Source: a virus | Length of the DNA: 64,000 bases | Strand: one strand, 5' to 3' | IMG/VR virus record: IMGVR_UViG_3300036985_004568 | Coordinates: 31,375-95,374 of that record | Part shown: positions 1-64,000 of the stretch, piece after piece | Layout: every line of letters starts with the position of its first letter | How positions within the stretch are numbered: position 1 is the stretch's first letter | Notes under the pieces: model-generated | What the model saw: the letters and a program-made list of their open reading frames with translations, nothing else | Databases searched by the model: none | What the model was told of the DNA's origin: nothing | Translations under genes and position numbers: made by a program

Positions 1-2
1 CT

Positions 3-755
3 ATTAATATTGTTTCAAATCCTAAACATCGTATTGTTGAAAATAAGTATTATACGGATGCCGAAAGAAAAGATTTGATGGTGCGTAGAGAAAAGGCCCT
101 AGAGTATATGCGTAAACATGTGACTGTCTTTAATTTGAAGGATGCGTCTAGTGGATATACTATTGAATATTTAAATACACTCTTTAAATCCCTAGAACCT
201 ATTATTAAAGATAAGAAGGTTGTCTTAATAGTGGATAATCTGCATAAATTACGAAGTCTTAGGGATTTTAAGAGTGATAAGTCTTTGGTGGACTCTGTAT
301 GTAGTAATTTAAAGATTCTTTCAGGTGTGTACAAGTGCCCAGTAATAGCCACTGTTGAACATACAAAGGCATCTATACAATTAGGTGAAGTTGGAGGTTC
401 GGCGATAAAAGAGTCCTCTTCGTTGCATTATGATGCTAATTTAATTCTGACTGTTGTGCTAAAGCAGGTGGTTGGTACCTTTAAATTGGTTGATGTAATA
501 GTTAGTAAAAATAAAATGAGTACTTTTATTGGAGCCCTACCCTTTAGACTATATCCTGATCAAAGTAGAATGGAAGCCTGTGATGGAAATGCCTCTAACT
601 TTGGATTACCCCAGGATGGACCTGTATCCCAAGAAGTTAAAACTGAACCTATTACTCAAGGAGAACCTGATGGAAAAATTTCAAGTAATGGAGAAGGAAA
701 TCCTATTAATAAAGAACAAGGAACTCCAGGAGTGGGTACGGAAGAGCCTAAATAA
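3..755 (+). CDS. Replicative DNA helicase, DnaB-type (5' partial)
   Basis: The frame is open to the window edge, so the N-terminus is missing; an internal TTG/ATG at 75/78 is not the true start. Visible are a Walker B-like VVLIVDN segment, then VIATVEHTK and GGSAIKESSSLHYDANLIL. These match the DnaB-family block where DNA-contacting loops and an 'aIkeDAD' motif follow Walker B. A C-terminal NKMSTFIGALPFRLYP resembles the family's final strand. The last 60 or so residues are polar and probably disordered. It should unwind DNA at the fork and is followed by the polymerase block. Other RecA-fold ATPases are possible but less likely. Confidence 0.72.
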   Translation: MNIVSNPKHRIVENKYYTDAERKDLMVRREKALEYMRKHVTVFNLKDASSGYTIEYLNTLFKSLEPIIKDKKVVLIVDNLHKLRSLRDFKSDKSLVDSVCSNLKILSGVYKCPVIATVEHTKASIQLGEVGGSAIKESSSLHYDANLILTVVLKQVVGTFKLVDVIVSKNKMSTFIGALPFRLYPDQSRMEACDGNASNFGLPQDGPVSQEVKTEPITQGEPDGKISSNGEGNPINKEQGTPGVGTEEPK

Positions 756-1212
756 TACTCCCGACTATTTCTTTAAGGGTTGGGCATCCTCCACAGGTAA
801 ATACCATCCCGCGTGTACCTGTAAAGATGGGGGCCTAGTAGTGCATGTTAAACGCGCTGTTTACATTGCTAATAGGCTATGTGGTGGGTGGGGTTTAGTA
901 GAAGAAAATAGGGATATAGTTCTAGCTGCAACTATTCTACATGATATAGCTAAAGTTGGGCAGGGATCTGGTCCTTATATAGACTATGTTAATCATCCAT
1001 TAAATGCTGAGAAGTATTTAATACAAGACAGCCTTACTCCAGAATTATATACTAAAATTAATAATTGTATACGTCATCATATGGGACTATGGACTCCCGA
1101 TGGAGTTAAGAAGCCCCTTACAGAGTATAGTTTGCTAGAATTGGCAACCTACTCAGCGGACTATATGGCAACTACTAAGGACTTGATTACTCCGGAGGAC
1201 ACACTTGGATAA
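670..1212 (+). CDS. HD-domain phosphohydrolase
   Basis: A 180-residue protein with HVKRAVYIANRL, then LHDIAK (the metal-binding HD pair) and downstream His residues (CIRHHMG), as in HD-superfamily metal-dependent phosphohydrolases. I chose ATG 670 because AAGGAG lies about 6 bases upstream. The frame stays open back to 529, but that part overlaps the helicase gene heavily. HD enzymes in phages can be dNTP triphosphohydrolases or nucleases acting on nucleotides; the substrate here is unknown. Position beside the polymerase suggests dNTP-pool control. The 3' end overlaps the next gene by 8 bases. Confidence 0.75.
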   Translation: MEKFQVMEKEILLIKNKELQEWVRKSLNNTPDYFFKGWASSTGKYHPACTCKDGGLVVHVKRAVYIANRLCGGWGLVEENRDIVLAATILHDIAKVGQGSGPYIDYVNHPLNAEKYLIQDSLTPELYTKINNCIRHHMGLWTPDGVKKPLTEYSLLELATYSADYMATTKDLITPEDTLG

Positions 1213-1882
1213 ATTAGCCTTAGAGCAGAGAATTAAGGAACTAGCGCCCTGGTTTCACTATATAGAATTTCCTTATGGTTTAAAGTCCAGAGAGTGCAAG
1301 GACCTCAAACATGATGTCTATAACCATCCTTTATCCCTAGCAGATAGATTGGAGAAAGTACTTCCAATTAATAGTGTAAAGGATAAATTGATTCTAGATA
1401 TGGGGTGTAATGGAGGTTACTTTACTTACCTATATGCTAAAAATGGGGGTAGAGTGGATGCAATGGACCTTAATCGACGTTATGTGGATCAAACTAAATT
1501 TGTACGGGAAGTCTTCTCTGAGGAATTTAGTACCATGCCAACAGTGTCTATGGCCGATATTGAAACATTAGCAATGCCTCCAGAAACTTACGATATAAGT
1601 TTAGGACTAGGTCTTTTATATCACGTCCCTAATCCCGTCCTTGCCTTACATAATTTCTATAAGGTAACTAAAACGGGAGGACTTTGCATCTTAGAGTCTA
1701 ATTGCTCTCCTAAAATACCAGAAGGTACTGTAGAATTTATGGGAAATATTAAACCATATAGTGCAGTCTGGAGATTTTCTGCACAGACATTAAGAGATAT
1801 GGTAGAGTATGTCGGATTTAATGTAGAGGAAAGTATTGTATTTTCTGCCGGTAATAGGATAATCATATACGCCACTAAATGA
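1205..1882 (+). CDS. CmoB/DUF1698-like SAM methyltransferase
   Basis: 225 residues with a class I methyltransferase motif I (LILDMGCNGGYFT), an acidic end of strand 2 (DAMDLN) and LGLLYHVPNP as motif IV. The N-terminal PWFHYIEFPYG resembles the start of CmoB/DUF1698-type methyltransferases, which act on wobble uridine in tRNA. The phage substrate could be tRNA, a nucleotide or a small molecule. It starts at TTG 1205 behind CCGGAGGA with good spacing and overlaps the HD gene by 8 bases, so translation is probably coupled. Confidence 0.75.
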   Translation: MDKLALEQRIKELAPWFHYIEFPYGLKSRECKDLKHDVYNHPLSLADRLEKVLPINSVKDKLILDMGCNGGYFTYLYAKNGGRVDAMDLNRRYVDQTKFVREVFSEEFSTMPTVSMADIETLAMPPETYDISLGLGLLYHVPNPVLALHNFYKVTKTGGLCILESNCSPKIPEGTVEFMGNIKPYSAVWRFSAQTLRDMVEYVGFNVEESIVFSAGNRIIIYATK

Positions 1883-2139
1883 GTATTAGAAATAATAAAT
1901 TTAAAGTAGGCCAGATTTGGAAACGGACCTTTTCTGATGCAGTCATGTATCAGATTGTATCTTGTAATAAGGGTAAAAATACGTATGCTGACTTTGATCC
2001 TATACTATGTAAACGATGTACTATTAATTCCATGTTACTACCACCAAAGTGTAATTTAGGATATTGTTGTAGACTACATGTAAATAATACTCATATTAAA
2101 AAGTTAACAAAACTTGAAGCATTACTGGAGAATTTTTAA
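1879..2139 (+). CDS. Hypothetical cysteine-rich protein
   Basis: 86 residues, not recognised. It holds CKRC and CNLGYCC clusters that could bind zinc. It starts within an ATGA overlap with the methyltransferase stop and its own stop overlaps the polymerase start (TAATG), so it is translated as part of the replication operon. Confidence 0.6.
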   Translation: MSIRNNKFKVGQIWKRTFSDAVMYQIVSCNKGKNTYADFDPILCKRCTINSMLLPPKCNLGYCCRLHVNNTHIKKLTKLEALLENF

Positions 2140-4469
2140 TGAAATTTACTTGTACAGATTGTGCATTAAAGAAGGTAGGTTGTGTGACTGGGGAAGGTTT
2201 AACTCCGGCACTAATTATGATTGTTTCAGATAGGCCTACACTGGATGAGGTTAATAATAAGACGGGATTTTCTGGTAAATCTAATGAACAAATAAATTCC
2301 TATCTTACTTTGGCTGAAATTCCATTAGATAAGGTCTATAAGACCTACATAGTTAAGGGATATGTAAAGTCTGGAGCAACAGTTGGTATTGTATCTATTC
2401 GTAAGTGTGTACCACATTTAGTCGAAGAAATTAAATTAGTAAAACCAAAAGTAATAGTACTTCTTGGAGCTACTGCATATAAGGGATTCAAAGGTAAGTC
2501 GGGATCTGGAACATACTACTATGATGAGGAGTTTAGTGCTTGGATAGTCTACAGTTTCCATCCAATGAAGCCAATATATTCTGGGCAAGAGGACGACTTT
2601 ATGCAGATCGTCTCTCATTTTAAATTAGCCAAGGAATTAGTAACTCGTAATACTACTCAGACTTTAGCAAAACCAAATGTGGTAGTTGTGCACACCCTGG
2701 AAGAATTACAGGCCGTAAAGTCCACACTTATGGTAGCCAGTGAATGTGGGATTGACTGTGAAACTACAGGATTAAATCTACAGAAAGATAAATTATTAAC
2801 TATAGGGTTTGCTACAAAAGAGTTTGTTATTGGAGTAATCTATAGAAAGGAAATGCAGCAAGATCTTCAGGATATTTTTAATGTACGTAAAATTATTGGG
2901 CATAACTTAAAATTTGATATTCAAGTATTAAGAAGTAATGGTTTAATCTCTAAGAATGTGGCTGCAGATACAATGCTAGAGCATTATGTGTTAGAACCAA
3001 TCTCCACAAGTAGGGACCTAGTAAGTTTGTGTCTTAAGGAGTTTCAAACTACTTTCGAAAAGAACCTAGACTATACCACTCTTTTTGTTAATGGGATAAC
3101 TTCAGAAATTGAGAACTTACTCGCGGAACGCGGGGCCCTGGATGCCTATTTATCATTCCTACTCCATGAAAAATTTATTGCTCGTATCCAAGCAGACAAG
3201 ACTATGAGTAGTTTCTTTTCCAATTGTGTTATGCCAATTTTAGATTTACTTTGTGAAATAGAGTTTAATGGAATCCATATTGATCAAAATGAGTTGTTCT
3301 CTGCTGAAACAGTACTAAACTATGAGTTGAAGGCTAGGGAGGCGGATATACTAGCTGACCCTGTAGTACAACATTTCGCACAAAAGGAGAATCTAACAGA
3401 GATAAATCTTGGCTCACCTAAGCAAATGAGTACCTTAATATATAAGTATCTTCACTTTCCAGTACTACGAGAGCAAGGAAGGACAACAGCAAAAGATGTT
3501 ATAGAGAAGTTAAATGAGACACAAAAGAATCCTTTTATAACTAAACTCTTAGAGTATAGAAACATGTCCAAGCTACGAGATACTTATATTAAAGGGCTTA
3601 AAGAGGCCCTAGATCGTTCTGGTGAAGATAGGGTACATGTGCAGTATAATCAGACGGTAGTAGTTACTGGACGCTTGAGTTGTTCCGCGCCTAACCTTCA
3701 GACTATTCCTAAGGCAGTAGAGAACGCTAAGACAATTAGAAAGATGTTTGGTGCGCGTTTGGGTTATTCTTTAGTAGAAATGGATTTTAAGCAACTAGAA
3801 TTTAGAATTTGGGCACATCTTTCCAAAGATGCAGCAATGTTAAACATGTTAGAGGCTGGAGGGGATATCCATAGAAATATAGCCGCCCTATTAAATGGCG
3901 TAGCTGAGCCCCAGGTAACAGATTCCCAAAGATACCAAGCAAAAGAAATTTGTTTTGGTTTGATTTATGGCATGGGTGTAACCACTATGTCTGATAGAAC
4001 TGGAATAACGGTAGAAGAGGCAACACGTATAAAGAATGACTTCTTCTCAACTTTTCCTGAAGCTACTATATGGATTAAACAGGTACAAGACTTTGGATTA
4101 AAGCATAAGTATGTGCTAACTCCTTTTGGACGTAAAATTCCAATTGTGTATAATCCTAATGATAAAGAACAGATAGCCAGTGCACAACGTCATGCAGTTA
4201 ACTATCCTATCCAAAGCACCGGTGGAGACCTTACAAATATTACTGGAGTATATCTAAAGAAACTGATGATTACGGAAGGGATTAATGCTAAAATTGTACT
4301 AAACGTCCATGACTCCTTAGTATGGGAGGTCAAGGACGAGGAAATAGTTAAATTTAAGCCAGTTGCCCTAGAAGCAATTAAAATGATTAGTGATAAGATC
4401 AATTTTAGGGCATTTTTACAGGCCTCTTTTACTCAAGGTAAGAATCTTGGAGAGTTAGTTGAACTTTAA
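2139..4469 (+). CDS. Family A DNA polymerase with N-terminal UDG-like domain
   Basis: 776 residues in three parts. Residues 1-170 resemble family 4/5 uracil-DNA glycosylases: N-terminal cysteines (CTDCALKKVGC), PKVIVLLGATA and a terminal FHPM like the glycosylase HPS motif. The catalytic loop is altered (SDRPTLDE where VGEAPG-like residues are usual), so glycosylase activity is doubtful. Residues 190-360 are a 3'-5' exonuclease with GIDCETTG and IGHNLKFD. Residues 400-776 are the polymerase: motif A MDFKQLEFR (about 548), motif B KEICFGLIYG (about 603), motif C VHDS (about 723), where HDE is more usual. SPO1-type phage polymerases also carry an N-terminal UDG-like extension. GGAG precedes the ATG. 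Confidence 0.93.
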   Translation: MKFTCTDCALKKVGCVTGEGLTPALIMIVSDRPTLDEVNNKTGFSGKSNEQINSYLTLAEIPLDKVYKTYIVKGYVKSGATVGIVSIRKCVPHLVEEIKLVKPKVIVLLGATAYKGFKGKSGSGTYYYDEEFSAWIVYSFHPMKPIYSGQEDDFMQIVSHFKLAKELVTRNTTQTLAKPNVVVVHTLEELQAVKSTLMVASECGIDCETTGLNLQKDKLLTIGFATKEFVIGVIYRKEMQQDLQDIFNVRKIIGHNLKFDIQVLRSNGLISKNVAADTMLEHYVLEPISTSRDLVSLCLKEFQTTFEKNLDYTTLFVNGITSEIENLLAERGALDAYLSFLLHEKFIARIQADKTMSSFFSNCVMPILDLLCEIEFNGIHIDQNELFSAETVLNYELKAREADILADPVVQHFAQKENLTEINLGSPKQMSTLIYKYLHFPVLREQGRTTAKDVIEKLNETQKNPFITKLLEYRNMSKLRDTYIKGLKEALDRSGEDRVHVQYNQTVVVTGRLSCSAPNLQTIPKAVENAKTIRKMFGARLGYSLVEMDFKQLEFRIWAHLSKDAAMLNMLEAGGDIHRNIAALLNGVAEPQVTDSQRYQAKEICFGLIYGMGVTTMSDRTGITVEEATRIKNDFFSTFPEATIWIKQVQDFGLKHKYVLTPFGRKIPIVYNPNDKEQIASAQRHAVNYPIQSTGGDLTNITGVYLKKLMITEGINAKIVLNVHDSLVWEVKDEEIVKFKPVALEAIKMISDKINFRAFLQASFTQGKNLGELVEL

Positions 4470-4480
4470 ATCTAAATCTG

Positions 4481-4492
4481 GTATATAATATA
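4481..4492 (+). promoter_or_regulatory. Promoter-like GTATATAATATA motif (copy 1)
   Basis: GTATATAATATA sits in the short gap after the polymerase gene, with an embedded TATAAT at 4484-4489, about 20 bases before the next ATG. The same 12-mer recurs at 11899 and 12978, each just upstream of a gene. No convincing -35 box is seen. It could be a -10-only promoter or an extended -10 site. Confidence 0.55.
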
Positions 4493-4508
4493 TAGTGAGG
4501 GAGTAATA

Positions 4509-4913
4509 ATGGGAAAAACTGTAATAAGGGCAAATGACTGTGGGGCAACCTTAAAGAAGGTCACTGAACGTTCCGGTAAGAATGGTCCCTACTTAATGTG
4601 GGAATTCCAAGATGACGGTGGGGAACGTAAGGTTGGTTTCACAGATAGTGAAGTAATCCTAGGCAATAGGACATGGACATGGCTTCATATGTTAGGAATT
4701 TCTTTAAATGTTGGAGATACTATAGAATTACAGGATTTGCAAGATATAGAATGTTTTATATTTCTGGATGATAAGGGCACTGTGAGAATGGTAACAGAGA
4801 CCCTAACACCAGAACAAGTAGACAATTCAGTAGAGCCTAACAGTGGTGTAATAACGCCAGTGGTTACTCCGGAGCTTCCGGAGAAATCAGAGGCCGAGGG
4901 GTTATTCTCCTAA
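4509..4913 (+). CDS. Hypothetical replication-associated protein, possible ssDNA-binding type
   Basis: 134 residues. The first 90 look like a small beta-rich domain (ATLKKVTERSGKNGPYLMWEF, then GDTIELQDL), compatible with an OB-like or DUF669-like ssDNA-binding fold. A proline- and glutamate-rich tail follows, ending EAEGLFS. An acidic tail is common in single-strand-binding proteins, and the gene sits between polymerase and recombination genes, but the assignment is inference. It is preceded by a promoter-like motif and GAGGGAG. Confidence 0.55.
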   Translation: MGKTVIRANDCGATLKKVTERSGKNGPYLMWEFQDDGGERKVGFTDSEVILGNRTWTWLHMLGISLNVGDTIELQDLQDIECFIFLDDKGTVRMVTETLTPEQVDNSVEPNSGVITPVVTPELPEKSEAEGLFS

Positions 4914-5248
4914 TGACTAGTCATGAATTCGGTAAAAGACTACAGGATCAGGTGGCCGATATGTTTAAAGATATTTTTCCTAAGGCTAGATCCACCTCGG
5001 GTAGTGGTAATAGAGGGGAACATGGGGATGTGCAGCAGCCCTGGTTTATCATAGAATGCAAAGCTCGTTTTACTGACTCCATAACTATTAGTAGGAATGT
5101 GTGGAGAAAGTTAAACTCGGACATTCCAATTGGAAGTAAAAGACTACCGTTATACATTATAGAGAATAAGCATGGAGAGCAATTTGCAGTATTAAGTCTT
5201 GTGGACTTTATAGATATATTTAAAAGAAGTATTAAGGAGGAAAAATGA
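4913..5248 (+). CDS. PD-(D/E)XK nuclease, Holliday-junction-resolvase-like
   Basis: 111 residues with an early Glu (HEFGKRLQDQ), RSTSGSGNRGEHGDV and WFIIECKAR. The spacing E...GD...ExK is the PD-(D/E)XK active site as in archaeal Hjc and phage resolvases. It probably cuts branched DNA during replication, recombination or packaging. The start codon overlaps the stop of the previous gene. A second, RuvC-type resolvase is encoded at 9828. Confidence 0.75.
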   Translation: MTSHEFGKRLQDQVADMFKDIFPKARSTSGSGNRGEHGDVQQPWFIIECKARFTDSITISRNVWRKLNSDIPIGSKRLPLYIIENKHGEQFAVLSLVDFIDIFKRSIKEEK

Positions 5249-5415
5249 AATACTTAGTATTCTTTCAAGTTGAGAGTATGCGGAATACTCGGACTTATGT
5301 TGCTAGGGAATGTGACACAATTGGGGAAGCCCTTGAGCAACGAGAAGAGCTTATTAATCACGGTTGGCATGATGAGACAGTAATTTTCACGGAAATAAAA
5401 GAAGGGACAAAATAA
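5245..5415 (+). CDS. Small hypothetical protein
   Basis: A 56-residue ORF starting ATG behind TAAGGAGG, overlapping the resolvase stop by 4 bases, with its own stop overlapping the recombinase ATG (TAATG). Coupling on both sides and the strong Shine-Dalgarno make it a real gene. It begins MKYLVFFQVESM and contains TIGEALEQREELINHG, which looks like a beta strand plus helix. Function unknown. Confidence 0.7.
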   Translation: MKYLVFFQVESMRNTRTYVARECDTIGEALEQREELINHGWHDETVIFTEIKEGTK

Positions 5416-6401
5416 TGTCTGAAGATAAAAAAACAATAAAAGAAGTTATTAAAGAGTTAAATAAGAAATTTGGTAGGACGTCTATAAACTTTGCAGATAC
5501 AGTTAAGGATAGAACACGTATCCCATTTAAGCAGAAGTACTTAAATGATTTAACTGGCGGTGGAGTTCCTTGTGGCCAGTTCACAACTATATGGGGTGGT
5601 TCAAGTTGTGGAAAGTCCTCCACTATACTAGATTTAATAGCTGAGGCGCAGAAGAAGGGGTTAACTTGCGTATATTGTGACCTTGAGCACTCCTATGACC
5701 CAAAGTGGGCTGCCAAACATGGCGTGGATGCCAGTAAATTGATCTACGGTGACTTTGGTAGCGCCGAAGAGCCCATGGATGCACTAATTGCCTTCTGTAA
5801 GGCACAAGTGGCTGATTTGATCATCGTAGACTCAATTCAGGGCCTTTCTCCAAAGGGCGAGCAGGAAGAAAAGAGTGGCAAGGAAAAGTCTGTCCAGGAT
5901 GATACAATGGCACTATTAGCTAGAAAGTTATCCCAGTTTTTTAGGATGGCTGCTGGTCTAGTAAGTCAGGCAAATACTGCAGTAGTATTAGTTGGGCAGA
6001 CTAGAATGGACTTGGGTGGCTTTATTAAGCTTGAGACTCTGTCTGGTGGGCATGCACTGTTGCATTGGTCTAGTATTATCTTACATTTAAGACGCGGTCA
6101 AAAAGCAGATGCTCCAACCACTGAGATTGTTAATGAAGAAGGAAAGAAGGAAAAAGTAATTATTGGATTTAACTGTGTTATTAAATTAAATAAATGTAAA
6201 GTATCTGGAGCAGTTGAAGGAAATGAAATGAGCCTTCCTTTTTATTTTGGATCTGGTTTAACAGATGGGGAAGCACCTGAAGTAATATCGGTGGAAGAAA
6301 AACCAACAGTAGAAGAGGTAATTGCGGAAGTTAATGCTGCAGACCCGTGTCCTGATGTTAAAGAAAAAAAGAAGCGGGGACGGAAGCCTAAAGTTAACTA
6401 A
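5415..6401 (+). CDS. RecA/UvsX-like recombinase
   Basis: 328 residues. Walker A is GGSSCGKSS (about residue 55), followed by CDLEHSYDPKWA, a Walker B-like LIIVDSIQGL, and VVLVGQTRMD, all in RecA order. The length and the lack of the large bacterial C-terminal domain resemble phage UvsX proteins. The C-terminus is a Lys/Arg tail. It catalyses strand exchange in recombination-dependent replication and repair, together with the SbcCD and resolvase genes nearby. Confidence 0.9.
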   Translation: MSEDKKTIKEVIKELNKKFGRTSINFADTVKDRTRIPFKQKYLNDLTGGGVPCGQFTTIWGGSSCGKSSTILDLIAEAQKKGLTCVYCDLEHSYDPKWAAKHGVDASKLIYGDFGSAEEPMDALIAFCKAQVADLIIVDSIQGLSPKGEQEEKSGKEKSVQDDTMALLARKLSQFFRMAAGLVSQANTAVVLVGQTRMDLGGFIKLETLSGGHALLHWSSIILHLRRGQKADAPTTEIVNEEGKKEKVIIGFNCVIKLNKCKVSGAVEGNEMSLPFYFGSGLTDGEAPEVISVEEKPTVEEVIAEVNAADPCPDVKEKKKRGRKPKVN

Positions 6402-6403
6402 AT

Positions 6404-6553
6404 ATGAATACTCTTTATTGTAAATGTAGGCGCCCACTACACCAAGATTGGTGGCTAGTTATTATAGATGGGGTTCGCACTGAGATATGTGCAAGATGTA
6501 TAGGCTTAATAAAACCAAAGGTAAAGAGGAGTAAGCATGACAACAAAAGATGA
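6404..6553 (+). CDS. Small zinc-ribbon-like protein
   Basis: A 49-residue ORF starting 2 bases after the recombinase stop and overlapping the next gene by 17 bases. It has YCKC near the N-terminus and ICARC at about residue 29, a pair of CxC/CxxC knuckles that could bind one zinc ion, then a Lys/Arg-rich tail. The Shine-Dalgarno is weak, so translation would depend on coupling. Function unknown. Confidence 0.5.
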   Translation: MNTLYCKCRRPLHQDWWLVIIDGVRTEICARCIGLIKPKVKRSKHDNKR

Positions 6554-6965
6554 CATTAAGGCATTCTGTGACTCCAAGTTAGAGGGACTAAAGCCCTATT
6601 TTACTAAAATTGAGGAGATCTCAAAACAGTTTTACACAGATGCTGACATAATGTCCTTTCCCCAATATGGGCCATTAGAGAACAGACTAGTTGGCATGTT
6701 TACTTTTATAAATACAGTATATAAAGAGCTTGATGCCCTTACGGATACCTATTCTGCAGTAAGGTTCAACCAACTTAAAGTAAAGGCTGAGATCGATAGT
6801 ATTAAGTTTGTAGCGGATGTGGCTAAGCATGATGCACAAGAGTTTACCTCAGACCTAAGATTAACGCGGGCTATATTAGAGGGGTATGTACACAATATAG
6901 AGCAACTTTTAGCCACCTGCAGAAGGCACCTTTATGTAACAAAAAAAGAGCAGCACTATGGATAA
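6537..6965 (+). CDS. Hypothetical helical protein
   Basis: 142 residues, mainly predicted helix with heptad-like segments (EEISKQF, YKELDALTDTYSAVRF, HNIEQLLATCRRHL). It starts behind AAAGAGGAG and overlaps the next gene by 8 bases. Position right after the recombinase would suit an accessory or mediator role, but no motif supports this. Confidence 0.6.
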   Translation: MTTKDDIKAFCDSKLEGLKPYFTKIEEISKQFYTDADIMSFPQYGPLENRLVGMFTFINTVYKELDALTDTYSAVRFNQLKVKAEIDSIKFVADVAKHDAQEFTSDLRLTRAILEGYVHNIEQLLATCRRHLYVTKKEQHYG

Positions 6966-7425
6966 ACATAATCTTCATGAGTTTGAAACAGTCCTTTTTC
7001 TAATGGAGCAGTTAGATGAAGTAATTACTGCTTATAAGATGCAGCACGGTGTAGCTCCTGTTGCATATTCATACTTATATGAACTTTGTATTCTACGTTT
7101 ACTGGAATTATTTAAGGGGAATCCCGAATTTATAAAGGGAGTTTCCGATGTTACAACCGCTACAGTATTGGCTCTTTTAAAACTTATTCAAAAACCAGTA
7201 GAAAAGGATAAGGAACTCACGGATAAATTAAACAAATTTAAGGAGTTATTGGCAGGTACTAATATTGTTATACCCGACACAGTAAACAAATTTTTAAAGA
7301 AGTACCCACATAGTACTTGTTCTACTAATGAGAACATGGATAAAAATAAAAGTACATCCGATAAATTAATAGATGAGTATTTAAAAAAGAAGAAGTTAAA
7401 TAATAAAAAGAAACGGAACAAATAA
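6958..7425 (+). CDS. Hypothetical protein with lysine-rich tail
   Basis: 155 residues: a helical first part (ETVLFLMEQLDEVITAYKM) and a low-complexity Lys/Asn-rich C-terminus. Not recognised. Overlapping starts and stops place it in the replication operon. Confidence 0.58.
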   Translation: MDKHNLHEFETVLFLMEQLDEVITAYKMQHGVAPVAYSYLYELCILRLLELFKGNPEFIKGVSDVTTATVLALLKLIQKPVEKDKELTDKLNKFKELLAGTNIVIPDTVNKFLKKYPHSTCSTNENMDKNKSTSDKLIDEYLKKKKLNNKKKRNK

Positions 7426-8057
7426 TGCTTCCAAGGACTCTTCTACAAAATAAATTAAATGAGCTCCTTAGCCAGGACTCTTGGGGGCATAGGTGCTTAT
7501 ATTGTAGACTACCCCTAGGCCCATCTTCACTTACACTCCCAGGTTTTAATGTGAGTAAGCTACATGCGGATTGTGTAACTCCCTTCATGAATTACTGGGC
7601 ATGCATGCTTCTAGGAGATTTACTTCCAGTGTCCACAAATCAGGTGCTGTTTAACAGTCAGATAGTATCGGATGGGCTACTCAGGAACAGTTCTATGGAG
7701 GAGGGCGTTTTAGATTTAATTATACATAGAGTAGCCCATGAAGTGAGTGAAAAGTTACCATTTAATGCAAAGATAGATAAGAGTGAGATACAACACACCC
7801 GTAATCCAAGTTCTTTGACTTCAACTATCTCTATACGCCTCCACTATCATGTTAACTGCATGTTCTGTGGAGGATCTTTAAGGGTAAGTCAACTGCCTTA
7901 TAAACCCTGGGAGCAGAATGATTTAATCTTTCCCGATCAGGGCACTAGGTTCGAGGAAGTACTACAGTCTGAAGATAAAAAATTTGCTTTTCATAAGTCC
8001 TGTCTAAATGATACATTACAGATGCTCACTACTTACCATGGAGGAATACATGAATAA
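7425..8057 (+). CDS. Hypothetical protein with two zinc-binding knuckle modules
   Basis: 210 residues with two similar modules: CLYC with a following LHADC near the N-terminus, and CMFCGG with FHKSC in the C-terminal third. CxxC followed by HxxxC-type ligands suggests two treble-clef or LIM-like zinc sites, one at each end of a central helical region. Function unknown; a nucleic-acid or protein adaptor role is inference. Confidence 0.6.
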   Translation: MLPRTLLQNKLNELLSQDSWGHRCLYCRLPLGPSSLTLPGFNVSKLHADCVTPFMNYWACMLLGDLLPVSTNQVLFNSQIVSDGLLRNSSMEEGVLDLIIHRVAHEVSEKLPFNAKIDKSEIQHTRNPSSLTSTISIRLHYHVNCMFCGGSLRVSQLPYKPWEQNDLIFPDQGTRFEEVLQSEDKKFAFHKSCLNDTLQMLTTYHGGIHE

Positions 8058-8694
8058 AAAGGGAGTAGAGGTTGAAGCTGGTGTAGATTTAAGGGTGCGT
8101 TTAGATCCGGGTTGTCTATCCTGGGACCTCTTTCTTTTTGGGGAAGTAGAGCATAGAAGAATTTCGGAACTTATTCAACATATGTTAGTTTTAGATGCTA
8201 CAAATGATAAACGTTCAATTAATTTAATTATTTGTTCACCGGGAGGATACTGTTCCGCAGGATATGCCCTAATAGATACAATGGCTGGCATGAGACATGT
8301 AGTTAGAACAATAGCCCTGGGGGAGATTTGCTCTATGGGGTCTCTAATCTTTATAGCAGGTACTCCTGGCCAAAGATATATTGGAAGTAGGACCCAAGTT
8401 CTTTTTCATCCTATGAGTGAGGAAGTTGCAGATTATGGTTCTTTTATTAAAGACCGCGTAAAAAGCATTGATCATGCCCAAAAATTAGCAAAAGACCTAA
8501 TGCGTTCAAGAACTGGTTTACCTAGTGATATGGTTGAGCTCTCCGAACGAGGAGAAATATGGTTAGATTCTGGAGAGGCCTTAAAATATAAGGTTGCGGA
8601 TACTATTATTACTGATAATGAGGTAATATCGGGGATGTACAAGGAATTACTTAAAGAACGTATAAAAGTTTCACCTAAAAAGGCAAAGAAATAA
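8050..8694 (+). CDS. ClpP-like serine protease (S14 family)
   Basis: 214 residues. ICSPGGYCSAGYALIDTM matches the ClpP oxyanion strand. GEICSMGSLIFIAG carries the catalytic Ser (ClpP has ASMGA), and VLFHPM supplies the His. The ATG at 8050 follows GGAGGA with proper spacing; the frame is open further upstream. ClpP-like proteases in phages often mature heads, but this gene lies among DNA repair genes and a separate HK97-type prohead protease is encoded at 45849, so the target is uncertain. The stop overlaps the next ATG. Confidence 0.85.
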   Translation: MNKKGVEVEAGVDLRVRLDPGCLSWDLFLFGEVEHRRISELIQHMLVLDATNDKRSINLIICSPGGYCSAGYALIDTMAGMRHVVRTIALGEICSMGSLIFIAGTPGQRYIGSRTQVLFHPMSEEVADYGSFIKDRVKSIDHAQKLAKDLMRSRTGLPSDMVELSERGEIWLDSGEALKYKVADTIITDNEVISGMYKELLKERIKVSPKKAKK

Positions 8695-9611
8695 TGGTAA
8701 AGGTAATTTGTACAGCAGACTTGCATATTGCAGAAAGATTCGACCTAGAACAACAGAAACGTTTATTAGATGTGGTTATATTAGAGGCCAATAAACGCGA
8801 TGAACTATGGATCTTAGGCGACCTATTTCATACTAACCGTATATCTCCTTTAGAACTAATGTTGTTTATTGATTTTATAAAGCAGATTAAAGTGCCAATT
8901 ATATTAATTGCCGGAAATCATGATATGGCTGCAGAAAATTCTTTACTAGACTGGATGCCTAAAGTTTTACCAGTAACAGTTTCCAAAACCTCAATGAGGA
9001 TTGAACGTGAGGGGGTCTCTGTATTATTGGGACATTATAGTGTGGAAGAATCAGTACTTGGTGCATATGATATAAGGTTAAATTCTGGAATATCTGTAAA
9101 TCAATTAGATGTGGACTTAGCATTGCTAGGACATATCCATCGCGGCCAGCATATTCAGGGCACAAAGACACAAGTCGTCCATCCGGGTTCATTATTTTAT
9201 ATTGATTTTAATGAACGCAATGATACTAAGGCCTTAGTGGAAGTTACATTTGATCAGGGTAAATATATGATAGAACATATAGAGCTCAATCCAGATCCAA
9301 TTGTACAATTAGATATTACCCCAGATAGCGACTCTGATATTTTAAAAGACTATCCTTCTAATTGTAGAGTAAAATTAATTGTACATTACTCAGACCCTAG
9401 TCTTAATAAAAAAGAAGTATATAAAAGATTTGCTAAATTTCTATTTAAAGACCTAAAAGTAGTATTCCTTTATGAGAATAAAAATTTACTTGGAGTAAGT
9501 TTACAAGAAGATCATAAAGAAGAAGCAGGATTACTTAGATTAGACAGGTATCTTACGGAACATACTACTAGTGAGATTAAAGAACTGATATTAATGTTAT
9601 TAAAGGAGTAA
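8694..9611 (+). CDS. sbcD: SbcD/Mre11-like nuclease subunit
   Basis: 305 residues with the full calcineurin-type metal motifs in order: ADLH, LGDLFH, AGNHD, GHYS and GHIH. This is the gp47/SbcD/Mre11 layout. It pairs with the SbcC-like ATPase at 10391 to process DNA ends and hairpins in recombination-dependent replication. Two genes separate the pair, a small zinc protein and a RuvC-like resolvase. Confidence 0.9.
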   Translation: MVKVICTADLHIAERFDLEQQKRLLDVVILEANKRDELWILGDLFHTNRISPLELMLFIDFIKQIKVPIILIAGNHDMAAENSLLDWMPKVLPVTVSKTSMRIEREGVSVLLGHYSVEESVLGAYDIRLNSGISVNQLDVDLALLGHIHRGQHIQGTKTQVVHPGSLFYIDFNERNDTKALVEVTFDQGKYMIEHIELNPDPIVQLDITPDSDSDILKDYPSNCRVKLIVHYSDPSLNKKEVYKRFAKFLFKDLKVVFLYENKNLLGVSLQEDHKEEAGLLRLDRYLTEHTTSEIKELILMLLKE

Positions 9612-9613
9612 TA

Positions 9614-9859
9614 TTGTCTTATCCAAATAAACAAAATAGAAGTATAGTTATAGGAAGTAAATATGGCAACTATACTGTTATTAGAAAAACTAAACGATAT
9701 AAATTAGGCCATTATAAAACAGGGCAAATTCGTAATTTTATATGTTCTAAATGTAACTGGGGGTTGGGATGTTTCAATGATTCCCCACTTTATCTTACAC
9801 GTGCCATTAAATATTTAAAGGAGTACAATGGGAATTCTTCTGGCCTTAGATCAAAGTAG
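9614..9859 (+). CDS. Small hypothetical protein with CxxC motif
   Basis: 81 residues starting at TTG behind AAAGGAG. It has ICSKCNWGLGC near the middle, a potential zinc site, and is basic overall. It overlaps the RuvC-like gene by 32 bases. Function unknown. Confidence 0.58.
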   Translation: MSYPNKQNRSIVIGSKYGNYTVIRKTKRYKLGHYKTGQIRNFICSKCNWGLGCFNDSPLYLTRAIKYLKEYNGNSSGLRSK

Positions 9860-10391
9860 CACTGCAACTGGGTATTGTGTTATGCGTAATGGTAAAATAT
9901 CAGAAGTAGGTTGTATTAATGTAAGGGCGTCTTTAGACCTTTTTGAACGTACTGTAGAAATGAGTAAGGACATTCGGGAATTATTGAATAAGTTTAAGCC
10001 AGATTATCTTTGTCTTGAGGAGATATATGGTCTGCCGGGGCGTTATACGGCCCTTAAAGCACTCGCTATAGTACGTGGCGCCCTTATTTTAGTATGGTAT
10101 GAATATAAACATGAGGCACCTATTGTTATTAATTGCTCCTCAGCTAGATGTAAAATAGGAATAAAGGGCAATGCTAAGAAACCGGAGGTTATGGCTGCCG
10201 TTAATGCTAAGTTTAATCTTAAGATTGAAAATGAACATGAGGCTGATGCAGTAGTATTGGGAGTAGTAGGTAATGATATGCTTCCAGCTAAAGAGCCTGA
10301 AATAGAAGTGACCAATACTGCGGTTAAAGTTAGAAGTAAGGGAACTAAAGTGGGAAAACTTAGTAAAGGTGGAAAGAAGGGGAAGAAGTAA
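9828..10391 (+). CDS. RuvC-like Holliday junction resolvase
   Basis: 187 residues with the RNase H-fold acidic residues: LALDQSSTATGY at the start, YLCLEEIYG in the middle and EHEADAVVLG near the end. This is the RuvC arrangement of four carboxylates. A Lys/Gly-rich tail follows. AAAGGAG precedes the ATG and the stop overlaps the SbcC-like ATG. It probably resolves junctions or trims branched DNA before packaging. Confidence 0.85.
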   Translation: MGILLALDQSSTATGYCVMRNGKISEVGCINVRASLDLFERTVEMSKDIRELLNKFKPDYLCLEEIYGLPGRYTALKALAIVRGALILVWYEYKHEAPIVINCSSARCKIGIKGNAKKPEVMAAVNAKFNLKIENEHEADAVVLGVVGNDMLPAKEPEIEVTNTAVKVRSKGTKVGKLSKGGKKGKK

Positions 10392-11899
10392 TGAAATTTA
10401 AGTCCTTACATTTAGAAAACTTTCAAAGTTATGACAAGGCAGATATCCTCTTTACTGATTTTAAAATAACTTTTGTAACAGGTTATAATCAGGATACTGG
10501 TAGTAGTAATGGTGCCGGTAAAAGTGGTATTAAAGAGGCCCTTTTCTACTTATTATTTGGTAGATCTAAAGTTAAAGGTCCAGATTTAATTAGAAGGGGG
10601 CAAAAGTCACTAAAAATATCTGGTAGTATTGAGCACAATTCCTATACATTAAATATTAGTAGAACACGAAAAGCGCAAACTGCAACTCTAGAATTAGAAG
10701 TCAACGGAGTACCAAGTGTAGGAACTGCTTCTGAATTGCAAACTAAAATAGAAGAATTACTTGGTATTAATATTGAATCTTTTACTACTTATTCAGTTAT
10801 TGACAAAGTAAGACAGACAGATTTAACCCAATTATCTTCAACAGATTTACGTTTAGTACTACAAGACCTATTGGGATTGGATAGATTACAAGGAGTATTG
10901 GTCTCCTTAAACTCTCATAAAAATGATTTAGAGAAGTATTTATTACGTGCCCATACTCGCTTTTACCCATCTCAAAAACGCCTAGATATACTACATGTTG
11001 TTCATGCTGAGTTAAAGAAACGTTGTGATGAGTATGGTGCACAAGTAGTTGAGTTATCTAGCAAGAAAAGTACACTAGAGTATGAGATTAGATCAATCAA
11101 GAACTTGAGGGAAGGTCTGTTAATGCAAAAGGAAGATTTATTAAAAAATTCTTCCTGTCCTACTTGTGGGGCCTCTATAATTTTAAGTAAACGAATGGAA
11201 GACCTTAATAAATGTGAAGAAGCAGTACTTAAATTCAATCAACAAATTGATACCAATACAAAAGAAGCGATGAGGATTGGTGGAGATATTGCAGGAGCCA
11301 TGCACCTCAACAACTCCCTTGGGAATAAGGTAGCCAAGTGTATTACTCGTATTGCACAATTATCGGACAGCATGAAGGAACAACAAGACATCAATGTAAT
11401 AAAGGTAGAGCAGGAGACTTACTCTTCTGCTCTAATAACTCTGCAAAATTATATTACGTCTGTTTTGGTAGATGTAGCATTAAAGATCGAAGACCAAATG
11501 AACCTGGAGTTATCAAGATTTAGTGATTTATTTTGTAAAATTAACCTATCTAAGACTACGCATGATGGCTTGATTGTACCCAATTGCTCTATTGTATTAT
11601 TTAGAGACCAGTATGAATATACTTTTGATATGTTATCTTCTGGGGAACAGGCCCTAGTATCCCTTATATTTAAGTTAGTAATAAGTAATCTTAGGGGTAA
11701 TATTTCAATGTTATTTGTTGATGAGGGACTTGATGCCTTAGATGAGGTTAATAGAGAAAGGATATTATCCCTATTAGAAGTAAGTCCCTATACACAAATA
11801 TTCATTATTTCCCACCGAGAAGACTCAGCCCACATAAAAGCTGGCCAAAAGATCCTATTAAGAAAGACTGATGGCATCACACAGATAATCTCAATTTAG
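10391..11899 (+). CDS. sbcC: SbcC/Rad50-like ATPase
   Basis: 502 residues. Walker A is GSSNGAGKSG, the zinc hook is SCPTCGAS near residue 255 between two coiled coils, the ABC signature is LSSGEQALVSL, Walker B is MLFVDEGLD and the H-loop is ISHRED. The short coiled coils match phage gp46-type proteins rather than full-length bacterial SbcC. It partners the SbcD-like nuclease. The stop codon lies within the second promoter-like motif. Confidence 0.9.
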   Translation: MKFKSLHLENFQSYDKADILFTDFKITFVTGYNQDTGSSNGAGKSGIKEALFYLLFGRSKVKGPDLIRRGQKSLKISGSIEHNSYTLNISRTRKAQTATLELEVNGVPSVGTASELQTKIEELLGINIESFTTYSVIDKVRQTDLTQLSSTDLRLVLQDLLGLDRLQGVLVSLNSHKNDLEKYLLRAHTRFYPSQKRLDILHVVHAELKKRCDEYGAQVVELSSKKSTLEYEIRSIKNLREGLLMQKEDLLKNSSCPTCGASIILSKRMEDLNKCEEAVLKFNQQIDTNTKEAMRIGGDIAGAMHLNNSLGNKVAKCITRIAQLSDSMKEQQDINVIKVEQETYSSALITLQNYITSVLVDVALKIEDQMNLELSRFSDLFCKINLSKTTHDGLIVPNCSIVLFRDQYEYTFDMLSSGEQALVSLIFKLVISNLRGNISMLFVDEGLDALDEVNRERILSLLEVSPYTQIFIISHREDSAHIKAGQKILLRKTDGITQIISI

Positions 11900-11910
11900 T
11901 ATATAATATA
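11899..11910 (+). promoter_or_regulatory. Promoter-like GTATATAATATA motif (copy 2)
   Basis: The same 12-mer as at 4481 and 12978. It overlaps the last base of the SbcC stop and lies 9 bases before the ATG at 11920. A transcript from it would have an almost absent leader. Confidence 0.5.
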
Positions 11911-11919
11911 AGGTGAGAG

Positions 11920-12126
11920 ATGCTATACGAATACCATAGTGAGTCTATATATTGTGAAGTATGCAAAAAATGGTACAATATTTATAGAGAGGTATATCAG
12001 CTAGAGGGGTGGGGTGCACCAGGACCCCTTCTCTGCTTAGAAGGAGACCATATAGTTGGATATACCTGGGAACTACCAGAAATATTTTTACCTGGGTACA
12101 AACCACAAAAGTATACAGCGGAGTAG
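11920..12126 (+). CDS. Hypothetical protein
   Basis: 68 residues starting behind GGTGAGAG. It has YCEVCKKWY, a CxxC knuckle, and aromatic residues throughout. It is the first gene after a promoter-like motif. Function unknown. Confidence 0.55.
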   Translation: MLYEYHSESIYCEVCKKWYNIYREVYQLEGWGAPGPLLCLEGDHIVGYTWELPEIFLPGYKPQKYTAE

Positions 12127-12134
12127 GAGGAAGC

Positions 12135-12290
12135 ATGTTAGTCAAGGTATTACTGCAATATACGGCAACTCTTTCTTTTGTAGGGCTAACTATTGTAGGA
12201 CTAGTAGAGAAGGACTGGAACTTTGGGGTCGGGGTCAACCTGGGATTAGTAATATTATATATATTTCTTTACTTTACCCCAATTAAATGA
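12135..12290 (+). CDS. Small membrane protein
   Basis: 51 residues from ATG 12135 behind GTAGGAGGA, which beats the longer frame starting at 12009. Two hydrophobic stretches (TLSFVGLTIVGLV and VNLGLVILYIFLYF) predict two membrane helices. It overlaps the next membrane-protein gene by ATGA. Function unknown. Confidence 0.55.
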   Translation: MLVKVLLQYTATLSFVGLTIVGLVEKDWNFGVGVNLGLVILYIFLYFTPIK

Positions 12291-12553
12291 TATTTATACT
12301 AGAACTTATATTAGCAGTTACTGGTATGTTCCTCCTCTTACTAACTATGGTATTATTAAATCTAATTGCTGTAATAGGTTATTCCTACTTAATTGACCCT
12401 AAAGAAGATGGGGACGAGTTATATTCCCTATTGGGTAAATTATCTAGGCAGGTTCAAGTGATAACGTTATTCCTATTTATACCGATTGGACTAATTATTT
12501 TAATAAAACAACGTAGATTGGAAAAATGGAAAACATATTTAGAGAGATTATAA
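12287..12553 (+). CDS. Small membrane protein
   Basis: 88 residues with a long N-terminal hydrophobic segment (LILAVTGMFLLLLTMVLLNL) and a second near the C-terminus (ITLFLFIPIGLIILI). An acidic linker lies between and a basic tail ends the protein. Two small membrane genes in tandem could act together, but nothing identifies them as holins. Confidence 0.6.
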   Translation: MIFILELILAVTGMFLLLLTMVLLNLIAVIGYSYLIDPKEDGDELYSLLGKLSRQVQVITLFLFIPIGLIILIKQRRLEKWKTYLERL

Positions 12554-12963
12554 ACCTACGTGGGGAAGATGCAATGGATATCATAAAATACGCCATGTAT
12601 AGAAGATATTCGGCTATTAGAGTTGCATTTAGGGAAGTCAAGTGGTTTATTCAGCGGGGTAAGCGTGGATACGCAGACTGTGATACCTGGGATTTTGATA
12701 CATACTTATCAAAAATAATTTGTGGGGGTTGCAAAAGACTCAAAGAAGGGGATTCCTCTTTACCCTTTTCCCTATCTATTAAATATTCAAATTATGCTGA
12801 TGCAGAAAAGAAATGGCGTGAAATATTAACTAAAATAATTAGAGCGTTTAGTCTAAAGAGGCTGTGGATGGACGAATGCAGGTTCCCAACTAAGTCAGAA
12901 CTTAAAGAAATAGAGGTTGGGTGGAGGCTGTTTAAGAAGTACTATGGTGATCTTTGGGACTAG
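12526..12963 (+). CDS. Conserved phage protein of unknown function
   Basis: 145 residues. The RGYADCDTWDFDTYLSKII core and the following WREILTKIIRAF resemble a family widespread in phage genomes (RGYSDRDxW..DTY, then W..IL..I). I know no function for it. ATG 12526 overlaps the previous gene; ATG 12571, behind GGGGAAG, is an equally credible start. Confidence 0.65.
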   Translation: MENIFREIINLRGEDAMDIIKYAMYRRYSAIRVAFREVKWFIQRGKRGYADCDTWDFDTYLSKIICGGCKRLKEGDSSLPFSLSIKYSNYADAEKKWREILTKIIRAFSLKRLWMDECRFPTKSELKEIEVGWRLFKKYYGDLWD

Positions 12964-12977
12964 ATAGCTCCAGTTTG

Positions 12978-12989
12978 GTATATAATATA
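12978..12989 (+). promoter_or_regulatory. Promoter-like GTATATAATATA motif (copy 3)
   Basis: Third copy of the 12-mer. It sits in the 41-base gap before the ATG at 13005 and is followed by AGGAGGG. With copy 1 it also shares the flanking TCT/GG context and the trailing TATAGT. Confidence 0.55.
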
Positions 12990-13004
12990 TAGTAGGAGGG
13001 CTCA

Positions 13005-13349
13005 ATGAGGCTAGAACTGATTAAAGCAGATACTGTATACGAGGGGATGTCCATCTCAGAAGACGCTTGTAAATCTGTAGTAGATAGTTTTAAGGGTCCA
13101 GTATCCATAACATTTGCCACCACTAAGCTCATTATGGGTAAAATAGTCTCAGTTGAGTATGATCCTATTACTAAGGCCATTTATGGTGAAGTAGAGTTAG
13201 ATATAGTGGTAATGGCAGGTGTGGATGGAACGAAGTCTATAGATACCCCTATGGGTAAGCGCATAATAGACGGAATACTAACTTCAGGAATTTTAGTACC
13301 TAAATCTTTGATGCCCGGAGGAAAAAATGCCCACAAAATGGACAAGTAA
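13005..13349 (+). CDS. Hypothetical protein
   Basis: 114 residues, mostly predicted beta strand (SITFATTKLIMGKIVSVEYD, AIYGEVELDIVVM). It starts behind AGGAGGG, and its C-terminal end overlaps the phosphoesterase gene by 23 bases. Not recognised. Confidence 0.58.
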   Translation: MRLELIKADTVYEGMSISEDACKSVVDSFKGPVSITFATTKLIMGKIVSVEYDPITKAIYGEVELDIVVMAGVDGTKSIDTPMGKRIIDGILTSGILVPKSLMPGGKNAHKMDK

Positions 13350-14400
13350 AGAAACCCAAATATTAAAGAAATTATTAGAAGACGGAAAGACTCTTCGTGA
13401 ATGTGCCAATGTTATAAGTAGGCCCTATAGTAGTGTTGAACACAAAAGTAGGGAACTACAATTTACCAAACCTGCCGTTCAATTAACAGGGACGATGAAG
13501 GACAAGGGCCTTTCTATTAAAATAATTCAGACTTTAAAAGATAATTTACGAGGAGTTACCCCATATGTTGCAGCAACTCCTGCATATACTAAAGGGGATA
13601 CTTTAGTAATACAACTTTCGGATCTCCATGCTGGTAAGATCGTTAAGGAACAAGATGGTTCTATTAAGTATGACGAGCATGTATTTAGAGTAAGGATTAA
13701 TTGTCTATTTACACAGATACTTAAACTATTGGATAATAATATCACCAAAAGTGTTAAGATCACAAATGTTGTTATATTATCTACTGGGGACCAAGCTAAT
13801 GGTGAGGGCATCTATGCTACACAGGCTTATGAACAGGAAATGGCTCCACCCCACCAGGTTATGTTGGTTGTTGAAGTTATTCAGAAATTAATAGTATCTT
13901 TACTAGCTAGAAAATTAAATGTTAGTTTTTACGGAGTTAAAGGTAATCACGGTAGAACTGGTAAAGATATGGATACAACCTCAAACTGGGATTTAATGAT
14001 ATATATGATCCTAGATTTTTGGTCAAAACAAGTATTAAAGAACCCAAATCTTACAATTAAGTATGCTGAAACAGACTACATGACCTTAGCAATTAGAGGC
14101 CATAGGTATCTTATAAGGCACGTTGCCCCTGAACAGTCAGATAGCCCTTCAGGAAGAGTTAAATTTAATGAGTGGGCTAGAATGCACGGAGTTGAGGCAA
14201 TAGTATATGGCCATTTCCACCATTTTGGTCTAAATGATTGTGATGGAGTACGTATTTTTAGGGGGGGATGTGTCCCTGGAGGAGATGCCCTATCAGAACA
14301 GATGGCTAAAAGCTCAAATCCTATTCAGTTGATTTGGGGAGTAAATGAAGCAAGGGTAAGTACATTTTTCTATGCAGTTGACTTGGGAGGGGAAAAATAA
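13327..14400 (+). CDS. Calcineurin-like phosphoesterase with N-terminal HTH
   Basis: 357 residues. Residues 1-50 (KWTSKETQILKKLLEDGKTL, then SSVEHKSREL) resemble a Myb/SANT-like helix-turn-helix. The catalytic part shows SDLHAG, STGDQANG, GVKGNHGR and GHFHH, the metal-binding motifs of metallophosphoesterases. The DNA-binding-like head suggests a nuclease or phosphatase acting on DNA. It is distinct from the SbcD-like protein. Confidence 0.82.
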   Translation: MPTKWTSKETQILKKLLEDGKTLRECANVISRPYSSVEHKSRELQFTKPAVQLTGTMKDKGLSIKIIQTLKDNLRGVTPYVAATPAYTKGDTLVIQLSDLHAGKIVKEQDGSIKYDEHVFRVRINCLFTQILKLLDNNITKSVKITNVVILSTGDQANGEGIYATQAYEQEMAPPHQVMLVVEVIQKLIVSLLARKLNVSFYGVKGNHGRTGKDMDTTSNWDLMIYMILDFWSKQVLKNPNLTIKYAETDYMTLAIRGHRYLIRHVAPEQSDSPSGRVKFNEWARMHGVEAIVYGHFHHFGLNDCDGVRIFRGGCVPGGDALSEQMAKSSNPIQLIWGVNEARVSTFFYAVDLGGEK

Positions 14401-14401
14401 C

Positions 14402-15091
14402 ATGAATAAACTAGAATTGGCTAAAGTTATTGACCATACAAATCTTAAACCTGAATTAAATCGTAAGGGGATTATAGCCTTACTTAACGAAGCTAAAGAG
14501 TATAACTTTATTGCCGTATGTATTCCGGCAAGTTGGGTATATTTTGCTAAACAACGATTGGCGGGAACTGGGATCCAAGTAGCCACTGTACCCAACTGGG
14601 AATCTGGTGGTGGACTATTGAGATTAAAAGGAGAGTCTGCTTTTGAAGAAGCTGATGCAATTGACTATATTCTTGATATTCATAGGTTTGTTGTTGGTAA
14701 GGACTGGCCTAAAACAGCTATGGAACTAGAGCAGATAAGGTTAAAGACCCGTGGAGAACTAAAAATAATTATTGAAACCACCGTTATTAGGGCCGTAGCA
14801 GAGGAAAAGAAAGAAAGTTATGAGCTACTCCTTAAGAAAGCTTGTAAATTAGTACAAGAATCTGGAGCGAACTGGATAAAGACAGATAGTGGCTTATTTA
14901 TGAGAGATCCAAAGACTGGAATGCAGGATTTACTCAATGATGTTAAATTAATGAGGCAGTTCTGCACTCTTCCAGTTAAAGCTGCAGGTGGGATAAAGAC
15001 TAAGGAAGAAGTTGAAAAGTTAGTTGAATTAGGGGCTACTAGGATTGGAACATCTAGAGGAGTTTCTATAATTCAAAGTGCAAAGGAGTAA
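14402..15091 (+). CDS. deoC: Deoxyribose-phosphate aldolase
   Basis: 229 residues with VIDHTNLKP at the start, IIIETTVI, the Schiff-base Lys in WIKTDSG (family KTSTG) and VKAAGGIKT (family VKASGGIRT). It splits 2-deoxyribose 5-phosphate into glyceraldehyde 3-phosphate and acetaldehyde, so it could draw carbon from degraded host DNA. ATG 14402 follows GGGAGGGG. It sits directly before a SemiSWEET-like gene and a deoxyribosyltransferase-like gene, which together look like a deoxyribose/nucleoside cluster. Confidence 0.9.
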   Translation: MNKLELAKVIDHTNLKPELNRKGIIALLNEAKEYNFIAVCIPASWVYFAKQRLAGTGIQVATVPNWESGGGLLRLKGESAFEEADAIDYILDIHRFVVGKDWPKTAMELEQIRLKTRGELKIIIETTVIRAVAEEKKESYELLLKKACKLVQESGANWIKTDSGLFMRDPKTGMQDLLNDVKLMRQFCTLPVKAAGGIKTKEEVEKLVELGATRIGTSRGVSIIQSAKE

Positions 15092-15093
15092 AC

Positions 15094-15465
15094 TTGAATA
15101 GACTTATGTTGCAAGAGATTTTTGGATTTGCCTTAATCCTAACTGGAATTTTAGATGCCATAAAGTACGTAATACAGGCATCTAAGATACGCAAGGAGAA
15201 GTCAGCAGAAGCAATGTCCCGGAGATTTGTAAATTATGCCATACTCAATGATATAGTAAAATTAGGCTATGGACTGGTTATTAGAGACCTATTCATTATA
15301 TCCACCTCAGTCCTAGCTTTAGTATGTATGCTGTACTTATTTTGGACAGTGTACATTTTTTATAGTTATGAGACCTACCCTAGGAGAGTGTACATAAAGC
15401 GCCCTAGTTTATGGAAATACACTATTAATTCAATAGTGCCAAACAATAAAAGAAAACATCTTTAG
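15094..15465 (+). CDS. SemiSWEET/PQ-loop-like membrane protein
   Basis: 123 residues with three hydrophobic helices (about 8-27, 46-64 and 66-86). The pattern YVIQASKIRKEKSAEAMSRR, then LGYGLVIRDLFII matches the triple-helix bundle of SemiSWEET/PQ-loop proteins (PQ..K..+tKSa...S, later YG....D). The Pro of the PQ motif is Ile here. Bacterial SemiSWEETs dimerise to move sugars. TTG start behind AAGGAG. Sugar transport in this phage is inference. Confidence 0.6.
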   Translation: MNRLMLQEIFGFALILTGILDAIKYVIQASKIRKEKSAEAMSRRFVNYAILNDIVKLGYGLVIRDLFIISTSVLALVCMLYLFWTVYIFYSYETYPRRVYIKRPSLWKYTINSIVPNNKRKHL

Positions 15466-15474
15466 GAGTTAAAT

Positions 15475-17064
15475 ATGGCTGATAATAGAGTAGAAAATAC
15501 CCCTCCCAGTATAGCACCAAAATTAGAAGCATTAGACTCCCAATTTAAGTTTGTTACTTATTTAATTGGAGCTATGCAGATCACTGCTGAAAAAGATGGT
15601 GGTGGGGAAAAGCGAGAAAATCTTGATAAAGAACTTCGTTTAAGAAATGTATTTCCAATTAATCCCGTTAAACTAGAGGAATCCAAAACTGGTATGTCCT
15701 CAGAAGAGATTACTATTAAGATGAAGGGCTGGATAGCATCTGGATGTTGGGATAAATTTGGAGAACAAGCCATTAATATTTGGAAGGGACGTGATTATGT
15801 TGAAGCCAACGGAAGTCTCAAGCATGTACCCGGGGACATTGCTTACTGTACAATGTCTAGCTGGATTACTTTTAGGCTTTCTTCTGGCGACCAGCCTTGT
15901 ATTGCTAACAATACTCCTATTACAATGGCTGACTTTTCTACCAAAATGATTCAAGATATTGTTCCTGGAGATAAGATATTAGGATTTGTTAAAAGAAATA
16001 GGAAAACCTATTTAACTGAATCTACTGTTTTTGAGACGTTAGATAGGGGGATAAAAAGTACAGTGCAGTGTTTAGGGCCAAATTCATCCGTATTTGCTAC
16101 TCCAGATCATCCATTTTTAACACCCAATACACGATCTGGTTCAATTTATGCTCCAGTCAAAGATATTGGGACCTGTTTTGCCACAGATTGCAGTCCATTA
16201 ACTCTAGAATTTATAAAAGGTTGGTTTTTAGGTTATACACAACATGATGGAAGTATGATAAATACAAAACATGGGGCGGCTTTAACTTTTTTGTCTAATA
16301 AGCAAGAAGAGATAAACAAGGTATATGAAGTAATGCAGAAATTAGGACTAACACCTACTCCAGTTAAACGAGGTGGATTAAATTACAAATATTGGGTAGT
16401 TGGTACGTATAAAAGGTCCGACATTCTACTTGTACAAAAATGGCAGAATGAACTAACTGGAAAAGTGCAATTAAAAGGTTGGTTAAGTGGGAGTATTGAT
16501 GCTGATGGTTATTATGAACTTGAGTCAATAAGGTACACCCAAGCAGAAGTACATAATAGGAATATAGAACAATTTAAAAAAGCACTTGAGTCTATTGGGA
16601 TCAAGTATTCCCTACAAGTACGCAATCGTAAAGGTCTATTTGGATTACGTAGTATTAATGCAACTCCGGAATACACGATTTGTATGCCGAAAAGTGTTGC
16701 TTTTACATGTCCCTCCCTATTAGCATATAAACGTTTAAATTTTAAGTATACTATTGATAAGTTACAGGTACCCATAACCACAATACCTGCTGGCAAGTTG
16801 CGAGTTTTTGATCTTGCTACCTCAACAGGAAATTTTATGGCTAATGGTTTTATCGTACATAATTGTGGTTCTTACATGGAGTGTGGGATCGCTATGGAAC
16901 ACGGTATACCAATCTATCTTATAACGGATATACCTAAAAAAGAATTAAAGCAAAGTTTACTACAGGCAATATTAGTGACCCAAGGAGAAGTATTCAGGAC
17001 TGAGAATGAATATTTACTCTTCATAGATAAGAAGTATGATTTAAAGAGGAAAAATGCGGATTAG
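15475..17064 (+). CDS. Nucleoside 2-deoxyribosyltransferase-like protein interrupted by an intein
   Basis: 529 residues as translated. Residues 1-141 and 464-529 are the host protein; 142-463 are an intein. The joined extein of about 207 residues has VTYLIGAMQ near the N-terminus and SGDQP joined to CGSYMECGIAMEHGIPIYL. That resembles nucleoside deoxyribosyltransferase/DUF4406 proteins, with a G-S/T-xx-E-x-G-x-A motif holding the catalytic Glu. The intein sits exactly in this motif, so the enzyme should be inactive until spliced. Role: base exchange on deoxynucleosides or a related N-glycosidic reaction. Confidence 0.75.
   Translation: MADNRVENTPPSIAPKLEALDSQFKFVTYLIGAMQITAEKDGGGEKRENLDKELRLRNVFPINPVKLEESKTGMSSEEITIKMKGWIASGCWDKFGEQAINIWKGRDYVEANGSLKHVPGDIAYCTMSSWITFRLSSGDQPCIANNTPITMADFSTKMIQDIVPGDKILGFVKRNRKTYLTESTVFETLDRGIKSTVQCLGPNSSVFATPDHPFLTPNTRSGSIYAPVKDIGTCFATDCSPLTLEFIKGWFLGYTQHDGSMINTKHGAALTFLSNKQEEINKVYEVMQKLGLTPTPVKRGGLNYKYWVVGTYKRSDILLVQKWQNELTGKVQLKGWLSGSIDADGYYELESIRYTQAEVHNRNIEQFKKALESIGIKYSLQVRNRKGLFGLRSINATPEYTICMPKSVAFTCPSLLAYKRLNFKYTIDKLQVPITTIPAGKLRVFDLATSTGNFMANGFIVHNCGSYMECGIAMEHGIPIYLITDIPKKELKQSLLQAILVTQGEVFRTENEYLLFIDKKYDLKRKNAD
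15898..16863 (+). mobile_element. Intein with LAGLIDADG homing endonuclease
   Basis: 322 residues. It begins with Cys (CIANNTPITMADF), block B is FATPDHPF with the TxxH pattern, and it ends FIVHN followed by Cys +1. Two dodecapeptide motifs are visible: GWFLGYTQHDG (near residue 249) and GWLSGSIDADG (near residue 335). All splicing residues (C1, block B His, HN, C+1) are present, so splicing and homing are both plausible. Confidence 0.9.
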
Positions 17065-17260
17065 TGTATATTTTAAGTGTAAAGGGTGCATGGGGACGGG
17101 TTGGGCAACTCCCAATACTCCTTGTCCTACATGTAAGGGTAAAGGGGAGGCGCTCCACCAATTCATGGATGTTATAAAGGTAATAGAGTTTCCAGATAAC
17201 ACTGAATACGCAGAACTAGTAGTTAAGGAGAATAATGCACCCAGTACTAGTAGCAATTAG
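17054..17260 (+). CDS. Small DnaJ-type zinc-finger protein
   Basis: 68 residues with CKGCMGTG and CPTCKGKG, two CxxCxGxG repeats as in the DnaJ zinc domain, followed by a short beta-rich tail. There is no J domain. It overlaps the previous gene by 11 bases behind GAGGA. It may bind an unfolded or partner protein; the exact role is unknown. Confidence 0.7.
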   Translation: MRISVYFKCKGCMGTGWATPNTPCPTCKGKGEALHQFMDVIKVIEFPDNTEYAELVVKENNAPSTSSN

Positions 17261-17561
17261 TCTTTTCGTAGTAGGGATATTGGAGAACTTCCTAATATCA
17301 GTGAATACTGATTTTCGTATTCAGAAGAGTAGGTGGGGATGCTTTATTACTTCCTTTATTATTGCAGTAACTTGGTGTTATATTGTGGGGACAGTTACTG
17401 AAAATCTTACGGTTCTTTGGCTTATTACAATTTATTCTATAGGGTATGGTGTAGGGGACGTATTAGGGCTTCATTTTAATAAATACCTGGAGCATATAGT
17501 TAAGAAGTATAATCTTAAATTACGCAAACTTCGTAAGCGTAAACTAAGTAGAAAGAAATAA
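17235..17561 (+). CDS. DUF5698-like membrane protein
   Basis: 108 residues with three hydrophobic helices. ILENFLISVNTDFRIQKSRW and YSIGYGVGDVLG match the pattern of DUF5698/DUF2179-type proteins (E..L.S..T.R......R, later YA.G...G...G). A Lys/Arg-rich tail ends the protein. Function is unknown in that family. Its start overlaps the zinc-finger gene. Confidence 0.6.
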   Translation: MHPVLVAISLFVVGILENFLISVNTDFRIQKSRWGCFITSFIIAVTWCYIVGTVTENLTVLWLITIYSIGYGVGDVLGLHFNKYLEHIVKKYNLKLRKLRKRKLSRKK

Positions 17562-17707
17562 TGGCAGATCATCCCATAGTTGGCGGAGGTGATACGGAGT
17601 ATTCAAAAAATTATGATAAAATATTCCGTAAGCCCCTTAAGGTTCGCCTAATAGATAAGTGGAACAGGTTTCTAATTAAGTTATTTCTTGAGAAAAGAAA
17701 GGTATAA
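17561..17707 (+). CDS. Small hypothetical protein
   Basis: 48 residues starting at an ATG that overlaps the previous stop. Begins MADHPIVGGGDTEY and ends in a basic helix (LIKLFLEKRKV). The next gene's ATG follows one base after its stop. Function unknown. Confidence 0.55.
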   Translation: MADHPIVGGGDTEYSKNYDKIFRKPLKVRLIDKWNRFLIKLFLEKRKV

Positions 17708-17708
17708 T

Positions 17709-18053
17709 ATGTACCGCTATAATACTATACGAATTAGTGCTACGGGGTCTATAGAGTCAAGGTTCTTTCCTTATCATATAAATGCTGAGATCATTATGTT
17801 AGATTCTAAGCAAAGTACATTAGATACAGACATTATAAAGGGCATCCTATCTAAAAACCTCAACTTAAAGAACGGTTCACTAGAGAATATAGCCCGGGTA
17901 CTAAGTTTAAGATTATCCCGGTACGTTTTTAAGGCATATCCCTATGTATTAACTATTAAAGTTAAGGTACTTTGTAATGAGGATGGTATTAGCAGTGAAA
18001 TGGAGCTTTCAGAAGAGGAATTAGTAATTGAACAAAACAATGGAGGGTTATAA
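17709..18053 (+). CDS. Hypothetical protein, possible T-fold-like
   Basis: 114 residues from ATG 17709 behind AAAGG (an upstream TTG at 17688 is in frame). Pattern strand-helix-strand: FFPYHINAEIIML, then SLENIARVLSLRL, then YVLTIKVKVL. The 'sLENIA..L' helix between strands recalls tunnelling-fold pterin enzymes, but no catalytic residue supports that. Function left open. Confidence 0.5.
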   Translation: MYRYNTIRISATGSIESRFFPYHINAEIIMLDSKQSTLDTDIIKGILSKNLNLKNGSLENIARVLSLRLSRYVFKAYPYVLTIKVKVLCNEDGISSEMELSEEELVIEQNNGGL

Positions 18054-18268
18054 TGGAATTAGTTGCAATGAATATTCAGAATGCTAGGAATTTGGTATGG
18101 ATAGGGGTTAATATCGGGATAGGTTTAACAATGGGGTACATAGTTGTATCTTTCATTGGGGGAATACTGTCTTACTTCACTACTCCTAAAAATAATGATG
18201 TAGATACTGAGCGGATGTTCCAGGAATTATTAAAGAAAAAGGAAGAAGCCGATAATAAGGGGGAATAG
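18053..18268 (+). CDS. Small single-pass membrane protein
   Basis: 71 residues with one hydrophobic helix (GVNIGIGLTMGYIVVSFIGG) and a charged C-terminal tail (MFQELLKKKEEADNK). Starts within a TAATG overlap. Function unknown. Confidence 0.55.
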   Translation: MELVAMNIQNARNLVWIGVNIGIGLTMGYIVVSFIGGILSYFTTPKNNDVDTERMFQELLKKKEEADNKGE

Positions 18269-18271
18269 ACT

Positions 18272-18661
18272 ATGAAATTTAATAAAGTTAAAGATTCTGG
18301 TAAGCGGCAGTCCTTTAAATCCGGGGCAGTTAGAGATACAGCAGAAGGCAAAGGTAGGTATGACCTATTGCCTACAAGGGCCCTTAGAAGATTAGCAGAG
18401 CACTATGAAAATGGCGCAAAGAAGTATGGGGATGATAACTGGTTAAAAGGAATACCTCTTAAGCGCATGATGGACTCTGCTCTTCGCCATATGTTTAAAG
18501 CGCTAGAGGGAAAAGTAGATGAGGACCATTTAACTGCTGCTGCTTGGAATATTGTAGGCATAATCGAATTGCAGGAACGAATTGAAGAGGGAATGTTACC
18601 AAAAGAACTTGATAATCTTCCAAAGCAAAAGAAGGTAGTCAAGGAAAGTGGGAGAGATTAA
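18272..18661 (+). CDS. MazZ-like dATP/dGTP diphosphohydrolase domain protein
   Basis: 129 residues. GKGRYDLLPTRALRRLAEHY, NGAKKYGDDNWLKG, SALRHMFKAL and EDHLTAAAWNI form the pattern of the phage dATP/dGTP diphosphohydrolase N-terminal family (DUF5664-type, all-alpha NTP pyrophosphohydrolase relatives). EDH and the RHxxK-type helices carry metal-binding residues. Such enzymes cleave dNTPs to dNMPs; MazZ does this in phages that use 2-aminoadenine. Substrate here is unknown. Confidence 0.78.
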   Translation: MKFNKVKDSGKRQSFKSGAVRDTAEGKGRYDLLPTRALRRLAEHYENGAKKYGDDNWLKGIPLKRMMDSALRHMFKALEGKVDEDHLTAAAWNIVGIIELQERIEEGMLPKELDNLPKQKKVVKESGRD

Positions 18662-19087
18662 ATGTGGAAAAGGACTTATAAGGCTAGAACAAAGAAGAGT
18701 TATTTGAATGTGAAAGAGTGCCCCCCAAAGATTAATGAGGTCATTGGGTACCTATCAATGGACTTTGCTAAGAACAATCTATTGGAAAGGGATGATCTGG
18801 CCCAAGATTTATATTTACTCTACTTCTCCATGCTTAAGAAGCGCCCCGAGTTAGTCAACGCACAACCTGGTTACTTCTTTATTAAATTTAAGTGGTTCTT
18901 ACTTACTAAATGGAAGAAACGCATTAAGGACATTTGTAAAGAATGGGATTATAAACTCAGTAAACTTAGGGACTATGATATTCCATTAGATCCAGAAGAA
19001 CACAACTACTACGCTGAACAGGAGAAAGAGAAGAAACTCCAACCAAAGGTAAGACTTACTAAGAAGCGTAAACGCTACGGATTCTAG
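18662..19087 (+). CDS. Sigma factor region 2-like protein
   Basis: 141 residues. LLERDDLAQDLYLLYFSML then PGYFFIKFKWFLLTKWKKRI follows sigma-70 region 2 (acidic 'DL.Q..yl' core-binding helix, then an aromatic/basic promoter-melting helix). A basic tail follows and no region 4 is present. It is immediately followed by a small helix-turn-helix protein and then terminase, where a late-gene sigma would be expected. Two-protein sigma factors are known in SPO1 (gp33/gp34) and in Bacillus (SigO/RsoA). Confidence 0.62.
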   Translation: MWKRTYKARTKKSYLNVKECPPKINEVIGYLSMDFAKNNLLERDDLAQDLYLLYFSMLKKRPELVNAQPGYFFIKFKWFLLTKWKKRIKDICKEWDYKLSKLRDYDIPLDPEEHNYYAEQEKEKKLQPKVRLTKKRKRYGF

Positions 19088-19095
19088 GAGAGACT

Positions 19096-19374
19096 ATGGC
19101 ACATAATGAAGAGGTGGGTAACGTCGCTGCATATGAGTCAATGATGGCGCAAGTTAAGGAAGAACTTGGTGATACTATTTTTGTAATCGCGGAATTACTA
19201 AGTCATGGTTTAACTAAGCGAAAGGTGGCTAAGACCCTTAATATACCTTATCCAGAACTAAAACAGAAGGTTTTGCTTTTAAGAAAGTACTTTTCTAAAG
19301 AATATCATTTAGTGGGAGGTAAAAGTGGTGGAAAAAAGAAGCGTAGGACGGCCAAAAAAGGCGGATCAAAGTAA
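19096..19374 (+). CDS. Helix-turn-helix protein, possible sigma region 4 partner
   Basis: 92 residues. ELLSHGLTKRKVAKTLNIPY, then ELKQKVLLLRKYF is a helix-turn-helix of the sigma region 4/HTH type, followed by a Lys/Gly-rich tail. AGGAGAG precedes the ATG. Directly downstream of the region 2-like gene, it could supply -35 recognition or core binding. A simple DNA-binding accessory for terminase is the alternative. Overlaps the terminase small-subunit gene by 50 bases. Confidence 0.55.
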   Translation: MAHNEEVGNVAAYESMMAQVKEELGDTIFVIAELLSHGLTKRKVAKTLNIPYPELKQKVLLLRKYFSKEYHLVGGKSGGKKKRRTAKKGGSK

Positions 19375-19921
19375 ACGGTTATCAATAGCCCAGGAGTACC
19401 TCTTAAAGGGGTTTAAGGACCATGAGATAGTAGAAGAGATGGCTAAGTTATTCCCGGGTTATACTACTAATATGCTTGTTAGTGATAAGGAGACTATTAC
19501 AGCCAACTACATCAAGGCTGTTACGGAGAATAAATATTTATTGGCCAAGCAAGCAGAAACTATCATGAAGCACTTGGACCAGTTAGATATGATTAAAAAG
19601 AAGTTATGGGAGATTGAATCCAAGGCCAATGGGGACACTAAAGGGCAAATTGAGGCCCTAAAGACCCTATTGACAGAATTGGAACATGAGTCCAAGATAT
19701 TGAAACTTATTGATACCTCACATAAGATTATTAAGAACTACATCCATATTGATAAAATTAATATCTTAATGGAGAAGTTGACTGGAGTTATTAGAGAGTT
19801 CGTTCCAGAGGATAAACAACCATATGCTTTTCAGAGGATTAAGGACATGGGTTCTGTTTTGGACACGGAATGTACAGAGATTGCAGACCAAGTAGAAGCA
19901 GAAGAAGAGAAGGGTAGATAA
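19325..19921 (+). CDS. Probable terminase small subunit
   Basis: 198 residues from GTG 19325 behind GGGAGG. The N-terminal GRPKKADQSK and the helices to residue 65 suggest a DNA-binding domain. Two long helices (about 70-125) could form the oligomerisation region, and the tail is acidic (EAEEEKGR). This layout and the position just before the large terminase support a packaging recognition subunit. Sequence identity to a named family is not visible. Confidence 0.65.
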   Translation: MVEKRSVGRPKKADQSKRLSIAQEYLLKGFKDHEIVEEMAKLFPGYTTNMLVSDKETITANYIKAVTENKYLLAKQAETIMKHLDQLDMIKKKLWEIESKANGDTKGQIEALKTLLTELEHESKILKLIDTSHKIIKNYIHIDKINILMEKLTGVIREFVPEDKQPYAFQRIKDMGSVLDTECTEIADQVEAEEEKGR

Positions 19922-19922
19922 T

Positions 19923-22139
19923 ATGGGTATAGGTAGCTCTTGGGAAAATTTCTTCGATAAACAGGCAAAGAACACAGCTGCTACAGCTAAGTTCATTGAA
20001 AAGCCCACTTCTCCTGAAGTATTCTTCAGGGACTGGATGGGACAACCCCTATTTCCTGAGCAGTTAAATCCTATTAATGCCATGTTTACTCCAGATCTTG
20101 AGAACCTCAATCCTGATATTAATGAGATTCTATTAATGTTTGGAGAAGGCGCTGGAAAAGACTTTCTATGTGAGCGCATGTTAATATATGTAGCTTATTG
20201 GTTACTGTGCCATAAGAGCCCACAAAAGTACTTAGGTAGGGCTGAAGGTACGCCTATCGACTTAGTAAATACTTCCGTAAATGAAGAACATGCATCCAAT
20301 GTATTCTTTGAGCAGTTCTGTGAGGCCGTAAAATTAGTTATTAATCCCATAACTGGAAAGAATTGGTTTGAAGAACAAGGTATGGATATCCGTTCTGGTA
20401 GGGATATACTCACAACTAAAGTAAGGTTTCCAAAAAATATCACCGCCTATAGTTGTAACAGTGTTAAATACACCGCTGAAGGAAAGAACGTATTAATTGG
20501 AATCCTCGACGAGATCGCAGAATTCAAGTATGATAGGGCTAAATCATTATACACCAACCTTAAAGCTACCGCTACTTCCCGCTTCCCAAACTACCATAAG
20601 ATAATTTTAATATCTTATTTAAGAGACCAGTATGATTTTATGAACAGTCACTGGAACGAGATGGAGGCTTTACCAGAATCTTTGCGTAGGAAGGTATATA
20701 TGTCAAAAAAGGCTACTTGGGAAGTGAACCTAATGGTCTCTAAGGCAGATTATGCAGATGCATACGCACAGGATCCAGAAGACTCGGCAAGAAGATATGA
20801 AAATATTATGCCTAGTAAAACTGGCCAGAAGTTTATAAAGAACGGAATTAAGATTACTAATGCTGTATATGACTTTGATGGTTCTCCCATTATATCGGAA
20901 ACTCCCCATGTTAGTACTAATATAAATGAGGAGACCCTGCAGGTTTGGTTTAAGGCGTTTTATATTAAAGAAATTTATAGATTGGAGCAGGAATTAGCCC
21001 TAAGTCCCAACAGTGCAGAATTAAGGGCTAAAATTGATGCATTAAAAGATAACCATAGTGGTGCTAATTATTATATTCATATTGACTTGGCAAAAGGTGC
21101 AGTTGACTATGCTGGGTTTTGTATGTTGCATACTTATCAGAAGACTGAGTCCCAGATTGGATATTACACCGATCTAATCGTACAGTTACAGCCGGATGGC
21201 AATGAGATAAATTTTGAGCAGATAAGGGAATTTATTTTTAAATTACAAAGTATGGGATTTCCAATCGCTAAGGTCTCACTAGATGGGTGGTCCTGTCAAT
21301 TAGGTACAAATAAAATAAAATTACTTAATGGCACCACTAAAAGAGTTGACGAAGTAACTCAAAAAGAATGGATTTATGCTTTTGATTCCTCCACTAATAG
21401 GATTGTCCCTGCTGAATGTAATCCTGCACGGAAAACTGGGGAAAATATAGGTTGTTATGGGTTACTTTTAGATAATGGAGAACAGGCTTCGTTTACCGCA
21501 GAACATAAAATTTTAATGTTAAATGGGACTTATAAAAGAGTAATAGATTTAATCCCAGGAGACCAAATAAGGCCTTTAGAATTTAGGGAAAAGAATATTT
21601 GGGGTGGGGGAAGTACTTATTTACAAGTCCACCAACCCTCAAATAAAACTAAAAAATGGCAATTTGTCCATAAAATTGTATCAATTACTTATATTGGTAA
21701 AAAGGATGTATATGATTTAGAAGTACCTAATTATCATAATGTTGGCCTAGAGTGTGGAATATTTGCACATAATTCAACAGATTTTATGCAATTATTGGAT
21801 AAAAGGGGAATTCCATGTGAACTAGTGTCTCTAGATCGCACTATGCAGCCTTATAATACTTTAAAGGATTTATTATACCAGGAGATACTTGAATATTATT
21901 ATAACCCTATACTACTTAGGGAGTTAAATGAACTACAGATTATAAATAACAAGGTAGATCATCCTAAAGAAAGTACAGAAAGGTTAAAGGAAGAGGGTAA
22001 AAGACTGGGTTCCAAAGACCTTGCTGACTCCTTGGCCGGTGCTGTATTTACTGCATCTTCTGCGGGTGGTTCCGGTTCAGGTTGTGTGGTAGAATTAGTG
22101 CCGGAAGAGGCCGAAGATAAGTTGGATAAACTCTTTTAG
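19923..22139 (+). CDS. Terminase large subunit interrupted by a mini-intein
   Basis: 738 residues as translated, 578 after removal of a 160-residue intein. The ATPase part has GEGAGKDF as Walker A (Asp where Thr/Ser is usual) and LIGILDE as Walker B. The nuclease part has YIHIDLAKG, KVSLDGWS joined to STDF, and DLADSLAGA, the RNase H-like acidic residues of phage terminases. It translocates and cuts DNA into proheads. The intein splits nuclease motif II. Confidence 0.9.
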   Translation: MGIGSSWENFFDKQAKNTAATAKFIEKPTSPEVFFRDWMGQPLFPEQLNPINAMFTPDLENLNPDINEILLMFGEGAGKDFLCERMLIYVAYWLLCHKSPQKYLGRAEGTPIDLVNTSVNEEHASNVFFEQFCEAVKLVINPITGKNWFEEQGMDIRSGRDILTTKVRFPKNITAYSCNSVKYTAEGKNVLIGILDEIAEFKYDRAKSLYTNLKATATSRFPNYHKIILISYLRDQYDFMNSHWNEMEALPESLRRKVYMSKKATWEVNLMVSKADYADAYAQDPEDSARRYENIMPSKTGQKFIKNGIKITNAVYDFDGSPIISETPHVSTNINEETLQVWFKAFYIKEIYRLEQELALSPNSAELRAKIDALKDNHSGANYYIHIDLAKGAVDYAGFCMLHTYQKTESQIGYYTDLIVQLQPDGNEINFEQIREFIFKLQSMGFPIAKVSLDGWSCQLGTNKIKLLNGTTKRVDEVTQKEWIYAFDSSTNRIVPAECNPARKTGENIGCYGLLLDNGEQASFTAEHKILMLNGTYKRVIDLIPGDQIRPLEFREKNIWGGGSTYLQVHQPSNKTKKWQFVHKIVSITYIGKKDVYDLEVPNYHNVGLECGIFAHNSTDFMQLLDKRGIPCELVSLDRTMQPYNTLKDLLYQEILEYYYNPILLRELNELQIINNKVDHPKESTERLKEEGKRLGSKDLADSLAGAVFTASSAGGSGSGCVVELVPEEAEDKLDKLF
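21294..21773 (+). mobile_element. Mini-intein in terminase large subunit
   Basis: 160 residues (458-617). It starts with Cys (CQLGTNKIKL), has block B SFTAEHKI (TxxH) and ends GIFAHN followed by Ser +1. No homing endonuclease motif or space for one is present, so only splicing is expected. The flanks rejoin to DGWSSTD, the expected terminase sequence. Confidence 0.9.
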
Positions 22140-22154
22140 ATTGAGGTATTTAGG

Positions 22155-22188
22155 TAGTTTTCAATATTACAGACAATAATATTATAAT
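22155..22188 (+). promoter_or_regulatory. TAGTTTTCAAT element with downstream TATAAT before portal gene
   Basis: In the 61-base gap before the portal gene, TAGTTTTCAAT (22155-22165) is followed by TATAAT (22183-22188) and then AGGAGG. The 11-mer is shared exactly with minus-strand leaders at 29100 and 54813. In this copy TTCAAT lies 17 bases from TATAAT, so it could serve as a -35-like box. Confidence 0.55.
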
Positions 22189-22200
22189 AGGAGGTTTAAT

Positions 22201-23490
22201 ATGTGGTATAATTTATTCGGAGTATTCCATAAAAAGACTGAGGCGCCTCTTGCAGAAGTTGAGTCCCCTGCTATTTCAGAAGGGGTTGCCTATGTTGCGC
22301 CTGAGGAGAGGTCTTTATCTGCAGACCAACTTTCTACTTTATATCTAACCAATTCTTGGGTACGTAAGTACATAGATATTATAGTTAGCGGTTGTCTAAA
22401 GTATAAATTACAGGCAGTTCCTGCACCTGGGGTTAATGCGGCTGTTGCTACAGCCCACATGCAAGAAGTAAACACCTTCTTATCCTATGCAAACGAGGTT
22501 GAGACATTTGGAGATGTTAGGGGTAAATATCTTAAAGATCTTTTGTTATTTGGTAATGGTGCTTTAGAATGCCAACCAAAAACAGGTACTGCAATCAAGT
22601 TCTTATATGCGGCTCCGGGATATCTATTAAGAGCTAAATTTGATGCTTATGGTAACCTTGCTAAGGCAGGTTGCTATGCATTTATGGATCCTAAAACAGG
22701 AGTAGAGAGTGAAACAACCTATGGCCAGGAAGACCTGGTACATTTTAAATTAGACCAATTAAGTGACCATTTCTACGGATCTTCTCCAATTGCATCCGCT
22801 TATAAGGAGTTAAATGCTGATACTAAGGCCCTTAAAGAGATGGAACGTGGAGATTTTGGTATTTCCCCCCAGGTATTAGGATTTCCTAAGCAGACAAAGA
22901 CCTGGATTTCTACCGTTATGACAAGTATCCAGTCGGTTATTACTGGTAAGGGTGGTAATAAGGTGGTGAGTGTAAATACTGACGATATTAAAAAGATTGC
23001 TTTATCTGATAAGACCTATAAGGATGAGTTTGAATTTCAGAAGTGGCTTGTACAGAGGCACAATGTCTTTGGTATCCCTCCCTTTAAGCTGGGATTTGTA
23101 GATTCTACCGGATCTATGTCTGCTAGGGAGCAGAGAGAAGAATTTCAGTCCCTTATTTGGACATTAGTGACCTATGAGTGTGAAAAGTTAACTTTAATAC
23201 TATGTCGTTTACGTCTAAAGTATGAGGATGTTATTATTACATCCCCGGAACTTATTACACGGTTGGATTTTGATAAAGCCCGCGTCCTTGACCGTTTAGT
23301 AATGTCTGGTATTATCACTCCTAATGAGGCCCGAGTTAAATATCTTGGCCTTGATGCAATATTGGATAAGAACGCAGATAAACTCTATATGAAAAAGAGT
23401 TTGGATGTTGAGGTAGATCCTAAAGTTACTGAATTGGAAGATAAGAAGAGTAAACTTATAGAAAAATTACTAGAAGAACATAAGGATTAA
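22201..23490 (+). CDS. Portal protein
   Basis: 429 residues. SWVRKYIDIIVSGCLKYKLQ, a YLKDLLLFGNGALE helix, then DLVHFKLDQLSDHFYGSSPI and IPPFKLGF are the usual order of the HK97/SPP1-like phage portal family (membrane-like helix, 'lVHf....... .G.sp', 'iPp.llG'). The charged coiled C-terminus is typical. It forms the dodecameric DNA entry ring and follows terminase as in most phages. Confidence 0.85.
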   Translation: MWYNLFGVFHKKTEAPLAEVESPAISEGVAYVAPEERSLSADQLSTLYLTNSWVRKYIDIIVSGCLKYKLQAVPAPGVNAAVATAHMQEVNTFLSYANEVETFGDVRGKYLKDLLLFGNGALECQPKTGTAIKFLYAAPGYLLRAKFDAYGNLAKAGCYAFMDPKTGVESETTYGQEDLVHFKLDQLSDHFYGSSPIASAYKELNADTKALKEMERGDFGISPQVLGFPKQTKTWISTVMTSIQSVITGKGGNKVVSVNTDDIKKIALSDKTYKDEFEFQKWLVQRHNVFGIPPFKLGFVDSTGSMSAREQREEFQSLIWTLVTYECEKLTLILCRLRLKYEDVIITSPELITRLDFDKARVLDRLVMSGIITPNEARVKYLGLDAILDKNADKLYMKKSLDVEVDPKVTELEDKKSKLIEKLLEEHKD

Positions 23491-23501
23491 TAGGAGGAAT
23501 C

Positions 23502-23801
23502 ATGGAGTTATTTTCTAATCCAGAATTAACAGAACAAATCACGGGACTTGAGGTTGAGTTAGGCATTGTTCCTGCTGGTGAATCTAAGACCTATACCTTT
23601 TTCCTATATAATGAACAAGATTGTCAGTTAACTAATATACAGGTTAAGGTTAGGCATCCTGAAGTCACTATTGTTAGGGCTCCCCAAACACTCGAAGCAA
23701 AGTCCTCTGGAGCTATAGAGGTGAAATGGGAAGCTTCAGTTACAGTTAAACAGGGGCTGCATACTCCCATTGAGATATTTGCTGATGAACTCTGGAGATA
23801 A
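23502..23801 (+). CDS. Hypothetical Ig-like structural protein
   Basis: 99 residues, predicted all beta: PAGESKTYTFFLYNEQD, TNIQVKVRHPEV, GAIEVKWEAS, as in a small immunoglobulin-like domain. AGGAGG precedes the ATG. It lies between portal and fibre genes and could decorate the virion. Not recognised further. Confidence 0.6.
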   Translation: MELFSNPELTEQITGLEVELGIVPAGESKTYTFFLYNEQDCQLTNIQVKVRHPEVTIVRAPQTLEAKSSGAIEVKWEASVTVKQGLHTPIEIFADELWR

Positions 23802-23803
23802 AT

Positions 23804-24901
23804 ATGATATTACGTCAAACAGAATATAATAACTGGAGAGGGGCATGGGATTCTGAAAGAGCCTATATAGTTTATGATATTATTGAATATAACGGTTCTG
23901 CCTATGTTTGTATTAAACAACATGCCGATCAAGTTCCTCCAAATTTAACTTATTGGAATTTATTAGCTGAAGGACAAATAGGTCCGCAAGGACCTCAGGG
24001 GGAAATTGGTAGTCAGGGGCCCCAAGGCTTTCAAGGCAACCAAGGACTTACTGGAGATACCGGTGACCAAGGTGGAGTTGGTGAGCAGGGCCCTATGGGA
24101 CCACAAGGACACCAAGGCTTCCAAGGTTGGCAGGGCTATCAAGGAATTAAAGGGGACACTGGTGATCAAGGTGGACAGGGATTTCAAGGAGAAGAAGGAG
24201 AGATTGGTCCTCAAGGTGATGCTGGAATACAAGGACCACAAGGCAATCAAGGGTTTCAAGGTAACCAAGGGCCACAGGGAAGTACCGGAAGTCAAGGTGC
24301 AACAGGATCCCAAGGACCACAAGGTGTGGCTGGTTCTACAGGCCCGCAAGGAACTCAAGGTGTACAAGGGGCAGTTGGTAGTCAAGGAAATCAGGGCAAT
24401 CAAGGTAACCAGGGCGCACAAGGACCCAATCAGGTCTCTACGTCTACAGCAACTAATATTACCGGAATACTTAAGGGGAATGGAGCAAATGTTTTAGCTG
24501 CTACCCCGAGTACTGATTATCTGGTCCCTAATGATATTCAGAGCGCCTTTGCTGAGTCTCTTGGTGTATCCACATCTACCTCAGCAGTATATGCACAAAA
24601 ATTAAGATTATCTTTTACACCTACTACATCTGGTAATTATTTACTAATTTGGTCGTGTGAGACTGTGAACTCAAATGGCGGTGGTACTATTGTATATATT
24701 CAAGTTCAGCAGAATGATACTACTAACTTAGCCGGAGAGTTTGTACATGAGGTATGGACTGGTAATTTATATGAAGCCCAAGCAGGTTCTGCTGTGGTGG
24801 CCTTGACTGCTGGTGTAGCTCAAACATTTGATATGGACTGGAGACGCTCTGCAAATAATGGGCGCATTCGTGATGCTAGAATGGCAATACAAAAACTTTA
24901 A
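23804..24901 (+). CDS. Collagen-like fibre protein
   Basis: 365 residues. The N-terminal WRGAWDSERAYIVYDIIEYN, ending YWNLLA, is a carbohydrate-binding-module-like domain, also found twice in the fibre at 52223. Residues 57-205 are uninterrupted Gly-X-Y repeats (QGPQG, NQGFQG types). The C-terminal 150 residues form a beta-rich C1q/TNF-like head (TPTTSGNYLLIWSCETV), likely trimerising. It is probably a host-binding fibre, here outside the main tail operon. Antisense ORFs over the repeats are not genes. Confidence 0.85.
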   Translation: MILRQTEYNNWRGAWDSERAYIVYDIIEYNGSAYVCIKQHADQVPPNLTYWNLLAEGQIGPQGPQGEIGSQGPQGFQGNQGLTGDTGDQGGVGEQGPMGPQGHQGFQGWQGYQGIKGDTGDQGGQGFQGEEGEIGPQGDAGIQGPQGNQGFQGNQGPQGSTGSQGATGSQGPQGVAGSTGPQGTQGVQGAVGSQGNQGNQGNQGAQGPNQVSTSTATNITGILKGNGANVLAATPSTDYLVPNDIQSAFAESLGVSTSTSAVYAQKLRLSFTPTTSGNYLLIWSCETVNSNGGGTIVYIQVQQNDTTNLAGEFVHEVWTGNLYEAQAGSAVVALTAGVAQTFDMDWRRSANNGRIRDARMAIQKL

Positions 24902-24910
24902 GGAGTTAAC

Positions 24911-25117
24911 ATGACTTATACTTATACTTTAGTTTCTGAATCCCCGGATCTAGATTTTATTCACATACAAGTAGCAAGTTCTCTTATGGTTGATAAGCAA
25001 ATTGATTATTGTAGGTATGATGAAGATTTATGTCTGCTTCAGGTGATCTTTATTAATGAATTATCAGTGGAAGATAAGGCTATCCTTGATCAGATTGTAA
25101 CACAACTACCTATTTAA
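24911..25117 (+). CDS. Hypothetical small protein
   Basis: 68 residues, acidic, alternating strand pattern (YTLVSESPDLDFIHIQVA). AAGGAG precedes the ATG. It lies two bases from the next gene. Probably a small virion-associated protein; function unknown. Confidence 0.58.
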   Translation: MTYTYTLVSESPDLDFIHIQVASSLMVDKQIDYCRYDEDLCLLQVIFINELSVEDKAILDQIVTQLPI

Positions 25118-25119
25118 CT

Positions 25120-25707
25120 ATGAAAAATATTATTGTTAATACAGCTGCCATCTTTGATCTGGTTCTTCTCGGAACTGATGGTAAAAAAGTTGAAGGCCTG
25201 GATATTCTTTATGAAATCAGAAGGGCCGATGACAATTCCTTAAGTGATACCGGGATAATGGGGGAAGAATCAGGGAGATATTTTGTAACAATTAACTTAT
25301 CTGTTAAAGCACAGTATGTTATGTTTTATACTACACCTGAGGGTTATGAGGACGGTATGGAGGATTTTGCGGTTATAGATGAGCAAGCCAAAGAGTCCTC
25401 TGTCCAAGCCATTTCTACAAAAATAGACCTTTTAGCGGGAACTTTAACTTCTATAATTAATTCTTTAACTTCACACAGGGGATTAACTGAAGATCGTTTA
25501 GCTAGAATACTTGGATTAGTACAGGAAAATTTTAGAATTACTTCCCCTGTATATGATACTCTAGGAAACTTAATTAGTAGTGTTACCAAAATTTATGCAT
25601 CAGCTTCTGATTGCAATGCAGATATAAATCCTATTGCTACCTATTCGGTTGCGGGTTCTTATGATTCCACTAATAAACTTCTAACTTATAAAGTAACCAA
25701 AAACTAA
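25120..25707 (+). CDS. Hypothetical protein
   Basis: 195 residues. An N-terminal beta domain (VLLGTDGKKVEGLDILYEI, then GRYFVTINLSV) resembles small baseplate or fibre-attachment folds, followed by helices (ISTKIDLLAGTLTSI) and a beta C-terminus. It could join the collagen-like fibre to the virion. Inference only. Confidence 0.58.
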   Translation: MKNIIVNTAAIFDLVLLGTDGKKVEGLDILYEIRRADDNSLSDTGIMGEESGRYFVTINLSVKAQYVMFYTTPEGYEDGMEDFAVIDEQAKESSVQAISTKIDLLAGTLTSIINSLTSHRGLTEDRLARILGLVQENFRITSPVYDTLGNLISSVTKIYASASDCNADINPIATYSVAGSYDSTNKLLTYKVTKN

Positions 25708-25708
25708 C

Positions 25709-26482
25709 ATGCCTGATCCTGAAGATCCAATACCTCCTCCTGATGAAGACGATGATTTAGGTGGTCATGCTAGACATCGTACCCCACCAAATCAACCTAC
25801 TGTTAAATCTGTTGTTTTAGCGGGAGTTGGCTTATTTAAAAATGTCCTTTCTGCTATTACTAGGGGATTATTGTCCCCAAAAGAACTTCCAGTTGGGGAA
25901 GAGCCAATTGGAGGGGGTGGAAAACGGAGGAAAAAGTCACAAAAGACCCCTTATTTCCCTGGAAGGATAGTTCCACAGAGTAAAAAGTATAAACTTACGG
26001 GAACTAAGAAATTTCCCTTCCATTTCAAGGCTTTTGTGCTTGGAAAACTGAAGATAAGAGTTAAAGCGAAGACTAAGGTGCGGGGAACCTTACTTGCCCC
26101 TACGAGCCTCCTAGCGCAAATAACGGGTATTAAGCTATTTAAGAAGATGCTTAGGGCGCTTATTGGTGGTACAAAATTGACAAGAACGTTGACAAGAATA
26201 CGTATTTTTGGAGTTAAGTTATTTGCTTCCAAGAGGTTATGGTTTGTCAAGGGGATTAAATCCTTTACTTACCAAGTACGGCAGATCCTTAGAGGTACCA
26301 AGTCATTCTCCAACTTTAACAAGTATATCTTAGTAGGAATTAAAATCTTTAGTACCAAGGTAAAATTAACCCTAAAAGGAACAATATTTAAAGCAATTAA
26401 ATGTTTAAAGCAATTGAGGGGTAAAAAGGATTTTAAGAAGTTTTTATTTGCTTTGGGGATATTTGAAAAGAAGAAACGCTAA
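25709..26482 (+). CDS. Highly basic 14-residue tandem-repeat protein
   Basis: 257 residues. The first 25 are acidic and proline-rich. From Gly98 to residue 251 the chain is eleven consecutive 14-residue units, each starting with Gly: consensus G-[TIV]-K-x-F-x3-h-x3-[LI]-x. Examples are GIKSFTYQVRQILR and GTKSFSNFNKYILV. A separate unit lies at 39-52 (GVGLFKNVLSAITR). The repeats are rich in Lys/Arg and end in KKKR. I recognise no family. A repetitive beta structure binding nucleic acid or membrane is possible. It is the last gene of the plus-strand block and its end overlaps a convergent gene by 39 bases. Confidence 0.8.
   Translation: MPDPEDPIPPPDEDDDLGGHARHRTPPNQPTVKSVVLAGVGLFKNVLSAITRGLLSPKELPVGEEPIGGGGKRRKKSQKTPYFPGRIVPQSKKYKLTGTKKFPFHFKAFVLGKLKIRVKAKTKVRGTLLAPTSLLAQITGIKLFKKMLRALIGGTKLTRTLTRIRIFGVKLFASKRLWFVKGIKSFTYQVRQILRGTKSFSNFNKYILVGIKIFSTKVKLTLKGTIFKAIKCLKQLRGKKDFKKFLFALGIFEKKKR
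26000..26461 (+). repeat. Eleven in-register 42-base (14-codon) coding repeats
   Basis: The encoded Gly recurs every 14 codons for eleven units without an insertion or deletion. The DNA copies have diverged strongly; periodicity is clearest at protein level, which indicates old duplication with selection for spacing. Confidence 0.85.
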
Positions 26483-26935
26483 TCCGAAGATCCAACCAAT
26501 TCCCAGTTCAGTTACCCACACATTTATTTCAAATCTCACCATAAAGTAATTTACTAAACATAATAGTAGGGTAAACATAAAATAGGTATACCAGTCTTTG
26601 GTATGATAAGCAATGGGTAAGAAAGCAATAAGCCCGTAAACTAATCCACATAGCGTACGGGCCTGCACATTTGTTAATCCTAGAACATGCTGAAAGATTG
26701 AGTTTTCCCCATATCCTAAACGTATAATTAGTGCTGTAATAATAGATAAAATTCCAATAATCCAATTCTTAGAGTTAAAGCCAAACACAATACCACATAA
26801 AATAGGAATTATTGTATCTCTCCATCCTACCCAAGGCCACGGATTTGGATTAATTAGACCAGGGCCCCAACCCCCTAAACGCCACAGGGGGCCACATGCC
26901 AACCATAAGCATATATTAAAGACAATTTTCCACAT
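26444..26935 (-). CDS. Multi-pass membrane protein
   Basis: 163 residues with about five hydrophobic segments (IIPILCGIVFGF, IIGILSIITALII, LCGLVYGLIAFLPIA, YFMFTLLLCLVNYFMV, GIGWIFGLAFLLF). The N-terminal half has a Trp/Pro/Gly-rich loop (PNPWPWVGWRD). It is the last gene of the minus-strand operon. A lysis-associated role would fit the position, but no holin family is recognised. Confidence 0.6.
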   Translation of the reverse strand: MWKIVFNICLWLACGPLWRLGGWGPGLINPNPWPWVGWRDTIIPILCGIVFGFNSKNWIIGILSIITALIIRLGYGENSIFQHVLGLTNVQARTLCGLVYGLIAFLPIAYHTKDWYTYFMFTLLLCLVNYFMVRFEINVWVTELGIGWIFGLAFLLFKYPQSK

Positions 26936-26938
26936 AGT

Positions 26939-28033
26939 TTATGGATTAGGAAGTATCCATTCAGAAGGAATACTAGAATAATTACTTAAACTTGTAGTGG
27001 AATTACCTGCTCCACTATAGCAGGAGGTTGCAGTTACAGTACCTGTACCAAAGTTACAATTCCAAATAGCTGGAGCTTCCCCTTGCACGCCTGTAAAACT
27101 AGTTCTAGTAAAGCACTCAGTAAACTTAACGGATTTATTTAAAAATCTTGTATTCTCTTCTCCTGGTGCATAAAATATGGAGGCATTTAAACAAAGTTTA
27201 TCACATCCATAAAATGTCCAAATAAAATCATTTGCTTGGACATTATATTTAAATAATTCCGTAGGAATGGTGGTAAGCCGGAAGCAGGTGTGGAAGGCCA
27301 TTTGAAAGTTTGTTGCTAGTAGGTTATACCTAAATAGGTCAGTTGGAATGGCCCCTATCCTAGTGGTACCAAAAAAAACTGATTTAAAAGTAGTTACTTT
27401 ATCATTATACCTGAATAAATCTGTAGGGATGGTAGTTAAAAAAGCGTCATTACATCCGTAAAAAGTTTGTTCAAAACTAGTAACTATAGTATTATATTTA
27501 AATAAATTAGCAGGGATTGCGCGTAAATCTGAACATCCTCGGAAAGCGCCAAAAAATCTAGTTATTTTTGTACTTCCAGAAAATGCGTCAGTAGGAATTG
27601 AAGTCAACTTTGTGCAGTCCCTAAAAATATTTTCAGCAGTAGTTAAAGACGTTAATTCTTTCATATTACTTGATATGGCGGTTAGATTAGTACAACCATT
27701 AAAATTCAGAGTAGTAAAGCCCATATCCCCAATAAAATCAATTATTTCAGTAACTTTTAACTTATCCCCAGCATTATTAAATCCAAATGCTATACATGTA
27801 CCCACCATAGTTATAGTTCTTGTTCCTGCTGTAGCATATGTATGGACTCTAGTTGCACTGGTATATGCAGTAACAGTACTATCGGAAGTACCATCCCCCC
27901 AGTTAACCGTAAAATTATGTGTACCTATTAAAAGAGGTAAGGTAAAAGTTTCATTTGTAGAAGTGGTTGTCACACTAAATTTAAAAGTACCACTGGGTAA
28001 TGACTTAAAAAATGTAGGTAAAGGGCTTATCAT
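26939..28033 (-). CDS. BspA/DUF285-like repeat protein with PKD-like head
   Basis: 364 residues. The N-terminal beta domain has FTVNWGDGTSDS and THTY-like strands as in PKD/DUF285 proteins. Residues 90-270 carry tandem leucine-rich-like units (TSIPTDAFSGSTKITRFFGAF, then AIPANLFKYN, TIPTDLFRYN and TIPTELFKYN). The C-terminal part (TRFLNKSVKFTECF) recurs in the gene at 51806. Bacterial relatives are surface proteins; here it probably forms part of a virion appendage. Confidence 0.75.
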   Translation of the reverse strand: MISPLPTFFKSLPSGTFKFSVTTTSTNETFTLPLLIGTHNFTVNWGDGTSDSTVTAYTSATRVHTYATAGTRTITMVGTCIAFGFNNAGDKLKVTEIIDFIGDMGFTTLNFNGCTNLTAISSNMKELTSLTTAENIFRDCTKLTSIPTDAFSGSTKITRFFGAFRGCSDLRAIPANLFKYNTIVTSFEQTFYGCNDAFLTTIPTDLFRYNDKVTTFKSVFFGTTRIGAIPTDLFRYNLLATNFQMAFHTCFRLTTIPTELFKYNVQANDFIWTFYGCDKLCLNASIFYAPGEENTRFLNKSVKFTECFTRTSFTGVQGEAPAIWNCNFGTGTVTATSCYSGAGNSTTSLSNYSSIPSEWILPNP

Positions 28034-28038
28034 ATTAT

Positions 28039-28293
28039 TTACTTAAGTTGTATTGATTTGTTGATGGTATGGTCTACTAAAATATCTAATTTTCCTTCAA
28101 TTTTAGCAAGCCGTTCCCTTATATCTGTCTGACCATTAGTACATTCTTTTTGCTCTTTTGCAAGGCGTATTACTTCTTTGTGTAGATGGCGGACATCATT
28201 AAATTTGATAATAACAAAAAAAGCACCTTGAATTACAAATAGAACTATTGAACTTACTGCTGGCCACAACCTCAACGCTGTATCCCACTGCAT
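28039..28293 (-). CDS. Small membrane-anchored coiled-coil protein
   Basis: 84 residues from ATG 28293 behind GGAGG (a TTG at 28305 lies inside the Shine-Dalgarno context). One N-terminal hydrophobic helix (AVSSIVLFVIQGAFFVIIKF) is followed by a charged coiled coil (EVIRLAKEQKE, RERLAKIEGKLDILV). This shape is common in phage holin-like or accessory lysis proteins, but the function is not proven. Confidence 0.62.
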   Translation of the reverse strand: MQWDTALRLWPAVSSIVLFVIQGAFFVIIKFNDVRHLHKEVIRLAKEQKECTNGQTDIRERLAKIEGKLDILVDHTINKSIQLK

Positions 28294-28306
28294 GGTGTCC
28301 TCCAAA

Positions 28307-29083
28307 TTAGAAAGCAGATTTTAGGAATTCCAAAGAAAAATTAGAATATTTTCCGGTTCCACCACTGGAAGACCCCCTAACAAAACAGACATTGGTAAGG
28401 GTATATGATGTCCCACCATATGTCACTGTTAATGTGTCTGCCGTTGTTGATAAAGTAGTATATAGATTCACTAAATATTGTTCTATTTCTATCCTGGACT
28501 CTTTTTTTACGTACCCATTCACCGTAATACCTAGTTTACCACCGCCAACATAACCAGTTGACATCATCTTAATACCAAGGGCAGTTGGTAGGATATAGTC
28601 AATTACATTACCGTCATAGGAAACATTAACTGAAGCGTGATCTCCTATGTAAATACTGCCAAATTTTACTGTCTGTACTGCTGCAGTAGATCCAGGTATA
28701 TCCTCTAGTTTTCCAGATTTTGAAAAAGTAAACGTAGAAACTACAAATTCCCCTTGCGCGGACTTAATAGAATAGGCCGTTACTTTACAATTTGCTAAAA
28801 TTAAAGAAATCCCAGTAGTACCATCTGGACCACCTAAGGACAGGTATATATCAAAATATGCCCCAACATCCAATCCAGTATCAAAAGTGGCCTCTAAAAA
28901 GTCACAGTTAACCGTAAGATCTTCAGTCTCAGTATCCTCTGATGTTACTTGCCCTTCAGGACCATATTCCTTATGGGTATTAATTCTATAATCTAAAGCA
29001 ATATTTCGGGCAAATTCTATCGTTTTAATAGTAGCCCCACTTTGCTTTAGTACTAAATTTCCTACAGAAAAGCTGTAAACCAT
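28307..29083 (-). CDS. Tail-tube-like tail protein
   Basis: 258 residues. The segment LILANCKVTAYSIKSAQGEF, ending TFSKSG, closely resembles the end of the tail tube protein at 40187 (TLNRCKATNYEVTSTQDGF). The C-terminal half shows a second beta-rich part (YGGTSYTLTNVCFVRG). It may be a tandem tube-fold protein at the tail tip. AGGAGG precedes the ATG, and a TAGTTTTCAAT element lies just upstream. Confidence 0.65.
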   Translation of the reverse strand: MVYSFSVGNLVLKQSGATIKTIEFARNIALDYRINTHKEYGPEGQVTSEDTETEDLTVNCDFLEATFDTGLDVGAYFDIYLSLGGPDGTTGISLILANCKVTAYSIKSAQGEFVVSTFTFSKSGKLEDIPGSTAAVQTVKFGSIYIGDHASVNVSYDGNVIDYILPTALGIKMMSTGYVGGGKLGITVNGYVKKESRIEIEQYLVNLYTTLSTTADTLTVTYGGTSYTLTNVCFVRGSSSGGTGKYSNFSLEFLKSAF

Positions 29084-29099
29084 TGGTATTCCTCCTACT

Positions 29100-29110
29100 A
29101 TTGAAAACTA
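29100..29110 (-). promoter_or_regulatory. TAGTTTTCAAT leader element
   Basis: Exact 11-mer on the minus strand, beginning with the stop codon of the upstream 463-residue gene and ending 17 bases before the next ATG. Identical to copies at 22155 (plus) and 54813 (minus). Confidence 0.5.
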
Positions 29111-30499
29111 ACTAATAAGTTTAATATGGCCTAATTGTAAGTTTATATTTCCTGATCCAGAAACAGTATCTCCTAGTACACAAATTGGAGCAATTGCGCA
29201 ATTTCTAACATCATAACCACTGCAAGATGAATGTAATCTAACCCCCCAAATACGAATATTACTAATATTATTTTTATTATACCCATATTCTAAAGCGGCA
29301 ATAGAAGCAAGACTAAATACTCCACTTGCCAAAGGTTGCCAATGTTGTAGTCTATACCAGAGCATTCCTCCATCTGCTGGATCCCAGCAAAGATAACCTT
29401 CATCATCAACATATGCCCAAGACTCCCCTTCCGCATGACACTGTGTTCCAGCAATATTAGCTAAAACAAGAGTTGGAAACTTAACACTTCCATCTTTAAA
29501 AGAAATTGTAGCATCTAATTCTAAAATACCATAATAATTGGAACCACTAACTGAAGTATCTTCCAATTTTATTTTCATATGATTATTAGCTTCTTCTATC
29601 AATAAAGTATCTGATAATTGAACTAAATGTTTAAACACTGACATTACATAGTTCATACTTCCTAACGATATAGTAGCTGAGATACTAGAACTAGCAACTA
29701 CTGAAATTTTTGCTTGTTTTTTCTCTTCATTAATCCAATCTTGATCAAATGAGTAAGAGCAACTTCCTCCTGTCATAACTCCAGCTCCATTACCATACCA
29801 GCATTCTCCTTCACGGTACCAATTATTTAAAGCGTAAAGTCTTCCACCTGGCCAAAAATGTCCACCACCACCATAACCACCACCAGGAACAAAAGGATAA
29901 GTATAACTCCCAGAATCATGTATCATTGGCTCTAGTGGAAGAGGTGGGTCTGTTACTGGGCCCTGTTCCCACGTTTCTTCCCACAATACATTTAGTAACA
30001 TGCCTCTTCTTAGTTCTTCTATGTGTACTGCTTTAATAGAGCATCGTTCGGGTAAATATGGGACTTTTTCAATCCTATCTACGTCTGTCCAATCTACTTG
30101 TGTAGTCTCATATTCTACTTCTCCATACTTATCCCCCTTAAAATAGTCCGCAATTGTAACTCCTACTTTTTCTAAACATTGTTCTACTATCAACCGTAAT
30201 GACACGATATCTGCTTTTGTTATAGATTTTTGTTTAGTAGTTAAAAATTGAGTTAGGCTAGGGGGAAATGGAACTAATAGTAAAGTACAAACAGAATTCC
30301 AATAAACTATTAGTTGATCAATATGTATTTTTTTACTATTTGTTTTACCAGAATAACCTACTCCTGCTAAACTATGTTGTGTAAAAATAGGATCATTTAA
30401 CCAAATAGGATCTGCACACCAAGATTCTAAATCTGCTGGTTGTGTTCCTATCGGCTTTAATTTACTTTTACAAATATTACAAATGGGATCTGTGGGCAT
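29108..30499 (-). CDS. Tail protein with N-terminal zinc knuckle
   Basis: 463 residues. An N-terminal CNICKSKL knuckle, a central Gly/Trp-rich stretch (YGGGGHFWPGGRL) and a beta-rich C-terminal half (YYGILELDATISF). No family is recognised. Immediately downstream of the large tail protein, it is probably part of the tail tip or a receptor-binding component. Confidence 0.62.
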   Translation of the reverse strand: MPTDPICNICKSKLKPIGTQPADLESWCADPIWLNDPIFTQHSLAGVGYSGKTNSKKIHIDQLIVYWNSVCTLLLVPFPPSLTQFLTTKQKSITKADIVSLRLIVEQCLEKVGVTIADYFKGDKYGEVEYETTQVDWTDVDRIEKVPYLPERCSIKAVHIEELRRGMLLNVLWEETWEQGPVTDPPLPLEPMIHDSGSYTYPFVPGGGYGGGGHFWPGGRLYALNNWYREGECWYGNGAGVMTGGSCSYSFDQDWINEEKKQAKISVVASSSISATISLGSMNYVMSVFKHLVQLSDTLLIEEANNHMKIKLEDTSVSGSNYYGILELDATISFKDGSVKFPTLVLANIAGTQCHAEGESWAYVDDEGYLCWDPADGGMLWYRLQHWQPLASGVFSLASIAALEYGYNKNNISNIRIWGVRLHSSCSGYDVRNCAIAPICVLGDTVSGSGNINLQLGHIKLIS

Positions 30500-30500
30500 A

Positions 30501-33500
30501 TTATGCGTAAGTACTAAGGCTTGAATCTGGTTTAACTGATGTTTCTGCTACTTGGGCAGATTTACCAAATAAATCTTTAATTTTATTTACATTATATTCT
30601 AATGTGCTAACTGCTGGCTTAAGTGACTCATTTTCTCTTTTACGCTCTTTATCCTTATTAAGTATATGTAACGTAGAGGCATATTCAGACTGTGGAATTG
30701 ATAATTCTAATGACGTTCTAAATCCATCATTAAAAGAATGATGCACTCTAACTACATCTAAACCATTAACTGTTGTACGTAAATCTAAAGTTTCATCCCC
30801 TAAAATTTGCAATGAGCCTTCTCTAACTGGCAGGTCAGATTTATGAAATTCTGTATTTGCTGCGTCTATTAAAGTATCCATTACTTCATCTAAATTATCT
30901 CCTGGAAGCCCGTACTCTTCATCCTCTTCATTAAAAATAGGAGTTATCCCCTGTACAATATATCTATTGGGCAGCCCTGAGCCTACGGTATAAGAATAGC
31001 GTTTACCTTTATACGTATATAGTATCCTCATTTCGGCTATATATTGATCTGGGTCCTCTTCATAAGCAACTGTTAATTCTTCAGTTCTTAATTCTGCAGT
31101 TACAGGATCAAATATTTCGCGTTCTAAAGTACCATATATTATTGCTGCCTGGTATCTAACAGGTACCGAATTAAGTACAATATAAGCAGTTTTTCCAGTC
31201 TCATCATAGGAATAGTCTACTGAGGCGCTGGCATCTTGCCATTCTAGAGGATATGTCTCAAAGGATACAATTGCAGGTTTTGAAGAGAAGGAACCATCTC
31301 TCCAAGGATGTGCTACAGCAACTAATTCTTCTAGTGCGGGATCCATTCTACTATATCGTTTTTCTAAAATATCCATAGGGGTAAATTCTACATTTCCTGT
31401 AGTAACCCATTTTGTAAATCCATAATCTGTACCATAATCGCTTAAAGCGGGAACCTCTTCCATAATTTGTAATAATTTAGTTACCTTTGGTGCACTATTA
31501 GTACGGGCCTGAACTTTAACATTAGAAATTTCAGATTCAAATCCTCCTAAATTTAACTTAAAATAAAATCCCTTTACGTCATCTTTAGTTTTAAATGGAG
31601 TAAGCAGAGTACTAAAAGCAGTATTTTTAGGAGTAGGCATCTCATCATGTAGGGTAAAAGGAAATATTTGCTCCTGTTTATCTGGATCAGTAGTTTTAAA
31701 TAAATTACCCTCTTTATTTGAGTCAATAATTTGTAATTGTTTTATTTCAGTATATTGAGAAAAATCACTTACAGCAGTAACACTCTTAATCTGATTAGTT
31801 TTATCATTAATTAAATTTTCCTCTAAAATATTTTGGCCAATAGTATACGTTCGTCTACTTACAGGAAAACCATATCTATATTCACTTAATCCTCCAGTAA
31901 TGGGAGAGGAATAAAGTACGGTACCATGATAAGCCGCAATGGCAGCTCTAGCTTCTAATTCTGTATTTCCAACTAAAGAATCCTCGTCAAATTTAGAGAT
32001 ATAATTTTTCTTTGCTGGGGGCCAAGTTTGTTGTCTACAAAAAGTAGAATAATAATAAGCAAATCCAGTAACTGTGAAATTTACCTGTAGCGCTCCGCCA
32101 CTCCATATCTCTTCTCGCTTAAATAAATATCCTCCAAATACATATCTTCCATTTATTTTAATATATACCGTTTGGCCAGTAGCAAGTAATAGTTCGTCTG
32201 TTGGGCGTATATTTTTATGAAAAGAGGCCGTACAAAAGGAGGGACCATAGACTAATTCAATTGAATCTAATATGTAACCTGTAGAAATAATTCCACCAAT
32301 ACTTATCTCATATGCGGGATTTGTTCTATATTGGATATCAAAAGTAGGAGTTCCTAGAGTTAATGTTCCAGTGCTCTCTATTCCCTCACCATTCACTCCA
32401 ACTACCTTAAAACTATAAGTAAGACCAGAAACTAATTCTCCAATCGTAGTTTGATAATCATATATTAATGTTTGATTTTGTTTAATCCAACTCCCACCAA
32501 TATCTTTATAGACATTATACCCCGCATTATCTGAACTTCCAGTCCAAGTTAAAAATAAAGCATCCCCTAATTTTGGATCTGTGGCAATTAGAGACGTAGG
32601 ATTTACTGGGGCAGGATAAGCAACTTGGAGTTGAACATTAAAGTCTTTTTCAGTAGTTACGCGCGCCTGTAACTGCCCAAAGAAAAATTTAGTTTCCCAA
32701 ATTTTAGCATTACTTAAAATAGAATGTTGTGGCTGGAGTATAATCTTAGCATTAGAGGTTATAGTCGTAGTATGGGTTTGCTTTACTCCAGAATCAAAAT
32801 AGATAGTAGTATCACTAAGATATGCATACTTTACTAAACTTGATGTAGTATTTCCTGCAATTGTAGGTAAGATGTCTACAGCAGCATCACTTGTAATGTC
32901 AAATTGTCCTTGCCAACTACCTAAGTAACTATTGTAAGAAAGATCATATTGTGCACCATCATAATCGGACCACATACAGCAAATATCAGACCCCGAGATA
33001 ATCCCAAAGGTAATATTACTATCATTAGCATTATCAGAAACTAGAGTGCCTGAGTCCCAGGATCCTGTGTAATGAAAGGCCTTTATGCCTGAAGAGGTTG
33101 ATCCTCCAATCCATAAATTAGAATCAGAAATCCACAGAGACGTGATGGCATTATTTGAAATTCCAGAAGCTACAATAGTTTGTTCCGTACCAAATACAGT
33201 TGTAAATATTTTATAATATATGGCTGCATTTCTTTCATAAACTAACCACATATCCGAACCAACAGCTAATAAAGATATGCCATAGGGCACAGTTGTTTCT
33301 GTATTAGCAATATCCGTCCATGCACCTGAGCCAGAACTATTTATATTTGTTAAAAATTCTATAATAGTCCTAGACCCCGCATTACAGGCTGCAAGACAAA
33401 TTAAACCATCACTTCTTTTATTTACCGTTAGTATAGTAGGATTACTAGAATTACCAAATAAAGCACTTTTAACTGCATATTGGGTCCCATTAGTCCAAGC

Positions 33501-33797
33501 TGATGACCCATAAGTTAACTTTATATATCCGATTGTCCAACTTCCAGAAAAATAGGTATAGGTAAGGTAAATATCGTCATTAGAATCTAGATAAACATCA
33601 AATCTAGAATTAGTATTCATAGTTGACTGGGAAACTGCTGCTATTGCGGAACCCCAAGTAATTTCACCATCAGTTGACTTCTTATAATATACAGCATTAG
33701 CTACAATATAAAAAAGAGCTAAAGTTCCATTACTGGATTTAACTAGTTTTGGACTAGAGGAGGTATATGATGCTGTTGCTACATTTACTCTTGCCAT
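30501..33797 (-). CDS. Large tail tip protein with beta-propeller-like and FN3 domains
   Basis: 1098 residues. Residues 1-330 contain repeated sialidase-like strands (SSSPKLVKSSNGTLALFY, KSTDGEITWGSA), suggesting a beta-propeller. Residues 395-485 look like fibronectin type III (ATDPKLGDALFLTWTGSSDN, YSFKVVGVNGEG). The rest, from YEISIGGIIS to about 1060, resembles tail hub/baseplate domains. Probably the central tail-tip protein contacting the host surface. Confidence 0.72.
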   Translation of the reverse strand: MARVNVATASYTSSSPKLVKSSNGTLALFYIVANAVYYKKSTDGEITWGSAIAAVSQSTMNTNSRFDVYLDSNDDIYLTYTYFSGSWTIGYIKLTYGSSAWTNGTQYAVKSALFGNSSNPTILTVNKRSDGLICLAACNAGSRTIIEFLTNINSSGSGAWTDIANTETTVPYGISLLAVGSDMWLVYERNAAIYYKIFTTVFGTEQTIVASGISNNAITSLWISDSNLWIGGSTSSGIKAFHYTGSWDSGTLVSDNANDSNITFGIISGSDICCMWSDYDGAQYDLSYNSYLGSWQGQFDITSDAAVDILPTIAGNTTSSLVKYAYLSDTTIYFDSGVKQTHTTTITSNAKIILQPQHSILSNAKIWETKFFFGQLQARVTTEKDFNVQLQVAYPAPVNPTSLIATDPKLGDALFLTWTGSSDNAGYNVYKDIGGSWIKQNQTLIYDYQTTIGELVSGLTYSFKVVGVNGEGIESTGTLTLGTPTFDIQYRTNPAYEISIGGIISTGYILDSIELVYGPSFCTASFHKNIRPTDELLLATGQTVYIKINGRYVFGGYLFKREEIWSGGALQVNFTVTGFAYYYSTFCRQQTWPPAKKNYISKFDEDSLVGNTELEARAAIAAYHGTVLYSSPITGGLSEYRYGFPVSRRTYTIGQNILEENLINDKTNQIKSVTAVSDFSQYTEIKQLQIIDSNKEGNLFKTTDPDKQEQIFPFTLHDEMPTPKNTAFSTLLTPFKTKDDVKGFYFKLNLGGFESEISNVKVQARTNSAPKVTKLLQIMEEVPALSDYGTDYGFTKWVTTGNVEFTPMDILEKRYSRMDPALEELVAVAHPWRDGSFSSKPAIVSFETYPLEWQDASASVDYSYDETGKTAYIVLNSVPVRYQAAIIYGTLEREIFDPVTAELRTEELTVAYEEDPDQYIAEMRILYTYKGKRYSYTVGSGLPNRYIVQGITPIFNEEDEEYGLPGDNLDEVMDTLIDAANTEFHKSDLPVREGSLQILGDETLDLRTTVNGLDVVRVHHSFNDGFRTSLELSIPQSEYASTLHILNKDKERKRENESLKPAVSTLEYNVNKIKDLFGKSAQVAETSVKPDSSLSTYA

Positions 33798-34222
33798 TAT
33801 TTATCCCCTACGATAATATTACCATTTTCAAGAACTTGTAAAAGTACACTATGATTAAATCCCATTGTATCATTATACTGATACCCAATAAAGTACGTAA
33901 TTATATGCTCTAATTCTACACCAGCTAAGGTACTGTAGGAGGTATGTCTACGAAAATAAATTACTCTAATATTAGTCTTATCTATCTGCAATTCTTTTCC
34001 TGAATCGTCCAATTTACCATTTATAAATAAAATACCCCTGGTTACATCTACAGTAATCTTCAGGGGTTTAGTAATATGCACAATATAGAAAGAAACAAGC
34101 TCCTCTGCCCTATCTAAAACCTCTTTATATAAATGCTCTACTCCATTAGCATCATACTGAGATATTTCAGTACCATCTTTAAATATTGCGGTCCAGTGAA
34201 ATTTTAATGGTGAGTTTAGCAT
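33797..34222 (-). CDS. Conserved phage tail-region protein
   Basis: 141 residues, mainly beta (HWTAIFKDGTEISQYD, ITVDVTRGILFINGKLDD). It starts a tightly packed pair with the 1098-residue protein, with a 1-base overlap. Probably a tail tip accessory protein. Function unknown. Confidence 0.6.
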   Translation of the reverse strand: MLNSPLKFHWTAIFKDGTEISQYDANGVEHLYKEVLDRAEELVSFYIVHITKPLKITVDVTRGILFINGKLDDSGKELQIDKTNIRVIYFRRHTSYSTLAGVELEHIITYFIGYQYNDTMGFNHSVLLQVLENGNIIVGDK

Positions 34223-34321
34223 TATAACATCCCACTAAATTTATTTTGTTTTCTGACTAAATATCTTTTTGCTTTTTTATATAAAAAATTATAAATTTTT
34301 AAAGTCTGCCGTGCTATTGGC

Positions 34322-34801
34322 TTAAACTTCGTCGTATTGAACTGTTAATGTTTTTTCAGCAATATTACCCGTAGCAATACTGCCAGTAGTCTGTAATTGT
34401 AAACAAATATAACGCGTATATCCTGCCGCTGTAATTGTAGTGGCTCCAGCAGCTGAATGTACTACAATTGCCGATCCTACTACTGCGGGAATAGCCGTAA
34501 CTGCCCGCGGAGAGGTAGTTTTTACAGGCTGAACATAGGAGGTGACTTCATCCGCTTTAATTGACTCTCCAGTGCCTAATGCTCCAGCAGACTTCCAAAA
34601 TTTAATATTCGAAATCTCTGTAAAAGTACCACTAAATTTTAATTTAATGTTCTTTTCATAACTATTATTTCCAGCTATAATGGGGTAAGTAGCAATTACT
34701 ATATTAGCCTGGTCTATATCCCCAAAATTAATATTAGAGATACCATCCGTAACTACTTCTCCAGCACCATTAGCTTCACTCCATTGCAATGTTGCAGCCA
34801 T
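34322..34801 (-). CDS. Phage structural protein
   Basis: 159 residues, beta-rich (ANIVIATYPIIAGNNSYEKN, IKLKFSGTFTEISNIKFW) with a Gly/Ala/Thr-rich end. Located among tail genes. A 99-base gap follows it, holding an open frame that lacks a standard start. Function unknown. Confidence 0.62.
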   Translation of the reverse strand: MAATLQWSEANGAGEVVTDGISNINFGDIDQANIVIATYPIIAGNNSYEKNIKLKFSGTFTEISNIKFWKSAGALGTGESIKADEVTSYVQPVKTTSPRAVTAIPAVVGSAIVVHSAAGATTITAAGYTRYICLQLQTTGSIATGNIAEKTLTVQYDEV

Positions 34802-34803
34802 GG

Positions 34804-35217
34804 TTATTCACCACCTTCATTGGGTTGTATTTCATTATTTGTGCTTTGGTTTTTTTCTAGGTTTGCATTTTCCGTACATTTTTTTGCTCCTTTTCCTTCT
34901 TGATCTATGTTCCGTCCACAATTAGGGCATTTAATATATCCCATTCCTTCTTCCATATAATTACTATATTTAAAATAAGCTAAACAGTGGTCACATTGTA
35001 CCATTTCCTCATCTTTAGGGGGAGGAATGCCCTTTAAGAAGTGTAGGAATTTATAATTAGCCCGAGTTACATCTAAGTCCTTCTTCTTATGCTCATCCCA
35101 AATACCATAGCATTCTCCTACAGCAGCCTTTGGCTCCTTACCCTCTTCGTGCACTAACTGACGTACACATCTACTGATGAAGGGATTCTTTTTTTCATTC
35201 TTTCTTGGTTTAGGCAT
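34804..35217 (-). CDS. Zinc-ribbon protein
   Basis: 137 residues. N-terminal FISRCVRQLVHEEGKEPKAA helical motif resembles a phage family with conserved Cys and 'A...C..W'. A zinc ribbon follows with CDHC and CPNC (about residues 75-100), then a Glu/Asn-rich tail. Possible capsid or tail assembly accessory. Function unknown. Confidence 0.62.
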   Translation of the reverse strand: MPKPRKNEKKNPFISRCVRQLVHEEGKEPKAAVGECYGIWDEHKKKDLDVTRANYKFLHFLKGIPPPKDEEMVQCDHCLAYFKYSNYMEEGMGYIKCPNCGRNIDQEGKGAKKCTENANLEKNQSTNNEIQPNEGGE

Positions 35218-35218
35218 T

Positions 35219-36145
35219 TTAATACTCGTATATTAATTTTAATCTAATTTTTAAAGAAACTCCACCAACAGTATCTGCATCATCTGGAATAGTTGCTCTA
35301 AGTTGTAAATACTTTGCATTATTATTAGGTATAGGATTTGAAAAAATTACAGGAACTCCTACCCCTATTGGGGAATAGTCCATAATTGCTTCGTCTTTTA
35401 TTGTATAATCATACTCTACGTAAGGAAGGGCTGCAATTAATGGCGTGCCTAATCCAATGAGGCCTGTATCTGCATTATAAGTTCCCCCCGTAAAGTAGTT
35501 TGTTCCAGTTTTACTGGGATTATCCCAAACTCCAGTAATACCAGTAATTCTGGGGCAATGAGCTACTGTAATTATTGTATTACTATTTTTAGTGGCCAGC
35601 TCTAAATCAATATGTTTGGTGGAAGAAATAATTCCACTAGATGCAATGCTGATCCATTGTTCAGCATAAATAGTTTTACCATATTCGTCTAAATCTGGAT
35701 TTATTTCTACAGTTATAACATCTAAATTACTTGGAGCTTTTCCATGTACATTATCCCCAAAATCTATTTCTCCAGTAGTCATATTGCAAGTATAAACTTG
35801 TGCAGATTGTGCATAACTACTTAAAGAGCCTACTTGAGCCCATTTAGTGCCATTAACCAATATCTCTATGGTACTTAAGGGCATTAGACTAAGTTCATAA
35901 TGTTGATTAACGGATCCATCACTAATATATTCTATTGTAACTGACATAGTTACTAATTCAATAGATAAATTTCTAACATCGTCTGCTCCTAATATATTTC
36001 CCTTATCATTGTACAATAAAATATCATATGGAAGATCAACTACATGTCCTCCATAACAAATTCCAAAATCAATTGGAGTGGTTATAGTCCCAACTTCAAC
36101 TGTAGGAGCATCATCCTTAAACATTTGTAAATTTGGAGTAGCCAT
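35219..36145 (-). CDS. Tail structural protein
   Basis: 308 residues, predominantly beta (VTMSVTIEYISDGSVNQHYE, AQVYTCNMTTGEIDFGDNVH). It lies just downstream of the tape measure, where distal tail or baseplate proteins are encoded. I cannot assign a family. Confidence 0.62.
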   Translation of the reverse strand: MATPNLQMFKDDAPTVEVGTITTPIDFGICYGGHVVDLPYDILLYNDKGNILGADDVRNLSIELVTMSVTIEYISDGSVNQHYELSLMPLSTIEILVNGTKWAQVGSLSSYAQSAQVYTCNMTTGEIDFGDNVHGKAPSNLDVITVEINPDLDEYGKTIYAEQWISIASSGIISSTKHIDLELATKNSNTIITVAHCPRITGITGVWDNPSKTGTNYFTGGTYNADTGLIGLGTPLIAALPYVEYDYTIKDEAIMDYSPIGVGVPVIFSNPIPNNNAKYLQLRATIPDDADTVGGVSLKIRLKLIYEY

Positions 36146-36154
36146 AATTTTATC

Positions 36155-39100
36155 CTATTGAGTTTTACCTGCCATTTTTAATCTAGCACGTTCTTCATTT
36201 AATGTACCAATCGATTCATATATCCTCATTCTTGCCTCTTGTAATCCATCTGCAGAAGTACTAAAGCCTGCCTCTAGATCATTTAATAGTGCATTCTGTG
36301 CAGCAATCATTCTATCCAATTGTAATAAAGTAGGCGTACTTGAGATCAATTGTGCATTTCGTCCTAGAGCAGGGGCATATGCTGCCATTTCTGCTACTCC
36401 TGGATTTAAAGCTGGACCTTTTGGAGGATTTAATCCAACTAACCATTTTGTTGTTATATCCGCCTCTTTCTTATCTTTATTTCCTCCACTGCCAAACTGT
36501 CCTCCAAATTTATTCATAAGGTAAAACCAAGGAAGTATGGATAAAAGTCCATAAGCGACAGCCTTACCTAGTGAAACTCCCAAGGTTGTAATTGATCCTA
36601 ATAATTCCTTATCAGAAAATACAGCCTGTAGGGCTCCTAATAATACATTACTAAATGCAGTGATTAATTCTTTAAAGGGTTGAGATTTAGCAATAGTATT
36701 AAATACTGTTAAAAAGGTTCTAGTAAGCCCCTCTGCAACAGGTATAAGTAATGGTAAAATAAGATCCGAAAATTTAGAAAAACCAATAGCTAAATTATCA
36801 CTAATTTTCTTCCCAAGAGCTCCTTTTTCGCTTGCATCTCCTCCATTTAAAATTAATTGCATATATTTTAAATAATCGGTCATAGCTGGACCAATATAGT
36901 CTTTTACTACATTATTTAAAAGTTGTCCTGCTTTATATAATCCACCAAATAATCCAGTATCGGCCTGTTTTCCAGCATCACTTAAATTTAAAAATACTTT
37001 ATACTCACTTGCCAAGCCTTTAAGGGCCTCTCTAATTGTAGTAAAAAATGAAATTTGTGTATCACCAGTAAGTAACATTCCTGCAATTCTAAATATCGCG
37101 TCTCCGGCGGATACTGCTTGTTTATAAATTGTACCTAAATCTTTAGCTTCCTCTTTAAATACTTTATCTAAAGATTTAGATAAATCTATGGGCTCCTTAA
37201 GTGCGGAGAACATCTCTCTTATTGATGCAACAGTTGCTCCTCCGAGATACATACCTAGTTGCCTAGCAAATGCAGGATTATCTTCTAATTGTGCTCCGAT
37301 GGTGCGTATAAAATCATTGGCTGATTTAGGAGATACCCCTGCAACCATTGCTGTGTTTAATGCAGAAGAGAGTTCTTTTCCTGCAAGATCCGCTATCTCC
37401 TGTAATTTATTTAGTCTTTCTTGCTTACTTGCAAAAGAACCTGAACTAGCCCCTATTTTTTCCTGCAATTTAGAAATTTTTTCTATTCTTTGAGACATTG
37501 AATCATAAGTTTTGTTCCAGGCACCTTCGGCCTTACCTGCCCCGCCACTAAATAAATTACCCGCTTTACCCATAGAGGCTAATACAGCTAATCCCTTTTC
37601 ATCAGGATTCATAAATTTTTCAATTGCCTGGCCAAATTGTACTAACTGTCTTGGCTGCTTTAATCCAACCTCCGCCAATCTACCAGCAGTCTCTAGCACT
37701 CCTTTGAATCTATCTTCGGCGGTACCAGCGCCAGAAGCAAATGCGGGCATCAACCATTGTGCAATCATACGTAATTCTTGAGACGTAGCATTGGTATTTA
37801 ACAATACCTTAGTCATATGGTTTGCTAGATTTGCAGCATTTTTATTAATATCAACTTTAAAAAACTGCGCTATTTCTAAGAATGAGTCATCGATTGCAGC
37901 AACTTCTTCCCCAGTAATAACGGAATATTGAGTAATGGCTTTCATATAGTCGGCTACTCCTATTGTATTACCAACTATACGAATAAATCTTTGTTCCACC
38001 TTACCCATTACTTCCCACAATTCAGTAGCATACCCAATATTTTCTACCATGGGTAAAGTTGCAGCAGTTCGTGCGGTAGTTGCATCCATTCCTCTTGCTA
38101 CCAGGGGATATACACTTAAAGATAAAGACCTTATTGTATCTTTAGCATTTTTAATACCACCAGTTAATCCCTTTATAAAACCACTAGTTATAGTTTCTGT
38201 GATTTTAAAGGCTATTCCAGCTGCTGCGCCTAATGTGCCAAGTACCAATGCTCCACCTAATACACTAATGGCTGCAATTGGATTAGCCATACCAAGTTTT
38301 AATGCGTTAGTAAGCGCACTAGTAAATAAATTACCAGCAGCCTGACCTGGATTTTTAAACCACAGAACTGAATTAGAAAACACTTCCTTCATCCCTTTAA
38401 CCGTAGCCTCTGCTTTTTCTTTTGCTTTCTTTTTTATTTCTTCAGGCTGATCTTCGGGAGGGGTCGGCTCCTCTGCTCCTCCGGAAGGAGTACTTGGGGG
38501 AGCTGGGGGAACGATGGGAGGGGGAGGCGTTACTCCTCCTCTAGCTACAAGATTAGCTGCGGCAAATTGGTCAATAGGAGAATGGGTTATAGCTTGCATC
38601 TTCTGTAATAGAGAAAGCACTCCTGCATTAGAAGTACCCGCACTAGAAGTTGTTGACTTTATGGCCTTTGTAAGCCCTAATGCCTCAGCTACAGCAACAT
38701 CTACCACTGCTTTACGCATCTGAAGTACTGGATTGATTATTGTTGGGGCAGACTCTACTTGTTTCCCCGGAATTGACTTAGCTAGTTCTTTAGTCATTCC
38801 AACTAAAGCATGCTCTGGTGCGGCCCTCTCCTTCATAAATCTTTGTAAATTAGCAATCTGATTACTACGTTTAGATTTTAATCCAGAGGTCATCTGGGTA
38901 TCTTTAGCCATTGCTGCTAAATAATCATTTGAAGATACTGCAAATTTAGTTAAATCCGTTTCAGAGGAAGTTCCCTTTTTAACTTTGTTAAATATAGCGC
39001 GCATACCTTTAACTGCAGCTTGTTCTGCAGAGGAGGGTTTAGTAGCATTTCCTTCTAAATCTAATTTAAGGGAAGAGAAGATGTGCCTTATTTCTCGCTC

Positions 39101-39466
39101 TAAAAGTTGCTGATTAGTCTTGAGTTGGTCATCACCCCTTGACCCCTTTACACTCTTGGGGCCAGCTAATTCTGTGAACTTAGATACTACTTTGGATGGC
39201 TCTGGCGCATTAGCCATTTTTCGTGGATCAAAGGCGTGCATAGACCCAACGGTAGCTAGACTTTGTGCCTGTCTTGCACTTATGGCCTCAGTAAGAATCT
39301 TAGCTTTTAGTTCGGATGCCTCGAGCGTGGATGCCTGCCTACCAAGAAAGGTCTCGAGTTCCTTTAATTGAGCCTTAAAAGAGCTCTTATCCACCTTACC
39401 TGCCTGTAGTTTTATATCTACTGGCAAGTTTATCTCAACTGGTTTTGTTTTTATCTGATCAGCCAT
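36155..39466 (-). CDS. Tape measure protein
   Basis: 1103 residues, the largest in the window. Mostly helical with coiled-coil stretches, a Pro/Glu-rich linker (near 315-350) and hydrophobic segments (AAISVLGGALVLGTLGAAAG near 410; KAVAYGLLSILPWFYL near 990). Size, position after two small chaperone-like genes and hydrophobic islands identify it as the protein that sets tail length and may help DNA entry. By the usual 1.5 Angstrom per residue rule the tail would be about 165 nm. Confidence 0.9.
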   Translation of the reverse strand: MADQIKTKPVEINLPVDIKLQAGKVDKSSFKAQLKELETFLGRQASTLEASELKAKILTEAISARQAQSLATVGSMHAFDPRKMANAPEPSKVVSKFTELAGPKSVKGSRGDDQLKTNQQLLEREIRHIFSSLKLDLEGNATKPSSAEQAAVKGMRAIFNKVKKGTSSETDLTKFAVSSNDYLAAMAKDTQMTSGLKSKRSNQIANLQRFMKERAAPEHALVGMTKELAKSIPGKQVESAPTIINPVLQMRKAVVDVAVAEALGLTKAIKSTTSSAGTSNAGVLSLLQKMQAITHSPIDQFAAANLVARGGVTPPPPIVPPAPPSTPSGGAEEPTPPEDQPEEIKKKAKEKAEATVKGMKEVFSNSVLWFKNPGQAAGNLFTSALTNALKLGMANPIAAISVLGGALVLGTLGAAAGIAFKITETITSGFIKGLTGGIKNAKDTIRSLSLSVYPLVARGMDATTARTAATLPMVENIGYATELWEVMGKVEQRFIRIVGNTIGVADYMKAITQYSVITGEEVAAIDDSFLEIAQFFKVDINKNAANLANHMTKVLLNTNATSQELRMIAQWLMPAFASGAGTAEDRFKGVLETAGRLAEVGLKQPRQLVQFGQAIEKFMNPDEKGLAVLASMGKAGNLFSGGAGKAEGAWNKTYDSMSQRIEKISKLQEKIGASSGSFASKQERLNKLQEIADLAGKELSSALNTAMVAGVSPKSANDFIRTIGAQLEDNPAFARQLGMYLGGATVASIREMFSALKEPIDLSKSLDKVFKEEAKDLGTIYKQAVSAGDAIFRIAGMLLTGDTQISFFTTIREALKGLASEYKVFLNLSDAGKQADTGLFGGLYKAGQLLNNVVKDYIGPAMTDYLKYMQLILNGGDASEKGALGKKISDNLAIGFSKFSDLILPLLIPVAEGLTRTFLTVFNTIAKSQPFKELITAFSNVLLGALQAVFSDKELLGSITTLGVSLGKAVAYGLLSILPWFYLMNKFGGQFGSGGNKDKKEADITTKWLVGLNPPKGPALNPGVAEMAAYAPALGRNAQLISSTPTLLQLDRMIAAQNALLNDLEAGFSTSADGLQEARMRIYESIGTLNEERARLKMAGKTQ

Positions 39467-39753
39467 TATAGATTAACCTTTTTACCTTCTTTTAATGCAG
39501 CCAATTGTTCGGGCTTAGCCCCGAGCTTCTTAGCTAATTTAATTAGGTCTGTTACTTCTGTCTTCTTATTAGTGGGGCATGGAAGATCTTGGGTCTTTAC
39601 TCCCTTTCTAATCATGATGCAACGAATTAAACCTGAGATCTCTGGAAGAGTTAGGTTCTGAATTACCTCAATAGTCCAGCCATACTCAGAGGCTAGCAAG
39701 TCAATTACCGAGAAAGTGTCTGCTAGTTGCTGATAATCCACTAATTTCTGCAT
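39466..39753 (-). CDS. Tail assembly chaperone-like protein (second gene)
   Basis: 95 residues, helical (QQLADTFSVIDLLASEYGWT, PEISGLIRCIMI), immediately before the tape measure as the 'T' or second chaperone gene in siphoviruses. It has its own ATG and AGAGG. Its upstream frame is closed by TAG close to the start, so a fusion by frameshifting is not obvious. Confidence 0.68.
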   Translation of the reverse strand: MQKLVDYQQLADTFSVIDLLASEYGWTIEVIQNLTLPEISGLIRCIMIRKGVKTQDLPCPTNKKTEVTDLIKLAKKLGAKPEQLAALKEGKKVNL

Positions 39754-39763
39754 AGCAGGCCTC

Positions 39764-40087
39764 TTATTTACCCGCTATTAAATTACTGAAAGGATCATAG
39801 AAGGCAATGTCGGAGATTTTCTTTAACACTTCTCCATTCATAAATTCTTCTACTACTTCCCTGGTAATCTCAGGATTATTTTTACTAACAATAAAAAAAG
39901 CTACATCTATCTGCATAGTAATGTAGCTACTAGCTAAATCTTCGGGCTTAACTTCCTTATACTGCCCAAGCATTTTTAAGTATTCGTTCTTCTCTTTAAA
40001 AGTAAAAGGACGAACTTTAATTTTTACCCCGTTTAATAGTTCGACCTCTTGAAAACCAAATTCCGTAACGCGTCCTTGCTCTTCCAT
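39764..40087 (-). CDS. Tail assembly chaperone
   Basis: 107 residues: VELLNGVKIKVRPFTFKEKN, then YITMQIDVAFFIVSKNNPEI, the usual strand-helix layout of the first tail chaperone gene. It lies between tail tube and tape measure genes, separated from the tube by two hairpins. It probably coats the tape measure during assembly. Confidence 0.7.
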   Translation of the reverse strand: MEEQGRVTEFGFQEVELLNGVKIKVRPFTFKEKNEYLKMLGQYKEVKPEDLASSYITMQIDVAFFIVSKNNPEITREVVEEFMNGEVLKKISDIAFYDPFSNLIAGK

Positions 40088-40109
40088 GTGTAAACTCCTC
40101 TACAGTTTA

Positions 40110-40131
40110 ACTTGCACATAATTATGCAAGT
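40110..40131 (-). terminator. Hairpin between tail tube and chaperone genes
   Basis: Perfect 7-base inverted repeat ACTTGCA/TGCAAGT with an 8-base loop, in the 99-base gap after the tail tube gene. No strong T-run follows, so partial termination or mRNA stabilisation is more likely than full termination. Confidence 0.45.
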
Positions 40132-40173
40132 CACATCTACTCTACCCTTTGATACCACCACACACCTCTACTA

Positions 40174-40195
40174 GCGACTTAATAACTTAGGTCGC
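40174..40195 (-). terminator. Second hairpin at tail tube stop codon
   Basis: GCGAC/GTCGC with a 12-base loop overlapping the end of the tail tube gene. Together with the hairpin at 40110 it may limit read-through so that tube mRNA exceeds chaperone mRNA. Confidence 0.35.
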
Positions 40196-40558
40196 GTATG
40201 ATTTTTTGAGTTCCAGACGATACGTTATAAAACCATCCTGAGTCGACGTAACCTCGTAATTGGTGGCTTTACAACGATTTAAAGTCAGGCCTGAAATACC
40301 CCGAGCAGCATCAAAATCGGAAGCTTCCAGTACGATGTCAACATACTCATTTGACAAAATATCCTCAACATCAGCAACTGACCACTCAACATAGTCAACT
40401 GAGATAGTTGTGGCCCTATTACCTAACTCAACCTCTAAAGGGTCCGGAAACCCTCCTGCGTACATGTCAACTGGGCCGCCATCGAAACGTACAGAGATGC
40501 CTGTACACTTCCCAATGACGTCAGAGCCAACACTGATCTTGCCTACTGAAAATTTCAC
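40187..40558 (-). CDS. Major tail tube protein
   Basis: 123 residues, all-beta pattern with ATTISVDYVEWSVADVEDIL and the terminal LNRCKATNYEVTSTQDGFIT, YRLELKKSYAT, typical of small tail tube proteins. GTG start behind AAAGGAGG. Codons look richer in G/C than in most neighbours, as in the capsid gene, which suits high expression. It is flanked by a leader region upstream and hairpins downstream. Confidence 0.75.
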   Translation of the reverse strand: MKFSVGKISVGSDVIGKCTGISVRFDGGPVDMYAGGFPDPLEVELGNRATTISVDYVEWSVADVEDILSNEYVDIVLEASDFDAARGISGLTLNRCKATNYEVTSTQDGFITYRLELKKSYAT

Positions 40559-40597
40559 GAGTGCCTCCTTTTATGCTATGACTGTAATCCCTCACTA

Positions 40598-40605
40598 ATT
40601 GAAGA
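40598..40605 (-). promoter_or_regulatory. Variant TTTTCAAT-like element upstream of tail tube
   Basis: TCTTCAAT within AGTAGTCTTCAATTAGTGAG on the minus strand, in the 117-base non-coding gap before the tail tube gene. One base differs from the TTTTCAAT core. The rest of the gap is AT-rich and may contain a promoter. Confidence 0.4.
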
Positions 40606-40675
40606 CTACTTTTAAGGGCTATTTTTAGATATTTATTTTACTTGACTACTTAATATTGTCTTGTGCCTAAAGGGG

Positions 40676-41095
40676 TTAGACACTACGTGCAGAGTAAAAC
40701 TCGAAGTCTATAATTCCCATATGGCACTGACCTATATCATCAAAGTCCATTCCAAAGGATGTTTTCCTAAGTCTATATACTGCAGATGTATATGAGTCGT
40801 TTAGCTGGGAACCGTATAAATCCAGGATATTTACTATCCTTTTAGCTACATCTGTTACTTTTTTAACAGGACTATCATTTCCAGCCTTAACATAAATTTC
40901 TATAGTTAATATTCCATTTTCATAACCAGTTTCGTCTGTTGCTCCCATAACTGTATCTACTGCAACAAGATAAGTTAATACCTCTCCACGAGTGAAGCCT
41001 GCCTGAATGGGGGCGGAATTAGCATCTGCAGCACCAAGTAGGGTACGTAAAGTAGAATCATTCTTAAGTTTTGCGATTACGGTTTCAGTGATCAT
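40676..41095 (-). CDS. Tail terminator-like protein
   Basis: 139 residues: ETVIAKLKNDSTLRTLLGA, GILTIEIYVKA, RLRKTSFGMDFDDIG and GIIDFEFYSA follow the alpha/beta layout of tail-completion proteins (HK97 gp10/lambda U type). Position between the gp10-like gene and tail tube supports this. Confidence 0.7.
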   Translation of the reverse strand: MITETVIAKLKNDSTLRTLLGAADANSAPIQAGFTRGEVLTYLVAVDTVMGATDETGYENGILTIEIYVKAGNDSPVKKVTDVAKRIVNILDLYGSQLNDSYTSAVYRLRKTSFGMDFDDIGQCHMGIIDFEFYSARSV

Positions 41096-41111
41096 AATAA
41101 ACTCCTAATAG

Positions 41112-41843
41112 TTAAAGTTTATGAATATTTGGGTTATAAACAACAGTACTATGATTTGGTAAATTAACCAAAGTAAAAAGGCGCTTACCTGAAGCATCGT
41201 TCTGTATTCCTACCCAGGTTACTGGAATCTTTGTGCCCTGAGTTTGTGCATCGCTATCAGTAAAATTTAGTGCATCTAATCCTAACTTTATGGCATTAGG
41301 TAAGTTACGAAGTATGTATTGTGCACCCATTCGCATATAATGGACTGGTTTTATGCCTTTTACCCTAATAACTCCACCTTTTCCCCCCTTACCGGCTATA
41401 AATACGTCACTTACTGCTTTACTACTGTATTTACGCCTACCCCGGGCATATTTAGGGGGACTACGTAACTTCTTGAATCCCACAAAATGCATCACTCCAC
41501 TGGCCTTAATAGTATGCGCCTTGGTACCTTCTTCAAGATATGGGGCATAGGGCACAGTATTGGCGGAGGGGTATCCCGCGTACATCCTTATTACTATGTT
41601 CCTAGGTGTACCATGCACATACACAACCTTAATAGATTGGCGAAGCCTTCCACTCTTCTTAGGAACTTTTGGCTTAATTATCTTCTCTTGAACGTCAAGT
41701 ACAAACTTGTCTACTATTTCTTCAACCTGCTTATTTACTTTAGCCACTAGATTGGGACCAATATACTTAGCCACAAGTCCCTGAGTATGCTTATCCAGTT
41801 GGGAGAATATTGCCCCAGTATTAATTTTAATAGATCCGGACAT
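41112..41843 (-). CDS. HK97 gp10-like head-tail connector protein
   Basis: 243 residues. KSGRLRQSIKV, VPYAPYLEEGTKAHTI and the later RMGAQYILRNLPNAI are hallmarks of HK97 gp10-type neck proteins. It is longer than usual, with a Gly/Lys-rich middle and a C-terminal extension of about 60 residues. Confidence 0.82.
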   Translation of the reverse strand: MSGSIKINTGAIFSQLDKHTQGLVAKYIGPNLVAKVNKQVEEIVDKFVLDVQEKIIKPKVPKKSGRLRQSIKVVYVHGTPRNIVIRMYAGYPSANTVPYAPYLEEGTKAHTIKASGVMHFVGFKKLRSPPKYARGRRKYSSKAVSDVFIAGKGGKGGVIRVKGIKPVHYMRMGAQYILRNLPNAIKLGLDALNFTDSDAQTQGTKIPVTWVGIQNDASGKRLFTLVNLPNHSTVVYNPNIHKL

Positions 41844-42179
41844 TTATTGTTTAACAATATAGAGTTTAAGGTGGTGTACTTGGCCCGCTTCATCTTCAAC
41901 ACCCACCACTAGGTAATGTATAGAGTCAATTAGAAGCCTATCATTTGTCCTAACATCCACAGGATTTAAATAGGCCACCAATTCTACCCAATACTTAAGT
42001 CCGCCTATATCAATTTCATACTTTTCTTTATTGGGTTGGACACATACTGCAACTGTAGCAATTGTAGTAGGGCTTGCAGTATTTTCTTTTTCCCCAAATG
42101 AATTTGGAGTAGTATTCTGCGTAGGCCTTAGTATAGTAGCCGTCTTATTAAGTAAACTATCAAAAATTGTATCGGACAT
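41844..42179 (-). CDS. Head closure (head-tail joining) protein
   Basis: 111 residues from ATG 42179 behind AAGGAG. TATILRPTQNTTPNSFGEKE and NDRLLIDSIHYLVVGVEDE match the small beta-barrel head-closure family ('v.......r..d....~g..y.V..v.d...~~~h~~~~~'). It plugs the portal and joins the tail. Confidence 0.75.
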   Translation of the reverse strand: MSDTIFDSLLNKTATILRPTQNTTPNSFGEKENTASPTTIATVAVCVQPNKEKYEIDIGGLKYWVELVAYLNPVDVRTNDRLLIDSIHYLVVGVEDEAGQVHHLKLYIVKQ

Positions 42180-42188
42180 ATCCACTCC

Positions 42189-42782
42189 TTAAGAAGTTGA
42201 CCCGGGCTCTAATGATCCCTGTTTGATCAGAATAACCAATTGTTCGATTGACTGTCCATAAGAGGAATTAGTTCCACTTGTGGCGGAGGAATCAATATGG
42301 TATTTTATCATATAGTCCCCTATTTTCTTCGTATCTATTAAGCTGGTATCTACTGTTCCAGGTTTAAACTTGTTTAATGTATCAATTACTAATACAGCGA
42401 TAAAGAATTTAACTAGTGCCGGAAGTGTAGTAACTGTCCACCCAATTGTGTAGGTTACCTTTGCTTCAGAGCTTTCTGGTATTGAAGTTGTCATAACAAT
42501 CAACTTCCTATCAGCTAGAAACTTAAATTCCGTAGCAAGTAGCTCTGTATAGTCCCCAACATCTGCCCTATACTCAACCTTAGTAACAGTTGCGAAAGAC
42601 TCATCCAATTCTAGCAGCTTGGATGGCGCCCACATATAATATGTTTTTGTCTTTGTTTCACTTCTTAGAAAACCCAATAAATTATGAGCACGGGCTTCTG
42701 CTAATTCCAAAATAGAATTTGGAAATAGTTCTGGGGCTAGTCCAGTTAATTCTGCCATATAGGAAGCTTGCATAAGAGACAT
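42189..42782 (-). CDS. Head-tail adaptor protein
   Basis: 197 residues: an N-terminal helical part (ILELAEARAHNLLGF), a beta insertion (TVTKVEYRADVGDYTEL, AKVTYTIGW) and C-terminal helices (LVKFFIAVLVIDTLNKF). This resembles gp6/gp15-type adaptors that bind the portal. It lies next to the head-closure gene. Confidence 0.68.
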   Translation of the reverse strand: MSLMQASYMAELTGLAPELFPNSILELAEARAHNLLGFLRSETKTKTYYMWAPSKLLELDESFATVTKVEYRADVGDYTELLATEFKFLADRKLIVMTTSIPESSEAKVTYTIGWTVTTLPALVKFFIAVLVIDTLNKFKPGTVDTSLIDTKKIGDYMIKYHIDSSATSGTNSSYGQSIEQLVILIKQGSLEPGSTS

Positions 42783-42784
42783 AG

Positions 42785-43309
42785 TTAAACTCCTTTTTTA
42801 GATTTATTTTTATCCATATTTGAAAATAACCAAAAATCAACCCAAATGGGCTTTAATTTCTTAATAGTTAGTAAATGTCTAATGAAAGAGTTAAAGTTTG
42901 TGTGGTCTGACTTGAGTAAGTCCTCCCGGGATACAATGAAAATACCACAGTCAGCAATTCTCTCATTATCGAATAGTAATGCTCCGTCAGGTTCAATCCT
43001 CCAAGTCTTTGATCCACGTAGACGCTTAAGAAATACAGCATTTCCTGGCTGCTTAGAAGCTAGTGCTTCTATCTCTTTAATATTATTAGGTAGTACTCGG
43101 CAACCAAAAGATACTATAACATATTCATCTTCAATATGTTGGCATATCTCCCGTAGTTTATCCATAGTCTTTTCAATAGGACAAACTGGATACTTAGAGG
43201 CCATCCTAGTGAATACAAAATACTTTCTATCTAGTAAGGATAGTAACGCCTTACCAAGGAACTCCAACTCTGAGTCCTTATCATTAACAAAAACCACTAC
43301 GGTAGCCAT
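42785..43309 (-). CDS. Hypothetical protein, possible nucleotide-sugar transferase fold
   Basis: 174 residues from ATG 43309 behind AAGGAG. ATVVVFVNDKDSELEFLGK, EYVIVSFGCRVLPNN and IADCGIFIVSREDLL recall the strands of sugar-nucleotide transferase-like Rossmann proteins, but the signature nucleotide-binding motif is absent. It is encoded two bases from the glycosyltransferase gene, which hints at a joint sugar role. Weak assignment. Confidence 0.5.
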   Translation of the reverse strand: MATVVVFVNDKDSELEFLGKALLSLLDRKYFVFTRMASKYPVCPIEKTMDKLREICQHIEDEYVIVSFGCRVLPNNIKEIEALASKQPGNAVFLKRLRGSKTWRIEPDGALLFDNERIADCGIFIVSREDLLKSDHTNFNSFIRHLLTIKKLKPIWVDFWLFSNMDKNKSKKGV

Positions 43310-43311
43310 AG

Positions 43312-44757
43312 TTATCTCCTTCTTAGTATTGAAAACGATTTTAATTCCTTTAAGATCAAATTGGGGGTTAGGGCCTTTGTGCAAGGAGTAGTTCCTCCTG
43401 ACCTAATTGAACTAGCGCAGTCCTTCCAAGCAGTTGCATCTTTTACCATCTGCCTGTCATAACAGGGCTTACATTTAAGTGGGGGGTATATAGCCCTACA
43501 TAGTTCTTTATGGTGGGAAATACGTATATCTGGATCCACTGTAGTGAACATTACTAAGCAGGGCTTTTTAAAAGCCAACCCTACCCAATATATTCCAGTA
43601 TCCATTGATACTACTCCATCACAATTATATACTACTGAGGCCCACTCTCTCACAGTAAGTTTACCAGTTAAATTTATACTATTTGGCCTCTCAAGTAATT
43701 TCATTGGAGATTGGTCCATGATAATCACATTATAGCGCCCAGAACGATTTAACTTATTTAGGAGTTCGTCATAATATTCTTTTGGATAAGATCGCGCATC
43801 ACTTCCATTGGACATCAACCCTAATGCAATATTTATTTTATTTGGACGTATGTACTGTTCCCCATATTTAATTTCTTCATAGTTTAAATTTAAAACAGGA
43901 GTAAAGTCATTAATTTTAGTTATATCTATACGTAGTAATTCACAAAGTGAATCGATCCTACAGTTTAAGTTACGAGTTATTCTATAGTCCTCTAAATTAG
44001 TAGCTAATGTAAAGTGCCAAGTATAATCTGCGGGTTTGGGTAGATTGGCCAAATTATAACTCTTCATAGAACATAACTCATGATTAGTTGTAAATATATT
44101 ATTTATATAGGGATTTCCTTGTAATAGATCTGCTCCGGCTTTACGAGTTACATAATCTATCTTCCACCCATTTGAAGCTAAGTATTTTAAGGGGATAGTA
44201 GACATAAGTATATCCCCAAGCCCTCGATCAGAGCAATAAGACACTATATCGAATAAAAGAGTTCTACCCGTCGGTAAATTACTTGATGCGCGTAAAATTG
44301 GATCAACTTCTTTTAAAATATTATCTACTTGTGCCAATGAATCAAGTACTGGATCAATTAATTTACAATTAAAACTACTTAATTTAGTAAACTTATTAGC
44401 CAATTCTATTGTATCTGGACCTGAACCAAATGTTAAGTTAAACCTATGGTAATCCTCAAAAGCAGTATGGGTAAACCAGGCCCATTCTGCAACCACATAT
44501 ACTATAGCTGGATTAATAATAAGGTTCTCTGGTAAACTATCACAGAAATATACTATTCCAAAATTTCTTGCTATTAGTTCTTGTATAAAGCCACGTGGAA
44601 ATTTATCATTACTAATTATTGAACCAAATCCTAATGCCAAAAATAGTCCTTCTGGTTCAAATATGGTTGCAGAGTGAGACTTAGATAATTGATTTGGTTG
44701 TACTTTGGAGGCGTAATGGACAGTGTACTTTTCTGATATTAACTTAATCATCTTCAC
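43312..44757 (-). CDS. Glycosyltransferase family 9-like
   Basis: 481 residues. The C-terminal 300 show a GT-B layout: RGLGDILMSTIPLKYLASNG (acceptor-side start of heptosyltransferases), INIALGLMSNGSD, INLTGKLTVREWASVVYNCD and VVSMDTGIYWVGLAFKKPCL, the GT9 donor-site block. KPCY and CKPC-like cysteines follow. The first 150 residues are a less clear second domain. It lies between the capsid and connector genes, so it may glycosylate virion protein. Confidence 0.75.
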   Translation of the reverse strand: MKMIKLISEKYTVHYASKVQPNQLSKSHSATIFEPEGLFLALGFGSIISNDKFPRGFIQELIARNFGIVYFCDSLPENLIINPAIVYVVAEWAWFTHTAFEDYHRFNLTFGSGPDTIELANKFTKLSSFNCKLIDPVLDSLAQVDNILKEVDPILRASSNLPTGRTLLFDIVSYCSDRGLGDILMSTIPLKYLASNGWKIDYVTRKAGADLLQGNPYINNIFTTNHELCSMKSYNLANLPKPADYTWHFTLATNLEDYRITRNLNCRIDSLCELLRIDITKINDFTPVLNLNYEEIKYGEQYIRPNKINIALGLMSNGSDARSYPKEYYDELLNKLNRSGRYNVIIMDQSPMKLLERPNSINLTGKLTVREWASVVYNCDGVVSMDTGIYWVGLAFKKPCLVMFTTVDPDIRISHHKELCRAIYPPLKCKPCYDRQMVKDATAWKDCASSIRSGGTTPCTKALTPNLILKELKSFSILRRR

Positions 44758-44773
44758 TCTCTTTACATTAAAA

Positions 44774-44811
44774 TTAGGGCCGGAAAGACTTGTTAGCCCA
44801 ACCGGCCCTAA
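44774..44811 (-). terminator. Strong hairpin terminator after major capsid gene
   Basis: On the minus strand TTAGGGCCGG pairs perfectly with CCGGCCCTAA around an 18-base loop, followed by TTTTAATG. It lies in the 101-base gap between capsid and glycosyltransferase genes. It probably reduces transcription from the abundant capsid message into the downstream genes. Confidence 0.75.
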
Positions 44812-44858
44812 GTTACTTTCTACAAACTCTTACACAGTCTACAAAGGTTTCGTAATTC

Positions 44859-45824
44859 CTACGATCCCAATTTTTTGATTAAGGTCAAACCCACAGCTTT
44901 ATCAGCTGAGTTCTGCAATGACCATACGAAGTCAATGACTTCAGCCATGATCAGCAGGGTGGAGAACTGCTCTTCAATCAATTTCCGACGGAAGATTATG
45001 CTCCCTCTCTGACCCAACATAGCACCATCAGCGCGGGCTAAGATGGCACATTCGCCACTGTTCTTAGCTTCAAGCACGGATGATTCAACGATCTTTACAC
45101 CATGAATAAGGGGTAAAGAGCCGCTACGGGTAACGCCCTTTTCAGCCACATTATACGTTCCAACCTGAGCGATCTTATCAGATCTGCGCAGTTTGTTAGC
45201 AAATGTGTTGGATGCAAAAAGAACCAGCATGCCACGATCCTGACCATAAACGCCCTGGCCTTTAATAGCGTCAGAGATAATGTCTACGAGGTCATCAGAA
45301 TCCTCATATGTAACAGGAGTCTGGGCGCATTTTCCAGAAGCGTTGGCGATAGTATAAATACCATCGAACATATCAACGTAGGAGCCGGTTCCAGCTTCAA
45401 CACCGACCATCATGGCTCTCTCTTCGGCTCTTGCGAGGGTAAGAGTGAGGGACCTGCGAATATAATTCGCGAGATCAACACCAGCGGTGTCGAGGTCAGA
45501 GTCTAACAACTTGGTGAATGCTACTAACAACTGAGGTTCAAGAACGACTGATTTGGTAGCGAAACCAGTTTCAGTATTGCCAGTGCGGACATCAACTCCG
45601 TAGGCAACTTTGTACGCGTTAACATCATCACCAAACAGAATGCGGGGAACGCTCAAAGAACGTCCGGCAACATTCAGGGTCTGGCAGTAAGCTCTCATGA
45701 TGTTGGCTTCAACCAACTCTTCAATGATCTTGCTTGATACTTCCTTAGGCAGAAAATCGTTAGCCGCGGACACATTATCCGGGATTGCACCAAGGTTGCT
45801 TCCTTTTAAAATATCGAATTCCAT
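44859..45824 (-). CDS. Major capsid protein (HK97 fold)
   Basis: 321 residues. FLPKEVSSKIIEELVEANIM, then RSLSVPRILFG, TKLLDSDLDTAGVDLANYIR, and GVKIVESSVLEAKNSGECAI follow the HK97-fold major capsid (Phage_capsid-type) pattern. It lies downstream of the protease-scaffold gene and before a strong terminator. Base composition is visibly higher in G/C than in neighbouring genes (35 of 60 bases at 45001-45060), consistent with codon selection for high expression. Confidence 0.88.
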   Translation of the reverse strand: MEFDILKGSNLGAIPDNVSAANDFLPKEVSSKIIEELVEANIMRAYCQTLNVAGRSLSVPRILFGDDVNAYKVAYGVDVRTGNTETGFATKSVVLEPQLLVAFTKLLDSDLDTAGVDLANYIRRSLTLTLARAEERAMMVGVEAGTGSYVDMFDGIYTIANASGKCAQTPVTYEDSDDLVDIISDAIKGQGVYGQDRGMLVLFASNTFANKLRRSDKIAQVGTYNVAEKGVTRSGSLPLIHGVKIVESSVLEAKNSGECAILARADGAMLGQRGSIIFRRKLIEEQFSTLLIMAEVIDFVWSLQNSADKAVGLTLIKKLGS

Positions 45825-45848
45825 CTGTTCCTCCTGTTTTTGTTTAAC

Positions 45849-47168
45849 TTATTTTCCCTTAAGGACTTTTAAAAATCCTTGCTCGGGGGTGATTTCCACT
45901 TTTTTCTCTAAGACCGGCACCACGACCTCATTCACTGCTAAGGGGGTGCTCTTAGAGGGATCAATAACTACCTCTTTTACCTTAGCCTGTAAAGCGCCTA
46001 GATCCTTTGTAATTTGATCCAGTTGTTCTTTGATTGGAGCTTGATTTGCCTTTTCGATCTTCAATCCGTCTACTTCGGCGTTGAGGGAAGTAATCATAGC
46101 TTCTTTCTCATCCAACTGTTTCTGATACTCGGCTCTAATTGCCTTAAGTTCTTCCTCTGTATATGTTCTAACGGTGTGTTGAGCAACCGTTTCGGTTGAT
46201 TTCATTCCATTAGCTTCGGTTACTGTAACATCATTGGAGATAACTTCCTGTTTTACTGCATGTGCTTCATTATCTATAGTTGTAACTATAACGGCCGCAT
46301 GCTCTTCTGTTATAACCATGGGCTCAGCAGGAATAGTTACTTCTGCAGATTTAACTTCCTCCACAGGTGCAGCGGGAGTTTCAATTATAACGGGGGCTTC
46401 TTCCTTAATAACTACTATTGGGGCCTCAATTATAACCTCTTCTTTGTTAATAACCTCTAATTTAGGCTCTTCTACTGCAGGTACCTCAATCTTAGTATCT
46501 TTAGTCTTCTCCATTTCACACTCCATCTCTTTTTTAGTGCCAGGTTGTACAGTCACTGGCTTGGGCAATGAGTCATCTTTAACATTATCAGGAATCTGCC
46601 CTAAGTTTTCAATTTTAAATATATCCTCTGTTTCCACAACGTCTTGCAACGCTTTAGTAAGTGATTTATGTGCAAACTCAGCCCTACAATTAGCGGGTAA
46701 CCCTACCACGGATACCTCAAATAGTTCCATTGAAGAGATTACATTGACTGGAGCTGAAGGTTTATTCTTTAAATAGGGGAACCGGTGAAGCGCCTCTGTA
46801 GGAGAAACTCTTTCCCCAGCGGTAAGCCTGCCCCCAATGGAGAATTTGCTTATGATCCCCTCTTCTATCTTTTTACGTAACTCCTCTTCCCACTGGGAGA
46901 TATAGATCTTAACCCAAAGTCCCTGGCTATCAACTTTTGCATCATCTAACCGTCCAATAGCCCGATTATAGTCGTGATTAAAAAATACGGTGTTTCCAAA
47001 CTCTAAGAGGCCAATTGCGGCGTCTTTAAGGGCGTCTAGGACGATTATATCTCCCTGGCGATCAAGGTCCTTAGTAGCAGCATAGCCCTCAATATAAAAG
47101 CCTTTGCCCTCATGCCCGGACTTTACGATATCTAAGCTAAAATAAAAATCATTCTTTAGAATCTGCAT
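45849..47168 (-). CDS. Prohead protease fused to scaffold domain
   Basis: 439 residues. Residues 1-165 are an HK97-type prohead protease: GYAATKDLDRQGDII, FFNHDYNRAIGRL (catalytic His region) and ISKFSIGGRL (catalytic Ser region). Residues 195-310 are low-complexity Val/Glu/Ile/Pro-rich, then a coiled coil (EEELKAIRAEYQKQLDEKEA) and an end typical of a scaffold (delta) domain. It shapes and matures the prohead. Confidence 0.85.
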   Translation of the reverse strand: MQILKNDFYFSLDIVKSGHEGKGFYIEGYAATKDLDRQGDIIVLDALKDAAIGLLEFGNTVFFNHDYNRAIGRLDDAKVDSQGLWVKIYISQWEEELRKKIEEGIISKFSIGGRLTAGERVSPTEALHRFPYLKNKPSAPVNVISSMELFEVSVVGLPANCRAEFAHKSLTKALQDVVETEDIFKIENLGQIPDNVKDDSLPKPVTVQPGTKKEMECEMEKTKDTKIEVPAVEEPKLEVINKEEVIIEAPIVVIKEEAPVIIETPAAPVEEVKSAEVTIPAEPMVITEEHAAVIVTTIDNEAHAVKQEVISNDVTVTEANGMKSTETVAQHTVRTYTEEELKAIRAEYQKQLDEKEAMITSLNAEVDGLKIEKANQAPIKEQLDQITKDLGALQAKVKEVVIDPSKSTPLAVNEVVVPVLEKKVEITPEQGFLKVLKGK

Positions 47169-47188
47169 AGGATATTACCTTTCTAATA

Positions 47189-47196
47189 ATTGAAAA
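47189..47196 (-). promoter_or_regulatory. TTTTCAAT leader element upstream of prohead protease
   Basis: GTGTTTTCAAT on the minus strand, about 20 bases before the protease ATG, in a 61-base gap. Shares the TTTTCAAT core with the other leaders. Confidence 0.4.
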
Positions 47197-47229
47197 CACC
47201 ATCAAATCATTAAAGTTACAACTTTTTAT

Positions 47230-47472
47230 TTAAACTATGGGATTTAGGTACTCCCTAGCTGCCTGCCTAGTTGTTATCTGGGCCAATTCTTCAGTACTAA
47301 ATAGCGCTTGTTCTGGATTATCAATCACCCACTGTTGGAGTAACTTTTCCATTAGCTTAAATAATTTATAATCAGTTGCTCCTAATAATTGATGGTTACT
47401 ATCACAGTTATGTATGTCTTCATTTCCAATAAAAGTCTTACCACATTTTGTGCATATTCCTTTATCTTCCAT
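47230..47472 (-). CDS. Small zinc-finger protein
   Basis: 80 residues. CTKCGKTFIGNEDIHNC at the N-terminus is a C2HC-type knuckle, followed by two helices (YKLFKLMEKLLQQWV, TTRQAAREYL). It precedes the head genes. Function unknown. Confidence 0.6.
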   Translation of the reverse strand: MEDKGICTKCGKTFIGNEDIHNCDSNHQLLGATDYKLFKLMEKLLQQWVIDNPEQALFSTEELAQITTRQAAREYLNPIV

Positions 47473-47481
47473 AATATCTCC

Positions 47482-49107
47482 TTATATTTTCTTTTTCAAA
47501 CACCACAACTCAAAATGGGTTCCAATTCCCCAGCCATTTGCTACCTGGGAGTCTATCAAAATTGAAGTAATGTTGTCAGCTGTATTAGTCCACACTTCAC
47601 CCCTTAAGAATCCTCCATCTATTGTAGTGCCATTTATATCACAAAAACCTTCAAATATTCCAGTCCTAAGATAACCAGACTTGGCGAATATTAGACCACT
47701 ACACATCCAGAGATTTCCAGCAGAGCCAGTTCCATAACCTAAAAGATAAAATCCACCATTACCAACTTGCCTTCCGGCGGAAACAGTAGTATTTTGCCAT
47801 CTTAATCTCTGTCCACCATAATTGCTTCCGTTAGTGTCCCCATTTGGCGATATCAAAGGAGCTGTGCTGTTAGCACCTATTACATTCCTAATAATAAGTT
47901 CATAAATGGTATCTACATCCCCATTCAACCCAGTTATATTTACGGATTGGGCAGCGGCAGCCAAGGTGTTGTCGTATATCTTCTGCATCACTCCGCAGTT
48001 GATATTGCCTATGACATTTAATTTACCTGTCTTCAGACCTGTGGTGGCTGCTAAACCAGTCAAGGTTTTCTTGAATAAGAGGAGCTGGGTGCCGACACCA
48101 AGACCGTTGGCATTGTCCGCCGTTAAAACAATTTGCGTTATGTTATCTGCAGTATTATTCCACGAACATCCCCACATATTTATTCTATTAACTGTCGTTG
48201 TAGCAATGTAATCTGCTGATTTTCTTATTGCTGTTCTTACATAACCTGATTTAGCGTATATGATGACATCTGATAAGCAATTAGGACCAGTGGTAGTTCC
48301 CATATTGCCAATAGTAAAACTGTTAAGAACCCCACGATAAGCAGATGCAGTAGTATCTATAGCCCTTAGATATTGAATACCATAATTTGCACCAGTATCA
48401 GTGTTAAAGGTTAAGTTTATGCCTCCATCACCTGTAGCGGTAACTACTCTACTTACCAATCTATACTCCTCATCCACATCTCCGTTAAGTCCTGAAAATG
48501 TGTGTGCTGTTTGTGCTCCATTTACATAAATTTTAAAATATAATTGATCTGTATCAAAAATATTGTTCCAAGTTCCATCTGTTCTATATCCTAACGCACC
48601 AAGGGTATAGTTAGAATCAATATTAGAGCCGGAGATATTCCAAAAGTTATTAGTTGTTTGTGTGTCACAAGTAATTACAATCCAGTATCTTGTTCCTATG
48701 GTTAAATAAAATGGAATAGCAAAAGTTCCTTTAATAATAGTATTTGTTCCAGGTGGAGTTACTACTATAGAAGCATTTGCATTGGCAAGTGTTCCAGATG
48801 GTTTTCCTAATCCACCACTTCCATCATCAGTTTCAATTCTTAAAGTCCAGTTTCCACTTGGAGTTCCAGTTTTAGCATTCCCCTCTCTCACTTCAACCGC
48901 AGTAATCAAGGATGCAGTTGCTATAAAGGCTTGACCTTTATTTACTTGTTGTCCAGTTGGACTTTTTCCAATATTATATACTCCGTATGATGCTGATGTC
49001 TGTTGAACATCAACAGTTTGAGCAATAATAATTTTCTCTTCCACCAACTGATAACCACCGAAGTATAAGTTAGCCAGTGAGGCTTGATTAAGGCTGCCGA
49101 TATCCAT
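47482..49107 (-). CDS. Appendage protein with two repeat modules
   Basis: 541 residues. An N-terminal beta-sandwich (residues 25-200, GNWTLRIETDDGSGGLG) precedes two copies of a roughly 150-residue module. The module shows SGLNGDVDEEYRLVSRVV, AKSGYVRTAI and SWNNTADNITQIVL in copy 1 and TGLNGDVDTIYELIIRNV, AKSGYLRTGI and WTNTADNITSILI in copy 2. A third copy ends the neighbouring protein at 49107. Probably a virion surface or receptor-binding protein. Confidence 0.68.
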   Translation of the reverse strand: MDIGSLNQASLANLYFGGYQLVEEKIIIAQTVDVQQTSASYGVYNIGKSPTGQQVNKGQAFIATASLITAVEVREGNAKTGTPSGNWTLRIETDDGSGGLGKPSGTLANANASIVVTPPGTNTIIKGTFAIPFYLTIGTRYWIVITCDTQTTNNFWNISGSNIDSNYTLGALGYRTDGTWNNIFDTDQLYFKIYVNGAQTAHTFSGLNGDVDEEYRLVSRVVTATGDGGINLTFNTDTGANYGIQYLRAIDTTASAYRGVLNSFTIGNMGTTTGPNCLSDVIIYAKSGYVRTAIRKSADYIATTTVNRINMWGCSWNNTADNITQIVLTADNANGLGVGTQLLLFKKTLTGLAATTGLKTGKLNVIGNINCGVMQKIYDNTLAAAAQSVNITGLNGDVDTIYELIIRNVIGANSTAPLISPNGDTNGSNYGGQRLRWQNTTVSAGRQVGNGGFYLLGYGTGSAGNLWMCSGLIFAKSGYLRTGIFEGFCDINGTTIDGGFLRGEVWTNTADNITSILIDSQVANGWGIGTHFELWCLKKKI

Positions 49108-50729
49108 TATGAAATCCTCCTGAATAGGTCAATCTGGGTGCCGATGCCAAGACCACCTACTTTGTCCGATAGTATTACAAAACTCGTGATATTATCAGCA
49201 GTATTATTCCAAGACCAACCATTTAGGAGTAATCTCGTTACGGTAGTAGTCACTACTGTATTCATATTGCTACCGAGTGCAGTTCTTACGAGTCCAGACT
49301 TGGCGTATATTGCAATGTTAGCCATACTTATGCCGCCACCTGCATCAGCACAAGCACCTATATAAATCTGGTCATAGACCCCTCTATAAGCAGCAACTAC
49401 GGTATCTATTGCTCGTGTCCATTGAACTCCATAATTTGAACCAGTATCATTATTAAATCTTAATCCATATGCACAATCGTTTGCTCCATTTACTATCCTT
49501 GCTTTAAGCATATACTCAACATCTGTATCTCCGTTGAGGCAGTAATTGTATATGTTTGTGCTTGAGGTCTGGGGAACGCTTGTTCCTTCAACACACATGG
49601 CTCCGTCAAAGTAGGAGGTTGTAGAGTTAGTTGGTATATAGCAAAATACTCCAACCTGAGTAGCAGAAGCTCCGATAGTAGCCGTAACAGTTAGCAACTC
49701 AAACCCTGCTCCCACAACTGCTGAACTCAAAGTTGTGTCTACTCCATCAGATATTCCTATCTTTGTGCCAGCCGTTTTTACAAGACAACTAAATGTTATT
49801 TTTCTCCCCTTCCAATAAGCTATACCTTTTGCGGTATGGAAAAGTTGATAAATAGAAGCACTCGAACTATCAGATACAACTTTGGCAGAGTATGTTCCAA
49901 TCTTAATCTCTGTTCCTTCTCTTGCTACAGTTGAGCCAGTTCCTGTAATCGTCCACCCATCAGGAGCAGCACTCGAACCAGCAGACCAAGTTTCAAAATC
50001 TGAGTTCTGGAGAAGATTTCCACCAAGACCTGAGATGGTAAGGGAGGTTTGTGCTGCTCTTACTTGTCCTGATTGGAGAACAGTAAAATCGGAACCTGCT
50101 TTAAACCAATTTATATATGCCACAATTTGAGCAGTTGTCCTATATGCTTGAAAAGAAACTGTTCCACTAGCAGTGGCACTTGCTAATGAACAATCTATAT
50201 TAGACCCCACTAAACCCCCATTCAAGTAAACATCAACTCTTGCCGTAGTCCAATTAACATCAAAAGTCCACTCTTGCCAAACATCTTGTGCTGTTAAATT
50301 AGCACCTACTTCTACATTTGTTCCAGAATTATAAATATACAAACCATCACTATAGAAACTAGCCACCAACCGATAAGTTCCATTATGACACTGCAGTTCA
50401 AATAAATCACTATTGGCAGCAGTTCCAACTGAATCTAAATAAATTGATATAGAGAATACTGACCTTGCCCCAAATGTTCCTATATCTTGATTTCTGTTAG
50501 CGTATCCTCCATTAGTTCCACCACTATCTAGTTTCATACAAGATTTGCTATCAAAAGTTTCTTGAGTAGACACGCCTGTTCCTGCATCTCCGTCAGTCCA
50601 GTCGGTAATAACTGCCATATCTTCATCATCTATATCCGCATTGGAAATAGCATTAGCAACAGTAGTGCTGTATATCCTCTGCCAGACATCGTTGAGTGAG
50701 CCTAATACCCTAAGATTTCCTGTTTTCAT
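49107..50729 (-). CDS. Appendage protein with LamG-like and repeat modules
   Basis: 540 residues. N-terminal beta sandwich (about 60-220: KSCMKLDSGGTNGGYANRNQ, YINWFKAGSDF) resembles a concanavalin/LamG-like domain. A second carbohydrate-binding-like domain follows (FETWSAGSSAAPDGWTITGT). The last 150 residues are the module shared with the protein at 47482 (YCLNGDTDVEYMLKARIV, SWNNTADNIT). Likely sugar-binding virion protein. Confidence 0.7.
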   Translation of the reverse strand: MKTGNLRVLGSLNDVWQRIYSTTVANAISNADIDDEDMAVITDWTDGDAGTGVSTQETFDSKSCMKLDSGGTNGGYANRNQDIGTFGARSVFSISIYLDSVGTAANSDLFELQCHNGTYRLVASFYSDGLYIYNSGTNVEVGANLTAQDVWQEWTFDVNWTTARVDVYLNGGLVGSNIDCSLASATASGTVSFQAYRTTAQIVAYINWFKAGSDFTVLQSGQVRAAQTSLTISGLGGNLLQNSDFETWSAGSSAAPDGWTITGTGSTVAREGTEIKIGTYSAKVVSDSSSASIYQLFHTAKGIAYWKGRKITFSCLVKTAGTKIGISDGVDTTLSSAVVGAGFELLTVTATIGASATQVGVFCYIPTNSTTSYFDGAMCVEGTSVPQTSSTNIYNYCLNGDTDVEYMLKARIVNGANDCAYGLRFNNDTGSNYGVQWTRAIDTVVAAYRGVYDQIYIGACADAGGGISMANIAIYAKSGLVRTALGSNMNTVVTTTVTRLLLNGWSWNNTADNITSFVILSDKVGGLGIGTQIDLFRRIS

Positions 50730-50732
50730 GGT

Positions 50733-51191
50733 TTACACCTGATATATATAACCCCAGGTTCCAGTTAAGGTTCCCCAGGAAGTTAAATCTACTATCACTG
50801 TATTTGTTGCTCCTGTAATACTATCTGGAATTATAACTTGATTATTATTATCAAAAATAGTTATAAGAATACAATAAGGGGCTGCCAATGCTTTACTATG
50901 CGTAATAGTTAATACTCCTGCACTTAAAGTGGCATTGGTAAATGTTCCTCTAGTTGCAGCAGCTCCTACTTGTTCTTCAGTTCCAGCACTGTCTAATTTA
51001 TAAAGTTTAGAATCAGACTTAAAATAAAGTTTGTTTGTTCCCGAAGAAGGATTAGCCGGGGTTGTAATCTGGGTGCAAATCATTGCACCTAATACATTGA
51101 TTGTCTTGAAGAATGCAGAAAGCCAGTTCTTAGCACTGGTTCCTATATTTCCCTCTCCGTCCGAACGTGGAACTATATTTCTAGTACTCAT
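50733..51191 (-). CDS. Tail fibre-type protein
   Basis: 152 residues. NIVPRSDGEGNIGTSAKNWL is the start motif seen on many phage fibres and appendages. The C-terminus is beta-rich (APYCILITIFDNNNQVIIPD). Part of the modular surface cassette. It may attach to another fibre. Confidence 0.65.
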   Translation of the reverse strand: MSTRNIVPRSDGEGNIGTSAKNWLSAFFKTINVLGAMICTQITTPANPSSGTNKLYFKSDSKLYKLDSAGTEEQVGAAATRGTFTNATLSAGVLTITHSKALAAPYCILITIFDNNNQVIIPDSITGATNTVIVDLTSWGTLTGTWGYIYQV

Positions 51192-51228
51192 TTTAGTGCT
51201 CCTTAAATTACGCGCATAATAGAGCTAG

Positions 51229-51780
51229 TTATGCTTTTGGTTGAATATCAGAATTACTATCTAACTCATATACATCATCTATTGCTCCCGAAGAATTAGG
51301 TTCGAGATCCCCATTCATATCAATATCAAACAGACCTGATTGCCCAAGTCCATTCCAATCTTCACTATCCCCACCATTACTTATTTGCCATATTAAAAGA
51401 TCAGCATTATATCTTATTGCTGGACAATAAGTCTGGTTAGTTCTAGCTATAATAGACTTATCATTTAATAAGCCATCTCCAAAATAAAAATTATTATCTG
51501 CAGATTTAGGTATTTCTGTCCAAACTGCTCCAGTATAAATATAAAGTTTATCTATGTCTTCTACCCATAGTACTATGCCTTCTGCTTTTACTTTATATTC
51601 CCAAATAGTTCCTGTATAAGTTGCAATATCTAATATATGAGTGGCCCATACTCCAGTAGCATTACTAGGAATTAAATACCTATGCCCTTTTAATGGTGTG
51701 GTAGGCACATCAGTGGATGCGCTCTTTACTGGAGCCTGCCAAACAAAACTATCTAATGTTGGTACCTTATAATCGGCCAT
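51229..51780 (-). CDS. DUF2793-like fibre protein
   Basis: 183 residues. PLKGHRYLIPSNATGVWATH, WEYKVKAEGIVLWVED and LYIYTGAVWTEIP match the DUF2793-type phage domain (G.ryiv...atG.w....... .W.....~G..~....~~..~~y..~~W). The same domain starts the collagen-like fibre at 52223. An acidic Asp/Ser-rich tail follows. Confidence 0.68.
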   Translation of the reverse strand: MADYKVPTLDSFVWQAPVKSASTDVPTTPLKGHRYLIPSNATGVWATHILDIATYTGTIWEYKVKAEGIVLWVEDIDKLYIYTGAVWTEIPKSADNNFYFGDGLLNDKSIIARTNQTYCPAIRYNADLLIWQISNGGDSEDWNGLGQSGLFDIDMNGDLEPNSSGAIDDVYELDSNSDIQPKA

Positions 51781-51805
51781 TCTTCTAACCTTTAATTATA
51801 AAACT

Positions 51806-52156
51806 TTATTTCCATGCTTCAGGAATATAAGCAGCATTACTAAATCTTGCCGCAACTTGCCATCCAGAGAAGCAGTCAGTTTTTATAGGAGTTGCTGTTC
51901 CAAAATCATAATTCCATAGGTCCGGCGCTTCTCCTTGTATTCCAGTCCAATCAGCATTATCATGGAAACAATTTGTAAAAATAACTTCTTGATTTAAAAA
52001 TCTTGTATCTTCAGCTCCATCACCCCAATTTATAGTAAAATTATAAGTACCGTCTTCGTGTAAGGGTAAAGTAAATTTATAATCATCTACTGGGGTAATA
52101 TATAATTTTATTCTGTTTGTACTTGGGTCTATTTTGGTAGGTAATGGACTAGCCAC
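51806..52156 (-). CDS. Short DUF285-like appendage protein lacking its repeats
   Basis: 116 residues. NFTINWGDGAEDTRFLNQEV joins the head of the 26939 protein (FTVNWGDGTSD) directly to its tail (TRFLNKSVKFTECF, later QGEAPAIWN versus QGEAPDLWN). It therefore looks like that protein with the leucine-rich middle deleted. Could be a cassette remnant or a short variant in use. Confidence 0.65.
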   Translation of the reverse strand: MASPLPTKIDPSTNRIKLYITPVDDYKFTLPLHEDGTYNFTINWGDGAEDTRFLNQEVIFTNCFHDNADWTGIQGEAPDLWNYDFGTATPIKTDCFSGWQVAARFSNAAYIPEAWK

Positions 52157-52174
52157 ATTAACTCCTATAGTAAA

Positions 52175-52206
52175 TAGGGAGAAGCTCTATGAAGAGCCCC
52201 TCCCTA
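52175..52206 (-). terminator. Hairpin terminator after collagen-like fibre gene
   Basis: A 14-base stem TAGGGAGGGGCTCT/AGAGCTTCTCCCTA with a 4-base loop in the minus-strand sense. The two non-Watson-Crick positions are G-U pairs only on the minus-strand RNA, which fixes its direction. It lies between the fibre stop and the next gene, followed by TTTAC. Confidence 0.65.
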
Positions 52207-52222
52207 AGTTATTTTACTTAAC

Positions 52223-53971
52223 TTATCCGTCTATAAGCAGGCATTTATAGTCTGCATCATAAACTGCACCAGGGCCAGTTTCACCTTGAAAACCTTGGTT
52301 ACCCTGGTTCCCTTGATCCCCTTGGTCACCTTGGTCACCTTTAGCTCCTTGGTCGCCCTGATCTCCTTTAGCTCCCTGATCGCCCTGGTCACCTTTAGCT
52401 CCTTGGTCGCCCTGATCTCCTTTAGCTCCCTGATCGCCCTGGTCACCCTGTGGGCCTACATCTCCAACATCTCCTGTTCTAGCAAAAGTTATTAATATAT
52501 CTGCAAGATTAGTAAATGATGTAAGAGATCCTGAAACATATGCACATGCTACAGTATCATAACCAGACTTATCAGTAATTCCTCCAATAGTAAAGAGGAT
52601 AAACTGCGAAGCATCCGTTTTAAGAGAAATTTTAAAGTGCCCCTTAATAGTGCTGGTGGATCCTGCTATTGTGTGCAAGAATGTTTCTATATTGGTGCTA
52701 TTATCATCAACATCATCAATATGCATTGACGTTGCCAATGATAAGTTATCATTATCAAACTTTAATTTTCCGGCTCCAGGATCAGTGTCATCATTATCCG
52801 TATTAAAGGTATAATCAAAAGATTCTCCTCCAAAAGATCCCTGAGCACCTTGTGCACCCTGGTCACCCTGGTCACCCTTGGCTCCCTGAGCACCTTGTGC
52901 ACCCTGGTCACCCTGGTCACCCTTGGCTCCCTGGTCTCCCTGGTCCCCTTTGGCTCCTTGGTCACCTTGATCGCCCTGGGCTCCTTGGTTGCCCTGATTT
53001 CCCTGATCTCCTTGATTTCCTTTTTCTACGAATCGTTCCCAATATGTTGGGTCTACTGTAGGCTCTTCATCTGTAGTAGCTAAGATACATACGTATCCAC
53101 TTCCATTATATTCTACACAATCATTTACTGCATAAATTCCAGAAACCCAAGGGCCTTTCCATACAAAGCCCTCTGCATCAGCTCCGGCATCTCCCTGATC
53201 GCCTTGATCACCCTGTGCACCTTGGTTTCCTTGGTTACCCTGGTCACCCTGTGCACCCGCGTCACCTTGAAAGCCTTGATTGCCCTGGTCACCCTGGTAA
53301 CCCATTTCACCCTGGGGCCCTTCATCTCCTTGAAATCCCTGATCTCCAGTTTCCCCATCAGCTCCCTTAGCAGCCATTACTTCCCAATAAGCTGTATCAA
53401 CCGTGGGTTCTTCATCTGTAGTAGCTTGAATACAAATAAAACTACTACTAAAATACTCTACAACATCATTAACAGCGTAAACTCCTGCAACCCAAGGACC
53501 TTTCCAGGTAAATCCAAGCCCCTGATATCCCTGGTCTCCCTGGTCACCTTTAGCTCCCTGGAATCCCTGATTGCCTTGATCTCCTTGGGGTCCTTGATCT
53601 CCTTGAAAACCTTGATCCCCCTGGTCCCCTTGAGTTCCTTGAGGTCCAGCTTCACCTTGAGGGCCTTGGTCACCTTGTGGCCCTACTACGTCTCTAGATT
53701 CCCAAACACCACCTATAACATACAAAAATTCTTGAGTTGCCATATTCCATACTTGCCATCCATCTTCTGGAATATCATAGGTCCATGTTACAGGACCAAC
53801 TCCTGTACAAGTTGCAATCCAATTATCCTTATCTTCCCATATTCCCGTTGCTCCAACACCAATTATATGACGATCTCCCTTATCGGGGGTGGAGTCAGGA
53901 GTTACGAGTACATCAAGGACTGGAGGTTGCCATGAAAATGTTTCTAAAACTGGTATTCTATACTGTGCCAT
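52223..53971 (-). CDS. Collagen-like tail fibre with two carbohydrate-binding-like domains
   Basis: 582 residues. Residues 1-95 are DUF2793-like (DKGDRHIIGVGATGIWEDKD). Gly-X-Y blocks alternate with two copies of a module (WKGPWVAGVYAVNDVVEYFS, PTVDTAYWEVMA; and WKGPWVSGIYAVNDCVEYNG, PTVDPTYWERF). A beta domain (about 385-490) separates the last Gly-X-Y block. The fibre is repetitive, with perfect DNA duplications that can change its length. Antisense ORFs here are shadows. Confidence 0.85.
   Translation of the reverse strand: MAQYRIPVLETFSWQPPVLDVLVTPDSTPDKGDRHIIGVGATGIWEDKDNWIATCTGVGPVTWTYDIPEDGWQVWNMATQEFLYVIGGVWESRDVVGPQGDQGPQGEAGPQGTQGDQGDQGFQGDQGPQGDQGNQGFQGAKGDQGDQGYQGLGFTWKGPWVAGVYAVNDVVEYFSSSFICIQATTDEEPTVDTAYWEVMAAKGADGETGDQGFQGDEGPQGEMGYQGDQGNQGFQGDAGAQGDQGNQGNQGAQGDQGDQGDAGADAEGFVWKGPWVSGIYAVNDCVEYNGSGYVCILATTDEEPTVDPTYWERFVEKGNQGDQGNQGNQGAQGDQGDQGAKGDQGDQGAKGDQGDQGAQGAQGAKGDQGDQGAQGAQGSFGGESFDYTFNTDNDDTDPGAGKLKFDNDNLSLATSMHIDDVDDNSTNIETFLHTIAGSTSTIKGHFKISLKTDASQFILFTIGGITDKSGYDTVACAYVSGSLTSFTNLADILITFARTGDVGDVGPQGDQGDQGAKGDQGDQGAKGDQGDQGAKGDQGDQGAKGDQGDQGDQGNQGNQGFQGETGPGAVYDADYKCLLIDG
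52333..52440 (-). repeat. Two perfect tandem 54-base repeats in collagen region
   Basis: Units 52333-52386 and 52387-52440 are identical base for base and encode 18 residues each (six Gly-X-Y triplets). Identity indicates a recent duplication or slippage event. Confidence 0.9.
52843..52932 (-). repeat. Two perfect tandem 45-base repeats in collagen region
   Basis: Units 52843-52887 and 52888-52932 are identical and encode five Gly-X-Y triplets each. Distinct in sequence and length from the 54-base repeat, so at least two separate duplications occurred. Confidence 0.9.
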
Positions 53972-54040
53972 TTTGTTTCTCCTTTATTATATTACTTCTA
54001 AAACAAAGCTCAGAACCCTCTGAGTAATCTACACATATAC

Positions 54041-54301
54041 TTATGGTTCAGTTACCACATATGCTTTAAACGGAGCCACATACTCCATAACTCTTGGAAT
54101 TGCTAGTGGGTCAGCGTGAATATGGCTGTTTGGATCTAGTCCTCCAGCACCCGCGGGACCTTGCTGCCCTATTGGACCTTGTGGTCCGGTGGCCCCAGAA
54201 GTAGTAATGGCCACCCTAATTACCTCAGTCTCAGTCATTGTAACATGAATGGGCTGGGCCTCAGTAACTGTTACAAATATACTTTCGGAAGCATTTGCCA
54301 T
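54041..54301 (-). CDS. Short collagen-motif structural protein
   Basis: 86 residues. N-terminal beta strands (SIFVTVTEAQPIHVTMTE), a short Gly-X-Y stretch (GATGPQGPIGQQGPAGAG), then a C-terminal part with HIHADPLA. Possibly a small trimeric appendage. Function unknown. Confidence 0.62.
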   Translation of the reverse strand: MANASESIFVTVTEAQPIHVTMTETEVIRVAITTSGATGPQGPIGQQGPAGAGGLDPNSHIHADPLAIPRVMEYVAPFKAYVVTEP

Positions 54302-54303
54302 AT

Positions 54304-54654
54304 TTATGAGGAACGTTTTGTTGCATCTACATTAAAAGTTATTACTCCAGAAACTATGGTTTCTACTTTACCATCATACTTAACCTGTATGTCATAATAA
54401 TAATCTCCCACAAGATTTGTGTCTGTTGAGAGAAGATTAATTGTAGTCTTACCATGGGTAGGGTCTGTATGAACTGTTACTGTCTTTACTATCTGTGCAT
54501 GGGAGTCATCCACGGCCTCTAGATTATCAGTTACTGTAAAAAATACTACCCACCCAGTTATATCCTTAGCTAGCCCTGCTCCGTCGGTAAACTCTAACAA
54601 ATAGGACTTACTATCCCCACGGATTATTTCCAGATTCTCACTTTGAACATACAT
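54304..54654 (-). CDS. BppU-like baseplate N-terminal domain protein
   Basis: 116 residues. LEIIRGDSKSYLLEFTDGAG, AKDITGWVVFFTVTDNLE, then GDYYYDIQVKYDGKVETIVS and GVITFNVDATKRSS match the N-terminal domain of BppU-type baseplate upper proteins, which anchors receptor-binding proteins to the tail. Confidence 0.7.
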   Translation of the reverse strand: MYVQSENLEIIRGDSKSYLLEFTDGAGLAKDITGWVVFFTVTDNLEAVDDSHAQIVKTVTVHTDPTHGKTTINLLSTDTNLVGDYYYDIQVKYDGKVETIVSGVITFNVDATKRSS

Positions 54655-54668
54655 AAAGGCACCTCTAT

Positions 54669-54800
54669 TTAAAATTTAAGCTCGCTACCTATCACGCTTA
54701 GGCCAGCCCTCGCTAGGGTCAATGGCCGGGATATAATCCCGTTGCAGAATGTCTCAGCTAGCATGAGTTTTTCAGTAGCAAGCTGAACCGTATTAACCAT
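54669..54800 (-). CDS. Small hypothetical protein, first gene of the minus-strand operon
   Basis: A 43-residue ORF starting at ATG 54800 behind GAGAAG and ending 14 bases before the BppU-like ATG. It begins MVNTVQLATEKLMLAETFC and ends SVIGSELKF. A TAGTTTTCAAT element lies 12 bases before the start. Function unknown. Confidence 0.55.
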   Translation of the reverse strand: MVNTVQLATEKLMLAETFCNGIISRPLTLARAGLSVIGSELKF

Positions 54801-54812
54801 ATCTTCTCACCA

Positions 54813-54823
54813 ATTGAAAACTA
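54813..54823 (-). promoter_or_regulatory. TAGTTTTCAAT leader element at head of late operon
   Basis: Exact 11-mer on the minus strand, 12 bases before the 43-residue gene. AT-rich DNA (TATTATTATTATGG) lies directly upstream. Candidate late promoter or leader element of the minus-strand structural operon. Confidence 0.5.
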
Positions 54824-55637
54824 TTGCCATAATAATAATACTATAATAAAACTTATGTATTTGTAATAGGTTAGATACTACTTTCATTAACTGAAATTAG
54901 TACTATCTGGAATATAATTAAAATAGGTTAACTCCTTTTTTCTAAGTACCTTCTTCTTAATTTTACTATTAGAGCAACTTATTGGGTATTTTACATGCAC
55001 TCTTCAAAGATAGTTACTATAAACACATATATGAATCAAGCTCAATTACTATCATGTCCAGGATCTAAGCACAAACCATTCTTATAAACAGCTAAATTTA
55101 TCTATATACATAAGCTAAAGTACCCTAAAGGGTATATATTTTGTTTAATTTTAATATATTGTCCATATAACTAAACTATTTCCTATATACATACCTGCTC
55201 GGGTACCTTTCTGGCTCCTATATACTACTTATTCCCAGCATGGTACCTTAACTTAACCCCAATGGTACCTAATAAGCAGATATACCCTATTTTAAGGTAG
55301 TACCTAGTAATAGGCCTAAAGGTACCTTATTACCCAATGGACACCTTATGTAACTCATGGGGGATTGAAATGGCTTTCAATTTGAATAATCATTAGTAGG
55401 TTAAACTGACTCAAATGATTCGATGTATATAACTTAAATATATTTACTTATAAATTACTTAAATTATGTATTTTCAATGGTTTACGATACCAATATATTT
55501 TACTTATTTTCTTGACAAAACATTTTCATATGCTATACTTCTTATGGAATTGAAAACCAGAAAACCAAAAAAAGAGTGCTTCCAGAACGGCATAATTATA
55601 ACCAGAGGCAGAGCATATAACCAGAAGGGATAAAACT
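54824..55637. promoter_or_regulatory. Divergent non-coding control region
   Basis: About 810 bases without a supportable gene, very AT-rich, between the minus-strand structural operon and the plus-strand early operon. It holds four GGTACC palindromes (55202, 55242, 55264, 55321) in NGGTACCTWW context, an inverted repeat ATTGAAA-TGGC-TTTCAAT at 55364-55381, TTTTCAAT copies at 55471 (plus) and 55549 (minus) and a sigma70 promoter at 55512. AACCAGA occurs three times in the early leader. Operator sites or a replication origin are plausible. Confidence 0.6.
55512..55539 (+). promoter_or_regulatory. Sigma70-type early promoter
   Basis: TTGACA (55512-55517), 16-base spacer, TATACT (55534-55539), preceded by TGC as an extended -10. 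About 100 bases of leader precede the first early gene. This is the clearest host-type promoter in the window. Confidence 0.8.
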
Positions 55638-55931
55638 ATGAAAAACGCTAGTGAGGAAAAATACAAGTATATATATCAAGATGATAGAGCAACCCGCAGA
55701 ACGCATCAATTTGAATATTACGAAGTGGTTGAAGAGGAAAAAATTGAGATTGATGACTTCGTTAAAAAAGTGGATAACAATAGAGATGACAAGTGGTTAG
55801 GCGATTATCTGAAGATGTATTACAAGACACCAGCACTTGACGGACAGACTAATGTTGACTATATAATAGCAAGAAGTGATAGGTTATACACTTGGGATGC
55901 GATGGAACGCTCTTGGAAGAGCAAGAAGTAA
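55638..55931 (+). CDS. Hypothetical early protein
   Basis: 97 residues, charged (RATRRTHQFEYYEVVEEEKI). First gene behind the sigma70-type promoter, so it is likely made immediately on infection. Not recognised; may act on host functions. Confidence 0.62.
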   Translation: MKNASEEKYKYIYQDDRATRRTHQFEYYEVVEEEKIEIDDFVKKVDNNRDDKWLGDYLKMYYKTPALDGQTNVDYIIARSDRLYTWDAMERSWKSKK

Positions 55932-55957
55932 AGCAACCAATGAGGAGGGCAGTAGTT

Positions 55958-56158
55958 ATGAAGAAAGAGAAAGACAGACCAGCAAGCAAGTTTGAAGAAG
56001 AATACGCAGAGTTTACAGGAGTAAAGAGAGAAGAACCAAGACAGCACAAGCAGTACATACACCTAAGATATACTATGGGATGGATGACTCTGAGTATCTT
56101 CAGGCTTGGGACTAGGTTTAGCGTAAGACTTGAGATAGCAAGAGGATGGAACAACTAA
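55958..56158 (+). CDS. Hypothetical early protein
   Basis: 66 residues from ATG 55958 behind GAGGAGG (an upstream ATG at 55940 is in frame). Basic N-terminus (KKEKDRPASKFEEEYAEF) and a C-terminal helix with aromatic residues. Function unknown. Confidence 0.5.
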   Translation: MKKEKDRPASKFEEEYAEFTGVKREEPRQHKQYIHLRYTMGWMTLSIFRLGTRFSVRLEIARGWNN

Positions 56159-56168
56159 GGGGGACGCA

Positions 56169-56252
56169 ATGAATAAGACAATGGCTTGGAAGTGGCACTT
56201 GGTAGCAATAGAGTTTGGAGTGGATGAATTAATAGACTGGAGGACAATATGA
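56169..56252 (+). CDS. Very small early ORF
   Basis: 27 residues (MNKTMAWKWHLVAIEFGVDE, then LIDWRTI), behind GGGGGA and joined to the next gene by ATGA. Too short to judge by content; the signal is context only. Confidence 0.35.
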   Translation: MNKTMAWKWHLVAIEFGVDELIDWRTI

Positions 56253-56461
56253 TTAGCAAAGTGATACAACCTCAGATGTTCATAAGTAGCAATGGAGTTA
56301 AGAGCTTCGACATTGTACAGCTCACTAAGTATGGCACTCGTACAATCTCAAGGGCAACACTAGCCAAAGGGTTAGACTTCAATCAAGCAGTAGCCTATGC
56401 GGAGAACATAGCAAGTGGAGTAAGCACATACCAAGCAATGAAAGGAGAACACAATGTATAA
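56249..56461 (+). CDS. Hypothetical early protein
   Basis: 70 residues. VKSFDIVQLTKYGTRTISRA, then DFNQAVAYAENIASG, a strand-helix pattern. It overlaps neighbours at both ends. Function unknown. Confidence 0.58.
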   Translation: MISKVIQPQMFISSNGVKSFDIVQLTKYGTRTISRATLAKGLDFNQAVAYAENIASGVSTYQAMKGEHNV

Positions 56462-56780
56462 GTTAAGCGCAATGGGTAGACTCAATTCACATTCACGCAA
56501 GGTCCAGATCTGCTCACCTAAGGCAATGGCAATTAAGTATAAGATGACTAAGAGCGCGTGTGATGTTCCTCCTAAGTTCGATACCAACTGGATGCTAGAA
56601 TCTCTTAGGAGATTGAAGAAGAACGGAAACATACCAGAGCAATGGATTGATCAGAGTAGAAAAACTCCTGCTGAAATACAGAGACAAGCAAGAGTGCTAC
56701 ACTTCCACGGATCATATGCTGGAGATGGAAATAAGATTAAGGGTTGGGACAAATTGAACGGGATGGTAATACCAACTTAA
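56454..56780 (+). CDS. Hypothetical early protein
   Basis: 108 residues, basic, with NWMLESLRRLKKNGNIPEQW and TPAEIQRQARVLHFHG. Overlaps the previous gene by 8 bases behind AAAGGAG. Function unknown. Confidence 0.58.
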   Translation: MYKLSAMGRLNSHSRKVQICSPKAMAIKYKMTKSACDVPPKFDTNWMLESLRRLKKNGNIPEQWIDQSRKTPAEIQRQARVLHFHGSYAGDGNKIKGWDKLNGMVIPT

Positions 56781-56791
56781 GGAGGACAAGG

Positions 56792-56884
56792 ATGAAGCAT
56801 AGACACGCATTGCGTATCGTGTGGACTTGGGTTATGTTAAAGACTGCGATCATATTAGGGTTAGTATGGTCGTTACTTAACTAA
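56792..56884 (+). CDS. 30-residue membrane peptide
   Basis: Starts ATG behind GGAGGACAAGG. A basic N-terminus (MKHRHALR) and one hydrophobic helix (WVMLKTAIILGLVWSLL) predict a tiny single-pass membrane protein. Function unknown. Confidence 0.5.
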   Translation: MKHRHALRIVWTWVMLKTAIILGLVWSLLN

Positions 56885-56899
56885 TGAAAGGAGCCGGAG

Positions 56900-57073
56900 A
56901 TGAGTGCTATAAAAGTACTGGTCAATGATGGCGAAGGCGGGCGGGTTGAAATTGTAGCAGAACTTATTGAGAATCGTAAGACAACCGTCTTGGTAAGGTT
57001 ACCGGATGGTACAGTAATCACAAGAAAGAAAACCAGAGACTTACCTAAGGAGGCCTGCGATGTCAAAGCGTAA
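56900..57073 (+). CDS. Small beta-rich hypothetical protein
   Basis: 57 residues (AIKVLVNDGEGGRVEIVAEL, then TTVLVRLPDGTVITRK). A compact all-beta fold of alternating strands. AAAGGAG precedes it, and its end overlaps the next gene. Function unknown. Confidence 0.58.
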   Translation: MSAIKVLVNDGEGGRVEIVAELIENRKTTVLVRLPDGTVITRKKTRDLPKEACDVKA

Positions 57074-57278
57074 TAGAAAAGACGATGTGGTTGATGAGTT
57101 ATACTTCTCCCATAATAATCCAGATGCTTATTATGAGAAGATTGATCCTGAAGTGGGGTTGCTTAACTCTATAATCAATGATGGGGAGGATAGTGCAAGG
57201 GAAATTTACGGAGATGATAGGGTAGATCATGCCCTAGTAAAAAGCCATCTCGCGCGTACATATAACCCTAACCTATAG
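57060..57278 (+). CDS. Hypothetical early protein
   Basis: 72 residues, acidic (HNNPDAYYEKIDPEVGLLNS). AAGGAGG precedes the ATG. Function unknown. Confidence 0.55.
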   Translation: MSKRNRKDDVVDELYFSHNNPDAYYEKIDPEVGLLNSIINDGEDSAREIYGDDRVDHALVKSHLARTYNPNL

Positions 57279-57287
57279 GAGGATACG

Positions 57288-57470
57288 ATGGATAAGAAAA
57301 TAGAAATGATAAAGTCAAGATTGAGATTAGCAGAGGACCATCTGTTTAATTACACTTCCCATATGTCGGAATGTGATAGAACAGAACACCATATCTTTGA
57401 GGAAGCCATTGTAGGACTTAGAAAAGAAGTAGCGGTCCTTAAATGGACAATCAAAGTACTGGAGGGCTAG
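57288..57470 (+). CDS. Small coiled-coil early protein
   Basis: 60 residues, one long helix with heptads (IEMIKSRLRLAEDHLF, FEEAIVGLRKEVAVLKWTIK). TAGGAGG precedes the ATG. Function unknown. Confidence 0.55.
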   Translation: MDKKIEMIKSRLRLAEDHLFNYTSHMSECDRTEHHIFEEAIVGLRKEVAVLKWTIKVLEG

Positions 57471-58016
57471 ATGACTTGGAAAGAATTCTACAAGTCTAGG
57501 ATAACTAGTATAGCATATGAACACTACTTTATGGATAAGTATGCTATCTTCTTAGATACCCTAGACTCCCAAGTAGGAAAGTCCTTTCTGGAAGTAGGGT
57601 GTGGTACGGGATTAGTCACTAAGTTAGTCTATCATCCTAAGAGAAGATTTACTCTTATGGATAATGATAAAGAAATGTTAGGACTAGCTAAAGACAGACT
57701 ACAACCGTTACCTATCTCCTATATCTGTAAAGATATTAGAACTCCACTACATCAGAAGTATGATGTAATATATTCTCACGGAGTTCTAGAGCACTTATCT
57801 TTAACAGAGTGTAAGAGGATAATACGAAATCAACTATCAGTAAGTAATATGATAGTGCATTATGTTCCTACGGATGGATATAAATATCCTAGCTTTGGGG
57901 ATGAGAACTTACTCCCTAAAGAGCAATGGGATAAAGCACTACATCCAACAGAGAGTATAGCCTTTAATGAGTTTAAAGACTTGCTCTTAATTTGGAAGAA
58001 AGGAAAAAATGGCTAA
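57471..58016 (+). CDS. SAM-dependent methyltransferase
   Basis: 181 residues. Motif I is FLEVGCGTGLVTKL, with MDNDKEML and YDVIYSHGVLEHL following the class I methyltransferase pattern. No DNA-methylase DPPY motif is present, so a small molecule, RNA or protein target is likelier. Unlike the CmoB-like enzyme at 1205, it belongs to the early operon. Confidence 0.78.
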   Translation: MTWKEFYKSRITSIAYEHYFMDKYAIFLDTLDSQVGKSFLEVGCGTGLVTKLVYHPKRRFTLMDNDKEMLGLAKDRLQPLPISYICKDIRTPLHQKYDVIYSHGVLEHLSLTECKRIIRNQLSVSNMIVHYVPTDGYKYPSFGDENLLPKEQWDKALHPTESIAFNEFKDLLLIWKKGKNG

Positions 58017-58194
58017 TAGTAGACACGATGTGATATTAATATTACAGCGGGATGAGCAAGCTCCTCTTGTTGGGGAAGAGGTGCAAACTGTTCTTTGTAG
58101 CGGTAAAGTTATATGGAGAGAGAAAACTTCTACCGGGTGGAGAGTAGGAGTTAAACTTCCTAATGACTTTGTTCCAGGTGGTTCATTAGACTAG
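58009..58194 (+). CDS. Hypothetical early protein
   Basis: 61 residues, beta-rich, with VQTVLCSGKVIWREKTSTGW, reminiscent of a PilZ or SH3-like barrel but unproven. It overlaps the methyltransferase gene by 8 bases. Confidence 0.52.
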   Translation: MANSRHDVILILQRDEQAPLVGEEVQTVLCSGKVIWREKTSTGWRVGVKLPNDFVPGGSLD

Positions 58195-58203
58195 GAGGAT
58201 AAG

Positions 58204-58416
58204 ATGAGTTATGATGAAGAGCGGTATGATGCACTTCCTCCTGAGGGTAAGGAGTTAGTGGATGCTCTCGTTGCGGATAGTCTTAAGCACCTTATGAAAC
58301 AAGCTGGTATTGAAGGCACAGAAGATGTATTCCGACGAGTTTATAAAGAACAACCTATCATATTAAATCGCTTTCAAGAGATTTATGATAGGCTAATAGG
58401 GAGGGTAAAGAGATGA
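58204..58416 (+). CDS. Hypothetical early protein
   Basis: 70 residues, helical (GKELVDALVADSLKHLMKQA, RFQEIYDRLIGRV). AGGAGG precedes the ATG. Function unknown. Confidence 0.55.
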   Translation: MSYDEERYDALPPEGKELVDALVADSLKHLMKQAGIEGTEDVFRRVYKEQPIILNRFQEIYDRLIGRVKR

Positions 58417-58523
58417 GACACTTCATCAACTTCTTGAACTTCGTGTATCGTCATACAATCAGAAGTAGAGATTATCGAAGCATAGCAAGAGTAATAGGTT
58501 TAGGTATAGAGATCTATTACTAG
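58413..58523 (+). CDS. 36-residue basic hypothetical protein
   Basis: Starts in an ATGA overlap with the previous gene behind GGGAGG. Arg- and aromatic-rich (HFINFLNFVYRHTIRSRDYR). Could be a small membrane- or nucleic-acid-binding peptide. Function unknown. Confidence 0.45.
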   Translation: MRHFINFLNFVYRHTIRSRDYRSIARVIGLGIEIYY

Positions 58524-58533
58524 AAAGGAAAGT

Positions 58534-58791
58534 ATGGATATTGAAATTAGCTGTGCCACTCCTAAATGCCATAGCACTATGAGTGGAAATGATGATGTAT
58601 ACTGCGAAGTCTGTATACAGGATCTACAAAATCAAGTCAGCGGGCTTGAAAAGAAAGTAGACACCTTAGGGGCCGATATTGACTCGTTAAATTCTACAAT
58701 AGAAGCCTTAGACCTAAAGATCAGCGATCTAAAGGAAATATTAGAGAATTGTCCAACTTGTTCGGCTATACTTGTAGCCAAAAATCTATAG
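58534..58791 (+). CDS. Small cysteine-knuckle coiled-coil protein
   Basis: 85 residues: CATPKC and CEVC near the N-terminus, a long helix (VSGLEKKVDTLGADIDSLNS) and CPTC near the end. Zinc knuckles flanking a coiled coil. AAAGG precedes the ATG. Function unknown. Confidence 0.55.
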   Translation: MDIEISCATPKCHSTMSGNDDVYCEVCIQDLQNQVSGLEKKVDTLGADIDSLNSTIEALDLKISDLKEILENCPTCSAILVAKNL

Positions 58792-58803
58792 GGGGTGAAG
58801 AGA

Positions 58804-59166
58804 GTGGAAAGAAAAGAGTTTATTATAGAGCTTATTGCTCTACAGTTATCAGATGAGAAAGTAGTAGAACTTACCATCTTGGGATATAAAGATTCAACGG
58901 TAGAAGAAGTAAAGAATCAACTGGCTGTAGCTAAGTCAGAAATTAGAAAGGAAGAAAAGAACGAACCTGAAAAGATATTAGATCCTATTGAAAAATCTGA
59001 TGTTCCTACAATTCACTCAATACTGATCGGAGGACTAAGACTAAATAAAACTAATTCACAACTCTTAGATGATCTGAAGAAACATCATTCAACCGTAGAC
59101 GAAAAGAAATTGAAACAGCGAGTCTATGAATATCGTTACCATTACATAAAAGGTAAGATCAAATAA
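58804..59166 (+). CDS. Hypothetical early protein
   Basis: 120 residues. GTG 58804 is chosen because AGGGGGTGA lies five bases upstream; GTG 58795 is the alternative. Two helix-turn-helix-like repeats can be seen: ALQLSDEKVVELTILGYKDS and GGLRLNKTNSQLLDDLKKHH. Possible DNA-binding or RNA-polymerase-modifying protein. Function unknown. Confidence 0.55.
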   Translation: MERKEFIIELIALQLSDEKVVELTILGYKDSTVEEVKNQLAVAKSEIRKEEKNEPEKILDPIEKSDVPTIHSILIGGLRLNKTNSQLLDDLKKHHSTVDEKKLKQRVYEYRYHYIKGKIK

Positions 59167-59191
59167 AACCAATCACAACATAGGAGGTAAT

Positions 59192-59515
59192 ATGATAACA
59201 CTGGATTGGAGGGTCTTTGCCTGGTTTGTTCTGGCATTGGCAATCCTAAAGGGTATTGTTACCGGCTTAACCAATCTGTATACCTACATTTACAAGGGAG
59301 GTTATACGCTTGGTAGAAAGCAGATGGAGAGTGAGGATACCACGCAATTACTTAAGGCAATTCAGGAAGTTAAAACCGAAATGCCGGAGTCTGAACTTGC
59401 CTTAGTAACTCTCTGGAGTAAACTAGTAGGAGCAGAAACAAAGAAGGAAGAAAAGAAATGTGAAGAGAAAGTAATTGGATTTGGACCAATAAAAAAGGAG
59501 GATAAGGATGCGTAG
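59192..59515 (+). CDS. Membrane-anchored early protein
   Basis: 107 residues. One hydrophobic helix (VFAWFVLALAILKGIVTGL) followed by a charged coiled tail (TKKEEKKCEEKVIGFGPIKK). TAGGAGG precedes the ATG. It overlaps the MoxR gene by 8 bases, so it may belong to the MoxR-VWA unit. Function unknown. Confidence 0.6.
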   Translation: MITLDWRVFAWFVLALAILKGIVTGLTNLYTYIYKGGYTLGRKQMESEDTTQLLKAIQEVKTEMPESELALVTLWSKLVGAETKKEEKKCEEKVIGFGPIKKEDKDA

Positions 59516-60581
59516 TATATCTCACGATGAATTAAAGAGTGTATTAAAGAGGTCTTATGCCCATAGGGTAACTGCATTCATATGGGGAGCAACTGGAATA
59601 GGAAAGTCAGAGACAGTAAGAGAGACTGCTCAGGAATTAGCTAAGGAGTCCAAGCTTACTTATGTCGAGGGAGGGTCTCCTCAAGAAGAAAACTTTACTG
59701 TAATAGATGTAAGGTTATCCCAGATGGACCCTTCTGACTTAAGAGGATTGCCTTATGTAAGCAAGGAAGGTAAGACTGCCTGGGCTTTCCCTAGCTGGTT
59801 GCCTACCAAGGGCAAGGGGATATTGCTTCTGGATGAGGTGAATCTTGCTCCTCCTCTGGTCCAATCTTCTGCCTATCAGCTAGTATTAGATAGGAAACTT
59901 GGAGACTATGTGTTGCCAGATGGTTGGGGTATAATTGCGGCTGGTAATAGGGCAGAGGATAAAGCCTATACCTTCGAGTTAGCTGGTCCATTATGTAATA
60001 GGTTCGTACACTTGGAACTAGCTTGCCCGCCAATAGTAGACTGGACAGATTGGGCAATTGCCAATCAGATCGATTCAAGAATCGTGACTTTCTTGAACTT
60101 TAAGCCTCAGCACTTGTTTAAGTTCGATAGCAAGATGAAGGATAAAGCATTCCCTACGCCTAGGTCGTGGTCGAGGTATTGCTCCCCTCTTATCAAGGAT
60201 GTTGTTGACAATCAGGAACTACTGACTCTGATGAGTTCAGCAATCGGAGAGGGTGTTGCTACGGAATGCGTAGCCTATCTGAAACTTACCAAGCAGATCG
60301 ATCTTAAGGATATCTTAGAGCATCCTGAGAAGGCTGCCGACATCAAGGGAATCGATGTAAGATATTCCTTGGTAAGCGCTTTATCAGAACTTGTCAAGAA
60401 GGATACAAAGACAACCTTGCCGAAAGTCTGTAAGGTTGCGGAACACTTCGAAGCTGAATTCGCAATATTGCTCTTAAGATTCATCAAGGGTAATGTTCCG
60501 ACCTTGCTTACCTTCATACAGAAGGATAAGGCTGTAGCGGATGTCTACAAGAAATATATGAAATATGTTATGGTTGAATAA
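59508..60581 (+). CDS. MoxR-type AAA+ ATPase
   Basis: 357 residues. Walker A is IWGATGIGKSETV, Walker B is ILLLDEVNLAPP and the sensor region is WGIIAAGNRAED, all in MoxR-family positions. It forms rings that remodel proteins, usually with a VWA partner, which is encoded next at 60596. It probably acts on a host or phage complex during early infection. GGAGGATAAGG precedes the ATG. Confidence 0.85.
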   Translation: MRSISHDELKSVLKRSYAHRVTAFIWGATGIGKSETVRETAQELAKESKLTYVEGGSPQEENFTVIDVRLSQMDPSDLRGLPYVSKEGKTAWAFPSWLPTKGKGILLLDEVNLAPPLVQSSAYQLVLDRKLGDYVLPDGWGIIAAGNRAEDKAYTFELAGPLCNRFVHLELACPPIVDWTDWAIANQIDSRIVTFLNFKPQHLFKFDSKMKDKAFPTPRSWSRYCSPLIKDVVDNQELLTLMSSAIGEGVATECVAYLKLTKQIDLKDILEHPEKAADIKGIDVRYSLVSALSELVKKDTKTTLPKVCKVAEHFEAEFAILLLRFIKGNVPTLLTFIQKDKAVADVYKKYMKYVMVE

Positions 60582-60595
60582 CCTAAGGAGGTATA

Positions 60596-61810
60596 ATGAA
60601 TCAAGAAGCTAAGGATAAGATAATCAAAGCGAGGGTTGGGCTTCAGAAGACACATCCTTTCTTCTCTTATCTTGCTCTTCATCTTACACCTATAGAGTGT
60701 GATCCGGCGAATAAGACCGGACCACAAGTTCCAACTATGGGAGTTGACAATAAAGGGAATATGTATTATAGCCCTGACTTTGTCAATAAGATGACGCAGG
60801 ATGAAGTTAAGGGAGTAGTATGCCACGAAGTTATGCATATAGCCCTTGAGCATCTTAAGGGCTTGAGGGGTAAAGATACCAAGGTAAGTAATGTGGCTCA
60901 GGATATTGTAATCAATGATATTATCCTAGAGAACCAGATGCAACTTCCTAGGGAAGGATTGCTTCCTCATAACCACGAGATAACTATCAATGGTAATATA
61001 AAAATCCAGAAGATAGATAAGAAACCTTGGGAACAAGTGTATCACGAATTAGAAAAGAAACTTCCTAAGGAAAAGCAATATGGCTTTGACGAGCATATGC
61101 GAGGTGATGGGGATGGTAAAGATGACCCTCAAAAAGGAAAGGGAGCTGGTCAAGATGATAAGAATTGGAAACAAATCATCAATGAGGGTTATGCTTACGC
61201 CAAGTTACAAGGTAAGGCTCCAGCGGGATTGGATAGGTATGTAGATGAATTGAACTATCCGAAATTGAATTGGAGAGAAATGTTACAGAAGTTCATCGTA
61301 AGGGAAATTCCTTATGACTTCTCTTATTCTAGACCATCTAAGCGTTCTCTTGCGTGTGGTGTATATATGCCAAGCGTAACAAGAGAGAGCCTAGAAATAG
61401 GAGTGGCACTTGATACTTCAGGTTCAATGTCTCCTAAGGACTTGAAAGAGTGCCTAAGTGAAACCGTAGGAATTGTCAAGGCTTATAGCAATGTGCATCT
61501 TACGGTAGTAACTTGTGATGCTGAAGTTCACACAGTAGGAGAGGTTACTTCTGAGGAAGATGTAGCCAATCTAGAAATCAAGGGTGGTGGAGGAACTGAC
61601 TTCATCCCAGTCTTTAAGTGGGTAGAAGAGAATAAGCCATCTATGAGACTGCTGATATTCTTCACGGATGGATATGGTTCGTTCCCTACAGATGCACCGA
61701 ATATGAAAGTCCTTTGGTGTATCACACAGGGTGGAATGGAGCTAGACAAGATACCTTTCGGGGAAAAGGTAAATCTAGACTTCAGAGATAAAGAAGAGGA
61801 GCAGGAATGA
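60596..61810 (+). CDS. VWA-like metallopeptidase domain protein (MoxR partner)
   Basis: 404 residues. Residues 60-170 carry CHEVMHIALEH, an HExxH zinc motif. Residues 270-390 are a VWA-like domain with a MIDAS motif (ALDTSGSMS), GGGGTDFIPVF and FFTDGYGS. This matches the DUF2201/VWA-like metallopeptidase class that pairs with MoxR ATPases. The order ATPase-VWA with a 14-base gap supports a functional unit. Confidence 0.85.
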   Translation: MNQEAKDKIIKARVGLQKTHPFFSYLALHLTPIECDPANKTGPQVPTMGVDNKGNMYYSPDFVNKMTQDEVKGVVCHEVMHIALEHLKGLRGKDTKVSNVAQDIVINDIILENQMQLPREGLLPHNHEITINGNIKIQKIDKKPWEQVYHELEKKLPKEKQYGFDEHMRGDGDGKDDPQKGKGAGQDDKNWKQIINEGYAYAKLQGKAPAGLDRYVDELNYPKLNWREMLQKFIVREIPYDFSYSRPSKRSLACGVYMPSVTRESLEIGVALDTSGSMSPKDLKECLSETVGIVKAYSNVHLTVVTCDAEVHTVGEVTSEEDVANLEIKGGGGTDFIPVFKWVEENKPSMRLLIFFTDGYGSFPTDAPNMKVLWCITQGGMELDKIPFGEKVNLDFRDKEEEQE

Positions 61811-62070
61811 ATAATGAATGGGGAGTATTCCTAAAGATGGGGCATTACTATCGATGGATTTACTCCCCTAATGCCGTATTCAAAGCGGGTATTTGCACTT
61901 TCTGTAATTGCAAAAATGTTAAGAGTTATCATAAGTGCCTATTCGCTGGTAAGGGAGAGATAAAAGTACTGGGGCTGAATGGATGCCTTGATCAAAGCCA
62001 CGCCTTAGTAGAGATCACAGAACAAGAATATGATGCCCGTAAACTCAACCAATTCGTGGAGGAATTGTGA
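61807..62070 (+). CDS. Hypothetical early protein with cysteine cluster
   Basis: 87 residues. CTFCNCKNVKSYHKC could bind zinc. It starts within an ATGA overlap with the VWA gene. Function unknown. Confidence 0.58.
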   Translation: MNNEWGVFLKMGHYYRWIYSPNAVFKAGICTFCNCKNVKSYHKCLFAGKGEIKVLGLNGCLDQSHALVEITEQEYDARKLNQFVEEL

Positions 62071-62324
62071 AAGAACATATTATGGAGAACGGAGACTTAG
62101 CATATGTAAAGCCTAGACATGTATCCATAAAGGGTTGCTTGGTAAAGATAGTCAATTGTGTAGAACCCTCACGGATACTAGTAAGGGTTATGACATCTCC
62201 TGATGATGATATCTGGTATACTAGGTTTCCAACTTGGTTAGTACCCTATGACTACCTAACTGTAATCACTGACTCTAAAGTAGTAGATCAACTTGAGGCA
62301 GAGATTTGCTTCAAGAACCTTTAA
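62067..62324 (+). CDS. Hypothetical early protein
   Basis: 85 residues from GTG 62067 behind GGAGGA (ATG 62082 is an alternative). Beta-rich (KGCLVKIVNCVEPSRILVRV), SH3-like pattern. Function unknown. Confidence 0.55.
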   Translation: MKEHIMENGDLAYVKPRHVSIKGCLVKIVNCVEPSRILVRVMTSPDDDIWYTRFPTWLVPYDYLTVITDSKVVDQLEAEICFKNL

Positions 62325-62333
62325 GGAGGAAGG

Positions 62334-62600
62334 ATGAAACAAAATAACAAAGAGCCAATGTTTGATGAGAACGAAGCCTATGTTAGAGAAAGGGATGGAA
62401 AGCGCCTCATCTTGGTAGTGCGTAAGTGTGATCAATGTCCTACTGAAATGGATTGTGATTATTGTAGGCAGATGTTGGTAGACGCACAGACCAAAGAGAA
62501 GTTTCCGGAATGTGTCTATCGTGAACGCAAGTTATCTCTAGATGGATATAGAGTATGTCCGGCTAGTGAGATAGGCGCTCTAATCTTGGAGAACCTATGA
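62334..62600 (+). CDS. Hypothetical early protein with CxxC motifs
   Basis: 88 residues. CDQC and CDYC lie in the middle, with further Cys at VCPA, suggesting a zinc site. AAGGAGG precedes the ATG. Function unknown. Confidence 0.57.
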   Translation: MKQNNKEPMFDENEAYVRERDGKRLILVVRKCDQCPTEMDCDYCRQMLVDAQTKEKFPECVYRERKLSLDGYRVCPASEIGALILENL

Positions 62601-62857
62601 AATATGTTGATCAAATCTGCATAGATCGAGGGGGTTACTGGAACTGGAAGAGTGTATGGAAACTTTACTTAGGGAAGCCTGGGGAGTATCCCTTCTGTGC
62701 AACTTTTCTAGGCTGGTATTCTAACAAAGAGGGCTTTAAGCCTTTTCAAGATAAGGTGCCATATAAAACAGGCTTTCCTTCTGTGAATAGTCTTAAGAAA
62801 AGACTAAGGTTAGCAACTACTAAAGAGCGTACAGAAATAGAATTAGCACACTACTAA
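62597..62857 (+). CDS. Hypothetical early protein
   Basis: 86 residues, basic and aromatic (GGYWNWKSVWKLYLGKPGEY). It starts in an ATGA overlap. Function unknown. Confidence 0.57.
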   Translation: MKYVDQICIDRGGYWNWKSVWKLYLGKPGEYPFCATFLGWYSNKEGFKPFQDKVPYKTGFPSVNSLKKRLRLATTKERTEIELAHY

Positions 62858-62871
62858 GGAGGTGATTAGTT

Positions 62872-63711
62872 ATGATAGTAAATCCGAATGATGTAAAGAA
62901 GTATCAAGCCTTGAATAAGAAACTTAAGGAGTTCTGCTTGTTACAAAATGAATTACAATTCAAGAATACCTATGAGCCTAAGTTTAAGAATATACTTATG
63001 TGCTCTGCCTCTAAACTAGTAGGATGTAATGCTAAGATCAAGATCAACCCTAGGAAAGAGGGCGCTTCTTTGTATGGTGCTAAGGAGTATGTCCTTACTC
63101 GTCAAGGTATTAAAGAGAGCTTTGGTTATAATGGAAAGTTCAAGGCTAGGTTTATAACTTATTCTAGCTGGATTAATGATTATGTTACCGACAATGGAGT
63201 TACAGTTGGTCTAGTAAAGTTAATCACAAGTAAAGAGTGCCAAAGTCCTGAGGCACTTAGACTTCATCTTCAAGCAAGAGAAGACATTAGTAAACTTGGT
63301 ATTGAAGATGAAAACTATGCAGTTCACGTTAAGTCTAATCAGGTCTTCAGTATATTTGGAAATATAGAAGTAGGGGAACAAGACAAAGAGGACAAGACCA
63401 CTGAACTGATCTTATCCACAAGTAGTGGATGGTCTGCTAAGGTTCTTTGCCTCTGCACTCCTGGCTCAGTTCATCTTTCCAAAAATATGTATCAGGGAAA
63501 GAGCTATGACTCAGACGTGATTCTGGGATTATCTAGCGCGGCAACTTTCATAGAGTTCCTTAGGATTTCTGAAGAGCCTACTTATACCCAGATAATGGAC
63601 CTGCTTCAGGAACATATTACCAAGTGCCAAGCTCACATAAAAGCGAAGCAGACTGCCTTAGATGTAGTTACAAATAAATATGGGCAGTATTTGGTATTCA
63701 AAGAGTTATAA
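62872..63711 (+). CDS. Hypothetical early protein
   Basis: 279 residues starting behind a near-perfect AAGGAGGTGATT Shine-Dalgarno, so it is probably well expressed. The N-terminus is a charged helix (KKYQALNKKLKEFCLLQNEL). The middle has strands (GVTVGLVKLITS, NYAVHVKSNQVFSIFGNIEV). The end is helical (LLQEHITKCQAHIKAKQTA). Not recognised. Confidence 0.58.
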   Translation: MIVNPNDVKKYQALNKKLKEFCLLQNELQFKNTYEPKFKNILMCSASKLVGCNAKIKINPRKEGASLYGAKEYVLTRQGIKESFGYNGKFKARFITYSSWINDYVTDNGVTVGLVKLITSKECQSPEALRLHLQAREDISKLGIEDENYAVHVKSNQVFSIFGNIEVGEQDKEDKTTELILSTSSGWSAKVLCLCTPGSVHLSKNMYQGKSYDSDVILGLSSAATFIEFLRISEEPTYTQIMDLLQEHITKCQAHIKAKQTALDVVTNKYGQYLVFKEL

Positions 63712-63725
63712 AAGAAAGGAGTAAG

Positions 63726-63989
63726 ATGCAAAAGCAACTAATAAAAGTAATTAGTGTTGTTGAACCAGCCATACCAAAGAGAGGTCATCTATCTCCTTAC
63801 TCGTGCTATGAGTTAGAGTTAGACTATGGAGATGGGATACCTCACCACGCAACGATGGATGTGCACAGCTACCAAGAGTTTCTTTTAGAGCAGGAGCTTC
63901 TTAGAGCAGGTGTCAATCCAGAATTACTTGGTAAGTATCATAACGCAGTTTATCGCCTAGCCCTGTGGGATAATAGAGAGGAGGACTAA
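63726..63989 (+). CDS. Hypothetical early protein
   Basis: 87 residues, beta then helix (IKVISVVEPAIPKRGHLSPY, SYQEFLLEQELLRAG). AAAGGAG precedes the ATG. Its stop overlaps the next start. Function unknown. Confidence 0.55.
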   Translation: MQKQLIKVISVVEPAIPKRGHLSPYSCYELELDYGDGIPHHATMDVHSYQEFLLEQELLRAGVNPELLGKYHNAVYRLALWDNREED

Positions 63990-64000
63990 TGATGTTCGGA
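63989..64000 (+). CDS. Partial gene at window edge
   Basis: ATG 63989 overlaps the preceding stop (TAATG) behind GAGGAG. Only four codons lie in the window, so nothing can be said of the product. Confidence 0.3.

Follow-up and report, generated by a model that had tools for sequence, protein, structure and literature searches.

Does a glycosyltransferase gene embedded among the head genes of a phage serve to modify the virion, or does it act elsewhere? The question is raised by a stretch of 64,000 nucleotides (hereafter the window) that spans positions 31375-95374 of an uncultured virus record of 95,374 bases (IMGVR_UViG_3300036985_004568), for which modification of the virion rather than of the host envelope had been proposed in a first-pass annotation. 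We place the probability that this phage decorates its own virion with sugar by means of a GT9-family enzyme at about one half. The minus strand of the window, from ~54 kb down to 26 kb, encodes tail fibre proteins, an S78-type protease and an HK97-type capsid protein, followed by connector and tail proteins, and the gap between the capsid gene and the putative head-tail adaptor gene is occupied by two genes, the GT9 gene and a small ORF (Table 1). The proposed location between capsid and connector genes is borne out by the PF05065, phrog_442, phrog_501 and phrog_5 matches of the neighbouring genes and by an additional match of the capsid protein to a PHROG major head protein (E 1.1e-12). No promoter-like site between capsid and GT9 gene appears in the promoter listing, so GT9 should be transcribed together with the head genes.

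Table 1. Features of the head operon around the GT9 gene (window positions; all on the minus strand).
Feature	Position	Strand	Basis
Head maturation protease (S78 type)	45849-47168	-	PF04586 E 2.3e-9; phrog_80 E 1.4e-20
Major capsid protein (HK97 type), directly upstream of GT9	44859-45824	-	PF05065 E 2.4e-13
Hairpin block, 58 nt, probable leaky terminator/attenuator	44764-44821	-	Folding and identity with relative
GT9-family glycosyltransferase, 479 aa	43312-44751	-	PF01075 E 5.3e-11
174-aa ORF behind a strong Shine-Dalgarno; product possibly small and GT-A-like, no DxD	42785-43309	-	Low-confidence fold
Putative head-tail adaptor, directly downstream of the 174-aa ORF	42189-42782	-	phrog_442 E 0.0028
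Putative head closure protein	41844-42185	-	phrog_501 E 0.014 (weak) and operon order
Tail completion/neck protein (HK97 gp10-like)	41112-41843	-	phrog_5 E 1e-9; PF04883 E 5e-4

The sole relative identified in IMG/VR, L001 (96,942 bases), encodes a GT9 protein that is 72% identical over its full length and a counterpart of the small ORF with 77% identity, in the same order as in the window. The capsid protein is 95% and the putative head-tail adaptor 71% identical between the two phages. Two adjacent 540-aa proteins encoded at window positions 47482-50729, which share repeated 'GLNGDVDxxYxL' modules, are among the most variable structural proteins of the pair, with ~50% identity over part of their length.

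GT9 is an open minus-strand gene (43312-44757), and its assignment as a GT9-like glycosyltransferase, made at first from the letters of the DNA, holds: the product scores 42.7 bits and that of the relative 41.3 bits against PF01075, which has a curated cut-off of 22. Two starts are available, a GTG at 44757 (481 aa) and an ATG at 44751, of which the latter is preferred because the L001 protein begins at the same residue (MIKLISEK / MLKLISEK). An N-terminal domain of ~160 aa with no assigned fold is followed by a GT-B-type GT9 domain, which contains the motifs DRGLGD (residues 177-182) and DTGIYW (386-391) and cysteines at positions 429, 432, 447 and 459 (481-aa numbering). In an alignment with E. 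coli WaaC and WaaF, G181, D182, D386 and G388 are invariant, such that both the N-lobe G-x-GD and the C-lobe D-[ST]-G are present, and D182 corresponds to WaaC Asp13, which we take to be the catalytic base. The AlphaFold2 model built from the two phage sequences (pLDDT 33) is too low in confidence for a reading of the fold, and no GT9 relatives were found in phage records, plasmid records and bacterial genomes by searches of which one used a single strict DNA pattern. By its motifs, GT9 would be an active glycosyltransferase.

LPS heptosyltransferases are the best profile matches of GT9 (NCBIfam heptosyltransferase I and II, E 1.5e-8 and 8.4e-7), and WaaC and WaaF share with it the PF01075 family, the GT-B motifs, the catalytic Asp and the D-x-G. 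The scores nevertheless fall below the equivalog cut-offs of these profiles (34.3 vs 185.3 and 28.4 vs 134.6 bits). In contrast to the phage protein, the E. coli enzymes have a His in place of Trp391 and lack the four-cysteine cluster, and the phage gene differs from theirs in being located in a head operon. Trp391 (in DTGIYW; W389 in L001) aligns with Trp305 of TibC (SGLSW, 301-305), an enzyme that heptosylates serines of autotransporters and whose Trp305 hydrogen-bonds the sugar (PMC4358343). Like the TibC/AAH family (BAHT; TIGR04414; PDB 4rap, 4rb4), GT9 carries an additional N-terminal domain on a GT-B enzyme of the GT9 type, has a Trp three residues past the conserved C-lobe Gly, and contains a four-cysteine cluster after this Trp (C-x2-C-x14-C-x11-C, vs C-x2-C-x15-C-x11-C in TibC). 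All four cysteines are conserved in both phages and come close in spacing to the iron finger of TibC (Cys339/342/358/370), a putative metal site. The two proteins differ in that the N-terminal domain of TibC is a beta-barrel of 97 residues, against ~160 aa with no assigned fold in GT9, the Asp of D-x-G is replaced by Pro300 in TibC, and GT9 has no known autotransporter partner. A beta-hairpin thumb and a dodecameric assembly are further characters of TibC. No match to the TIGR04414 profile was obtained for GT9 of either phage at E values up to 10, and membership in the TibC family was accordingly rejected; at the level of sequence, GT9 shares traits with TibC and is not a member of its family. 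Trp391 together with the TibC-like cysteine cluster favours a protein acceptor over LPS. The cluster was rejected as proof of such an acceptor: four cysteines with different spacings are found at the corresponding place in three other GT9 proteins of phages, and one of these proteins (from L016) contains the ordinary His, so that protein glycosylation cannot be read from the cluster alone.

The second gene of the gap had been described as a possible sugar-nucleotide transferase relative. This was not established, as its product has no significant match in Pfam, NCBIfam or PDB sequence searches and resembles nucleotidyltransferases and GT-A glycosyltransferases (Foldseek, both libraries) in a low-confidence AlphaFold2 model from two sequences (pLDDT 52). 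Neither a DxD nor a pyrophosphorylase signature is seen by eye, and the model would be compatible with a small GT-A-like protein as one possibility.

The intergenic region between capsid and GT9 contains a hairpin (44777-44808; -25.6 kcal/mol, z -3.1). The first-pass annotation had placed GT9 behind a strong terminator, of which the strong hairpin stands; its U-tract is poor and imperfect (UAAUUUUAAUG), so that the structure looks like a leaky terminator. It is not listed by the terminator scan, probably because that scan takes loops of 3-8 bases only. The surrounding non-coding block of 58 nt is identical, loop included, to positions 5398-5455 of L001. No other perfect match between the two phages in this region is as long, the next (35 nt) falling within the capsid gene. 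With synonymous sites near saturation, this block is more conserved than a plain terminator requires. No Rfam family matched the block, and a search of IMG/VR found no further copy of it.

The phage genome also encodes other glycan-related enzymes, which lie away from the head operon. A GT2-methyltransferase fusion (genome positions 10294-11511) is 92% identical in the relative and 45% identical to a gene of cyanophage S-CRM01, and a Methyltransf_24 gene is directly followed by a gene for a CsaB-like polysaccharide pyruvyl transferase (E 8.6e-19; both at genome positions 24250-25826, L008 8750-10326). This broader glycan toolkit is compatible with the building of a virion glycan. The CsaB-like gene fits a cell-wall polymer equally well, which keeps modification of the host envelope in play. 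An MFS/BT1-type membrane transporter (PF03092, E 2.5e-15), encoded at genome positions 20756-21925 (L008 5256-6425), shares 87% identity with its counterpart in the relative.

GT9-like genes were retrieved from four more virus contigs in IMG/VR, all of unrelated phages (L014, L016, L028 and L030), with a DNA pattern built on the Trp-type motif. In L014, the Trp-type GT9 gene lies ~7 kb or less from a T4-like capsid gene and is accompanied by genes for an epimerase, a GT4 and a heptose-kinase-like protein; in L030 its companions are genes for a HAD phosphatase and a heptose-kinase-like protein, and in L016 and L028 it lies beside other glycosyltransferases and possible structural genes, for which PHROG gave no match. 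What L014 shares with the window is a Trp-type GT9 near a capsid gene, and L016 and L028 have theirs near possible structural genes. These loci differ from the window in protein identity (~20% for those aligned), in their larger glycan cassettes and in the T4 Gp23-like capsid of L014. Taken together, they hint that phages may repeatedly have put GT9 enzymes to use, with donors of the heptose type. The heptose-kinase-like genes of the cassettes in L014 (1127-7735) and L030 (799-6394) match the heptose-7-phosphate kinase profile TIGR02198 with E values of 2.7e-19 and 1.2e-28, respectively.

Freeman and colleagues reportedly described in 2023 glycosyltransferases that glycosylate the virions of mycobacteriophages such as Che8. 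The likeness to the present case is the idea of a phage-encoded enzyme acting on capsid or tail proteins, whereas no sequence relation was found, a search of the phage collection giving no match to GT9. In the Che8-like phage Maravista, the glycosyltransferase genes differ in being located near the 3' end of the genome. Virion glycosylation has been reported for mycobacteriophages, as cited in PMC11256854 and PMC12619734, and the GT9 case would therefore be a variant of a known trait.

How far the position of GT9 informs on its function depends on the history of the locus. This GT9 is present in only two phages (the window phage and L001), and L001 contains two ORFs (5465-5998 and 7445-7963) exactly on either side of it, neither of which is found in the window. 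For the first of these, matches to phage genes annotated as HNH endonucleases were obtained, and it shares 50% identity with the second. These insertions indicate that the boundaries of GT9 are entry points for DNA and that the slot is permissive; as it takes up genes, the position of GT9 alone is weak evidence on function. GT9 might thus be a passenger (moron) with a substrate unrelated to the virion, for instance a small molecule or DNA, which would also be in line with the terminator-like hairpin that precedes the slot. Such a passenger is improbable in our assessment: G+C and third-position G+C of GT9 (0.34 and 0.25) match those of the neighbouring genes, by which recent horizontal acquisition was rejected as far as base composition goes, gene order is kept in the relative, and no genes for DNA-base hypermodification were seen among the genes examined. 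Furthermore, between the two phages GT9 has a pS of 0.75, near saturation of synonymous sites, and a pN of 0.19, and its pN/pS of 0.26 (vs 0.09 for the capsid gene and 0.20-0.25 for connector genes, in this two-phage comparison) points to purifying selection much as on the genes around it. The location among head assembly genes and the large N-terminal domain would likewise suit a catalytically dead GT-B fold that serves as a structural or assembly factor, which is highly improbable given that both phages keep the Asp aligned to the WaaC base, the D-x-G and, at the phosphate-binding position, a basic residue.

Temperate phages are well known to alter the surface glycans of their hosts, and the target of GT9 might correspondingly be a glycan of the host envelope, either the LPS core or a polymer of the cell wall. 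Its modification would prevent superinfection or keep new phage from adsorbing to debris, a job shared by the CsaB-like enzyme and the GT2-methyltransferase. The profile matches to LPS heptosyltransferases and the CsaB-like gene with the Methyltransf_24 gene directly upstream of it agree with such a role, which we regard as somewhat unlikely overall. Neither an integrase nor a repressor turned up in the genes examined, the Trp and cysteine pattern is unlike E. coli WaaC and WaaF, and expression of genes of this kind would usually be expected in the early phase or from the prophage, not within a head operon. Modification of the virion is the best-supported reading on account of the late-operon place kept in a diverged relative, the purifying selection and the TibC-like active-site features; the part of the original proposal that set it apart from a host-surface role stands less firmly, since the latter also fits the CsaB-like and other glycan genes.

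If the virion is the target, GT9 would be made late and below the level of the capsid protein, as transcription must pass the hairpin. Its donor would be a nucleotide-activated sugar of the host, for which the family of the enzyme makes ADP-heptose or a related compound plausible, and the sugar would be moved to Ser/Thr of a virion protein, which might be the capsid, a tail protein or a collagen-like fibre. Elongation or capping of the resulting glycan may fall to the GT2-methyltransferase, the second methyltransferase and the CsaB-like pyruvyl transferase. In its most specific form, in which a TibC-like metal-finger protein O-glycosyltransferase puts a heptose-like sugar on capsid or tail proteins and other genes methylate or pyruvylate that sugar, the proposal is tentative and in its full detail rather doubtful. 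Were virion decoration by GT9 correct, virus particles would join LPS and autotransporter adhesins as known targets of GT9 enzymes, glycan synthesis encoded by a phage would be tied directly to head assembly, and a concrete case of virion glycosylation outside actinobacteriophages would be at hand. Virion glycosylation affects recognition by antibodies and possibly adsorption.

With regard to the host, queries with capsid and tail proteins matched no annotated phage, and a terminase query gave only matches of ~27% identity, spread over many hosts. Intein matches occur in two genes of the window, one for a terminase-like protein (PF14890, E 4e-9) and one that also matches LAGLIDADG (the two at 19923-22139 and 15475-17064); the L001 versions of these genes encode 577 and 219 aa, vs 738 and 529 aa in the window, which fits an absence of the inteins from L001. 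The window also encodes, at 59508-61810, an AAA ATPase beside a DUF2201 metallopeptidase/VWA protein, an unusual pair for a phage that is 88% identical in the relative.
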